A DNA stretch of 64,000 nt from Micractinium sp. NFX-FRZ (lineage: Eukaryota > Chlorophyta > Trebouxiophyceae > Chlorellales > Chlorellaceae), in the NCBI GenBank assembly GCA_029339195.1, contig JAPTJF010000049.1:159659-223658 (forward strand), written 5' to 3'. Position 1 is the first letter of the stretch. Each line of letters begins with the position of its first letter. The translations under genes and the position numbers were made by a program. Of this stretch, positions 1-64,000 are shown piece by piece. Under the pieces are notes generated by a model. It was not told the origin of the DNA. It did not search any database and was given only the letters and a program-made list of their open reading frames with translations.

Positions 1-258
1 CGCACGCTGCGCAGGTGGGCCACGTCAGCACAGCATGGCGTGGGGCGGCAGGCAGCCCTGCTTGTGCACATTGCATTGCCAGCCAGGGGTGCTCCTGTCC
101 CTCCCTCCCCTCGAGGGAAGCTTCTCCGCGGACGCAGCATCTCAGTTGCGGGGCGGGACCTGCTTGTAAGCACCCTGCACCGACAGCCTTGCAAGTCTAG
201 TGAGGAGTCTGGTGAACCCTTTGTTTCCTCCTCTGCCTGCTGCCGCCCCTGCCCGCAG

Positions 259-3200
259 CATCTGCTTTGAGGATCTGGACCTGAACCGGCCGGAGTTTGG
301 CGGCCTGTCCTCTGACGCACGCGCATTCATCCAGTACCTGCTGGTGAAGGACCCGCTCAAGGTGGGGGAGAGAGGGAGGGGGAAACAAGGGGGGCACGCT
401 GCACGGAAAGAGGTGGGAAGAGGGACGGGAGACACAAGGGCGTACGCCATGCACGCTCAGCCCAGTTGCGTTTTCTTGGCGTTGGCAAGGGACAGTCAAG
501 GGCGGTGGGAAGGAGAGGGTGCACGCCCAGCACTGCCAGAAGCCTTCCCTTGTTTGGCAAGGGATAGGCAAGGGGGCGCGTGCAGTGCGGTGCCGGATTT
601 TGCTTGATTGATGCATGGCAGAGGCTGCACGCTGTGGTGGCGGCACGCCTGTGCAGTGAACGAGCTGCTGCCCTCGCTGGGGCTGTCTTTTTGCTCTTGC
701 CCCATGATGCATGCTGAGCCCAGCCATCTCACCTCCTTGAATCCACCTCCCGCCCGCCACCTCCCGCCTCGCTGCCTGCGTGCAGCGGCCCAGCGCCGCG
801 GATGCGCTGCGCCACCCCTTCCTGCGGGGCGGGCCAGAGGACCGGGCTGCCGGCAAGCCGCTGGACCAGACGGTCGTGCAGCGCATACAGGTGGGCCCTC
901 ATCCCTGCAATGAAGCAGTCCACACTGATCTGACTTTTGTGAGCAATGGACCAGGCAGTAGTCCAGAGCATACAGGTGACGGCTGCACGGGCAGTGCTGC
1001 TTGCCCGGCACCCAAGCTCCTGCCCACCTGTGCGTGGCCCCTTTGGATGCCTCACACCATGCCTTCTGCCCAGGCAGGCCACCTTGCTGGATGGTGACAT
1101 TGTCCAGCAAGGACCTTGCAAAGCCCCCGGGGCATCGGTCTGCCACCAGCCCAACCGTGACGGCCTCACAACGCCACCATTCATTCTCCCCTTGCCCCAA
1201 CCCTCTGTCATCCAGCCCGCCCCCCTGCCCTCTTACTCGTCCAACCCTTCCCTGCCCCGTCCCGCCTGCAGCGCTTTGCCCAGAGCTCCCTCTTCAAGCG
1301 CACAGTGCTGGAGCACATTGCCGCCGACCTGCTGCGCATGCACTTTGCGCCAGAGCCCTCAACGCACGGCGGCAAAGGTGGGCGCGGTCAGGAAGGTGGC
1401 AGCTCTCGTCGCCAGCTGTTGGTGGAGCTGACCTTCGGTGGCCTTTATTGCACTGCATCATTGTCGTCCAGAATATCTTGTAGGCTTACCTCATGCTCTC
1501 CGCAATGCCTGCAGTGTTCCGCGACAGAAGCGTGCGTGGCGGCAAGGCCTTTGCGGCGGCAGCGGCAGAGCGCAGCGTGCACGGCGGGCGGGAGGGCAGC
1601 GTGCGGGGTGACAAGAGCTTCAGGGGGCTGGCATCTGCGGCACTGGCGGCGGTGCGGGGCGACCGCAGCGCGCAGGGCGCCGACCGCAGCATGCACGGCG
1701 GGGACCGCAGCGCACGGGGCATGCGAGAGGGCAGCACACGGGGCATGCGGGAGGGCAGCACACGTGGCATGCGAGAGGGCAGCGTGCTCGGCGGCGACAA
1801 GCAGAGCTTGAAGGGCATGACTCTGGCAGCGCTGGCGTCCATGCGCGACCGCAGCGTGCATGGCGGGGACCGCAGCACGCGTGGCGGCGACCGCAGCACG
1901 CGCGGCGGCGAGCGCAGCGCGCGCGGCGGGCAGGGGGGCAGCGCGCACAGCGGGAGGGAGGGCGGCATGCGGCGTGAAGGCAGCATACGCGCCCTTGACA
2001 TGCTCACACGTGCCGGCTCGACACAGATGGACCCCAGCGTGCGCAGCGCGACCATGTTCCTGCCCATCGCCACCCCCTACTCGCACCGCCTGGCCCAGCT
2101 CTTTGACCAGCTGCAGCTGCAGCCGGGTGAGGGGCGGGGCAGGGCAGGGTGACGTGCATTGGGGCAATGATGCTGCACACTGGGCACCCCAACTGAAGCT
2201 GAAGCTGATGCTTGCTTGCTGGCCCAGTCACCTGCCTGCCTGCCCTGCCTGCCCTCCTGCTTGCCTGCCTGCCTGCCTGCCTGCCAGCCTGCCCGATCTG
2301 CCCGACCTGCTCGTCTGCCGTGGCTCTGCAGGCCAGAAGATGGATCGCGCCCAGCTGCAGAAGGGGCTCCACAAGATTGGGTACAAGCTGCAAGAGGTGG
2401 GTCAGGGGTGAGGGGTGAGGGAACCCTCCATGGGTGGGCAAGGGGCACCCCATACCCTTGGTGCGCCCTCAAGGGGGGTGCAGGGCTGAGGGGCACCGCT
2501 GCGACCCCGTCGTGCAGAGCAGAGGCTTAGGTGAAGGGCGTTGGGGTTGGATACTTGCCCGCTGCCCCTTTCTTAACCCCGCCTTGCTCCACCCTGGGTG
2601 CAGGCGGAGGTTGGGGAGCTGTTTGGCATGGTGAATGCGCAGCACCGGGGGGTGATCTCCACTCATTCAACCTGTTATCATTTTCCTACATTTCCCCTCC
2701 TGCACAGGCGGAGGTTGAGGAGCTGTTTGGCGTGGTGGATGTGGAGCACCGGGGGGAGATCAGCCGGGAGGAGCTGGCGGCGGGGCTGATCGACTGGAAG
2801 GCGTTCCAGGACACGTACAAGGACCGCTGGCTGGAGGCTGCACGCAGGGCGTTTGCTGAGCTGGATGCGGGTACGGCAGGGAGCCTACTGGCTTGGGTGC
2901 CCCGGGGAGCGCTCGTTCTTCGTCCCACAATCCCGGCCAGCAATGCACCCGTCTCCTTGCTGCCTTCCTCAACCAGTGGTGTTGGGATTCGCTGGCCTTA
3001 TCCTTCATCCCCGCTCTTTTGTTTTTGATGCAGGCGGGACCGGCCAGCTCAGCTCCAAAGAGATTGCGGCAGCGTTTGGCAGCCACCTGCAGGTGAGGAG
3101 GGAGGGGTGGCCCCACCCCGCCGCCCTGCCGCAGGCCCAAGAGATGGACCTGCCCTTGTGCGTCCATACACCTACCTTTGGCGCGGACGCACCATTGCCG

Positions 3201-4087
3201 GGACCTCAATGCCTCAGCAAAGCGCTAGTCAGCAATCAATCAGTCCAAGGGGCGCGCCCTCCCCATCACGTGCAGGCATACGAGGTGGATGCTGCGGTGC
3301 ACCAGGCGCTGCTGGAGGCGACAGGGGGCCTCCCCGCTGCGCGCGCCACGGCCGGGGCGGCCGCCGGCGAGGTGATTTTTGAGGCGGGCGGCGGCGGCGG
3401 CGGTGGGCACGACCCGCGCATCAGTTTCGACAACTTCCTCTGCCTGCTGCGCTACCCAAGCTCGGGGCTGGATGAGCTGGACCTGGACAAATTCGACGGC
3501 AGGTGGGCCCACATACCTACAATGAATGACCGTGTGGTTTGCAGGGTCTGGCGAGGTGGGTGGCCGGTGGGGCGGGGCGAGGGCTGCACATGGGCAAGGT
3601 TGGCAGCAGGTGGGTTGCACCGCTGTTGTGGCTCGGTGCAGCGTGCAGCGGCTGGCGAGGTGGGTGGCCGGTGGGGTGGGGCTCAGGGCAGTGTGGGCTG
3701 GATGATGGTGCGTCTGCACTGGTTTGGTGGCAGGTGGGTTGGGCCGATGTTCTCACTGGTTGCAGATTGTTGGGGTTGGATGAGCTGGACCTGGACAAAT
3801 TTGACGGCAGGTGGGCTCAGACACTGCTGAAGGCAGCTGCCGCGTGAGCACTGGCGGGTTCACCGGGGCGGCATGTGTGATGATGCGCTGTGGCCTGCCC
3901 AGCCCCCGCGCCCAGGGTGTGCCACCTGCCATCCTCACACCACAACGCGCCCCTCCTGCCATGCTGTGCTGTGCTGCGCTGCAGGTTGAGCAACCACACG
4001 TCGCGCCAGGTGACGATGTGGGCGGATGACCTCCCGCCAGTGAAGCAGCAGCAGCAGCAGGGTGGAGGGTGCTGCACCATCAGCTGA
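259..4087 (+). CDS. Calcium-dependent protein kinase (CDPK)-like, 5' part outside window
   Basis: Visible exons: 259-361, 786-890, 1272-1377, 1515-2126, 2332-2396, 2708-2870, 3034-3092, 3276-3502, 3985-4087, joined in one frame (about 514 aa; the catalytic lobe lies left of the window). The first two exons hold the end of a Ser/Thr kinase domain (KDPLK, then RPSAADALRHPFL). An alpha-helical junction follows, then a ~200-residue Arg/Ser/Gly repeat insert, then EF-hands. Loop DVEHRGEISREE has D1, E3, G6, I8 and E12; loop DAGGTGQLSSKE is also well formed. A kinase-to-EF-hand order is the CDPK plan, so a Ca2+-activated Ser/Thr kinase is inferred. The protein ends QQQQQGGGCCTIS, a possible prenylation box. 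The insert is unusual for CDPKs and could be partly mis-modelled, although 600 nt stay open. Two introns hold partial copies of neighbouring exons. Confidence 0.8.
1530..2030 (+). repeat. Coding low-complexity repeat (DRSxxGG / GMREGST units) in the CDPK
   Basis: Inside the fourth visible exon, units such as DRSVHGGDRS, GMREGSTR and RGGDRSTR recur about 20 times. At DNA level they appear as gcatgcgggagggcagcac and cggcgaccgcagcacg copies. The stretch is rich in Arg, Ser and Gly, uncharged-acid poor and probably disordered. Its role is unknown; Arg-x-x-Ser patterns would be plausible kinase substrates. Confidence 0.7.
2604..2657 (+). repeat. Intronic decayed copy of the 5' end of a CDPK exon
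   Basis: The segment repeats the start of the exon at 2708 (acceptor cag plus the AEVEELFGVV coding stretch) with a few substitutions: AEVGELFGMV instead of AEVEELFGVV. It lies 104 bp upstream inside the intron. The frame runs on into intron sequence with no good donor at the matching place, so I read it as a non-functional duplicate. Confidence 0.75.
3772..3815 (+). repeat. Intronic copy of the 3' end of a CDPK exon plus donor
   Basis: The coding end GLDELDLDKFDGR at 3463-3502, with its ag|gtgggc donor, is repeated almost exactly 309 bp downstream (LLGLDELDLDKFDGR). The intervening intron itself contains two related ~45-bp blocks around 3545 and 3655. Splicing from either donor to 3985 gives the same junction codon (AGG), so an alternative transcript is conceivable. 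Confidence 0.75.
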
Positions 4088-4890
4088 CGCGACTGAGCCA
4101 ACCTGAAATGACTGAGGGGGTGTCCCACGTTGGCCAATTTTTGCCACCCTCTTCTCCTTGCACCCTGACTTTGTATTGGTATTAAACCGCTCACTGCCCA
4201 CCCATCTGCGCCAAGGGCTGCCGCCTTCACCCGCCCATCTCCCTGCCGCTCTCCTCAATCCTTCGGTGGAACAGGCACGGCTGACCCGACTCGACTGAAA
4301 TCGCGAAAAGCTGCTGTCACCTTGCTCTCATCTCGCGCCAGCCTGCAACTGATCCGTTCCTTGCTCAACCCCACTTCAGTCACTCTTATCTTCACAGCAT
4401 CAGCGCTGCAGCACTACATCAGGAGGTAGATGAGCGAGGATGGTATGGCAAGAGGGGACAAAGAATGCGGGAGGCTTCATACTTTACAAATGCGGTGGCA
4501 GGACGGCTGGGGGCATGCAGCGCCAAGGGCAGACGGTATGCGAAATAAGCAGGGGAAGGGCTATTAGAGATGCAAGCAGGGTGGGACAAGCGGAAAGGCT
4601 GCAAGGGAGGTATTGCGGCACTGCACTAGGCATCAGGCCAGAGGAGTATCGAATGAAAGAAGTGGGGTGACTCTAGAGCTGTTCAAGCAAAGGGGTTAAC
4701 GGTAAACGCCGGCCCAGAGGAGGCTGGCTGCTGTCTTGCCACCAGCTTGCAAGGAATCCTTGCCAGAGGAGGGGCAGGCGCAGGCAGAGGATAGACAAGA
4801 CACCCTCTGCCCACCGCCGCCTGCCGCTGCCCAGCAAGCGGAGCGGTTGGCGGGGTGCGCGGCTTGAGTGGTTTGCCGCCGAGCACTCCA
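4088..4890. other. Convergent intergenic region, no gene seen
   Basis: This stretch lies between the CDPK stop and the urea-carboxylase stop and should hold both 3' UTRs. It is less GC-rich than the flanks. A TGTAA motif on the minus strand at 4483-4487 could be the urea-carboxylase polyadenylation signal, as TGTAA serves in green algae. No coding similarity was found. Confidence 0.5.
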
Positions 4891-5931
4891 TCAGGCCTCG
4901 ATGAGGCACAGGGCGGTGCCCTGGTGCACCATGTCCCCCTGCACCGCCCGGATGTGGGTCACCTTGCCGTCGGCGGGCGCCAGCACAGCATACTCCATCT
5001 TCATCGCCTCCAGCACAACCTGCAGCCACAAGTTGAGGCAGGTTGCAGTGGAACACAGTGAGAGGCCGATCAAGGCTGGGTGGGGGGTGGTGGCGCCAGC
5101 ACAGCATGCTCTATCTTCATCGCGTCCAGGACGACATGCAGTTAGAGTCGCATTGCAGTAGACCATGGGAAGGGGTCGGCCAATGGCAGGGGTGGGGGCT
5201 AGCTGCAGCAGTATGCCCGACGCATCACATGGCACCTTCCCAGCCAACCGGCGGCAGTATCAACGCTTGCTGGCCCGTGCCCCGACTCACCAGTGTGTCC
5301 CCTGCCTTCACCTCCGCGCCCACCTCCACCTTCACCTCCCACACGGTGCCTGCACGCGGGGGGCGGGTGGGCACAGCATGTTCAGCCTGAGGCGGGCGTG
5401 GCATGCGCGGTGGCGGCACAGCTTGGAAGGGCAGGGGCTTCTGAGAAAGACAGAGATGCCCACAACAGTGCCCTTCAGCAGCCCCCATCCCCCGCCTCTG
5501 CATGCCCTGCCAACAGCAACACCTGCCGGCCGGCCACCCCCACCCCCCTTTTGCCCGATTCAAGCCCATCGCCCCCCCGTCTGCCAACACATTGCCGCCC
5601 ACGCGCGGCAGCTCATGGTCACTCACCGGTGACCGCGGCGGACACGACAGTGCCCTCCAGGCCGGCATACGGCGTCTCATCGTCCTCTCCCATGTCCAGC
5701 CGCACCGCGGCAGAGGGCTGCAGCACAGAGGGCAGGGGCGGCGGGCAAGCAGGGATGAGCAGGGTGGGTGGGCTGCCAGCGAGCGAAGGGGGAGGTAGGA
5801 TGGGGCGCTGGCAGCGAGCGAGGAGGAGGTATGGTGGGGGCGGGGCAAGAAGGTGGCAGCGGGCAGAGCTGCTGGTGGGTGTGTGGGGGGGCCCAAGCGG
5901 GCCGACTGCACATGGCCAGCTCCACAGAAGG

Positions 5932-5973
<42 letters not shown>

Positions 5974-8900
5974 CAGAAGGGCCTCCCAAGAGTCCCATTC
6001 TGACAGAGGAGGGGCAGGGTTGCAGCCTCCGCTCCACCCCACCCCCACTTGGTAGCGTGACCGCCGACTCAATGCCACCACGGCTTTGCTTGTCACACGT
6101 GGCAACCCAATCCCAGGCTGCTGCCCACCTGGCTCTCCATCGTCGCCTTGTCAGCGTCCATCTTGGCCAGCATCTCGGCATCCAGCGCCGTCTGCTCGGC
6201 AATGGCCACCTTCTGGCGCTGCCGCAGCTCCTCGTATTGCGGCGCCACGCTGGCCATGAACTGCGGCGCCAGGGTGGCAGGGGGACAGGTGGCGTTAGGG
6301 CGGGTGGGGGCACGGGGGTGGCGGTGAGGGGCGCGGGTGGCGGAAGCAGAGGGCGGATGTGAGGCGGCCCCGCAGCGCAGCAGACTGGGGGAGGCCGGCA
6401 GACCAGGCCTGGGACTTGACAGTGAGGGGCGCACGCACGGCATGTGATGCGCGCCCCAGGCGCACACGGATTGCGCCCTTGCTGCACAAGTGTGTGCACT
6501 GCACACCCACCCTGCAGCTCACCTCATTGTACTGGTGAACATCAAAGGTTGCGTCCTCAATGCGGATCTGCAGCCGCCCGTTCCTGCAGGGGAAGGAAAA
6601 GGCAGGCAGGCGGGGGCGGGAGCGCGGCGGCAGCACGGCTGGCGTCAGGACGCGCGCTGAGGAGCTTGGCACGAAGGTGCTGCCAGGCTGTGGGGGTGCA
6701 TCGGTGCGCTGCTACCCCCCGCCATCGGGCCCTTGCCCAGATGGCAGCCCCTCCAGCTGTGCTGCAGCCCCGCTGGCATGGCACAAACGAAAGCCTGCCC
6801 CAGGCTGGTGCTCACTTGAAGTCGGTGCGCATCGTCTCCAGCTCGTCCTCGGACACCTCGAAGTACTTGACCTGCACGACAGGGGGAGGGGAGAGAAGAG
6901 CGGTTGGGAATACAGAGGGAGATGGGGCATGTACCGACGAAGCGCGAGCAGATGCAGCGGCAGGGCAGGCCAGGTGCGTGAGTCAGGACAGGCGGATTGA
7001 AGGCAGGCGAAGCGAGGAGGCACGGCCAGCACCGGAGACCACAGATGGAGCTGGTCCCCTGACACCCGCTGCAGCCCAGCCGCCTGCCATGCCCCTGCCC
7101 CACTGCCCCTCCCCCCGAAGCTGACCTGGTCAAAGTTGCGCAGCAGCCAGGGCTTGCCGGGCTGGAAGGGGCCGGTGCGCGTGAAGGGGTTCCAGATGGG
7201 CAGGGTGCGCCCAATGAGCTGGTAGCCGCCGGGGGAGTTCATGGGGTACTGCATGGGGTGTCGGGGCAGCACAGGGGTGGGGCGGGGATGAGATAATAGG
7301 CACAACGGCCAGGCGGGCATTGGGGGTGGCAGAGGGGCAAGGTTGAGCGGGCTGCGGATGCGTGTGCACAGAGGTGGCGTTGAGCTTTGAGGAACGAACT
7401 GGGCAATGGAAAGCAGAAAACAGATAGCACTGGCCCCAGGCAATGGCTTGCCGGGGCTGCTGCAGTGGCAGCTGGGCTTCCAGGCAGGCTGGCAGGCAGG
7501 CGGGCGCAGCAGGCACTCACGATGCACATGTATGCGCCGCCGATGCCCACGCTGCCTGCACGCATGGCAGCAATGATATGATCGTCATCATCAGGCATGG
7601 CAGCTCAGCGCCAGCAGCGCTCACGACACAGAAGCAGGGCGCTAGCAGGCCTCATCAGTTCGCCCCACTTGGTAGTACTGTTCACCCTCGCATGTGATCA
7701 TCAGAGTGCACACAGGACCACCCGACACCTCACCTCCTCCCCAGCTACCCCGCTGCCCAGCTCGCCATCGCACCCTTTTTCCCGCCCACCCAAACAAGCG
7801 GCGCTCACCCTCGGGCGTGAAGGTGCGCGCCGGGTTGTACTTGGGCACCACCAGGCGGTGGCGGGGGTCCACGGGCACGGCACAGGGCGCTCCCAGGTAG
7901 ACATCACCCAGGCCCATGACCATGTAGGAGGCGTCAAAGACCACCTTGCGCACAGCATCCACGGGGTCGCCCTCCAGGCCTGCAGGGGCAGCACAGCATG
8001 ACCACAGCGTGAGCACAGCATGAGCACGGCGGCACAGAGTATGTACAAGGCACCAAAGTCGACCGTGCACACTTCCTCGATTGGATCTTGCAGGTGGCCG
8101 CACAGCACAGGGGAGGCGTGTGGGGGAGCGGTTCAGCCTTCCCTGCCATGCGTCGCCCGCTAGAGCCGTTCGCACCCCGCCCACCGTCCCCCCCGTTACC
8201 CCCGCCCCCGCCCACCCACCGTTGTTGGCTGCCACAAACTTGACGTTGGAGGGGAGGTAGGGCGCCTCGGAGCGCACGCTGCGCATATACCTGCGGGGAG
8301 CACCGCCATGTGCACACGGGTTTAGGGCTCAGGGTTCACCCAAAAACCATTAGAAAACGTTCTTCGTAGCTGCGCAGGCACACATGGGGAGTCCAGCCCA
8401 GGGCAGCGTGGGCCGGGGGAGGCCGACGGAGGGTGGGTGGTTGAAACCCTCCCTTCTACCCCCGCTGCGCGCCTGGCAGGAGCCACGTCAAGCGCTCGAG
8501 CCAACCCCTGTCCTAGCCCTTGCCACCCGTCCTGTGTGTCGATAGCGATGCGCCCATGCCCCACTGCCCTTGCACACTCCCGCCCTCGCCCCGTTCCCGC
8601 CCCTCCCCAGCCCTTGCACACATGAAACAAGCAAGCCCCGCCACCCACCTGTTGATGGCGTCGTGTGTCCACTTGTCGTCAAATGCCAGGGGCAGGTGGA
8701 TGACGCGATAGGGCAGCTTCATGTGGTCGGCAGACTCCATCGTGGCCTCCGCCTCCTCAATCACCTGCGGGGGAGGTGGAGGTGGAAAGTAGGTGGGTGG
8801 CGGGTGGTGAGGGGTGAGGGGTGGGATGTCTTAGGCCGTCAGGCTGTGCAGGCCTCTCGGTGCACATCATTTCGAATGCTGCGCTTGCCTGGAGCAGCTT

Positions 8901-11900
8901 GGAGAGGGGCAGGCGGCGCTGGTCGTACTCGATCATCACGCTGCGCACGCCGGGGCTGGTCTCAATGAGGCCGTCAATTCCCTTGGCAGCCAGGTACTGC
9001 TCAATCTCGTGCACCCTGCAGGCGGCAGGGAGGGTTGGCCGGTGGTCAATTTGAGCCGATGGTCTGCCAGACTTAAGTGTTTGTGTAATGCGCCGAGCTG
9101 GCGCTCCAACACAGCATGCCCCGTCAGGCTGTCCCACTCGCCACCCATTCATTCACCCTTGCCCCATGACCAACACTTGCCACGCATGTTGAGGCCCAGC
9201 TCGAAAAGGCCCCCTTCACGCCCATCGTATCACACGCCTTTCCCTCAATCGCGCACCCGCCCAATCAAAGCAGATGCCCTCCCCGCCAGCTCACCTGATC
9301 CGCAGATTGTTTTTTGCGGATTTTTGCGGATTTATGCGGCCGCTCCCACTTCCCACCTAGCCGCCCGCCACTCATCTGACCACGGCTTCCCTCTCACATC
9401 ACCCCCGCCAGCTCACCTGATGCGCAGGTTGATGTCCAGCTCCATGCGGCCATACTCCAGGAACACGTAGCGGTCGCCCGCCAAGCGCACCTGCACAGGG
9501 ACAGAACGGGACCATGCCAGGCACGGGGTGTCGGTCCTTGCCCGGCAGAAGGGCACCATGCCAGGCGCGGGGTGAACGCTTGCCCGCCCCCCCGCCCCAT
9601 GGGGCAGAGCTGCCTTCCCCTTCACTCGGCTCCCACTCACGCCAGTGCTCGTGCTCAGGCAAGGGCTGCTGCTGGGGGTCAGAAATGGACAGGACGCACC
9701 TTGGCGCCCGGGTGCTTGCCCTCCACGGCGGGCACCACCTTGAGGACCGCCTCGGTGGGGGGGACCTCGGGAACGTCCACCTGCGGGGGCGGGAGGGGTG
9801 GGAGGGAGAGGATGCATGGGAGAGCGAGTCATGGGTTTGGCAGGGCAGGAAGAGTTCAGAGTGCCGCAGGGCAGCGGGCAGCAGTCCGCAGACATCAACC
9901 CCCCCCACAGCAGCAGCAGCAGCTGCATGTTGGTGCCCCCCCGTCCCGCCCCGCCCCGCCCCGCCCTGCACCAGCCGGCTGCCCCCCACCTTGTACGCCG
10001 CCATGTCGGCCACAGCGGCCTCAGCGCTCAGCGTGCCGCGCGCCACCTGGCACAGCAGCGCCACCTGGTGGTCCACCTGGAACCGCTCGATGTAGGCCTG
10101 CGGGGCGGCACGTGCACAAGCAGGCGGGCGTGGTTTAGTGGGCATGTTTTGGTGGGCAGCCACCATGTCTGGCAGAGAGCAGAGGGCACCTGGCACCAGT
10201 TGCCTGGCCCACCCCACCCCGCCTTGCTACCCCCTCTGCTTGGCCGCAATGCACGCCCAACCCACCGCGCCCACTGTATCCATCCCACCACAGCACGCAC
10301 AGCACGCACAGCACGCCACCCCCACCCGCACTCACCTCCTCCACCGTCAGCTGCTTGAAGCACACGGCGTCCCCGGGCCGGACCTGCCCCATCTTCCACA
10401 GCTCGGTGGTGGTGATGGTGGCGGGGCAGACAAAGCCTCCCAGGGAGGGGCCGTCCACCATGAGCACCACAGGCATGTCTCCAGTGAAGTTGATGGTGCC
10501 TGGAGGGGGAGGGGGGCGGCAGAAAGGGTGGCGTGTGTTGGTCGGTTGGCAATGCGCAAGAGCATGCGCTGCATGGTGCCTGGGGGCAGGGGGAGGGGGG
10601 GAGGGCAGGGGGGGCGGGGAAAGCAAACAGGTGGCGTGGGTTAACTGGTTGGTCATGCGTGAGGAGAAGCAAAGTTGATGGTGTCTGGGGGAGGAGGAAG
10701 GGAAGGAGGTGGGGGAGGTTGGTGGAGGGGCGGCAGAAGGAGGGTGGTGTGGGTTGGTCGGTTGGCAGGGTGCAGGAGCACGCAAAGGTGAATGGTTGCC
10801 GGGCGGCGCCAGGGCAGGAACAGTGGGGCGGGGCGGGCAGGGCAGCGCTTGGGTGCGGCCTCGCCAGGGCTGCGCTCTGCCAAGCCCTCCCCATGCTCCG
10901 CTGCGCGCGTGCTTGCACGGTGCCAGAATGGCGGGGGCTGGCGCTCACCCAGCGCGTACACGTGGTCGTGCACGTTGGAGGGGTGGCTGCCGCCCTCCCC
11001 GCCGTCGGCGCGCGCAAACTTGGGGCGGGGGCCCTCCATGCGGATGCCCAACCGGTTGCTGCGGGAGCAGGGGCAGGTTGGGAAGAGGGAGCAGGTGAGC
11101 ACGGGGGGTAAGGTAACCGGGTGGGAGGGGGTACGCAGGAGACGGAGCGGCGGGAGGCGCTGCCGCAGACGGGCGCAGCCGCAGTCCGTGGCGTGCCTCT
11201 GGAGCCACCCAGCGTGGCACAGCATGCTGCGCCGTGCTGCGCCGTGCTGCGCCGCGCCTTGCTGAGCTGTGCTGTGACATGCAACCAACACCTGGCGCCT
11301 GGCGCGTGCAGTGCTGGGCCCTTCCCTCCCCCCTCACGAGTTGTGGTGGATCTTGTAGGGCGTGGACAGCAGGGTCTGGATGTCCTCGGTGGTGAAGTAG
11401 TCTGGGTCGGCCTGGGGGCCTGCAGGGGGCAGGGGGGAGACTTGCTGAGCTAAAGGGGGCCGGCGGGAGGGCAGGAAGAGTGGTGCGCAGGCATGTGCGG
11501 GGGGCGGTGCCGGCGGTGGGTGGCGGGCGTTTGTTCGGGGGCTGACGCGCGCGAGGCGCTGACGACGGAAGGGTGTGCATTGCCGGGGAGCAGAGCGCTG
11601 GGCTGCAGGCAGCAGCTGCAGCCCAGCCGGCAAGGCAATACGGGGCAGGAGGGGACACCCTGGGCTGGCCCCAGCATGCCAGGCAGGTGTACTAGAAGGG
11701 GGCACATGGCACCCCACAGATGAGGCCACCTGGCCTCAGTCCGATCCTGGCGGCTTTGCCCAGTACTGCATGCCCCCATGCATGGGGTCACCCCAGGAGC
11801 TCACTGACCCTGGGCTGCCCATCCCAATACACTGCGTGCAGCCCAGCCACCTGCCAAGCCCACTGGCCTGCGCCAAGCGCCCCCCGCTCTCCTGGTCCCG

Positions 11901-14900
11901 CACGGCATGCCACGGTGCCGCTGCTGTGAGGGGGGTCCCAGCTCTGCATCAGCTTTCCCCCTAGGCCCCTGGCCACCTTTTTCTTAGAAACCAAGGCCCT
12001 CCTCACCAGCAACCCCAGCCCCGCCAACCCCAGCCCACCTGGCAGCACGCCCACGGTCCAGTCGCTGACGCCGCTGAGGAACTGCGGCCGCCAGGCTGGC
12101 GGCACGCTGGCGCCCACCGCCAGGCTGTCCAGCTGAGCTGGCACCAGGAACAGCATATCCCCGGGGCGCAGCGCCCGCCCTTGGTGGCCGCCCATGTTGC
12201 CTCCGGGGAAGGTGGACTTGGAGCCCAGGTATTCGGGCACGTCAAAGCCACCTGCCACTGCAATGTAGGCGCGGGAGCCGCCGGTGGTGGCGCCCACGCG
12301 CACCACCTGCCCCCGCTTCACGGCAAAGCTCTGCCACATGGGAGCCTCGGCGCCGTCCAGGGTGACGGGAGCGTCGGCGCCGCACACGGCCACCACTGCA
12401 GGCGGGGCGGGGGTGGGGGCGAGGAGCGGCAGACGGTGGCAGTGAGTGTGGCAGTGGGAGGTGGGCAGCGCTCTGGGTTGGAGACATGCATCCTCTCTCC
12501 CGCTTGCCGCCCTCAGTCCTCGCACAGCCGGCCCATTGCCGCACTCCCGTCGCCTTCCCGCTAAGTGTCTCTCTGTCAGCCCGCCCTGTCAGTCAGTCAG
12601 CCCTGTGGTGGCACTGGCACACAACAAACACCCCCCTTCCCTCCGCAGCGCCCCCCTTTGCCGCCCTCACCCGAGTCTGTGAGGAACTTCATGGTGGGGC
12701 CAGTCAGGGTGACCTCCAGGGCAGCAGCGGCGTCGTCGTTGCCCACCAGCGCGTTGGCCAGCCTGCAGAGGGGGAGGCGTGCGGCGGAACGGGAGTGGCG
12801 GGATGAGGGCAGGAGCAAAGGGCGGGGTGGCGGCAGCCGTAGAGAGGCGGGTGGGGACCAGGGCGAAGCAGGGGTGGGTTGAGGGCCGCAGATGGCGGCT
12901 ACGCCGCCACTCTGCCTGCACTCAGAAGCTACAGATCCCAATCACCCCACAGGCATCCAGGCAGGCATGCCTGCACCCAGGCGGGCATGCAGGCGGGCGG
13001 TCGGACCTGTGGGAGAAGTCGTCCATGGGACCGGAGGGCGGCACGCCCACCGACCACAGTGCAACGCGCCCCGGGTAGTCCTGCACCGTCGTCTGCAGCC
13101 CAGCGTCAATAAACTCGACTGCGCACAGGGGGGAGAAAAGTAGGGAGGGAATTGGAGGGCGTGAGCGGTGTGGCCCGTGGACTTGGCGGAGGTGCCATCT
13201 GACCCTTCAAGATGCAGGCATCCACACCCTACCCTACACCAGCACCGCATGCAACCCATGCACCCCGCCCTACACCAGCACCGCATCACAGCATCCCACA
13301 CCAAGGCCCAATCGAAGCAATTCATGAGAACAAAGCAGACCCACCCGCGTGGGGCGCGTAGTCCAGGTACTCGACAAACTTGGTGGTCGTGTCGCCGGCG
13401 GCGTAGCGCGGGGAGGCGGCAATGACACGCAGGTACTCCAGGTTGGTGGTCACGCCCTTGAGCTGCGGGGTGGGAGAGGCGGGGTGGGAGGGGCAGGCAC
13501 ACAGGGCAGCGGTGGGCGGTGCGGGCAGGCAGGGGAGGCTGAGGTGCCAACCCCCCGCGATCGCTGGCCGCGGCCAGGGCAGGCAGAGCGGGGGCCGGTG
13601 GGCAGCCAGCCCTTGCACGGGACCCCACCTCACCATTTACCCCACTAGCAGTGTCATTCACTTCGCTGGCAGGAAGGCAATGTTCCCACAAGCCTTGGCA
13701 CGCACTCTCTCACACCTGCGTCTCGTCCAGCGCCGCACACATCTTGGCAATGGCCTCGGGGCGTCCCTCCGGGGAGTAGACCATCAGCTTGGCAAGCAGG
13801 GAGTCGTAGTAGGCTGGGCACAGGCGAGGTGTGGGGGGAAGGGGATGTGCAGGGGAGGGAGCATGTGAGGGGAAAGGCGTGGATTGGGAGGGCCCCCGCC
13901 TGGGCGCATGGCGTGGGCTGTCTGGGGAGCAGCGGGGCAGTGGAGGCAGCGCAGCCTGCCTGTCCCTTCTGCGCTGCCGCTGCACTCCACCTATACCGCT
14001 GCACTCCACCTATACCCTACCCCTGCTCCACTCTGCCCCACGCTTCCCTGCCCCGCTGCCCACCCACCCCTCCTTCCCTCCCTCCCCTTCCGGCACCCAC
14101 TCACCCGACACCTCCACGCCCGTCTCCACCCATGTGTCCACCCGGTTCTCCGTCGCCGTGGGCCACGCCACCAGGCCCAGCACGCCGGTGCAGGGGCGGT
14201 AGTTGTGGGCGGGATCCTCCGCACAGATGCGCACCTCGATGGCCTGCCCCACCATGGCGGGCTGGTACGAGGCCAGGTCAGACGGGAGCTCGCTGCCGGG
14301 GGCGCCCTGCAGTGGGGGGAGACGAAGGGGCAGGAGAAGGTGGGGAGGGGGCAGGGTGGGAAGGGCGGGGACGTAGGAGGGCGGCTCGCTGCCTGGTGCA
14401 GCCCGTGGGGGGGAGAGGCTGGAGCGCATTTGCTGGCTGGCTGTGCTGCCCCACGGCCCGCTCCACAACACCCTGCCAATGCATGCACGCGCTCCCCGCA
14501 TGGTCCTGGCCTGCCGCCCGATCGCACTCCTTTCCCTTCCCCCGGCACACCTGCAGCTCAAACTGCCAGCACACCAGGTCCACGCCGCTGACCATCTCCG
14601 TGATGCCGTGCTCCACCTGCACAGCAGGCACAGCGTGGGCTCAGTGCACAGCAGGCACAGCGTGGGCTCAGTGCACAGTGCACGGTCAGACACGCTGCAC
14701 ACTGGAAGGCAGGCGGCGGAGGGGGGGAGGCGGTCATGGGCACAGCCCATCCCAGAGGCCAGCTGCCACGCTGGCGTTTGCAGCACCCCTTCCTGCACCC
14801 ACCCACTGGGTACACTTCCACCCCCACATAACACCATGCCACACCACACCCGTGCACACACACTTGCCTGCAGGCGTGTGTTGACCTCCAGGAAGTAAAA

Positions 14901-17135
14901 CTCCCCGGTGTCGTCATCAACAATGTACTCCACAGTGCCCGCAGACCTGCACACGGGAGGTGCACACATGCCGCCAGCACATGAGCATCTGAGAGCACGT
15001 CGCGGTGCAGTGCAGGAGGCGGCGGGGGCTGGGCGCTGTGCCTGCCGCCCACGCACCATAGGGCCGCTGCGCCATCCCCAGACATCAAGCGCTTGTGCAG
15101 CCGTGCTCGCCCCACATGTTACTCACGCTAATCCTTCCTGCACACCCAGCCATCCTGGCACCCACCCCAGCCCCCGCCCACCTGTACTTGGCCAGCTTGC
15201 CCAGCCGCTTGGCGGCCCCCTGCAGCTGCTCCCGAAGCTCGGGGGTCACAAAGGGCGAGGGGCTCTCCTCCAGCACCTTCTGGTGCCGCCGCTGCAGCAG
15301 GGGGAAGGGGGGAGGTGGCAGGGGGGAGGGAGCGATAGGCAATGTGGGTTCACTAAAAAGGTTCCCAAAGCAGGCTGGGCGCTCACAAGGCGGTGCTGCC
15401 GCCGCTGGTGCCAAACCCCGGGGGAGCAGGAAGGCGACGGCCCAGCCGGGCATCGGAGTGGCGGCTGCTACTGCCCAGCTGCACTGGAGGGCCCGCCCCA
15501 CCCCGGCCTACGGGCCGACCAGAAGCACTCCCAGCTGCTACCACCCACTCACTGTTCATGGCCCACCATGCATGCCCCACCCCAGCCGCGGGCCACTTGG
15601 CACAGCAGCGCTCCTGCCTCACACTCACACACACCTGGATGGAGCACTCGCGCTCTGGGAAGGCCACCACGTTGCCCTGCCCATCGCCAAAGATCTGGAC
15701 CTCGATGTGGCGTGCGCGCTGCACATACTTCTCCACAAACACGCCGGCGTCGCCAAAGGCGGCGGCGCCCTGGCGTGCCGCGGAGATGAAGTTGTTGGCC
15801 ACCTCCTCCTCGGTGCGGCAGATGTGGATGCCGATGCCGCCGCCGCCGCCTGCACACGGGTCGCATGGGGTTGTGGGTGACTGAGCCCGCGGGGTGTTCC
15901 TGCTGTCGTACGCATGCGGGGCAGCACAGGGCAAGACACTGCAGGCCTGCAGAGGCACCGCGCGTGCAGTGGCTCAGCTGCCCGAGCATGTCTCCACGCT
16001 GTTCCCCGCCTTCCGTGCACAGCACAGCACAGCACAGCGCGCAGGCTCACCGGTGGCCTTGAGCAGCACGGGCAGCCCCACTTTGCGTGCATACTCGAGC
16101 GCCTCCTCGCCGCTGCTCAGCAGAGGGCTTCCGGCCAGGATGGGCACCTCTGCTTGCTCCGCAAGCTCACGTGCGGTGTGCTTCTGTGCAAACATGCCCA
16201 TCGTCTCTGCTCCAGGCGAGGCGGGGCGGGGCGCATGGGGCGCGGGTGGGTGGAAGCATGGGTGAGAGCAGGGATGGGAGAGCATGGGCAAGGCACAGGA
16301 GCATGCCAGGAGCGGGACAGTCATGGCATTGGCATAAAGGCCAGGCAGGCTTCCAGAGGTAGTTTTACACACTTTGAACGCTTGCATCGGTGCCACGCAT
16401 GCACGCATGCCGCCTGTGAGCTCGCCCCGCACGGCCCCCAACCTGCCCTGCCCCCACTGCATCCGCACGCAGCCGGGCCCAACCAAGCAGGCGTCGCACC
16501 CGCGGTGGGGCCGATGAAGGCGATGCCGTTGTCCTCGCACATTGCGCTGAACTCTGTGTTCTCTGAAAGGAAGCCGTAGCCGGGGAAGACGGCATCGCAG
16601 CCTGTGGGATGTGAAGGATTAAGGCGAGGGCCAGGACCGGGGTTGGTTGGTGGTGGTGGGACCGGGAGGGCAGGTTTGTGGCGGTGGCGGCGGCCAGTTG
16701 ATGGGCAGGCAGGCAGGAGAGGTGGGTGTCGGCGTGGGCGCAATGCAGGGATTGCGCCGGGGCATGCACGGGCGCTGCCCTGTCCCCGCAGCGCCCGTGC
16801 CCTCGCTCCCGCCCTTGCCACGCATTGGCCCCACTCACGTGCGCCCCACCACCGATTGCCCTTTGCTCTTCGCCCCCCCGCACGCCTGCCCGGCGCCCCG
16901 CCCACCCACCCGTGCTCTTGGCCACCTCCAGAAGCTTCTGTGCGTTCAGGTACTCCTTGGGGCTGGCACCCAGGCACACGCTCTCGGGCGCCTGGAGCAC
17001 ATGCAGGCTGAGCGCATCTGGCTCTGTGAAGACCGCCACGCAGGGCAGGCCAAGCTTCTTGCAGGCGCGCTGCGCGCGGCAGCTGATCTCGCCGCGGTTG
17101 GCGATCAGGATCTTTGTGATCACGCCCAGGGTCAT
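4891..17135 (-). CDS. DUR1: Urea carboxylase (ATP- and biotin-dependent), 31 exons
   Basis: Carboxylates urea to allophanate, the first step of the ATP-dependent urea pathway. The model runs from ATG 17135 (context GCCACCATGA) to TGA 4891-4893 and gives 1240 aa. Residues 1-457 form a biotin carboxylase: [10 protein letters not shown], a glycine-rich [12 protein letters not shown] loop, and EVNTRLQVEH. Residues 458-799 form a KipA/AHS2-like domain (GVPPSGPMD). Residues ~800-1065 form a KipI/AHS1-like domain ([11 protein letters not shown]). The C-terminal biotinyl domain has EAMKME, biotin Lys about 1205. Exons include 16910-17135, 16500-16601, 12039-12395 and 4891-5019. Two introns are GC-AG (donors 14867 and 8888). 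There is no fused allophanate hydrolase, unlike the yeast bifunctional enzyme. An open Ala-rich stretch upstream lacks an ATG; an N-terminal extension from a further exon cannot be excluded. Confidence 0.93.
5089..5136 (-). repeat. Intronic pseudo-copy of the biotin-attachment exon
   Basis: In intron 30, the start of the last urea-carboxylase exon (4974-5019) is repeated about 115 bp upstream in transcript order. It still encodes [15 protein letters not shown] beside the real [15 protein letters not shown], so a second AMK biotin motif is legible. The acceptor cag has become cat in the copy, so it is probably not spliced. Confidence 0.75.
5933..5973. repeat. (ATTG)n microsatellite
   Basis: About ten uninterrupted ATTG units lie in a urea-carboxylase intron between exons 5627-5717 and 6129-6260. 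Length polymorphism is expected; no function is apparent. Confidence 0.95.
9280..9309 (-). repeat. Intronic copy of a urea-carboxylase exon 3' end plus donor
   Basis: The end of exon 9417-9490 with its GTGAGCTGGCGGGG donor region (9402-9431) is repeated about 121 bp further into the intron with two or three mismatches. It could act as a decoy donor. Confidence 0.6.
10570..10760 (-). repeat. Two intronic repeats starting at a urea-carboxylase exon acceptor
   Basis: Blocks beginning near 10574 and 10674 repeat the start of exon 10336-10499 (GTINFTGDM). The second still reads DTINFASPH after a ccag acceptor. Each is followed by a similar ggcgtg...ttggtcggttggc tail, so the intron is built from about three ~80-100-bp tandem units. 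Confidence 0.6.
14381..14412 (-). repeat. Intronic copy of a urea-carboxylase exon 5' end
   Basis: The start of exon 14105-14306 ([11 protein letters not shown]) is echoed about 96 bp upstream in the transcript as [11 protein letters not shown], together with its purine-rich flank. The copy is diverged and no longer has a perfect acceptor. Confidence 0.5.
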
Positions 17136-18932
17136 GGTGGCCACCTCTGCTGCTGCTGCTGCCGCTGCTGCTGCTGCCGCTGGACCGGGTGTGCCCGCCT
17201 GCTCTGTGCCAGCTGGCACTTGCTGCGTGGCCAGAGGTGTGCTGGGGGCGTGGGGCTCTGCCACTGCCGCTGCTGCCGCGACTGCAGGTGAGTGGAGCGT
17301 ATGAAGTGGCAGGTGTGACAGCGTGGGGCACAGCGAAAGCAGCAGCCGCACAGCGAGGAAGGGAGGCGGGGCCGGTGGGGCACTCGGGGCGGCGGGGCTG
17401 CCCCTCGCTGGCGGCAGGAGGCGCCGCCGCCGCCGCCATCCCTCCCTGGGGGCACTTGTGCTGGCAGTGCCGCAGCTGCTCCTTGCGTACGGCTAGCAGA
17501 TTGGGCATCCCGCTGGGTGCATAAACGCCCTCCAGCCCGCGCAGTCTGGGCCGTGTGCGCACGTGCATGTTACCCATACACACAGTTTTTGCAGGCCTGC
17601 CGCCGATCACCGCCTCCTCATTGAGAAATATGCTCAGCAAACCAATTGCAGCCGGCTACCACAGCCCTAGCGCTAGGGCTCTATCCCCACCTGCAAGGGC
17701 TTGGCACTAGCCGCGCTTGGCAGGCCGGTTGGTGGTCAGCTGGATTGGAACAAAAGCTGAGGGCCAGCTGCGGCTTGGGCAGAGTCAAGGTGCGCCCAAC
17801 GATGTGGGCTGGCCGGAAAGGACTGCGCACGGGGCCAGCCACCTGGGTGCATGGGGTCCACCTGTGGCTGGCAGCGATTCGACCAGCGGCGCCGGCAGGT
17901 TGTACTTTTTGGACAATGAGGACCCCAAAGGGGTTAGAAAAGCACGGTTGTTGTAAGAGCCAGGTTTGCTGGAGCTCCGCCGCCGTTGGCTGTACAGCAG
18001 GAACCTTGCCTGGCGGCGGGCCGTCAAATGTGCACCGCCGCACTCTGGTCCTTGCCACCACCTTTTCCTGTTCCTTCGTGTGCCCATCAGTAACTGCGCA
18101 CTCTGCCAGGAGGTTCTGGAGCAAAGGCAAGGGCGGTGGCCCGGGACCTGTTTGAAACACGTGTAGTGTGCACCCACGTCTGGCGACAGCTCTGCTGCTG
18201 CCGTGAGAAGCACCCATCCTTGCATCAACAATGTTGCTTATGCCGGTGCAAAAAGCAAGTTGTGGTACTTGGAGGAGCCCAGACTGGCGCCTGGGGTGGA
18301 TTGGGCGCATGCATGTATGGCCAAGCCGCTAGCGGCCCACTGCACCCATGTGGACGGTACCTGATGCGGGTGGACCCAGGCGAGGGTGGCCCCGCTGGCA
18401 TGTGCCCTTCCACCCCACAAAAGGCTCCCTCCGCCCCTCACGCCTGCCATTTCGATCATTCACCAAGGAGCTCGGTGGTGAGTTCCCATCGTCTGGCCTG
18501 TCCCTACCACAGGGTACCCCACAGCCACTCAAAGCCCTGCACCCACGGGCAGCGCTACTCCCGGCCTCAACGGCGCGCATCGCAGGCGAGGTGAGCCTCT
18601 CCGAGCATGGTCGGCCCGGAGCTAGCAGCGGCGGAGCTGTGCGCTCGTCGCAGTGGGCGTGGCCAATGCCCTAGCTGGGACGACCATCTCATCGTGCCCG
18701 GATTGTGCGCAATTGCGGGCGCCCGCCCCTGGCACCAACCTCTGTGGGCATGCCATGGCCAGGGCAGCGGCGAGCAGGGCCCGGCAGTGCCGCCCACCTA
18801 GGGCTGGGGCGCCGGCGCACCCGGGGCGCTGCCCCCAGGTTCCCGCCCTCAGGTTCCCGCCCTGCCGCCCAAGTGCTTGCCTGCTGACCTCAGCCCACCC
18901 CCTGCCCCTGGCCGCTACTGCAGTGAGCAATC
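17136..18932. promoter_or_regulatory. Divergent intergenic region between urea carboxylase and DUR3
   Basis: The two gene starts face away from each other across 1.8 kb, so the promoters of both urea genes should lie here. Co-regulation by nitrogen status is an inference from the arrangement. Some open frames occur (for example minus 17681-18310), but they resemble nothing known and lack splice-supported continuation. A short 5' extension of urea carboxylase may occupy 17136-17460. I could not identify a specific operator with confidence. Confidence 0.45.
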
Positions 18933-21900
18933 ATGGCGGCAAACAGTGACATGTGAGCGGGGCGTGCTTTTGGGCAGGCGTGTTGGTCCGCCATGGTTGA
19001 GCACCGCCGGTCGGCAGCTGCTCCGGTGCCGGTGGGCACCACATGCATTCAGATGCCAGCCGCACCACGGCAAGCACCCAACACTGACGCACTCCCTGCC
19101 CATATGCCCACGCTGTCCACCCTGCAGGTATGTGGGCCCCAACTGGTGCGGCGTCTGCCCCGAGGGCAGCCCCCTGGCGGGCGAGTCTGGGTGAGTGGCA
19201 GCGCCGCTATCAGCGGCGGCAGCAGCGGCACCACCGCCGGCGGGCGGGGCTCCTCGCTCTTGTGGAACAGCCCTCCTGCATGCTTTCCTGGCTTCTTTCC
19301 TCAGCACCTATCTATCAGCAGCCGCGCCCAGGGACCTGCCCGGTGGCAACAGCGTGCAGCGGGCCCTGCGCGGTGGCCCCCTCCTGCACGCTCTTCCTCG
19401 CGCATCAACGCCTCCGCCTTCCACCCCGCACCACCTCACACCCTCCGCTCCCCCCCCTCCGCTGCCCTCCTCACGTGCAGCAAGTGCAATGCTTTCGGCA
19501 TCGCCGAGTACAACTGCCTGGACTCCTTCTTTGGAGGCACCCCCCCGCTGCCCCAGGGCTACGGATACGGGTGAGCCTGCTGCTGCCCGCGCTGCCTTCT
19601 GGGGCCTGCCTGCTGTACGCTTGTGCAGCTGCTGCCCGCACCGGACCTGTCCTCCCACACGCAGCACTCTCAAACTCTCCAGGCCTCTCCTCCCACTGTC
19701 TCTGGCCGTCCCTTTCCGGCCTCCACCCCCACTCCATCACCCCCGTCATTCCCTGGTGTCCTCCCCACCCTTCCTGGCCTGCCGGGTCGCACCGCGTCCT
19801 CACCCCTGCTCCCCGCCCGCCACCTCCCCCCACGCCCTGCAGCATCGTGATTGCCTTTGGCGTCTTCTTCTCCGTCGTCACCTCCTTCCTCGTCTGGCTG
19901 GACTACCGCTATGGCGGCACCAAGCAGACCTCCGAGCAGTTCAACACCGCCGGCCGCTCCGTCAAGACTGGCCTGATCGCCAACGTCATCGTGTCCGAGT
20001 GGACCTGGGCCGCCACCCTGCTGCAGAGGTGGGGCCTGGAAGCAGCGGGTGTGGAGTGGCGCGTGGGGATAAGATTGTGCCCAGCTGCCCCTGCATGCCC
20101 GACGCCTGTGCAAGCCGAGCCTCCTGCCCGCTCCAACCACCCGCCTCCATTGACCACCCTCACTCACCCCTTGTCCACCCCGCCCCCATCTCTCGCCCTC
20201 CCGCCCCGCAGTTCCAACGTGGCATGGCAGTACGGCGTGTCTGGCCCCTTCTGGTACGCCTCCGGCGCCACCATCCAGATCCTGCTGTTCGGCATCCTGG
20301 CCGTTGAGATCAAGCGCAAGGCGCCCAACGCGCACACCATGCTGGAGATCATCCGCGCTCGCTGGGGCAACACCGCGCACAAGGTGAGGGGCTGGGGGAG
20401 GGTGAGTGTGAAGTGCATCCTGGATGAGGTTGAAGTGAAGTGTGCAGTGGCGCGCATGCAGGGCCTGCCTGCCTGCCGTGACTGCCTGCCAGGCCCCGCC
20501 TGCCCGCCAGAACCAGCATCTCACCGCCGGCCTGCCCCCCCACACCCCACCCCACCCCGCAGGTCTTCTTCTTCTTTGCCATCCTCACCAACATCATTGT
20601 GTGCGCCATGCTCCTGCTGGGAGGCGCCGCCGTGACCCAGGCGCTGACCGGTGAGCCCCCTCTTTTTCTTTGCCGCCTTGCTGTGCATGCGGCAGGCAGC
20701 ATGCCGCGCAGCCACGCTCTCCTGCCTGCCGCCCAGCTTGTGCTCCTCTGCCAGCCAGCCTTAAGAGCCAACCACCAATCCCTCGCACGTTTCCCAACCC
20801 ACCGCTGCCCCGCAGGCATGAACCTGTATGCCGCCGCCATGCTGATCCCCGTGGGTGTGATCATGTACACCGCCCACGGCGGCCTCAAGGCCACCTTCAT
20901 GTCGACTTACCTGCACACCGTGGTCGTCTTCATCGCCCTCTGCCTCTTCGCCTTTGAGATCTACGCCACCCCCAACACCGGTAGGCTGGCAACACTTTGT
21001 CGTACAATCACGCCGGCGGGGGACGGCGCAAGCACATGTGCCGCCAGTCCACACCCCCACCTGCACCCCCCGGCCCACTCCAACCTATGCCCTCCCCCAC
21101 TCTTGCTTCCCCCCTGGCTTGCAGGCCTGGGCTCCCCCGGCTCTGTGTGGGAGCACCTGACCGACATTGCCCAGAAGGGCGGCGCCTACAAGGGCCCCGT
21201 GGCCGACAACAAGGAGGGCTCCTACATCACCATGTTCTCCAAGGGAGGCCTCATCTTTGGCGTCATCAACGTCATGTGAGCAGCACGGGCGGTGGAGGGG
21301 TAGGAGGTGGCGACAGCGGCGGTGGGGTGCCTGCCCGCCTCCCGGCGCCTGCCGACAGCCCCTGGCACCCCTGAATGCCTCCCTGACCCCTTCTGTTGCC
21401 TCCCCCTCCCTTCCCTTGATGCAGCGGCAACTTTGGGACGGTTTTTGGTGAGTGTGGGGCAGGGGGCAGGGGGCAGTCCGCTTAGCTGTTCAGTGGGCAG
21501 TGGGGCAGTCCGCTTGGGTGTTCAGTGGGCAGGGGGCAGTCCGCTTGGCTGTCCCCTGTTCCTGCCGGCCCCTCTGGCCCGCCCCATCTCTGTTGCCTGT
21601 CCGTCGCTGCTGCCCACCAGCAGCAGCGCATCCAAGCCCACGGCTGCCAGGCTCAAAACAGCCCAGCCTTGCCCGCCTGCATCTGTTTTTCCTTTGCCTC
21701 ATCCTCCCCCCGTCTCAACCCTCAGTTGGCTACTCAGTTTGTTTCGTTTACAGTGTTGGTTGCTGTGCGTGCGGTGTGGTGTGTGGTGTGCTGCCGTGTG
21801 CGTGGCGGGAGCAGCAGGGGACGTGGGAGCGCTCCCCCCGCCTGCCCGCCCTTGCACCCGCCTGCCCGCCCTTGCACATGCCTGCCCACAGCCTTGATGC

Positions 21901-24900
21901 GCTCAATGCTGCACCCAGCTCAGCTCGCACGGGCCCGCCTGCATGCCGCCTCCAGCAACAGCCCCTGTTGACCAATCACTAACTAACCTCCCCCCGCCTC
22001 TCTCCCCCCCCTCCATCCCCCCCGCCCCCTTGGCTCGTCCTTCCTTCAGTCGGTGAGTTCTCCCCAACTGCTGCTTTTTAAATGCTGGTCTGCTGCTTGG
22101 GCGCCTCCGGCACCACTGTTTTGCTTGGCACGGCTCTCTTTCCTCTTGTTGCGTGCGCCTCGATGCTTATGCTGGTGGGCATCTTGCGCCTACAACTGTG
22201 GTTTCATTCCCCTTTGTGCATAAAGCGCCGCCAGCTGAACTGCTGAAACCCCATTGCACCCGCGCTGCACCCCTCTCACCCTCTCCCTCCCGCATTTCCC
22301 CCCTCCCTCCCTCCCCCTCCTGCCCCCCGCAGACCAGGCCTACTGGATGGGCGCCATTGCCTCCCGCCCCTCTGCCTCCTACAAGGGCTACATCCTGGGC
22401 GGTCTCATGTGGTTCTCCATCCCCTTCACCCTGGCCACCTCCCTGGGCCTGGCCTCCGTCGCACTCGACCTGCCCATCACCAAGAGCGAGGCCGGCGCCG
22501 GCCTGGTGCCCCCCGCCGTGGCCGTGCACATCCTGGGCAAGAGCGGCGCCGTGTGGATCACCATCATGCTGGTGAGCCGGGGAGGGGGCGTAGGGTGCCT
22601 TCTCAACGGCAGCGCCTGCGTTGGGTTGGCGGCGCTGAGAAGCAGCAGCAGACAGCAAGGAGATTGGGCAAAGCCAGGCATGCACGTAGCGAAAGTGGTC
22701 TCACGCCTTCCCTCCCTCCCTCCCTCCCCCCCGCACAGTTCATGGCGGTGACCTCCACCGGCTCTGCTGAGCTCATCGCCGTCTCCTCCCTCTTCGCCTA
22801 CGACTTCTACCGGTGAGGCGGCTGGCCGGCGGGAGTGGTGGCCGGGAGCAGATGCGCTGGGAGCTCGCTACCTGTGCATTGCGCGCGCTCGCCCCCTGCT
22901 CCAATTCCCCCCCCACATACACAACCCTCAACCACCTCTCCATCCCCTCCCCTGTCTCCCCCTCGCTGCTGCAGCACCTACATCAACCCCAAGGCCACCG
23001 GCAAGGAGATCATCCGCATGTCCCGCTACTGCATTGTCACCTTTGGCCTGTTCATGGGTGTGCTCGCCATCATCCTCTTCAAGATCGGCCTCTCCCTGGG
23101 CTGGGTCTACCTGTGAGTGGCCTGGCTTGACCATTGCCAGCTTTCTCAGCTTGGCTGGGGTGGCACGCATGCATGCATGGCCCTACCCCAGCATTGCGCG
23201 CAGCTGCTTGCCTGCCTGCTGTGCCATCCCCTCTCCCTCGCCACCCCTGCCTGCCCGCACCACCCCTGCCGCCGCTCTCGACCCCACTCACCCTCGCCTC
23301 CCCCCGGCCTCCCCTCCCCGCAGGTTCATGGGCATTGCCATTGGCGGCGCCGTGGCCCCAATCTACATGGCCCTGGTGTGGAGCAAGGCCAGCAGCGTCG
23401 CCGCCATCACCGGCGCCATTTCCGGCACCTTCCTGGGCCTCATGGCCTGGCTGGTCACCTGCCAGGCCTACTACGGCAAGATCAACATTGACAACCTGGG
23501 CGGCGACTACCCCATGCTTGCCGGCAACCTGGCCTCGATCCTCGGCTCCCTGGCCATTGTCAGCGTCATGTCGCTCATCAAGCCCCAGAACTATGACTGG
23601 AAGACCACCCGCGAGATCCCCACCATTGAGGAGGATGCCAGCGCGCACCACGAGATGACTGGTGGGTGGGCAGGCTGGCAGGCAGGGGTGATGGGGGCCC
23701 GGCTGGGCCGCAGGAGGCCGGGGGTCCTGTTGGCAGGCGAGATGTAAATGGATGCATCGTTAGGGCACAGGCCTGGCTCCCCTTGCGGGGGGGGGGGCAT
23801 CGGTGGGCCTGGGACTGGCTGCCCCACTCCACACGCGGCCCTGCTCTTCCCACCCGCCCCACGCACCGCACCCCCTCCCCTCTCACACGCACCCCGTGCC
23901 CCTCTTCCCACCGCACCCACCCTCCCCCGCAGGCGTGGACAGCATGGACAGCATGGACAAGGCCAAGAAGATTATGATGTGGGTGGGCTGGGGCCTCTCC
24001 ATCACCCTGGTGGTCGTCTGGCCCCTGCTGGCCCTGCCCGCCGGCGTCTTCTCCAAGGTGAGTACGCAGAGCGAAAAAAATGAGTATACATATACACACA
24101 CACACCACAGCAGGGGGCGGGGCAAGGGTGAAAACACGGGTTGGCACCGCTTCTCGGCAGCCGTCGCTCGGCCCGTGGGATGGTTGCGGCTGGGGCCGGC
24201 AGCGACCCAGCATGGGGGTGGCCCCGCCGCCCACGCCGCCCGCAGGCATGCGCCCCGCCCCGCTGGCGCAGCTCCCCGCGCTGATCCCATCCCGCCACGC
24301 TGCCTCCCCTGCTGCCCCGTCTGCAGGGATACTTCACCTTCTGGGTGATCCTGTCCATTGTGTGGGGCCTGCTGGCCACCATTGTCTCCACCTCCCTGCC
24401 CCTCTGGGAGGCCCGCGAGTCGCTGTGGACCGGTGAGCCAGGGGGCGGTGGTGCCGTGGGGCGGCAGGGGATGTGTGGGGGCGGGGGGAGGAAGCCTGGG
24501 GGTGGGGCGCTTCCTGCTGCCGAGGCCCGCCCCCCGCTGCACTGGGCCCCCCATGCCTGCGTGCCTCGTTCTAGCACTGCTGCCGCCGCCACTGCTCCAC
24601 CACAGCCCGTCCAAAGGCGCTCACTGCTGCCTCCACTGCTCTGTCCACCCCCGCAGTCACCCGCAACCTGGTGACCTGCACCACCCCCACCGCGGAGGAG
24701 GAGCTCAGCGGCGAGGCCGTGCCCGGCGACTTTGCCAAGCAGGTAGGGATAGGGCGTGTGTGGTGCCACGAGTTGTGTATGCGTGTTGACAGCCCCTCTG
24801 TTGAGGGAATGAGCAGCAAGCCTTGCCAAGCACTGAGGGCCGCACGCATGCTTGCCCGCTAGCGCGCCGGCCTGGTGTGGCCGCACCCCTGTTCCCACCG

Positions 24901-24995
24901 GACGCTCACTCACCGCTGCCTGCCCCCATTCTGCCTCGCAGGTCTTTCCCGCCCCCTCCTTTGGCAACCTGCCCGACGCAGAGACCAAGGCATAG
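18933..24995 (+). CDS. DUR3: DUR3 high-affinity urea transporter (SSS family), 18 exons
   Basis: Plasma-membrane urea symporter of the sodium:solute symporter family, expected to feed the adjacent urea carboxylase. The first exon is only 20 nt (18933-18952, AATCATGG context) and joins 19128-19190 to read [17 protein letters not shown]. Later exons include 19843-20028, 20212-20383, 22333-22571 and 23324-23661; TAG at 24993-24995; 706 aa. Diagnostic stretches match plant DUR3: [73 protein letters not shown], and [11 protein letters not shown]. About 14-15 hydrophobic helices are visible. Two microexons (23 nt at 21425-21447; 3 nt at 22050-22052) are needed for the conserved GNFGTVFVDQ. All codon phases agree. 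Confidence 0.95.
21425..21447 (+). other. 23-nt microexon of DUR3
   Basis: It is bounded by gcag on the left and gtgagt on the right. It completes ATC from the previous exon's AT and encodes GNFGTVF, conserved in DUR3 proteins. Confidence 0.85.
21465..21555 (+). repeat. ~40-bp tandem repeat in a DUR3 intron
   Basis: Three copies of a ggggcagtccgcttggctgt-like unit separated by ttcagtgggcag lie just after the 23-nt microexon. No exon sequence is included. Confidence 0.7.
22050..22052 (+). other. 3-nt microexon of DUR3 (tcg)
   Basis: The sequence ttccttcag|tcg|gtgagttc places a strong acceptor and a strong donor three bases apart. With the flanking G (21447) and AC (22333) it yields GTC GAC, Val-Asp, giving GNFGTVFVD as in plant DUR3. 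Skipping it is also in frame but deletes the Val. Confidence 0.7.
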
Positions 24996-26125
24996 ACGCC
25001 CCAGCCGGCCACGTGGCAGCAAGCCTGGCCACCTGGCGCACAGCGCATGCCACGCCATGCCAGCCTGGCCGATCCGGCGCTACTGGCAGCCCTCGCCGGC
25101 GTCGCCCAGTAACTTACTTTCTTCAAACTCAAGCCCTCTTGTGTCCCTCCTGAAAAACTCAAAAGCACCGCCGCCACGCAGGCCCGACTCTGCCGCCTGC
25201 AGATCACCCCCAGCCCTCCCACCCACCCCCTCCATTTTGTGCAAGCTGCTCCCACCCGCCCCCCAGCCCCCTGTCCCTCTCCCCCACCCCGCCCCATGGT
25301 CTTCCTACCACCCCATGCAGCGTTTCAGAGCACTCTCTACCCCATCCTTGCTCTCCGTTCCCCAAATGCTCCCCACCCCTGCTTCTGTGCCCCACCCTCC
25401 ACCCCTGCCATGTCTGGTTTCATTGCTCAGCACACTCTCTCACCTCCCCCTGACCGGCACGCACGCCGCGCCTTGCTGCGGCATCTGCTGCCGGCCAGGC
25501 GGGGGCGAGAGGTCCCTCCACCAAGGGGCCTGCCACAGCATTCTTTGCTCCCTACCCGCTTTTCCTAAAACTGCGCAGCCGCCTTTCGCACCCGCGCCCT
25601 CCGTTCCTTCCGCCTTTTATTGAGTAACTACATACCCCAGCTGTTGTAGCTCCCTGATGACCCCCCCTAGCGACCAAACACACACCCCTTGTATTGGCCT
25701 GCGCAGCTCTTGTGTTGTGCCCGGCAAGTACTACCCTTGCGCCACTCGTCCCCCCTCCAACCACTTGTGCCGCTGTTGTTGTTTCACGCTGTAAAGGTCC
25801 CACCCAACACCGCACACAAACAGGCAGGCAGTGTGGGGCTGTGTAAGGTGGTGGGGCCAATGGGAATGCACTCCGAATGCTGGCAGAGGGGACGAGCAGC
25901 GCTAGGCAACCACAGACGAAGCCCGCCTTGGTGGCGCTGCACAGTTTTGCTCTCGTCTGAAAGACGTCTTCTCGTCTTTCCGCTCGCTGTGCCTGGTCCT
26001 GTTTGGCAGCTGCGAAGAGCCAGTCACACAAGGGGGTGGTGGATTGGTTCGTGCAAAAGGACCAGGCACCGGCAGACGGGAGTGCGAGCAGGGCGCAGGG
26101 GCCGGCTGCATGGCTGCCGGCCGCC
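24996..26125. other. Convergent intergenic region, 3' UTRs only
   Basis: The DUR3 stop and the stop of the minus-strand hydrolase-C gene face each other across 1.1 kb. The left part is pyrimidine-rich on the plus strand and has no convincing reading frame. TGTAA at 25790-25794 (+) is a candidate DUR3 polyadenylation signal. Confidence 0.45.
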
Positions 26126-27414
26126 TCACTGCCCTCCCTCGCCTCCTGCCGCTGCCGCTGCCGCTGCCTGCTGCTGCCGCTGCTGCTGCCGCTCCACGTA
26201 GGAGAGCCAGCTGCCCAGGTGCGTGATCTCCTCCACAGTGTCGGCACCCCCCTTGCAGGCCTCTGCACACGTGATGGGCGGGCAGCGGGAGGGAGGGGCG
26301 AGGGTTGGGTGCGGCCGAGCTGTTGGTTGCTGTTGTGCTGCTGCTGCTACTGCCGGGCAGGAAGGGGGCCACCAAAGCGACGGCAGCAAGGTGGTGCACA
26401 GCCCGCAGGCGGCCTCAGGCAACCAGGCTGCGGCTTCCTGCTTCTTCCCTGCTTCTTGGCACAGCGCTGCAGGGGGTGCCACTGCAGCCCGCACCCGCCT
26501 CTCGGGCACCCTCAGGCATGCACCAGCTGGCGTGCACCAGCCGGCCCGCACCATACTGCACCCTCCCAGCCTCTCTTCCATCCAGGCCAGTGCCCACCTG
26601 CCAGGACAGGCCCACCTGCCACCCAGCCCTTGCAGCCATGCAGGCCGGGTTGGTTGCAGTTTGTAAGCAGATGCCGCAGGGCTCACCTGCCACCCATCCC
26701 TCGCAAATGAACCCCTTGACGCTCTCCCCGTCCTCCAGCTTCACTGTGCCAATGCCCAGCGGGGCCGGCACCTGGAGGGGGTAAGTACAGGAGCAGCTAC
26801 ATGTGCATGGCCTGCTCGCAGCATCGACTGGCCGCCAGGCATATCCACACAACTGGTGGGCAGGTAGCAGCAGCAGGGGAGGACGCTGTTCGTTCAACAA
26901 CAACAGGCATACTCCAGATGCACTCACCAAGTTGATAAAGTGCCCCACGTTTTCGATGGGCATGTCCCACACCTCCAGGTGCACCGGCACGCCGCTGCCG
27001 TCTGTCACCGCTATCATGCCCGGCTTGGTCTTGCCGGCCGCATCGGTGAAGGCATACAGCCTGGGCGTGGGGAGAGGGAGGAGGCGGGCAGGGAGGAGCG
27101 GTCATCATGTTAGGTCGCCTCTTTAGGGGTTGAGGAGGACTGCCGAGACTGAGTGGACCGCCTGATAGGGCACAGGTGTGCAGTGGGCAGCGGCATGCAA
27201 CTGGCGGCGGTCCCGACCGCCGCCGCCGCCACCGCCGGTGGGGGCAGCCCTGCACGTGCGCAGTATACCTGTACTCTGGCGCTGATCGGCACTCCTTCAC
27301 AAATGTGCTCCGCAGGTTGGTGAGCTGCGAGTTGAGGGGCTGGCCGCGCAGGTGGAGGCCGCAGACGGCCAGCAGGAAGCGCTGCCCGCTCGCAGCAGCA
27401 CTTGCAGCCGCCAT
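26126..27414 (-). CDS. Stand-alone allophanate hydrolase C-terminal domain protein
   Basis: Exons 27269-27414, 26928-27060, 26687-26771 and 26126-26262 give 166 aa; ATG at 27414, TGA at 26126-26128. The product is collinear with the C-terminal domain that follows the amidase in full-length allophanate hydrolases (AtzF, yeast Dur1,2). Matching stretches: LLAVCGLHLRGQPLNSQL, then CRSAPEYRLYAF, VHLEVWDMP, VPAPLGIGTVKLEDGESVKGF, and THLGSWLSYV, ending in a Gln/Ala-rich tail. In the yeast-type enzyme that domain decarboxylates the N-carboxycarbamate released by the amidase; the His of GLHLRGQPLN (about residue 21) belongs to its conserved motif. The amidase gene starts 328 bp away, divergently, and lacks this domain, so the two products probably work together. 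No targeting signal is obvious. Confidence 0.88.
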
Positions 27415-27741
27415 TCCTATCAAATTATATGCTGCTGATTCACCGTTGCATGTGTGACTATTGCGCCACCCGCGGCCGCATGGGTGGCCCCATGCGCAGT
27501 AGGGCGCAGGCCTGCTACGCCCCAGCGTCCCTAACGCCTGCCCCCTCACCATCCGGCCCGACCCCAGCGTTAACTGCCCCCTGTATTTTCATCTTGCGTT
27601 GAGCGGGCTGCCCACCCGCCAAGACCAGCTGCCCTCGTTGCAATTGTGCCTCTCTGGCCGGCCCCAGGCCCGCATACGGCCCGGCTCCAAGCGCCCCTGA
27701 GGCTGTGATTGCATTTTGTTGAGCGACAGGCAGCCCGCGCA
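27415..27741. promoter_or_regulatory. Putative bidirectional promoter of the split allophanate hydrolase
   Basis: Only 327 bp separate the two start codons. A local AT-richer patch (atcaaattatatgctgctga, near 27418-27437) is the best TATA-like region and lies close to the hydrolase-C start. Shared control would give matched amounts of the two halves; this is inference from position. Confidence 0.5.
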
Positions 27742-30700
27742 ATGCCGCTCACCACCGCCGACCTCACCCTGCCGGCGCTGCGTGCCGCCTACGCCAGCGG
27801 CAGCCTGACCCCCACGGAGGTCTGCCGCCAGCTGCTGCCCGCCGTCGCAGCCTCCAGCGGCGTCTTCATTGCCCGGCCAACCGTTGAGGAGGTGCTCGAG
27901 CGGTGCAAGTGAGTGGCGGCCGGGCGTTTGCGACGAGGGCAGCTGGGAGTAGGGCGGCGGCCCCGTGCCCAGCACAGGCGCATGAGCCAGACCCCCTACC
28001 GCACCCTCCATACCACCCAGGCAGGCAGGACGCACACTGCCTGCTGCAGCCAGGCGCTTCACCCCTGCCAGGGCGTGCCCCCTGCCTTTTCCCACCCCTT
28101 CCCACCCTCTGAATCTTCCTCTTGGCAGGTTCCTGGAGGCCCAACCGGCGGAGGAGCGGGGCCCGCTGTGGGGCATCCCCTTTGCTGTGAAGGACAACAT
28201 CGACGTTGCGGGGCTGGCCACCACCGCCGCCTGCCCCACGTTTGAGTACACGCCAGGGCAGCACGCGCGCGCGGTGGCGCCGCTTCTGAACGCAGGTAAG
28301 GGGCGCCGCCTGCTCTTGCGCGCGGGGCACCAGGGATGGCTGCTGCTAGAGGGTGTCCGCCAAAGCCCTGCAGGCGGCAAAGTGGGACAGAGGGCCACAG
28401 CGGGCGGCAAGCTGAAGCCGTGCAAAGCACTGCGCTGCTTGCCAAATTTCTGCCAGCCCCTGGCAGCAGGCCGCTCGCTGCTGATCGGTTAGGCAGGTGC
28501 CCCGATGCAGCATGCATGCGTGCGTGCACCTGAGACACCTGTATGCCCCCCGCCATCCCCTCCCGCAGGCGGCATCTGCCTGGGCAAGACCAACATGGAC
28601 CAGTTTGCATGCGGGCTGGTGGGCACGCGCACGCCCTACGGCATCCCAGGTGGGTGGGCAAGTGGCGACAGGGGCAAGCACGCCGAGCGGGTTCGCAAGC
28701 ATAGCATGCATTTCATGCCCTGCCATGCCAGCTCACAGCAGCCATCGCACGCGCCTGTCCCCTCCCTCTCTCCTGTTCTGTCTACTGGCAGCCAATTCAG
28801 TGACGATCTCATCTCCCTTGGAAGACCCTCCCGAAGCTGTGCTGCTTGCCAGCTCTGCTCCCTACCTCTGGCTCCTTTCTCTTCGTTCTCTGTGCCTCCC
28901 CAACTTGCGTGCTGCACCCAACAAACGCGGTCGACGGCTGCCTCAGCCCTTCCTGAGGCTGTGCCGCCAGCCGGCTCTGTCCCTACCTCCGTCCCCTCTG
29001 TTCCCTGCGCCTTGCGTGCCCCGCAGCCAACTCTTTTGACGACCGCTTCACCCCTGGCGGGTCCTCCTGCGGCTCCGCTGTGGCGGTGGCCGATGGGCTG
29101 TGCACCTTTGCACTGGGCACAGACACCGCTGGGTCGGGTGAGGAGCCTCGGCAACTTGCCGCCTGCCGACCGTACCCCCCGGCCCCGTCCCTGCCTTCCT
29201 TCCTCCCCAGGCTGCGTGCCTTCTGGCAACAGGGGCATCGTGTGGGCATCTGCCTGTTCATGCCTACCCACCATGCCTGTGTGCAGATGCGCACCTGCCG
29301 TCCACACACCCTCCCCCGCTCCCCGCCCCGCCTGCTTTCCTCCCCGCTCCGCAGGCCGCGTGCCCGCCGGCAACAACGGCATCGTCGGCATCAAGCCCTC
29401 CGTGGGCCGCTTCTCCACCACGGGGGTGGTCCCAGCCTGCTACCTGCTCGACTGCGTGTCCGTGTTTGCGCTGTCCGTGGCCGACGGCGCTGAGGTGGCA
29501 CGACTGATGGAGAATGCGGACATCGCGGGTGGGTGGGGTGGTGGGGTGAGGTGGGAACAGCGGGCGGGCGTGTGTCTGTGCTGGCGCCAGCGGGGCGGTG
29601 CGGTGCGGTGCTGAGGTGGCACGGCTGATGGAGAATGCAGACATTGCGGGTGGGTGGGGTGGGGTGGGTGGGAACAGCGGCGGGCGTGTCTCTGTGCTGG
29701 CGCAAGCGGGGCGGGGGATGGCGCTGAGGTGGCGCCTCTGTGGAGAATGTGGACACTCAGGCGGACGGGTGTGGAACGGGCGGTGGGTGGGTGAGTGGGG
29801 AGGCGGGGTGGGCGGGCGGATGGGAGCCAGGGAGGGTGAAGTGGCAACCAGGTGGGCCGGGCAGGCGAGCCGACGCAGGCTGAGCGTGGCATGTGCCCGC
29901 TGCAAGCCCCGCCGGTGCGCCCTCCATCCCCTGCCATGCCCTGCAGACCCCACCTACCGGCTGCCCAACGCGGCCAACCTGCAGAGGCGGTACGAGCCCC
30001 AGGCCAGCTTCCGCTTTGCCCTCCCCAACCCAGAGGTGTGTGCATGCTGCTGCTGCTGCCTGCTGCTGCTGTCGGGGTGGTGTCAGGCTGCCCCCGCCTT
30101 CGGGCTGCTGTTTCTGCTGGTGCTGGAGCTGGTGCGCATGACACTATCGCCGAGGAGCCAGCGCTGCTGGCAGACCCCCCCTCCCCGCCTGCCTGCCTGT
30201 GCTGGTGCTCACACTGCTCCCTGTGTTGCGCCATGCACTCGCCCTGCCGGTCAGCTGCATTGTCGCCACACGTCTGTCCAATGTAACTCGTCCTTCCTGC
30301 CCATCAATCTGCAGTTCCTGGACGATTCGTTCAAGGGCCCCGGTGGCGAGCCTGTGCGGCAAGGTGGGCGGGGCCTGCTGGCTGGTTGGCCGGCAACAGG
30401 TTGCCTGCTGCCCGCCTGCCTGGGCTGGGCGCCGTGATGCAAGCGTGACCCAGCACAGCACCTTGCCCAGCACAGCAGCACCTGCATGCCGCACTGACGG
30501 GGAGCCGTCAACCCCGTCGTCCGCACCTGCCCGCCCGATGATGCATGCCAGCTGCCCTCAGTGCTGCCCCTGCACATACGCCCACCACGCTTCCCTTCCC
30601 TGCCACATGCACACCTCCCCCTGTCCCTGCCCCCGCTGCCCCGCTGCCATTGCAGCCATGGAGGCGGCCATGGGCGAGGCCGTGGCGCGGCTCACCGCTC

Positions 30701-33064
30701 TGGGCGGCGTCCCCGCCCCCGACTTTGACTTTGCCCCCTTTGCCGCCACCGCCGTGCTGCTCTACGGCGCCGCCTTTGTGGCCGAGCGCTACGCCGGCAT
30801 CCGGGCGTTCCTGGAGGGGCCTGCTGCCCCTGCCGCCGCCGGCGGGCTGACGGATGTTGCGGGGGATGAGCGCATGCTCAAGGTCATCCGCACGATTGTC
30901 AACAAGACCAGCGGGTTCAGCTCTGCAGACGTCTTCCAGGGGCTGCAGCAGCTGTCGGAGCTGCGGGGCAAGGTGGGCGCCGGGGCGCGGCAGGTGGCAG
31001 CTGGCAGGAAGCTGAGCCATGTGGGTGTGTGGGCTGCAGCAGCTGTCGGAGCTGCGAGGCAAGGTGGGCGCCGGGGCGCGGCAGGTGGCAGCTGGCAGGA
31101 AGCTGAGCCGTGTGGGTGTGTGGGCTGCAGCAGCTGTCGGAGCTGCGGGGCAAGGTGGGCGCGGGGCTGGGAACAGGGGCTAGGCAGCTGTGGCGGATGG
31201 GGCGTGGGTGTGCGGGTGTGCGGGGAGCAGCAGGGGGCAGGCATGGGTGGGGTTGGGTGGATTGGGGCGTGGGTGTGCGGGGTGTGCGGGGAGCAGCAGA
31301 GGGTGGCAGGTGTGGGGTTGGATGGAATGGGATGTGGGAGTTGTGGCAGTTTTCAGGTGCAGCTGGCAAGGTGCGTGGCAAGGTGGTGTTGGGGTGGGAG
31401 AGCATGGATTGGAGCCGCGGAGTGTGGATGGGGCGGTTAGATGGTGAGGACCCGTCCTGTGAAAGTGGCTTGGGGTCATGACAGGCTGATCTGGGAAAGG
31501 CCAACTTGCTGTTCATGCGCCACTTTCCATTGACAGACTTTTCACTTGTCCTATGCCCCCCCCGGCCCCCCCGGCTGTGCAGTGCCGTGCTGAGCTGGCC
31601 AAGATCGACGTGCTGGTGGTGCCCACCTCTGCCTACAACTACACGGTGCAGGAGATTCAGGTGCGCCCCAGGCCTGGGGCACTGCCTTTACTGGACACTG
31701 CCTTTTCACTCGAGTCGAACGGGGTGTGGGTTGCCGAACTCTGCCTGCGACTGGCTGCGCAGGCAGTGCCTGTGGGGAGGTTGGTGGTGGGCTGGTGGCT
31801 GCCCTAGCCGCTGGTTGAAACGAGTTGCAAGCCTGCATCTCGTCACAGGCTGCCAGGCACCTGCCGAACCAGGTGTGATGGGGAGGTTGATGAGGAGGGG
31901 GCGGCTGGCTCACAATGGTGTGACCACATGTCGGTCGTCGTCATCATCCCAGGAAAGCGCGCACATCATGTGTTGTGAATCCAAATCCAATGTATGCAGG
32001 CAGAGGAGGAGGAGCCTGCCTATGAGGACGTGACCTTCAGCAAGAATGCAAACTTGGGCAGGTGAGGCGGCGGCACAGAGCGGGGGAGGGGGAGGCGGGC
32101 AGCGGCGCGGGCGGGCGGGCTGGCAGGCGGGCGCGGCAGGCATGGCGCGCTGGGCAGTGGGTGCTGGCTATGGATTGGGTGCCGCGTGGGTTCGTGCGAC
32201 ATGTGTCTGCCCAGCTTCCTGCCACGGTGCTGGCACGGCACTCGTCGGGCACTCGGGGGAGTCTGCGCAACGTGTGCCTGCCCAGCTTCCTGCCGCTGTG
32301 CTCCCACAAGCTTGGCAGGCCCCTCGTCGTCCAATAACTGTACAGATCTACGCGCCCCGGCGGCCCACCTCGCCCCCGACCGCTGCCTCCTTCTGGCCAC
32401 ACTGTTCCCTGTGCCCCATGGCCGCAGGTGGACCAACTTTGTGAACCTGCAGGACATGTGCGGCGTCAGCGTGTTCAGCGCCCTGCTGCGGCCACAGGGC
32501 GCCGCACCCGCCAACGGCGGTGGCGATGCGGCGGCAGCGGAGCAGCAGCGGCGGGCGGAGCACCTGGCGGCCACAGGCAACGCCGCCCCAGGTGTGTGTG
32601 TGTGTGCGTGTGTGCGTGTGCGCATATGGAGGCGGCGCAGGGGGGCATCGGAAATGGTGGTGCTGCGCGTGCAGCGCATTGGGGACCGCCAGCCAACTGC
32701 GTGCGGGGGCAAACTGTGCTCAGCTCCGAGACAGCGAGCATGGCTGCCGGCTCCAAGGCTAGTGCCATACCTGCCTCCCTACCAGCCTCCCGCCCTATTC
32801 CCCCTCCCCACCCACCCCTGTGTTGCGCCCTATCTCCCAGCACAACCACAACCAGCGACATCACCAACCTTGTGCTCCCCTCCCCTGCCGCCCCTCCCTG
32901 CCGCCCCACCCTCAGTCGTGCCATTTGGCATCACCCTGCTGGCCCCCTCCTGGACTGATGAGTACGTGGCCGGCATTGCCGCTGCCTATGAGGCTGCCAC
33001 GGGCCTCAAGGCGGGTCCGCTGGGCCATGGCGTCACCCCCTACCGCACCCCCGCCCAGCAATAG
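27742..33064 (+). CDS. DUR2: Allophanate hydrolase, amidase domain only
   Basis: Hydrolyses allophanate, the product of urea carboxylase, on the way to ammonia and CO2. Twelve exons (27742-27908, 28129-28295, 28569-28649, 29027-29137, 29355-29528, 29947-30035, 30315-30363, 30656-30972, 31583-31660, 32000-32061, 32428-32591, 32916-33064) give 535 aa. Amidase-signature triad: Lys about 77 (PFAVKDNID), cis-Ser about 151 (PGGSSCGSA), nucleophile Ser about 175 ([14 protein letters not shown]). The spacing 74 then 24 equals that of AtzF. Further family stretches are [21 protein letters not shown] and [15 protein letters not shown]. The protein stops right after the amidase fold at TPYRTPAQQ; the usual C-terminal domain is missing and encoded by the divergent neighbour. 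Three introns carry copies of exon ends. Confidence 0.94.
29204..29250 (+). repeat. Intronic copy of the 5' end of an allophanate hydrolase exon
   Basis: The acceptor and start of exon 29355 ([14 protein letters not shown]) are repeated about 144 bp upstream as ccccag followed by [11 protein letters not shown]. The copy keeps the AG acceptor but then diverges. Confidence 0.75.
29489..29760 (+). repeat. Three tandem copies of an exon 3' end plus donor (allophanate hydrolase)
   Basis: The exon end coding [13 protein letters not shown] with its gtgggtgg donor (from 29489) recurs from 29610 and, degraded, from 29722 (periods 121 and 112 bp). The second copy retains a good donor and an almost identical coding strip. 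Confidence 0.8.
30941..31190 (+). repeat. 91-bp tandem repeat spanning an exon-intron junction (allophanate hydrolase)
   Basis: ggctgcagcagctgtcggag begins at 30941, 31032 and 31123, an exact 91-bp period. Each copy holds the exon end [10 protein letters not shown] and an aag|gtgggcg donor, so three near-equivalent donors exist. Only the first belongs to the open exon; using a later one would add intron-derived residues. Confidence 0.9.
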
Positions 33065-33590
33065 GCAGCCCCGGTTGGCCTGCCAGCTTGGTGGGGCACC
33101 AGCCACTGTGGCACGCTCATGAGCAGCAAGCTATGCTGGAGCCCCCCTTGCGGCCCCCTTTGGAGTATTGGCGTGACGTGCATGTGACCAGGAAGCCCCT
33201 CCCCCACCCCCCACCCCCCTTACAGCAATCGCTGCTTCCGTACCTCCTCGGAGTGTTTGGACACACCCTCCAACAAACAACATTACCCTCCTTGATTGCC
33301 TGCTTGCATTGAGATTGTTTCCCTGTTAGTTCACATTTGATGTAGTTGCTGCTGCAATGAAAGTCGTTGGTTCGTTGCACAGAGGGTGAGGCGACGAGTT
33401 GCCAAACAGAGATAAATGAGGGTGGGAAGGGAAGGAGGGCACGGGAATAGGAGGCAGGAACAGGTGGGGGGCAAAAGCCAGGAAGAGCAGACAAGACATG
33501 CAGTTCTGGATCAGTATGCGAGCACCGACATAATAAGCAAGCAGGGGCATCGGCAAGCATTGCAGCATCATGATTGCTGCACCAGCCGCC
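33065..33590. other. Convergent intergenic region, no gene seen
   Basis: It holds the 3' UTRs of allophanate hydrolase (+) and the glycosyltransferase (-). Base composition is less GC-rich than in coding parts. A minus-strand TGTAA near 33220 could serve the glycosyltransferase. No coding similarity. Confidence 0.45.
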
Positions 33591-36500
33591 TCACTCTCCA
33601 AGTTGTTCTACGCTGGCTGTTGCACGTAGCCGCCGGTGCCGCTGCTGCTGCTCCTGCTGCATGTTGTGAGCCCGCACGGCGTCGAGCTTATCCATCAAAC
33701 CTGGCTCGCTCCCTGCCCCCTGCTCACCCGGCTGCTGCCCCCTACTGTTGTGCTGTTCCGTTGGCTGCTGCTGCCCCGTACTGTTGTGCTGATCCGCTGG
33801 CTGCTGCACTGCGGCGCTGCGCTTTGGGTCTGGTATGCAGGCGCACAGGCGGGCGGTAGAGACGTGCTTGGCCGAGCAGGCAGAGGATTTCTGCAGGCGG
33901 GAGGCAGGCGGGGGCATGGGGTGGGCGTGTGTGCACACTTGTGACAGCGTGACAGCTGGCGCCCAGGGCAGGCGGAGCTGTGCAGTACGTGTGCATCGAA
34001 GGGGCACGACTGCACAGCACAGAACGGTGCCAAGCCCTTTCCACGCGTGTTCCAGCAGGCAGTTCTCGCGTGTGAACGCGAGCAAGGAAAGCAGGACCAT
34101 TCAATACTGAAGCGGCACGTGTGCAGCATCCAGTTGCACGTGATGACCACCACATTGGCAGGCACATGCAACAAGCAAAGCAGTACAGGGTTGGGGCACC
34201 ACAGGACAGGGCAGTACGGTGCCAGGGTCTTGCCTGCGTGATGAGGCAGTACTGGTGCAGCGTCTGGTTGGAGTCCACCACGTAGGCGGGCACATCCGGG
34301 CCCAGCTCAATGGTGCACCCCTTCTCACAGGGGAAGTGCTTGCGCATGACTGCAGGGATCAAGCAGCAACATTACATCAATGAGGGAAGCAACAGGTTGG
34401 ACGGGGTGTCAGGACGGGAGCAGGAGTGTGCGCTCCTTCTTGCAGGGGGAGTACTTGCGCATGACTGCAGGCGTGGGGGTGCACTGCCAGAGGAATCAGC
34501 GTGAGCAGCAGTGCGGGCAGTGCCAGGAAAGAGGCACCCCACAAAAGCGAGACCTCTCGGTGCAGCTTTTGTGGCAGGGGGAAGTGTTGGCTGCAGGGAG
34601 CATCCGTCAACCAATCGCGCAGGGGGTCGCAAAAAACAGCAGGTTAGTTGAGCGTCTGGCTAGGACAGCAGCAGGTTGAGCCACCAGCAGCCACCCCCCA
34701 GCACATGCACAACCACCTACGCACTCCACCAGGTGTGCAGCAGCAGCACCCCCCGCACCCGCACAGGAGTTGAGCCACCAGCAGTCCGCTCCCCAGCACA
34801 TGCATAACCACCTACGCACTCCACCAGGTGTGCAGCAGCGCCCCCCGCACCCGTGCAGGCGTTGAGCCACCAGCAGCCACCCCCCAGCACATGCACGGCC
34901 ATCCACCGCACCGCAATCAACCATCGATGCACAGAAGCACCCCCCGCACCCGCGCAGGAGTTGAGCCACCAAAAGTCCTTGGGCGCGCACGCCAGCCCCT
35001 GCTCCCCGCACACATCCTTGCAGCTCTGCCTCGCCCTGCCCGGCACCGGGCGCATGCCCTCCGTGGGCGGCAGCTGCTGCTCCTTGGGCAGCAGCGGGCA
35101 GAAGCGGCGGTCGGCGACGAGGAAGCGGGAGCCCCTGCGGTGGCGGGGGTGGGGGTGGGGGCGCGTGGTGTGTTGTGACCACCACTTGCCGCAAGGGGGC
35201 TGAACTCTAATCACTCCCACAGCCAAGCCCCATACACTTCCAAGAGGCCTCCTGGCCCCTGCCCGCCCCACTCGCTCCCAGACGCAACCTGTCCACACCA
35301 CCAGCGGCTAGTTGTTAACCTGCGCCGCCTCCCGCCCACTCCCTCCCATGGCAAAACCCCCACCCCATTCACTCCCAACCACAAGCTTCCCAACCCACAG
35401 TTATCCACAACCAACAGTGGTGACCTGGTCGCCTTCCCAACCCCCCGCTCACTCCCAGGGTATGACGGCCACATGCTGGGTGTGCCCCCGCGGGTAGGGC
35501 CACAGCTTGAGGCGCAGCGCCGTCCTGGTGAAGCGCTCCACCAGGTAGGTCACCAGGTACGTCTTGCCCTGCTCCGGCCTGGGTGCGTCCCTCCGGTAGG
35601 AGAACTCCCAGGGCTGGGCGGAGGCCAGGGCGGCCTGGAGGGCGGCCTCGTAGGCGGGGCGCAGCAGGGCGGAGAGGTCGCCAAAGTGGGGGGCCTGGGG
35701 GTGTGGGGGGTGTGGAGGGTAGGGGAAGGGAAGGAGGAGGATGAGGGACGGCAAGTTGAGGCCAGCGGAAATGCAGGGCCGAAGTGGGGGACCTGCGGAC
35801 GGGAGGGTTTGCTGGGGAGGGTAGGGGAAGGGATTTTGGCGCCAGGGGACATGCACGGCCAAAGGTGGTGACTTGGGGGGGGGGCGGAGGGCAGGAGAGG
35901 AGGTGGAGGATGGGAAGGAGGGGTTTGGGGGGAGGGGAGGAGAGGGAGGTGGAGGAGGGGAGTGAGGATGGGAAGGGGAGGGGAGGGTGAGGGAGGTGGA
36001 GGCCGGGGGAGGTGAACGGCTACAGGGTGTGACCTGGGGGGAGAAAGGATGGGTGGAGGAAGGATGGAAAGGCTGGGAAGGACCATGAAAGGATGAGGGT
36101 GGGGGGGAGGGAAGCTGAGGCCAGGGGGAGGTGCACGGGGAGAGGGAGAGGCAGGCATGCTGGGCAAGGCCGGGCAGGGCAGGCATGGGGAGCATGCTAC
36201 GGGCAGATTGACTGCATCAAGCCTCGACCTGCTGCTACCGCATGCTCCCCCACGCCCCCCACACTCGTAACCCGCCCGCCCGCCCACTCACTGTCACGTT
36301 TTCGTTCCACGCCATGGTCTTCAAGTAGCGCTTGAACGACTGCTTGTTCATGTTGGCGCCCTCCTGCGGTTGCGAAGAGGCGGACGTGGGCAGGGTTATG
36401 GTGTGGCCGTGGGTGGGAGGAGGGAGCTGGGCAGAACATGGGACAGGGCCAGCGCAGGCAGGCAGGCCCAACAGGGCAGGCTTGCAGGCAGGCAGACGGC

Positions 36501-37655
36501 GGGCAGGCAGGCAGGCAGGCATGATCACTGCATAATGTGAGTAAGGATGAGCACACGCAGGGGACCCGCAACGAATCCGCAGTGCTAGAATGATCAGGGA
36601 AAGTGTGCAACCGGGCTTGCCTCTCCAATGTTCTTGTTGCGGTTGACCTCTGGGCTGATGCACTCCCGCCCCTTGGACACCTCCTCATCCCGCATCCAGT
36701 GGTCCTGCAAAGGACGCCACGTGGCACAGCACAGCATGCTCAGCATGCTCAGCATCGCAGCCGGCACAATCACCATGACAGCCTCCCCATGCTTGGCTCT
36801 GATAGCACTGGTGCTTGCTACCCCTGAGCCCAGCATGAGCACCGCACAGTACAGCTCGGCACAGCGGAGGCAAGCAGACTATGTTCCACACCCAGCCTTC
36901 ACAACGTTGTCCCCCGCCCCACCCGCCGACCCCCCCACCCAGTGGTCCAGCGGCCACAAGGGCCCCAGCTCCTGCCAGAGCTCCCGCTTCATCATCCACC
37001 CAAGGCCTGCACAGCACAGCGCAGCAGGGCACAGCAGAGTGAATCGCACGGCAAATGAAGCGCACACAGCAGCACAGCAGGGCACAGCAGCGTGAATCGC
37101 ACAGCGGCCAGGCAGGGTGCCATAGAGGCTGCCAGCCCCAAAATGAGCTGGCATGCCTGCCAGGCAGCTTGGGCATGCCACCCCTCCCCTCCTCACCGAA
37201 TGCCACCCTCCCCCCTCACGGTCGATTCCACCAGCCTCCCCTCCCGCACCTCCTTCGCCAGCCTCCCCTCCCCTCCTTGCCCCACCCCATCCCCGCCCCG
37301 CCACCCGCCTCACTGCCTCGCTGCCCTGCCCACCCACCTGGGAAGTAGGATGTGCGGAACAGCCTGCGCACATCCCAGTGATGCCCCTTTAGGAAGCCGT
37401 TGTCGTTCCATGATGAGATGCACCAGAGGGATGGGTCGGCGTCCAGCAGGGGCGCGGTGGCCTCGAAATAGAGCAGGAAGTCTGCAGGGAGGGTGGAAGG
37501 CAAGGGGGAAAGAAGGGCAGGGGCGGGTGGGAAACCTGGGCTGAGGAGTTGCCACCCGTTTGCTACTACCGTCGCATGGTGCCCCCTCTCATCAAACACA
37601 CACGCCCCAGCCAGCCACCCGCTCGCCTACATACTGACAGACATACACAGACAGA

Positions 37656-37696
<41 letters not shown>

Positions 37697-38862
37697 CTGG
37701 ACTAAAGAGCATGCCACATTCTTTGCCAACCACCCTCATGACTGCACCCCTGCTTGTCTTACAACGCACACGCACACCCCACGCACCTGCCCAGCCACCC
37801 CCTCACTCCCATGCCCACACAGCCATACCTGGGCTGAAGAGCATGTCGTCCTCCACGATCACCACGTGGCTGTGCTGACTCTCATCAAACACCCGCGACA
37901 GCCCCCACTTGTAGTGCTGCGCCAACCAGGCATGCCCCGGCTGGCTGTCGCCCGGCAGCTGCGCCACGCGCGGGTGCTTCTGCCAGAACCCAAACCCACG
38001 GGCCGCCTGCTTAAAGGCGGGCTCCAGAGAGCGCACCAGCTCCGCTACGCCGGCATCATTGTCGTCCTGCTTGTTGAAGGGAGCAGAGGGGAGCGTGTGG
38101 GCGGAGCGGGCAGGGCGGCACGGCATGGGCGACAGAAGGAGCGGCGGCGGGGTGGGGAGCAGACGAATGGAACCGGCATGCAACAAACAACGAGCAGGAG
38201 GTGCCTGCCTGCCCCTCAACCGCCGCGCAGAGCACTCCTGCAGCTCAACGCCTCCGCCCACAGCCTGCCGCCGCTTCCCCCCAACCTCCCCAGCAGCCAG
38301 CGCCCACCTGCCGCCCCACCCCACCCCAACCCAACCCCTTGGCCGTGCCCTACACACTGCTTGCCTGCGAGACATACACAGTGAAGCGCTCCAGGCCCTG
38401 CAGCCCCAGCAGGCTGTGCAGCGTCTGGTTCAGGTACTCCGTGCGGTTGAAGCAGAACACAATGATTGCAGGGTTGGGCAGCGCGCCGGGGCCGCCCGGG
38501 AGCAGGCTGCCGTCGCCGGCATTGCCCAGGCTGCTGGCGCCGCCACCCAGCCACCCCGCTGCCTCGTCGCTGTCGCTGGTGATGATGCCGTCGGTCGGCT
38601 TCTGCACAGTCTGCATGGCCAGCCGCTCTAGGCGGTCAGTCACGCTCTCTGTGGCTTTGGCGTCTGAGCCCGGCTGCTGCTGCTGCTGCTGCTGGGTGCT
38701 GCCGGCCGCGGCGCCACGCTTGCGGTGCAGCCCGCGGCGGCCCAGGGAACGTAGCTGCTCCAGCCGGTCGTGCGTCCACAACAGCTGGAAGAGGAAGAGC
38801 ATCACAAAGCACAGCAGTGTGATCCCCACGGCGCCCGCCATGCTGCTCCTGCGCCGAGCCAT
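33591..38862 (-). CDS. GnT-I-like glycosyltransferase (GT13) with Cys-rich C-terminal domain
   Basis: Probable Golgi N-acetylglucosaminyltransferase starting complex N-glycans. Exons 38365-38862, 37829-38066, 37338-37481, 36939-37006, 36621-36704, 36292-36363, 35453-35694, 34950-35134, 34234-34349, 33591-33890; 648 aa. Residues 8-28 form a type II membrane anchor after RRR. GT13 hallmarks: IIVFCFNRTEYL, VYVSQ, VVIVEDDML (EDD about 237-239), DPSLWCISSWNDNG, SYFPGLGWMM, WPLDHWDHWMRD and CISPEVNR. After residue ~450 a domain with about 14 Cys follows (SCKDVCGEQGLAC, HFPCEKGC, QYCLI, STARLCAC). I think this resembles the C-terminal region of GT18 (MGAT5-type) enzymes. Three introns are GC-AG (donors 38364, 36620, 34233). 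Donor specificity is not proven. Confidence 0.85.
34676..34975 (-). repeat. ~95-bp tandem repeats copying an exon 3' end (glycosyltransferase)
   Basis: ttgagccaccag-type sequence recurs at 34676, 34770, 34862 and 34961. The rightmost copy is the real exon end (FWWLNSC) with its donor; the three others lie in the intron and keep legible WWLNSC-like coding. Confidence 0.85.
37658..37693. repeat. (CA)18 microsatellite
   Basis: An uninterrupted CA run lies in the intron between glycosyltransferase exons 37338-37481 and 37829-38066. Confidence 0.95.
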
Positions 38863-39278
38863 GGTGCTGCACCGCTCCTCCTGCCGCTGCTGCCGCAACC
38901 GCCGCCGCCGCTCCTGCCGCTACTGCTGCCAACTATCAAGCGGTAGCGCACATTTGCAATCTGCAAATGCAAGGCGCCCGATCACTGTCCGGCTTGCAGC
39001 GCCGCTGCAACACCGTAGCAGAGCAACGCGGCTGAGCTGTGTTGAGTTTGCGGGGAGTGAAGGCTTGACCGGTGCGGATTGATCAGCGAGGGTTATCGTT
39101 GCATGAACTCTGGGCTCCTTTGCCAAGAGGCCTCCTTTGCCGAGAGCCTGTCAACATCAGTGCCAGCTGTCAATTTCGGGTGCTGTTGGCTGGTAGACCT
39201 GCTCGATAAATGCGTTGAAGCCATGTACTGTCGATTCACGTCCATCTGAACAATTACTGAGCACCCCCAGGCGCAGCT
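38863..39278. promoter_or_regulatory. Divergent promoter region, glycosyltransferase / WD40 gene
   Basis: 416 bp separate the two start codons. The sequence is AT-richer than its flanks. No specific motif could be assigned. Confidence 0.4.
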
Positions 39279-41462
39279 ATGCACCCCGGCTTGCGCTTGC
39301 AATATGGTGAAGCAGCCAAACACACTGCGCCGGTCCTGGCGATGCTCGTGGACGAGCAAGATGCAGATGGAGAAGCGCTCAACAGCGTCCGGCTGCTGAA
39401 CAAGATGGGGCACCCGGTGGCCGTGACGGCACTTGCGGTGGTGCCCAGCGCCGACGGGCGGGAGCCGCTGGTGCTCAGGCAAGCACAGGCTGTTGAGCTG
39501 GGTGGGGCTGTGTGGATGGAGCAATTCAAAATACTATGGCGAAATGGAAGGTTCAACTTGCCGGCCTGCACATCCCCCTCCCACCTGTGCAGTGCCGACG
39601 CACAGGGGCGGCTGAAGCTGTGGGCGCCGCACCTGGCGCTGCCCACGCCGGCACTCAGCCTGGTGGGCAGCCACCTGCTGCACGGGGGCGCCATCAACTG
39701 CCTGGCGCTGCACCCCGCCAGTGAGCTGCTGGCCACAGCAGGCGACGATGGCGACATGCGCGTATGGCGGCTGCCTGAGCTGGCACGCTGCGCTGCGGGG
39801 CTGCACGCGTCGGCGCAGCGCAGCTGCCTTGCCGCGCACGGCGCCGCCGTCACGGCGTGCTGCTTCACTAGCTGCGGCTGCTTCCTGGCCAGCTGCTCCC
39901 TGGATGGCACGGTGCGGCTGTGGCACGCTGTGGGTGCTGGCGAACCGCTGGCCACGCTGCGCCTGCTGGCCAGCAGCGTGGCGTTCGCTCCGGGAGACGA
40001 TGCAGCACTGATGGTGGCGGCAACAGCAGCTGGGCAGGGGCCTCAGCTGCTGGACCTGCGCCAGGTGCCCGCCTGCCACCGCTACTGCGCCCAGCTGGCG
40101 GCCAGCCAGCGCCACACGTACAGCAGCAGCAGCGGCAGCAGCGGAGGAAGGGCCGCCCCGCCGGCTGCTCCGGCAGCAGCAGCAGCAGCAGCAGCTGGAA
40201 TGCACCCGGCAGCAGCCATGTGGCTGCCAGGCAGCCCCAGGCAGCCCCAGAGGGTGGGTGCAGGCGTGCCCCTGGCAGCGGCAGGCACCGCCGCAGCGCC
40301 AGCATGCACGCCTTTGCGACGGGAGCGGCCGCAAGACACAGCGGCAGCAGCAGCAGCAGCAGCGCCGGTTTTGGCGGTCACAGGCAGCACCCAGCGCCTG
40401 AGCAGCCCTGGCCGCCAGGCGGGATCGCTGGTAGCGTTCAGCCGCAAGCGCCGCCGGCAGCAACAGCAGCAGGCAGACGAGCGGGCACCGGAGGCAGCAG
40501 GCCGGGGTGGCGGCACAGACGACTTGAGCCCCTGCAGTTGGCTGCCTGGCGGTGACTCAGCCCTGCGCCCTCCAGCCCGGGCCACCGTTGGCAGCAGTGG
40601 CGGCCTCTTTGGCGGCTGGTCGGCGCCCCTGTCACCCACCAGCCCGCTGCCGGCAGCCTGGGGGGACGATGACAGCGGCAGCGTGCCGGAAGGTGCAGTG
40701 GTTGCCCGGTACGAGGCGTCTGCTGCCAGGAGCAGCGGCGGCGGGGAGTGGGACGCGCAGCAGAGGTGCTATACGTACCGGCAGGTGGGTGCCAGTTGTT
40801 TCGAATGTGTAAGGTGTTATGGGTGGAGCGCAATTGAGCTAGGAAGTGTGAGGGCAGTCGGTGGCAGTGGCTTGCAGAGCAGAGGCTTGGTGGATGGCAG
40901 CTGCCCACTCAAGGCATTTCGTGCACAGCACAGCTTGGCCGCCTGCAGGCCAGAGCCTGGCTGCCTGCTCTCAACATCCTTCCTTGGCCCTCCCTCTCTC
41001 TGCACCCAGGGCGGCCACTCCCTCCCCGTTCGTTGGCTGCTGGCGCTGCCTGCGGGGCTGCACATGCTGACCGTGGCATGCGGAGGCGAGGCCAAGCTGT
41101 GGGCAGCCTGCGGCAGCAGCAGCATCGACGTCAGCGGGTCCACGACCAGCAGTGCGCACGTGTGCTGCACGCTGCTGCCGGCGGCAGCCGACCGCCAGGA
41201 CGGCCCCCTGGCCTGCCGCCCGGCGGTATCTGCCTGCGGGCGGTTTGTGGTGGCCGGAGGGCCCAGCGGTTCGCTGGCCTGCTGGGATCTGTGGCAGCTG
41301 CAGCGCCGGGCGCACCTGCCGCTCAGCCAGCGGGACAGCAATGCGGCGGTGGTCGCGCAAGGGGCGCACGCAGCGGCGGTGACGGCGGTGGCATTTGGGG
41401 CTGCCGACACAATGCTGGTCAGCGGCGACGCCAGCGGGCGGCTGGCGCTGCGCTGGCTGTAG
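39279..41462 (+). CDS. WD40-repeat protein of unknown function
   Basis: Exons 39279-39478, 39593-40784 and 41010-41462 give 614 aa. WD-type blades are visible: SADAQGRLKLWAP, then GAINCLALHPASELLATAGD ending DMRVWRL, then FLASCSLDGTVRLWHA; near the C-terminus VRWLLALPAGLHMLTVACGG and TAVAFGAADTMLVSGDASG. Between blades lies a ~250-residue Ala/Gln/Ser-rich insert with a KRRRQQQQQ patch, perhaps a nuclear signal. Intron 1 has a GC donor (ag|gcaagc); removing it restores VLSADAQGRLKLW. Both introns are multiples of three and stop-free, so the whole interval is one 727-codon frame and the introns could be missed. It probably acts as a scaffold; I cannot assign an orthologue. Confidence 0.75.
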   Translation: MHPGLRLQYGEAAKHTAPVLAMLVDEQDADGEALNSVRLLNKMGHPVAVTALAVVPSADGREPLVLRQAQAVELGGAVWMEQFKILWRNGRFNLPACTSPSHLCSADAQGRLKLWAPHLALPTPALSLVGSHLLHGGAINCLALHPASELLATAGDDGDMRVWRLPELARCAAGLHASAQRSCLAAHGAAVTACCFTSCGCFLASCSLDGTVRLWHAVGAGEPLATLRLLASSVAFAPGDDAALMVAATAAGQGPQLLDLRQVPACHRYCAQLAASQRHTYSSSSGSSGGRAAPPAAPAAAAAAAAGMHPAAAMWLPGSPRQPQRVGAGVPLAAAGTAAAPACTPLRRERPQDTAAAAAAAAPVLAVTGSTQRLSSPGRQAGSLVAFSRKRRRQQQQQADERAPEAAGRGGGTDDLSPCSWLPGGDSALRPPARATVGSSGGLFGGWSAPLSPTSPLPAAWGDDDSGSVPEGAVVARYEASAARSSGGGEWDAQQRCYTYRQVGASCFECVRCYGWSAIELGSVRAVGGSGLQSRGLVDGSCPLKAFRAQHSLAACRPEPGCLLSTSFLGPPSLCTQGGHSLPVRWLLALPAGLHMLTVACGGEAKLWAACGSSSIDVSGSTTSSAHVCCTLLPAAADRQDGPLACRPAVSACGRFVVAGGPSGSLACWDLWQLQRRAHLPLSQRDSNAAVVAQGAHAAAVTAVAFGAADTMLVSGDASGRLALRWL

Positions 41463-41770
41463 TGCAGCTGCGCTTGAGCTGCACTGCAATTTGAAGCATG
41501 CCCATGAGCTGTAAGATGCATTTCGAAGTAATGAGCGGCAAGATGGGTGGGGACTGATGGGGGTAGCAGTGCTGCAGGCGGCGGCGGCAGCCTGACGTGG
41601 TGCCAGTGGCAGGCGCTCGGCCGCACGGTGCGCAGAGCCTTGCGGGACATGGGAATCCCCGATGGTATGGCGACACTTCCAGAGTCCACGCGGTACTAGC
41701 TGGACGCTTCCTGGACGCTTCTACAGGAACACGCGCGAAGAGTCCGGAAGGCTCCCCCTCTCCGGCATAA
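41463..41770. promoter_or_regulatory. Short intergenic region upstream of the Hsp20-like gene
   Basis: It contains the WD40 3' UTR and presumably the promoter of the next gene. The paired sequences tccagag/ctacaggaacacgcgcgaag around 41690-41745 faintly suggest nGAAn heat-shock-type triplets, but they are not regular enough to call. Confidence 0.3.
41510..41514 (+). terminator. Candidate TGTAA polyadenylation signal
   Basis: TGTAA, the green-algal polyadenylation motif, lies 48 nt after the WD40 stop codon. Confidence 0.4.
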
Positions 41771-43513
41771 ATGCCGCGCTCTCGGTCCCGCCCAGCACCA
41801 TTCCCACTTCCTTTGGATCATCGATCTCCTGCTGCAAGCTTCCACAGCCCCCTGGCACTTGCAATGGCCCTCCTCTTCTCCTCCTCCCCTTTCGCCGCAC
41901 CCTTTGGCGGGCTGCTCGACGATGACTGGGGCTATGGCCCTTCGGCCTTCGCGCCTACGCTGAGGCGCTGCGGCTCTGCCTGCGCCCCGCCAATGGGCCT
42001 GCTGCACACGGCGCCCATGTGCCCGCCCGCCGCCGCTTACCGCCTCCACCGCCACGCTTCCTATGCCCCGCCCACTGAGCCCGAGGTGCACGTCAGGCGG
42101 ATGCCCGAAGGCGTGATGGCGGCCTGCCCCCTGGGCCGCGGCTTCTCCAGCCAGGACATTAGGTGAGCCATGGTTCCGGTTGCAGCCCGCTCTGCCCCGC
42201 CATTCCAGCAGCTTCCGCCAGCTTCTGGCAGCCCCCATTGCAAGGCTTGCTTCCCCGTCACTTGCTTGTATCATCATGCCGCCACCTTGCTCACCTTGCG
42301 TCGCCGCCGACCTCCCCTCCTCTCCCCTGTCCCTGCCTGCAGCCTCCAGCTGAGCGGCCGCAACTTCACCATCACCGCTTTCCACCCCGGCACCGCCCAC
42401 TGGCACCAGCGCCCCGCCGCCTACCGCCGGGTGCTTGAGCTGGCAGACCACATTGATGCCCGGCGCATCGAGGCGGGCCTGGAGAGGGGCGTGCTCAGCA
42501 TCTTCTTCCCCTACCACCGCCAGCAGCCCCGCCCCGCCCCCATGCGCGTCCCCGCGCCGGCGCCCGTGCAGCAGCACCCACGCCTGGTGCTGGTGCGCCA
42601 GGCACCCACTCCCGCCCCCGCTCCCACCCCGGTGCGCGCTGCGGCACCTGTCAGCGCCCACCCCAGCATCCCGCCAGCTCCGGCAGCAACGGCAGCACCC
42701 CCGGCCTGCGCCTGCACCCCTCCCTCCGCCGAGCCAGCCCCGGCGCCCTGCTCCTTCCGGCGGGCACACCACCGCCGCCACCACCGCCATCACCCCCAGC
42801 ACCCCATGCAGCGCCGCTGCCCCGAGCAGGTGCGTACTGGACTGAGGGAGTGGCAGGACAGATCTGCAGTGCGCGGCTGCCTACCTGCCATGGGGCCAGC
42901 AGCTTGTTGTGCATGGGGATGCCAGGTGCAGCCCTTGCATGCGTGCCAGTCCTGCCCCCTGGGGCAGGCAAGCTGCAGCATTCCTGCCTGCCCCATCAAC
43001 GCCTTGACATCCTCTGCTCTTTCGCTCATCTCTGCTCCCCCTTCCTTTTCTCTTCCACTTCAACTGCTGCAGGCGCCCGTGGAGCCAGCTGCGGCCATCT
43101 CCCTCTCCGCCCAGCTTGAGCGCCTGCTGACCCAGCACCGCCAGCACGCCGCCAGCGCCCAGCAGCCGGCAGCTCCCGCCCCAGCACGTGCGCCAGCACC
43201 TGAGCCCCTGCTGCGCCCCGCCAGCCCCGCTCGGCGCATCACCATCCCTGTGGAGGGGCCCAGCTCCCCTGCAGCAACCACCAAGGCGGCAGCAGCGGCA
43301 ACGGCACCGGCAGCGACGGAGCAGCCGGCTGCTGCAGCGTCCCCCGCTGCCGCCAGCAAGGGCAAGGCACCCGCCAGCCCTGAGCAGGCGGCTGCCTTTG
43401 AGCGCCGGCGGCGCGCCGAGGCGGCCCAGGCGCGCATTGCAGCGGGCATTGGCAGCGACAGCGACTGGGAGGACGCAGATGGCATGGTGAGCGACTGCTC
43501 CCTGGATAACTGA
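41771..43513 (+). CDS. Hsp20/alpha-crystallin-like protein with long Pro/Ala-rich tail
   Basis: Exons 41771-42162, 42343-42829 and 43073-43513 give 439 aa; a second in-frame ATG at 41864 would give 408. Residues ~85-175 look like an alpha-crystallin domain: EVHVRRMPEGVMAACPL, SLQLSGRNFTITAFHPG, then HIDARRIEAGLERGVLSIFF, the typical IxAxLxxGVLxI strand. A chaperone role is inferred. The rest is a Pro/Ala/Gln-rich tail ending in an acidic GSDSDWEDADGMVSD segment, unlike ordinary small heat-shock proteins of 150-250 aa. The 31 extra N-terminal residues from the first ATG are Arg/Ser/Pro-rich and might be a targeting peptide. Intron 2 (243 nt) is stop-free and in frame. Confidence 0.6.
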
Positions 43514-44402
43514 GGCCTCATTGTATTCTGATCTGCCGCCGCCGCCGCGACTGCTGCTCAATGGCGGCGCCCCTCATGCACGTGTGCTTTATTTGCGAGT
43601 CCTACTGGCACTGCTGTCCCTGCAGCTGCCCGCCTCCCTGTGCCTGCAACTCTCTCCCTCTGGCGGCCGGGCCCATGCTCCGTCTGCCCATCCCAACTCC
43701 GCATGTGTCGCCATTTGTTCTTGTTCCTGCACAACATATGAAACCATTTGTGGCGTCCATTCCTCACAAAGGGCTCTCTTGAACTGTACTTTTTTTTATC
43801 GCTTTGGGCACATGGCGCCTATCTGTTTGGACGATGTAAACAGTCAAACCTGCGAACCGCCCCATGCACTCTAGAAGCCAGGGGATCAGCCGGGGGTTGG
43901 TGTGGTGCTGATAGCCTGAGTGTTGGCTGGTGTTTATATTCTGGTTGTGGCAGGTGTGTACAAGTCATGAGCAGCATGCTCCTTCTGCTTGCACTGCGCC
44001 TTCTGCTTGCATTGCACCCTGCCCGGCGGCACAGCGCAGCACAGCGGCACCGCTGGGTCGGCCAACACCACAATGACTGCCTTCCCACAGGTGCGCCGCT
44101 CGCTTGGACGCAAGAAAGCTCGTAGAATGTGCCGCTCCCTGCAAAGTTCGCGGCTTTTAAAACAACCCTAGTGTCGCCGTTCCGCTTTCCGCTCCCCGGC
44201 CGGGTTGCTCGCCTGGTGTTCAATTGAGATCTTATGGACGTGAGTGGTGAAGTGGGCCGTCGGGAGTTGCGCAAAGCTGGTCAGCCTCCTGTGCGTTGCC
44301 AACTTGCGTTGCGCAGCCTTTTGCCCGTCGCATTTTAATATTCGCACCTGCATCACGTGCACGCATGTAAAACAGAAGCCCTCGCCCGCTGCAGGTTTGA
44401 CC
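43514..44402. other. Intergenic region, no gene seen
   Basis: Begins with the Hsp20-like 3' UTR (candidate TGTAA at 43835-43839) and ends with the upstream region of the next predicted gene. Short open frames show no recognisable product. Confidence 0.4.
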
Positions 44403-45000
44403 ATGCCCAGCCGCCTCGCCGGACGTGGCGGCAGCCTGCCGTTGGGCGCCTGCCGCCTTCTCCTGCTGCTTGCCCTGCTGGTGAGTAGCAGGGCTGTTGT
44501 GTCGGGGCTTTGGGCTGCACAGTGTTCCGTAGGCTCTCAACACGAATGTCCCCTGCCCAACCTTCTGCACGCCCTAAATGCCGCCACCCCAGCCCGCTCG
44601 CTGGCACGCAGGCTGCCGCAGCAACGGCTGCACAGGCTGGCGAGCTGCTCGACCCACTGCCGCTGCCCAGCCAGGAAGCAGTGGATAGGTGCGACACTGT
44701 GGTCTGCCACATTGCCATAGCGGGCAGCTCGAACCATAACACTCTCATGGCTGGTCCCTGCAAGCACTGCATCCCCTCTACCATCCCCGCCCGACCCGCC
44801 TCCCTTAATCCGTGCACCCACCTCTTTTCGGACGCATGCAATGCAGGCAGAGCAGCCCGCATGTGAACCGGGCAGCAGTGCGTGGCAGGAAGGACACCTG
44901 GGTGCGTGAAGACGTGCTGCAGCCTCTGAGGGTGGCGGGAGCAGCGGTCCATGGGACCACGCAGCGTGGTGCACGGCGGCTGCTGGCCCGCCCAGCATAG
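44403..45000 (+). CDS. Possible small secreted protein, unknown
   Basis: Three exons (44403-44480, 44612-44688, 44847-45000) with good GT-AG borders join in frame to 102 aa. The ATG has a GACCATGC context. The N-terminus (PLGACRLLLLLALL followed by AAAATAAQAG) is a convincing signal peptide. The mature part is basic (RAAVRGRKDTWVRED, then RGARRLLARPA) and resembles nothing I know. The evidence is splice consistency plus the signal peptide only; it may not be a real gene. Confidence 0.4.
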
Positions 45001-45567
45001 CAGCAGCGGGGGCCGCTCGGCTGCTTTCACCAGACCTCCTGTAGAATTGCCAGTCAAAGATTGACAGCGGCACACATCTTTGCATGACTGCACACTAGCA
45101 CTTCAATCGTTGGTGACCCTTTTGCGCTGCCACATGTTCCCACCCAACGGCCTGGCATGCGGTAGGGCCCTCGCCGAGCTGCTGCCAAACAACCTTGCAT
45201 TATTTGCACGCTGCAATGCGTGTCAGGCCAACACTCAGTATTTTCACGCTGCAATGCGTGTTGGCCTGGTTTTAACTTACTATTTTTTACTTTTCTTCCA
45301 AAAAGTAAAACAAATTGTTGTAGGTGGGGTCTCGACAGCGCCTCTTCAGGGCGGCCCCTGTCACTATTCCTGCCGCGCTCATGTTTCACTACTACCAAAG
45401 CTTTGTTGCCATCGACCTCAGCAGCGGCTGACCTGGCCATTTAAGCAGTTGACCCCAGGTGGCCCAGGCTTGCTTGAATTTGCATGATGTTGTGAATGGA
45501 AAGGAGTCTAGGGTGGCAGAGAAGGAGACTAGAAAGCTGCCAGGGATGATACTGCAGTGCACTGTGG
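45001..45567. other. Convergent intergenic region, no gene seen
   Basis: AT-richer sequence between two stop codons on opposite strands. A 20-bp direct repeat (cacgctgcaatgcgtgt) occurs near 45208 and 45246. No gene is evident. Confidence 0.4.
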
Positions 45568-48500
45568 TCAGAGCTCCTCGCGGCCCCCTCCCTGCACTGC
45601 CTCTCTTGCGCCCCCCACCGCCGTAGGGCCTTCTGCCGCTACCTGCGGGTTGCCTGCTTCAGTAATCGCTGCTGCAGTGCTCCCTTGCTCCTCCTCAGCT
45701 GCTTCCGACCGTGCCCGCTCCCCCTCCTCACTTCCCCCGCCTGCCGCCGGCCCTGCCGCTTCGTTATGCTGCTCCGAGCCCGCCTGCCCTGCCGCTTGCT
45801 GCGCTGCTGCTGTCTGAGGGAACTGCACCGCCAGCTGGTCTAAAAGCTCTTGTGAAGACTGCAGACCAGCCTGCTCTTCATAACGCAAGATCACATTGCG
45901 CAGCTGCACACAGCAGCAGTGGGGCACAGCCACAGAGCGATCAGTCAACAGGCGTTGCAGGGGCTGCAGGTGGCTTGTTCTGGGCGGCACATTGTTGCCC
46001 ACTTGCAGCAAGCAGTTAGAAGCAGCGTGGCAGGCACGTAAGCAGGCGGGTAAGCAGGCAGAGTTCAGGCAGACAGAGGTGTCTGCTTGCCTCCAGCAGT
46101 AGCGGCGCCAGGCCCTCTTTGTAGGCGTGCCACTTGTTGAGGGACGTAGTGTAGATGGGCTTCTTGACCTGCCACAGCGGACAAGAAGGTGCAGAGGAAG
46201 AGGGATGTGACTGCGTGCGCACAGCAAGCGTTGTGGTCAAGCAGGAGAGCAAGCCAACCAGAGCTGGCCACAACGCTAGCATGTGGGCGGGCATGGCGCC
46301 ACCAGGGCACCGAAATATGCAGAGCTGGCACGCCGCAAGTGCTGCCCTGCAAGCATCGCCGCCGCTGACACTGCTGCTGCGCGCTTCCCCCCCCCCCCCC
46401 CCCCCCCCCCCCCCCATGCACCTGCAGCTGGCTGGCGGTCTGCACCGAGCGCTGGGTCTCGTAAAATCGGAGCAGGGCCGGGTCCCAGGGCAGGCCGCAG
46501 TGCTCCACCAGCCCACGTGTGGTGCCCTCCTGCAGCGGCCAGGAGCATGTGTAGCTGAAGGGATGCCAGCTGGCTTGGTAGGAGGTCAGCTGCCCACGCA
46601 GGGGTGCCAGCAAGCAATGCCACCTGCCTGCCTGCCTCCCGGCCGCGAGGCGGCAGCAATGTGCGGAGGCACCGGCACGGGCAGCCGAGACGGCCTTCCC
46701 CACACCACAAGCTGCACCAGAGCACTGCGCCGCATCAGGCCTCCATGCTCACTTGGTCTGCCACCATCTGAGAGTAGTGCACATGCAGCACCCGCCCCGG
46801 CAGCACACGGTCCCAGTGGCCCATCACCCGGTGGTGGGCTGCCACGCTGGCAGCAATGTCTGCACGCAAAGCGGGTGGGACACATGGGCGGGGCGGCAGG
46901 GTGGTGGGTGTGGAGGTCAAAAGGCAGGGAGAGCGGGAGCCAGGCGCGTGGGTGTGGGTGATGCGTGGGCATGCGTGCCGGGCTTCTGCCCGGCTTAGAA
47001 GTGCCCAGCGCCTTCAATCCACTGCCGATAGCACCCCCACCCCATGCCCAATCACTCTTCCCCACCCAATCACCCCTTGCTCACTCGTAAGGTTGAAGCT
47101 CCAGGGAACCTTTTTCGGGAAGAAGGACTGCTGGAACGAGGAGAGCGCTGTGTCTGCTGGGTGCCGCACAGCATGCACCACACATGCCTCTGGCAGCAGG
47201 CGCGCGATGTGCCCCACATACCAGGCGTTCACAAGCGCCTTATCCACCAGCCAGCTGGCACTGCGTTGGCGCTCAGGTGGCACCTTGCCCCGCATGCCGG
47301 ACAGGTAGCGCCGGCGCAGCTGCGCCAGGGTGGCGGCGTCCGCGCTGCCATTGGCTGCACAGCACCGCATGGAAGGGGTGACAGGTAGCAGGGGTGGTAG
47401 TGGCATGAGGAACGGCAGCAGTGCAGCAGGTGGGGGCAGGGCGCGGCCAGGTGGCAAGGAAACGCTCCCTTGGAATGATACGCGAGGAAGCGCTGGTACC
47501 GGGGCGGGAGGCGCACTGGTGGCAAGGTGCTTCTCTCCAGGGAGGCAGGCAAGCTGGCAGGCAACTGCTCTCACCCATGTGCTTAGCCAAGGCGGAGGCC
47601 ACCGGGCGAAGCACAGAGTACTCCCCCACGCCCCACACAGCCGGGTGGCTGCAGCAGCAGCAGCAGGCGGTAAGGGTGCGCAGGCGGGTCAGTGCGGCAG
47701 GCAGGCCCGACGCAGGCAACACACTGCATGCGCGGCAGCGCCCACACAAGGTCGCGGCGGGAGCGGTGCGTTCGTCAGCACCGGGCACATGCACACCACG
47801 GCGTGCAAAGCACAGCACATCGAACCTCAGCATAGATGCGCGCAGCCCTTGACACGCCACCCCGCCCCCCACCCAGCGCCCCACTCAGCGCCCCACCCCG
47901 CACCTAGCCAGGATTTGCTCCACCAGTGAGCTGCCCGAGCGTGGCAGCCCCAGCACAAAGATGGGGCGCAGCTCCTTGCCGCCGCCACTTTCGCCCCCGC
48001 CACTGCCCCTGCTGCCGCTGTCAGTGCCGCTGCTGCTCCGTTCACTGCCGCCACCACCTCCACTACCGTCCGCTGCCCCAGGCGGACGCTGCTGCTGCTG
48101 CTGCTCCTGCTGGCCAGAGGCAGCTTGGGGTGCTGGGAACAGGCGCTGCACCTCCCCCAGCATCTGGCCATAGTCCTTGGCTGTGAAGTTTTGGCCCTGG
48201 AAGTGCAGGCGCTTGGCCTGCTCCAGCGCCCGCCACGCCTCGCTGTACCGCCTGCGGGGCAGGCAACGTGGGAGGGCGTCAGGGCGTGAGGGGTCAGGTG
48301 GCAAACCGGGTGGGTGGCATCCACGCAGCGGTATAGGCAGCTGCTCAGCACCGCCTGCTCAATTTGAGGGGGCCAGGGGATGGAGGTGGATGCCCACCCT
48401 CAGCTGGCCCCCTGCTGTACATCCTCAAACAGCAGCAGCAGCAGCAGCAGGAGCACGCAGCCATTCTAGCCAGCAGGCAGGCGGCCAGAAGCAAGGGCAC

Positions 48501-49868
48501 CTGGGCAGCGCAGGCAGCAGCAGCAGCAGGCGGCGGTGGCGGCTCACTTGCGGGCGTGCAGGCCGCGGTGTGCGCTGTAGTACAGGCGGTGCAGGTCTGC
48601 CACAGGCTTGCTGCCGCCCTTGTGCACGCCGCCCTTGCCGACTCGCATCCAGGCGCAGGCATCCGCCTCGGGCCCCGGCTGCCCCTCTGCTGCCGCCACG
48701 CAGCTCAGCACCCCTGCCAGCTGCTCATCTGCAAGGGGCTACGTACTTTGGTGTCAACAAAGGACCGCGCAGGAGGGCACACCGTGTGCAAGAGAGTTGG
48801 GAGGCTGTTGGGAGGCTGTTGGGAAGCGCAACACAAGTAGCGAGAGCCAAGGCCCGTACAAGGTTTACCAGAAGCACAGCCACATGTCACAATGCCAGTC
48901 TGCACCGCAGCACGCCAATGCATTGCGCCACTGCACATGCAACCACCCTCCACCCCTCCACCCACCCACCTGTGAAGGCTGAGAGCTGCGCCACGCCCCG
49001 CAGGTAGCTGGCGGTGGAGGGGAGGCGGGGGGCTGCCGCCACCACGGCTGCCAGCAGAGCATTGGCGCGCTCCTCTTGCCCCAGCTGGCGCAGCAGCGCA
49101 ACCGAATCTAGCAAGCTGCTGACCGCCTGGGAGGCCGACTGCCGCATGGCATTTGGGCCGCCTCCGGCTGCTGGCGCGGAAGCCGGCGCCGGCTCAGCGT
49201 CCTCCGCAGCGGCATCTGCCGCCGCCGCTGCCTCCTGGTCTGCTGCCTGCCAGCGGGCGAGTTCTGCCTGGAAGAGCCGCCCCGCCGCCTCCAAAGCCTC
49301 CAGTGCCGGTCGAGCACGTCCCAACACCTGCAGCAGGCGGCCTTGCTCCACTAGCAGCTGCCCACGGTGCAGGGGGGCGGCCGCCGCCGCTGCCGCCTGG
49401 CCCAGTGTTTTGAGGGCGCCCTCTGCCAGCCGTGCAGGCGGCTGCAGCGGGAGGGCAGGGAGGGTAAGGGGGCAGGGCAGTGTGGGGCGTAGCCAGGAGA
49501 GGGTCAGGGCTGAAGCTGCAGACCGCATGGCATACATACAAACGAAGAAGGAGGGAGGAAGGAGGAGGACAACCCATCTGGTCTGGCGCAGCACCCAACA
49601 CAGCGGCAGGCGGCACTGGACTAGCAGACGCGCGAGCACCCACCTGGCTGTTGTTTTCGTCAATCATCCCTTTGACCAGCTCCTTGCCCAGCCGCACTGC
49701 CATGGCAGAGCTTTTGATGCTTAGCTCGGCATCTCCGGCAGGCAACAGGCGATGCAGGCGCTGCAGCGTGCCGACACTGTTGTTGCGGCCCTTCTTGGTG
49801 GCGGCGGCGGCAGGAGAGGCCGCCACCACGCCAGCCCGCCCGCCCTGCAGGGTTGCAGTGCATGTCAT
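45568..49868 (-). CDS. Sulfotransferase with N-terminal TPR-like helices
   Basis: Exons 49644-49868, 48970-49441, 48548-48728, 47904-48251, 47575-47648, 47085-47354, 46753-46859, 46422-46529, 46091-46168 and 45568-45903 give 732 aa. The N-terminal ~300 residues are Ala/Leu-rich helical repeats of TPR character (LGKELVKGMIDENN, LVEQGRLLQVLGRARPALEA). The sulfotransferase core has the 5'-phosphosulfate loop FVLGLPRSGSSLVEQILA (about 392-408) and the 3'-phosphate motif HAVRHPADTALSSFQQSF, followed by WDRVLPGRVLHVHYSQMV and CGLPWDPALLRFYET. These define a PAPS-dependent sulfotransferase of the family that includes protein-tyrosine sulfotransferases; the substrate is unknown. The C-terminal ~80 residues are acidic and Ala-rich. 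The last intron is GC-AG (donor 46090). Confidence 0.87.
46387..46415. repeat. 29-bp poly(C) tract
   Basis: An uninterrupted run of 29 C lies in a sulfotransferase intron, a few bases from the donor of exon 46422-46529 (G-run on the sense strand). The exact length may be uncertain in sequencing. Confidence 0.95.
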
Positions 49869-50254
49869 CGCCCGCTAGTTACACCGCAGTTTCAACAATG
49901 CAGAGCGGCCTTCCGGGCAACACAGAACCCTCCCGCACCTGGCTGCACGCCGCCCAACAGGCGGCTAGCACGAGGATCGCTGCAAATCGCATTTCATGGC
50001 CGTCCTATTCATGCGCTCCTCAGGGCATTGAAATGGCTGGCTTTCAGCCGCACAGCAGGCACGCCGTGGGGCGGGTGCAGCCGCCATGCCGCTGGCAGCC
50101 CATCAGCTTAGCTCAGCCCCACCCCCCTCTCCTTCCCTTTCTTTTGGAAGTCTGAGTTTACTTGGTCTGAGTAATAACCAAAGATCCAGGCACATTGGCC
50201 TAACAAGTGAAGTGAATGAATCAACAGAACACAAAAAAACCTGCATCCACCGCC
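49869..50254. promoter_or_regulatory. Upstream region of the sulfotransferase gene
   Basis: This 386-bp gap lies between the sulfotransferase start and the stop of the next minus-strand gene. It should contain that gene's 3' UTR and the sulfotransferase promoter. No motif is assigned. Confidence 0.35.
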
Positions 50255-51185
50255 TCACCCGCTGGCCTGCTCCCGAGAGAGTGCCGCCACCTGTCCCGAC
50301 GCCTCCGGCCCTGCCGCCTCGCCTCTGGCACGCGCACTCTCTGCAGCCGGTGGCGCCCCTGCGCTCAGGACTGCCGCACCCAGGTCTGGAAAGTACGCCG
50401 CCACGCTGGCATCCGCGCCTGCCGCCTCTTCTGCAGGGTTGTCAACAAGCTGCGGCTCTGCCAGGCCCCCACGGGGCGGGTCGTCGCTACCTGCGGGATG
50501 AAAGAAAGAAAGGCTGTTGATTGATGCATGCTTGCGCAGGTTTTGAGCAAAAGGCACAGGCATTACATACGCCCGGCTAGAATGGCAGGGGCATGATGGG
50601 CTGGCTTGTGGGGTAGCAGGGCTGGGCAGGGCTGGGAGGCGAGACATGAGTGACCATGGAGGGAAGACCGGGTGAGGGGCAACGTCCAAACATAACCCTA
50701 GCCTAGCGTACATATTTGCGCCTCCCCTGAAAGACATTCAACTTTAAGGCAACCTGTCAGAGGTTGACGCAACATGAGGAACCACTGAACCCATGGAAAC
50801 AGAGTGCATTTTTGCTTTCTGAGCTCAGGGCCCAATGTCCATTCCTCCCGTCACCACGCCAAGGCCCACCTGGGGAGGGCATCTCAACGTGGGTTGGCGC
50901 AAGGGACACCTTCACGTCCGCGCCACTGGCACGCGGTGGCCGAGCCGCTGCTGTCAGCTCCGACGTCGGTGGCCCGGGCCGGGGCGCAGCAGGCGCCCGC
51001 TCGGGTGACGGCGCGGGCGGCAGCACAACCAGCGAACCGGGGGGCGCTGGCGCAGCGAGCAGCGCTGCAGCCGCTTCCAGATCCTGCTGCCTTTGGGAAA
51101 CCTGCTTTGACGGTGGTGCTGGCGGAGGCTCTGCTGCTGCAAGCATGGACAGCAGCAATAGTAAGTAGTGGGGGCGTCGACACAT
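50255..51185 (-). CDS. Small Pro/Ala-rich protein with N-terminal signal, unknown
   Basis: Exons 50870-51185 and 50255-50490 join in frame to 183 aa. The N-terminus MCRRPHYLLLLLSMLAAAEP looks like a signal peptide or membrane anchor. The remainder is Pro/Ala/Glu-rich with no globular motif (LVVLPPAPSPERAPAAPRP, then PQLVDNPAEEAAGADASV). I do not recognise it. Another ATG at 51307 opens a short hydrophobic frame that does not join this exon in phase. Confidence 0.45.
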
Positions 51186-51776
51186 GAGGAAGAGAGGCAG
51201 GCACCTGAGCTGCAGCGGCGCTGCCTTCCAAGCTGACAGGCTCACCTCCAGCCGCCAGCGAACTCCAGGATGGTGAAAGCGCTTGCGAGTAGCAGCACGG
51301 GCTTCATAAGGAGGTGGCGGTGCGGCCTGGGGGCCGGTGCAAGCGAGAGTCAGGTGCGTGTGGACCTTGCCGGGGACCTCTGCACTCAAAGCGACATGTA
51401 GATCACAAATAGTGGCAAATGCGCGCATAAGTCGCCTCACCCTACGAGATCAGCGCCAGAGGTACAGTTTAGCAGTACATCTCGCCTCACAGTGAAGTTT
51501 GCCAGTCCATGATCGGCAAATTGGCGGCAGCGATTACCTTTGATAAACTAGCGCTGCTTAGGTCAGGTGGGAAACACCTGCCGCGTAAACCGTCCGCCCT
51601 TTGGCCTCCTGCAACCCGCCACCTTCGCTCCGTCATTTATCCGTAACTCCCGACGACCGCCGTTGGGCCTGCTCTGAGTCCGGCTGACCCCGACACGCTG
51701 AACCACCACGCTGGCCCTCCCACCGCCCCCCGCCCCCTACCGCTGCCACTGCAGGCACCACTGCTCCCTGTCCACC
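51186..51776. promoter_or_regulatory. Divergent region, small protein / CDK20-like kinase
   Basis: 591 bp lie between two start codons pointing outward. AT-richer stretches occur around 51410-51560. No specific element identified. Confidence 0.35.
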
Positions 51777-53701
51777 ATGGAGGGTGCCGACCTGTTTGAC
51801 ATCCCGGGCAGCGCCAACTATGACATAGAGGAAGAAGTGGGGCACGGCACCTTCTCAGAGGTGAGCGGGGGAGCGTGTGCACGGGTGGGCCGGCGGCGCC
51901 CACGCCGGCAGCTGAAGCAGCGAGGGCGGGTGCCTGCCTGCTGAGCACACCAGCTCCCTCTGCCCGGATGCGAACATCCAGTCACAGCCATACACAGCAA
52001 TTCTGTGTATTCATGGTGTGCCCAGGCCCGGCAGTCCCGGCAGTCCCGGCAGTCCCGGCAAGGTGGTCACAGCCACCTGTGTACCCAGCGCACTTGCAAG
52101 GCATTTGCGGGTTGGCCGTCACTCCTCAGGCACCCGCCACATGGCCTGCAGGTGCACCGCGCCCGGGAGCGGGCCACAGGCGAGCTGGTGGCGCTGAAGC
52201 ACATGTACCTGCAGGTTGGGCTGCGCTGCTCACGTATTTAATTCGTTGCTGGGGAGGTGGGCGTAGGGGAACAGATGCGTGACCAGTGTGTGTGTTTGCT
52301 TCATCCTGAGCTCCTGTGGTGTGCAGCAAGTGGGGGCAGCAAGCGGGAACACTGCACAGCCACAAGGCTGTGCCCCACGTTTTCTGATCTCTACATGGTA
52401 CACAGGACGCGCCTGTTCATAACGTGCATGCCCTACCTGCCTGTAGGAGGAGGGGGTGCTGCCGCGGCATGTGCAGCGCGAGCTGCGCCTGCTGCAGGCG
52501 GTGCGCCACCCCGCTGTGGTCGCGCTGCGTGGGGTGGAGCAGCAGGTGGGCTGGTGGTGTGGCTGTGCAGGCGGGAGGCAGGGAGGGGCTGGTGTCAGGG
52601 GCAGGGATGAGGTGTGCACAAAGCGTGCACCCTGGCTGCCAATGGATCCCCTGCCACCCACTCCCTTTCTGCTGCCCCTCTCTGTAGCCCCATGCCGCAG
52701 CACTGCCCGGTCTCACCCACCCACCCCCTTCCCTTCCTCTGCAGGGCTTTTCTGTAGCCCTTGTACTGGAGCACTGCCTGACAGACCTGCGGGTGCTGCT
52801 GGCCCGCCTGGGAGGAGCGCCGCTGGATGCCGCCGTGGGCAAGGCGGTGGCGCAGCAGCTGCTGCAGGCACTGGCGGCGGTGCACGCCCGCGGGTTTGTG
52901 CACCGTGACGTGGCCACCTCCAACCTCCTCATCTCGCCAGCTGGCACGCTGCGGCTAGCAGACTTTGGGCAGGCGCGCCGCCTGCCTGCCGCCCTGCTCA
53001 CCGCCGCGGCTGCAGCGGCAGCACCGGGGGCGCCGACAGCAAACGGCACGCAACACAGCGGTGGCGCTGAGGAGGAAGATGAGGATGGGTCGGCGCCGCC
53101 GGGCAGCCTCACCCCTGGCGCATGCCTGTGCACCCGATGGTATAAGGCCCCTGAGCTCCTGTTCAACGCGCGCAGCTACACGCAGGCGGTCGACATGTGG
53201 AGCGCAGGCTGCGTGCTGGCTGAGGTGGTGACGGGGCGGCCGCTGTTCCCTGGGGCCAGCGACATTGGACAGCTGGCGCTGATGTCGGACCTGCTGGGCA
53301 GCATCAGCGAGGAGCGGTGGCCGGGTGAGAGGGGGTAGGGCATAGGGGGAGGGGTGCGTCCAGCCCCATTTCCTTCCGCCACATGTGTTTTGCTCCTCGC
53401 CGTCCCCCCACTCCAGTCAGTCACCCGTTGCTCCCCCCGACCCCCCCTTTCCACAGGCGTGCGTGAGCTGCCCGACTGGGGCAAGCTCATCTTCCACGAG
53501 CAGGCGCCCGCTGACCTGGCAGCCGCTCTGGGCGCCGGCGTACCTCCCGAGGCAGTACAGCTGGTCGCCGGCCTGCTGCAGTACAACCCTGACCACCGGC
53601 TGACCGCACAGCAGGCGCTGCAGAGCCCCTGGTTTGCGCAGGAGCCGCTGCCGGCGGGGCCAGAGGCGCTGCTGGGCATCGTGCGGCAGGTGCTGGACTG
53701 A
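51777..53701 (+). CDS. CDK20/CCRK-like cyclin-dependent kinase with altered catalytic loop
   Basis: Exons 51777-51860, 52152-52214, 52447-52545, 52745-53324 and 53457-53701 give 356 aa; start context CCACCATGG. Kinase landmarks: GHGTFSEV, VALK (Lys 44), HRD at 135-137, DFG at 155-157, CTRWYKAPELL, DMWSAGCVLAE, PLFPGASDIGQL, and HRLTAQQALQSPWF. RELPDWGKLIFHEQAP and the TRWY-APELL activation loop fit CDK20/CCRK best; its Chlamydomonas relative LF2 controls flagellar length. Two oddities: the loop reads HRDVATSN rather than HRDLKPxN, losing the usual Lys, and the activation segment carries a ~45-residue Ala/acidic insert. Activity is therefore uncertain. Substrates are unknown. Confidence 0.82.
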
Positions 53702-54327
53702 CACACGCATGCTGTGCACGCTGCGTTGCGCTGCGCTGCTGGCGCTGCGCTGGCAGCTTGACGCCGGCTGTACACGCTTTGCTACACTGCGGTTCTGTTC
53801 CCCCGTTTGCTCCCTCCGCCAGCGAGGGACCTGACAAACACAGCACTTGCATGCGCTGCTTTGCCCCTGCCCTTGGCGGTGCTCACGGGTCACTTGCAAG
53901 TGAGATCCTGACGACAGCAGCAGAGGGGCAAGCAGGAAATTGAAGGGCAGCAGCAAGCGGGGGAGAGGAGAACGGAGCAGGGGATGAAAGCAACGGCTGG
54001 GTGCCAACGAAATTGAGGGGCAGCAGGGGGAGCAGGTACTTGCAGGGTACTGCATTGCACTGTGCTACGGTGAGGTGTGGCGAGTGAGGGTGAGGTGAGT
54101 GGTGGGCAAATTGGAGAGATGTAAGGGTGGGGGTGTCCTGGCTCTAGGACAGCAGGCACAGGTGTTGACACCTCCAGGGATGACTGTAAGGGAAGTCGCA
54201 GCCTGAAAGAGCTCTTCTGGCAGAGCCCTCCTCAGCCGCGCAGTCGCCCCCAGGTGGGGCGTGGTTATTGCTCTCTTTCTGTCTGCTGCTACCTGCTGCC
54301 AGCCAGCACGGCTCCAGGCAGGCTCTG
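53702..54327. other. Convergent intergenic region, no gene seen
   Basis: 3' UTRs of the CDK-like (+) and NDR (-) kinases. Mixed composition with a purine-rich part at 53930-54130. No reading frame of note. Confidence 0.4.
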
Positions 54328-59269
<4,942 letters not shown>

Positions 59270-59730
59270 GGTGCCCACCTGCCTGGCTCAAAGTGCTGCC
59301 TGCCCAGGCCTGCAGAGCGCACGTCGGGAGGCGAAGCAGCGGCGGCGGCCGCCTGGCGGCAGCAGTTGTGAGGCCAGGGCGCGGCTGCTGCCGAGGGGTT
59401 TGTTCTAGGCTGTCGGCGGAGTCGCCACGCATCTGATCCGGCTTAAACCAGCCCGCGTCGCACCTCCTGCGCACCTGCCGCGCGACGAAATACGGCGTCG
59501 ATGTATGAAGGCTCGCTTTTCCTGCTGAGTAAGTGATCAGAAGACTGCAGGATCGCGTGTGTGTCAGCTGGATGCTGCGGGACTCATATTTCGTGCGCCC
59601 TTGCAAGGCCTTGTGGCGCCAGCAGTGCTGGATGCGAGCGCTTGTTTTGCTTTCGCCATTCTATCCTAAGGTTGAAATTTTCCTCTGCTATTCTGTGCCA
59701 GCCAGCTGGCCGCCACTCCTTGTCTGCGCA
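59270..59730. promoter_or_regulatory. Divergent promoter region, NDR kinase / DHRS4-like gene
   Basis: 461 bp lie between two outward-facing start codons. The right half is AT-richer than the flanks. No motif assigned. Confidence 0.4.
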
Positions 59731-61757
59731 ATGTCGGCAGCCGGCAGGTGGGCCTCTTGGGGCTGCGGCTGCTCTCGAAATAGGGATCATTCACCAGAGA
59801 ACCGCCAGAATTGGCGGTCCAGGGGAGCTGTGGGCGCTGGGCGGCGCAGGCGGTGGCCGCCGCTCACCCGCCTGCCGCCGTCACCGATGACGTGACCGTC
59901 AGTCGTCCCGACCGGCCCTGCATTCCCCCCGCCCTGCAGGAGGCTGGAAGGCAAGGTGGCGGTGGTGACCGCATCCACTGCAGGCATCGGCCTGGGCATT
60001 GTGCGGCGCCTGGCGTCAGAGGTGCGTGTGCTGCGTGGCGGGCCTGCTTTGCTGCATGCCAGCAGAGAGCAGCAGCACTAGCAGCAGCAGCGTAGCCACT
60101 GACACTGCCCCTTCCCCGCTGGCCCCTGTTCCTTGCCTGTCTGCAGGGCGCCCGCGTGGTGGTGTCCTCCCGCAAGCAGCAGAATGTTGAGGAGACGGTG
60201 CAGCAGCTGCGGGGGGCGGGGCTGCAGGTGGCCGGCATTGCCTGCCACGTGGGCGACAAGGCGCAGATCCAGGTGCAGGGCTTCCGCCTTGGCCCGCCGC
60301 CCACACCTCCGCGCCACACCCTGAAAACTGCCAGCTGGCAGGCCAACTCGCCCGCCTGCCCTGCCTCCACCTGCGTTTGCCTGTGTCCCTGCATGCAGCG
60401 CCTGATCCAGTTCACTCTGGAGACGTACGGCCAGCTGGACATCCTGGTGTCTAATGCGGCCGTCAACCCCGCCTCTGGCCCCATCATGACCATGGATGTG
60501 AGCGAGGAATGAAGGGGTGGGAGGGCTGGCTGCACCGGCATGAGAAAATATTGGAAGCCATGAAGGTTGCATGAGGCACTGGACCTCAACGTCTGTAGTG
60601 TGCCTCTACTGATTCCTGCATGTGTTGTTCTTGTTCCCTGATGCGCCCCCCGCGGCCCGCAGGACTCTGCCATCCAGAAGATTGTGGACATCAACATTGT
60701 GTCGGCGGTACTGCTGGCCAAGGCGGCGGTACCGCACATGAAGCGGGGCGGTGCCATCGTGTTTGTCTCGTCCTACACAGCCTTCAACCCGTCGCCGCCA
60801 ATCGCCATGTGAGGAGCCCTCCGTGTGGCCCCCAACGCATTTTTCACAAGGCGGCTCCATGTGCCACCATCTGACAGCGGGCCGGAAGACAGAGCCAGAA
60901 GATTGGCGGGGTGTCACCATGCTTCCACTGAACCGCCTGGACCTCCCCTCTGTTGCCTGCCCTCTGTCTTCCGTCTGCCCGCAGGTGCGCTGGTGAGCAA
61001 GGCGCCCCTTGTGAGGCTGACGCTCCTCCCCCCTCACCGGCACGCATCCCCACCTGCACTATTCCCCTCACTGCCTGGCTCCCTTGCCCCTGTGCCCCCC
61101 GCAGGTATGCTGTGAGCAAGACGGCGCTGCTGGGGCTGACCAAGGCGCTGGCCGAGGAGCTGGGGCCCGACGGAATACGGGTCAACTGCATCGCACCGGG
61201 CATCGTCCCAACTAAGGTGACCCATGGGGGCCGTCGTGCCACAGCCTGCCCCGCCCGTTCTGCCCTGCGGGCCGCTGATGCCTGGGTGCATGTGGGCGCT
61301 GACCGGCTTGCGCCATGCCACACCGGGCGCATTCTGGCCTTGCCTGGGCTCTCCTACCAGCAGTCTGCTACGTGCTTCTCCCCTCTTCTACCGCTCCCCA
61401 GCCACGTCTTTTTGTCTCTCATCCCCAGCTCTTCCCTCTCCTTAGCCATACTTTTTTCAGTTTGCTGACAACACCGGTGGGCAGTATAGTGCAGAAGCGG
61501 AGCTGAGCAAGCCAACCCTCCCTGTCTATCTTTCCTCACATCTTCACATCCCTGCCCTCCCCCCCACCCTGCAGTTTGCCTCTGCCCTGGTGTCCAGCCC
61601 CGAGCTGGAGGAGATCAACAAGAGCCGCACGCTGCTGGGGCGGCTGGGCACGCCGGGCGACATGGCAGCCACGGTGGCCTTCCTGGCGTCGGAGGATGCT
61701 GCCTATGTGACGGGGGAGACGATTGTGGTGGCGGGCGGCATGCAGAGCCGGCTGTGA
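59731..61757 (+). CDS. DHRS4-like short-chain dehydrogenase/reductase, peroxisomal signal
   Basis: Exons 59731-59747 (17 nt), 59940-60021, 60147-60272, 60399-60497, 60663-60808, 61105-61216 and 61575-61757 give 254 aa. Cofactor motif TASTAGIGLGI, then VVVSSRKQQNVEE, LVSNAAVNP, catalytic Asn about 119, Ser about 145 and YAVSK (158-162), then RVNCIAPGIVPTK, followed by EDAAYVTGETIVVAGG. SRKQQNVE with SNAAVNP is characteristic of the DHRS4 (NADPH-dependent carbonyl/retinal reductase) group, and the C-terminal SRL is the PTS1 tripeptide of that group. It likely reduces carbonyls in peroxisomes; the natural substrate is unknown. The first exon assignment is the least certain part. Confidence 0.88.
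60980..61020 (+). repeat. Intronic copy of an SDR exon 5' end
   Basis: cccgcaggt-gctggtgagcaaggcgc resembles the start of exon 61105 (gcaggtatgctgtgagcaag) 120 bp downstream. It retains the acceptor and GTGAGCAAG. Confidence 0.6.
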
Positions 61758-62152
61758 CTTTAGATCGCGTGATGGCTGATGGTTTGGCGGACGCGCGGTG
61801 GCGTGCGCCTCCGCGCCCATCTGGTGCTGTGCCTTCTTTGTTAGTCCCCCGGATTTTGTGCTGCCTTGGCGTGCATCCCGCTCTGTACATACCTCCCCCT
61901 TGTGGCCGGCCGCCACGTTCTTGCTCTGTTCTGCTGCATCTGTCACTGTCTGTACATGTACACCAAACATGCTTGTCAAGGCACTGTTGCCAATGCATGC
62001 TCAACACGCCCACATGCCCGTAATGCACCCTTCACAATTTTCAGCCCTGCTTCTCGTCACTCTGCCGCTCAGCTTCTGCCCAATCTGCCTGCCGACTCAG
62101 TGCACTGTCTGTGCGCTCTGAAAATAGCAGTCGAAAGACTGTGTTGTCGCCC
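61758..62152. other. Convergent intergenic region, no gene seen
   Basis: 3' UTRs of the reductase (+) and glutamate dehydrogenase (-). Less GC-rich than coding sequence; no reading frame of note. Confidence 0.4.
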
Positions 62153-63790
<1,638 letters not shown>

Positions 63791-64000
63791 CTGCGGGCGG
63801 GCAAGGGGCCAAGGAGGGGCGCAGCGCCGTTGTGGGACGAGATGTGCATGCGGGGAACAGGCAGGCACGGTGCGCGCAAATGGAACTGGCATCGTGGCAG
63901 CACCACACGTCAAAACTGCATCTCCCATGCGCCACGCAGGTGTGAGGGCAGGGGGCGAGGTGGGGTGCATACGGGGCAGAAGGAAGCGAGGGCTGGCCTG

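Follow-up and report, generated by a model that had tools for sequence, protein, structure and literature searches.

The amidase and the C-terminal domain (AH_C) of allophanate hydrolase are separate neighbouring genes on opposite strands of the window, the whole stretch of 64,000 nucleotides that was analysed (Table 1). We consider it likely that together they form a two-polypeptide allophanate hydrolase, encoded within a gene cluster for urea assimilation in a green alga close to Micractinium. Such a two-polypeptide system was the function put forward in the original prediction, and the tiling of the two domains, the kept residues and the surrounding urea cluster support it as the probable function.

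Table 1. Positions of the urea-assimilation genes and their parts in the window
Feature	Position	Strand	Evidence or remarks
Urea carboxylase	4894..17135 (approximate, detected exons; ~12 kb)	-	tblastn, 39 bacterial urea carboxylase ORFs
DUR3-type urea-proton symporter	19841..24422 (approximate, detected exons)	+	phmmer against solved DUR3 9j7c
Separate gene for the allophanate hydrolase C-terminal domain (AH_C)	26126..27414	-	4 exons, 166 aa, spliced open frame
AH_C exons in reading order	27414-27269, 27060-26928, 26771-26687, 26262-26126	-	
Intergenic region between divergent ATGs	27415..27741	.	327 bp; sequence and length
Amidase half of allophanate hydrolase	27742..33064	+	12 exons, 535 aa, spliced open frame
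Amidase exons 1-6	27742-27908, 28129-28295, 28569-28649, 29027-29137, 29355-29528, 29947-30035	+	
Amidase exons 7-12	30315-30363, 30656-30972, 31583-31660, 32000-32061, 32428-32591, 32916-33064	+	

In exon models based on sequence and homology, splicing at GT-AG sites gave one open frame for each gene, and the coordinates, exon structures, divergent arrangement and intergenic gap agreed with those first predicted. Judged by its length and by the orientation of the genes, the intergenic region is presumed to be a shared promoter. Both proteins match the same allophanate hydrolase models, the amidase at the N-terminal part and AH_C at the C-terminal part. On the NCBI model PRK08186 (600 positions), the amidase takes up positions 5-453 and AH_C positions 463-599, and this tiling leaves 9 positions uncovered between them. 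The two domains are found in separate genes on opposite strands and not in one chain. AH_C matches in the 66-Mb assembly were confined to three exons of the gene in Table 1, and no second AH_C that the amidase transcript could draw on was found in this profile scan by exon, which might overlook a copy with only very small exons.

Profile searches agreed with the domain identities originally given for both proteins. The 535-aa protein matched PF01425 (Amidase) at residues 47-502 (E 3.4e-71), and solved allophanate hydrolase chains matched it with E values of 1e-69 to 1.3e-84. Two allophanate hydrolase models gave by far the best scores, 457 and 432 bits, the next amidase family reaching 168; both scores nevertheless fall short of the models' cut-offs (487 and 511), which were presumably set on fused proteins. 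K77, S151/S152 and S175, which we take to be the Lys-Ser-Ser triad of the amidase signature, are identical in the window amidase and in 20/20 algal rows. The same holds for the presence of Y316 and R324, presumably the Tyr/Arg pair that serves the carboxylate of the substrate (Y299 and R307 in Granulibacter). Among the near-constant columns, 78/85 are retained in the window amidase and seven differ.

The 166-aa protein matched PF21986 (AH_C) at residues 15-144 (E 3.8e-42), with a score of 143.6 bits against a curated cut-off of 27, and positions 3-122 of the 123 in the profile were covered. Solved allophanate hydrolases matched it with E values of 1.2e-25 to 6.5e-30. Because of these values and of similar AH_C proteins in other algae, the match is beyond chance. 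Membership of another family, which the original prediction had named as one of two outcomes that would speak against it, is ruled out by the agreement of PF21986, PRK08186 and the solved structures. AH_C keeps 24/26 columns with a constancy of 95% or more across 48 fused AH_C domains; the two altered ones are L53 to F and A131 to V. Its H21 aligns with H492 of Kluyveromyces lactis, which Fan et al. (2013) are said to have proposed as the putative active-site His, and a His stands at this position in 12/12 algal and 24/24 other stand-alone or split rows. The dimer-interface glycines G559 and G572 of K. lactis are also kept, as G88 and G101; in yeast, double mutation of these glycines, made in the fused enzyme only, gave a monomeric and weak enzyme (PMC5770610). 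For P0002, the AH_C protein of a Micractinium relative, structure prediction gave a single well-folded domain with a mean pLDDT of 91.6.

The pair belongs to a cluster of urea genes in the order urea carboxylase (-), DUR3 transporter (+), AH_C (-) and amidase (+). This cluster around the pair is absent from the original prediction. Urea carboxylase, which is present and linked to the pair, was detected by tblastn in 23 merged pieces; every one of them lies on the - strand, and together they span query residues 1-1230. The sole match of CT_C_D in the genome scan (8865-9032) lies inside this gene. For DUR3, three + frames gave 70, 217 and 189 bits against 9j7c, and the frames also showed a weak SSF match under Pfam's cut-off. 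No SSF match was listed in the whole-genome scan, though the DUR3 gene is present. The genome scan gave no urease alpha either, and this absence is weak because the same kind of scan also missed the DUR3-type transporter.

The survey of other green algae that had been proposed as a check found the same split. All 23 named green-algal rows among the best 120 of 7998 amidase matches have the amidase-only form. Named stand-alone AH_C rows, among the matches listed, numbered 6 and came from Micractinium, Chlorella, Nannochloris and Trebouxia. Five of these proteins (147-157 aa) cover 78-90% of the 166-aa protein with 63-81% identity, and that of Trebouxia (154 aa) covers 84% with 45% identity. Five named relatives and one further contig appear to carry amidase and AH_C on one contig (AH_C/amidase rows P0002/P0117, P0003/P0120, P0005/P0122, P0006/P0121, P0010/P0129 and P0007/P0118), a linkage implied by equally long contigs for both matches, which give neither gene order nor orientation. 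In two of the linked relatives, the locus tags of AH_C and amidase are adjacent. Since the amidase-only form is found throughout the named rows, the split must date far back among green algae and is common to relatives, rather than species-specific or a local accident. Chlorophycean, Coccomyxa and Bryopsis amidases are present among the best 120 matches. No AH_C row bearing the name of such an alga stood among 115 matches or among the best 120 of 3707, in which most rows are nameless, so there may be green algae that do without AH_C. Among the matches listed, titles and abstracts of the open-licence literature gave no description of a split allophanate hydrolase in algae.

According to the proposed function, DUR3 would import urea, urea carboxylase would convert it to allophanate, the 535-aa amidase would take off the ammonia, and the 166-aa AH_C would process the carboxylated product by decarboxylation, the reaction of the C domain in yeast allophanate hydrolase. 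AH_C would probably also dimerise, and the resulting assembly would be able to bind or stabilise the amidase. We infer that amidase and AH_C act in the same reaction, and they may also bind each other and share regulation. As the original prediction held for Kluyveromyces, sequential reactions are reported to be catalysed by the N and C domains of the K. lactis enzyme (PMC5770610). AtzF467, an amidase-only truncation of AtzF, is reported to be as active on biuret as the whole enzyme, and trypsin splits AtzF into 48 and 14 kDa parts (PMC3944691), which indicates that the amidase need not be covalently joined to a C domain in order to function.

A different reading, which we regard as unlikely, has the amidase alone acting as the allophanate hydrolase of green algae, with a product that decays non-enzymatically and an AH_C that is a relic or has another job. 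The full biuret activity of AtzF467, which lacks the C domain (PMC3944691), also fits this reading. In addition, AtzF proteins of archaea are described with a truncated C-terminus (PMC12625717), and this, together with the activity of AtzF467, suggests that AH_C may be dispensable. The amidase-only algal rows, next to AH_C rows that among the matches listed are named from four genera only, point the same way, as do the many cyanobacterial AH_C copies with much lower scores (95-138 bits), by which the family may hold other functions. However, nearly all near-constant columns are kept in the AH_C of the window, the putative active-site His among them; AH_C also seems to be linked with the amidase in the five named relatives and, in the window, sits within the urea cluster. 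It is highly improbable that the AH_C exons are an annotation artefact, being part of a longer gene or of an amidase isoform: AH_C lies on the opposite strand with a start codon, a stop codon and consensus splice sites of its own, predicted proteins of similar length occur in other species, and an MMETSP transcript (P0022) holds a complete 149-aa AH_C ORF. The two-polypeptide enzyme is thus the reading we prefer. Its extension to green algae in general, as a separable two-step relay in which the amidase acts autonomously and AH_C is a decarboxylase with independent expression, kept in Trebouxiophyceae and lost in Chlorophyceae and others, is speculative and, in our estimate, rather doubtful.

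For the origin of the split, the original prediction offered gene fission, through an inversion of the 3′ part, as a simple explanation and supposed that a fused gene had been replaced in this lineage. Neither view is supported as stated. Split amidase/AH_C pairs exist in bacteria (12/80 loci, of which 9/12 have a urea carboxylase ORF in the examined DNA), and algae and all cyanobacterial rows are compatible with one group, although this group was chosen after the first tree (AU p 0.237). Together with the age of the split, these results make replacement of a fused gene in this lineage a hypothesis; a fission by inversion, if it took place, would date far back. A common origin for the split rows as a whole was rejected (AU p 1.6e-5), so fission or fusion of allophanate hydrolase has happened more than once in evolution.

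Two histories have to be weighed. A fused bacterial-type gene may have been broken on the green-algal stem, with its 3′ part inverted or relocated beside the 5′ part, which we find plausible, if somewhat short of probable. Both the repetition of fission or fusion and the location of the break between the two domains agree with this, and in the amidase tree the algal clade (support 100) lies beside the fused metagenome proteins P0189 and P0194 (SH-aLRT 95, quick search). However, the AH_C tree, in which P0255 groups with Nitrospira and was not counted as algal, places the algal clade beside the fused Nitrospira L005 (91/90) instead, and the amidase-tree placement was not repeated in the tree of both halves, where the position of the algal clade has no resolution. 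The latter tree was made without L021, L077, L055, L053, L011, L029, L016, L070 and P0198 (long or redundant), and its Nannochloris row joins proteins from two strains (2526A and 2526B). Alternatively, and with somewhat less confidence on our part, an already split pair may have come from a bacterium, such as a cyanobacterium-like donor, and later been rearranged head to head. Among 292 cyanobacterial genomes searched, 28 of the 29 bearing AH_C had no fused-length frame (a stand-alone AH_C was known beforehand in two of the 28, G001 and G004), and separate ORFs were seen at five cyanobacterial loci; the grouping of algae with all cyanobacterial rows given above also leaves room for such a donor. 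Against it, a group of algae with Nostoc-type cyanobacterial rows alone was rejected (AU p 0.0087), cyanobacterial rows form a group apart from algae in the amidase tree, and the 12 bacterial pairs have both genes on one strand, unlike the divergent algal pair. The trees of the amidase, of AH_C and of both halves disagree or leave the choice between algal fission and an inherited split pair unsettled.

The split of allophanate hydrolase into two genes is a genuine, if modest, variant of a known route for using urea, which four green algae are reported to carry without a urease gene (PMC3073912). The role of the C domain is disputed, being a second catalytic step in the yeast work (PMC5770610) but in AtzF a part that biuret activity does not require and that may have a role in organising oligomers (PMC3944691). 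With the C domain as a gene of its own, it can be deleted, tagged or titrated alone. If the relay and the loss of AH_C in some algae are true, green algae would provide a natural experiment on the second domain, showing whether its role is catalytic or structural or whether it is dispensable. In annotation, half of the enzyme can be overlooked when a search for green-algal allophanate hydrolase goes no further than the amidase.

Among known systems, the chlorophytes Chlamydomonas reinhardtii (Cre08.g360100/Cre08.g360050), Volvox, Chlorella NC64A and Coccomyxa are described with an amidase gene that is mostly near urea carboxylase and in some has a transporter gene nearby, and a separate C-terminal-domain gene is unmentioned in the available text of these accounts (PMC3073912, PMC5445130). 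It is likewise unmentioned in the available text on ammonia-oxidising archaea, whose AtzF has the truncated C-terminus (PMC12625717). AtzF of Pseudomonas sp. ADP, the Granulibacter enzyme (4gyr/4gys), that of K. lactis (4iss/4ist) and urea amidolyase (5i8i) share both domains and the active-site residues with the present pair, but carry the domains in one chain, whereas here they are two genes on opposite strands. The bacterial split pairs likewise have separate ORFs (amidase 457-534 aa, AH_C 129-149 aa); they include L015, L020, L030, L038 and L042 from cyanobacteria, L025 and L046 (Methylotenera), L027 (Paenibacillus), L019 (Cohnella) and L075 (Marinobacter), and all ten except L075 have a urea carboxylase ORF in the examined DNA. 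However, in all 12 pairs the two ORFs share one strand, in some cases with an overlap of a few bases; algal descent from such pairs is a candidate history. A solved stand-alone AH_C is PDB 5c5z (137 aa), deposited as 'Glutamyl-tRNA amidotransferase', which we take to be E. coli protein c4763; it is a single AH_C domain like the 166-aa protein, which it matches with an E value of 1.1e-18.

The two halves of allophanate hydrolase are encoded in the window by separate, divergent genes (table below), the start codons of which are separated by 327 bp. Amidase (PF01425) was the sole Pfam match of the 535-aa protein (E 3.4e-71), and the C-terminal domain of allophanate hydrolase (AH_C, PF21986) was that of the 166-aa protein (E 3.8e-42). 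Along PRK08186, the NCBI allophanate hydrolase model, the two proteins cover positions 5-453 and 463-599, respectively; therefore the break separates the two domains with little, if any, loss of sequence. Neither half alone reached the cut-off of this model, which was presumably set on fused proteins. In the PDB, the top relatives of both proteins were solved allophanate hydrolases. Hence, the original prediction of an amidase gene lacking its C-terminal domain, with this domain on a gene of its own on the opposite strand, is borne out by spliced frames, Pfam and PRK08186, and each half fits the family expected for it. Within the 66-Mb assembly AH_C was matched nowhere else, its three exon matches all falling at the locus.

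Features of the window and of two bacterial loci
Feature	Position	Strand	Remarks
Amidase gene	27742-33064	+	12 exons, 535 aa, consensus GT-AG splice sites
AH_C gene	27414-26126	-	4 exons, 166 aa, consensus GT-AG splice sites
Urea carboxylase gene	17135 down to 4894	-	tblastn with 39 bacterial urea carboxylase ORFs, 23 pieces
DUR3 urea-proton symporter exons	about 19841 to 24422	+	phmmer of three frames
Tandem 91-nt unit, amidase gene	30940-31212		three copies from exon 8 end, including splice donor
Copy of exon 5 end, amidase gene	29485-29667		62 nt with splice donor, 121 bp downstream, 90%
GNT-I family (N-acetylglucosaminyltransferase I type) exons	about 33100-42100	-	
WD40-repeat gene piece	about 39570-41500	+	
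Urea carboxylase, Cohnella faecalis	L019, 4443-8077		two overlapping ORFs, 376 and 927 aa
Fused allophanate hydrolase, Aphanocapsa sp.	L032, 7954-9756		

Two introns of the amidase gene also repeat the end of the exon before them, splice donor included. The third copy of the 91-nt unit is 63% alike overall. Because neither 91 nor 121 is divisible by 3, use of the next donor in these introns would shift the frame.

Residues constant in at least 95% of 48 fused bacterial proteins were mostly kept in both halves, in 78 of 85 columns of the amidase and 24 of 26 of AH_C. The amidase keeps K77, S151/S152 and S175, which we take to be the triad, and Y316 and R324, presumably the substrate-carboxylate residues equivalent to Granulibacter Y299/R307. 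The two AH_C changes are at L53, kept by 2 of 12 algal rows, and A131, kept by none of the 12. H21 of AH_C is kept and aligned with H492 of the K. lactis enzyme, and G88 and G101 are aligned with its Gly559 and Gly572, the double mutant of which is described as monomeric with an allophanate hydrolase kcat/Km 0.08 of normal (PMC5770610). Moreover, the predicted structure of AH_C from a Micractinium relative (P0002) had a mean pLDDT of 91.6, so the stand-alone protein can, according to this model, fold as a domain by itself.

Predicted AH_C proteins of 147-157 aa were found in Micractinium sp., M. conductrix, Chlorella ohadii, C. vulgaris, Nannochloris and Trebouxia (P0002, P0003, P0005, P0006, P0010 and P0036), and an MMETSP transcript encodes another of 149 aa (P0022). 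In six AH_C/amidase pairs, the longest contig is equal in size for both members (44573, 745312, 102035, 1453650, 1062352 and 3701), which we read as linkage; in two of these pairs the locus tags are consecutive (ABPG77_002623/002624 and COHA_007345/007346). Among the best 120 of 7998 amidase matches, Micractinium tetrahymenae was the nearest named relative (84% identity), and all 23 rows named as green algae by NCBI or UniRef had PF01425 without PF21986, including Chlamydomonas, Volvox, Pleodorina, Gonium, Scenedesmus, Raphidocelis, Coccomyxa, Apatococcus, Trebouxia and Bryopsis. Since the length range of this search took in fused proteins, and bacterial ones were present among the matches listed, the proposed survey of other green algae makes the split look like an old state of the group rather than something that arose recently in this species. 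No AH_C named as chlorophycean, Coccomyxa or Bryopsis occurred among 115 matches, or among the best 120 of 3707 in a second search, most rows in both being without a name. Database names on some AH_C proteins already read 'Allophanate hydrolase' or 'Allophanate hydrolase C-terminal dom...', and no description of a split enzyme in algae was found in titles and abstracts of open-licence papers.

Bacterial split pairs already exist in sequence. The genome-collection scan gave at least 575 AH_C relatives; in the best 80 loci, AH_C shares an ORF with amidase in 63 and stands apart in 17, a sample that is not neutral because the query alignment consisted entirely of stand-alone AH_C proteins. A separate amidase ORF lies nearby on the same strand in 12 of the 17, one of them (L008) with ORFs that overlap and may reflect a frameshift, and the sampled DNA of nine of these pairs (not L008, L021 or L075) holds a urea carboxylase ORF. 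By frame length alone (590 aa or more), and in samples containing genomes picked for a stand-alone copy (G001 and G004; G003; G002), AH_C occurred in 29/292 cyanobacterial genomes with one fused-length frame, in 47/249 Pseudomonadota with 43, and in 3/249 Bacillota, one below cut-off. Some cyanobacterial matches were partial and many low-scoring, so some of them may not be urea enzymes. In Cohnella faecalis, two urea carboxylase ORFs, a real split or a frameshift, adjoin the split allophanate hydrolase genes.

The algae may have broken a fused gene, or they may have received a split pair. In the amidase tree (96 rows, quick search), the algae are a single clade (100) next to two fused metagenome proteins (95), and split rows are scattered. 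In the AH_C tree (94 rows, 138 columns), the algal rows, counted without P0255, group together with weak support (90/40) next to Nitrospira (91/90). The tree of both halves (57 rows, 6 algal, 599 columns) gives an algal clade of 100/100 with no resolved place among bacteria. With groups picked after the first tree, AU tests on this set rejected one clade of all split rows and algae (p 1.6e-5) and algae with Nostoc-type rows (p 0.0087); the grouping of algae with all cyanobacterial rows was not rejected (p 0.237). On these tests, fission or fusion has been repeated several times. One conjectural route to the present orientation would be an inversion of the 3′ part. The fused enzyme of Aphanocapsa sp. 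falls among split enzymes of cyanobacteria, which suggests either re-fusion or a fused state of greater age.

Flanking the pair on the AH_C side are two more urea genes. Urea carboxylase pieces cover query residues 1-1230, and DUR3 stands between this gene and AH_C, giving the order urea carboxylase (-), DUR3 (+), AH_C (-), amidase (+), that is, two head-to-head pairs. Exons of a GNT-I family gene and a WD40-repeat piece occupy the amidase side. For four green algae, Strope et al. reported urease absent from all and, in three, urea carboxylase–amidase distances of 588 to 6236 bp (PMC3073912). According to this source and one covering C. reinhardtii and V. carteri (PMC5445130), the chlorophyte amidase gene is near a transporter gene in some species; the green-algal descriptions consulted in these two sources leave an AH_C gene unmentioned.

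Urea carboxylase would make allophanate, and the amidase would deaminate it. Most likely, algal AH_C uses the product of the amidase as its substrate and forms dimers, whether or not it also binds the amidase stably. Overall, we consider it probable that the two proteins function jointly, AH_C being a subunit or a separate enzyme. In the yeast enzyme, the second reaction, that of the C domain, is said to be a decarboxylation (reportedly Fan et al. 2013). The N and C domains of that enzyme catalyse sequential reactions (PMC5770610); trypsin cleaves AtzF of Pseudomonas sp. ADP at Lys467 into 48 and 14 kDa parts, the truncated form is dimeric, which the full-length enzyme is not, and on biuret its amidase part alone equals the whole in activity (PMC3944691); and archaeal AtzF proteins are reported to have a truncated C-terminus (PMC12625717). 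These results fit a separable C-terminal part; the activity on biuret and the truncation in archaea are also in keeping with a dispensable one.
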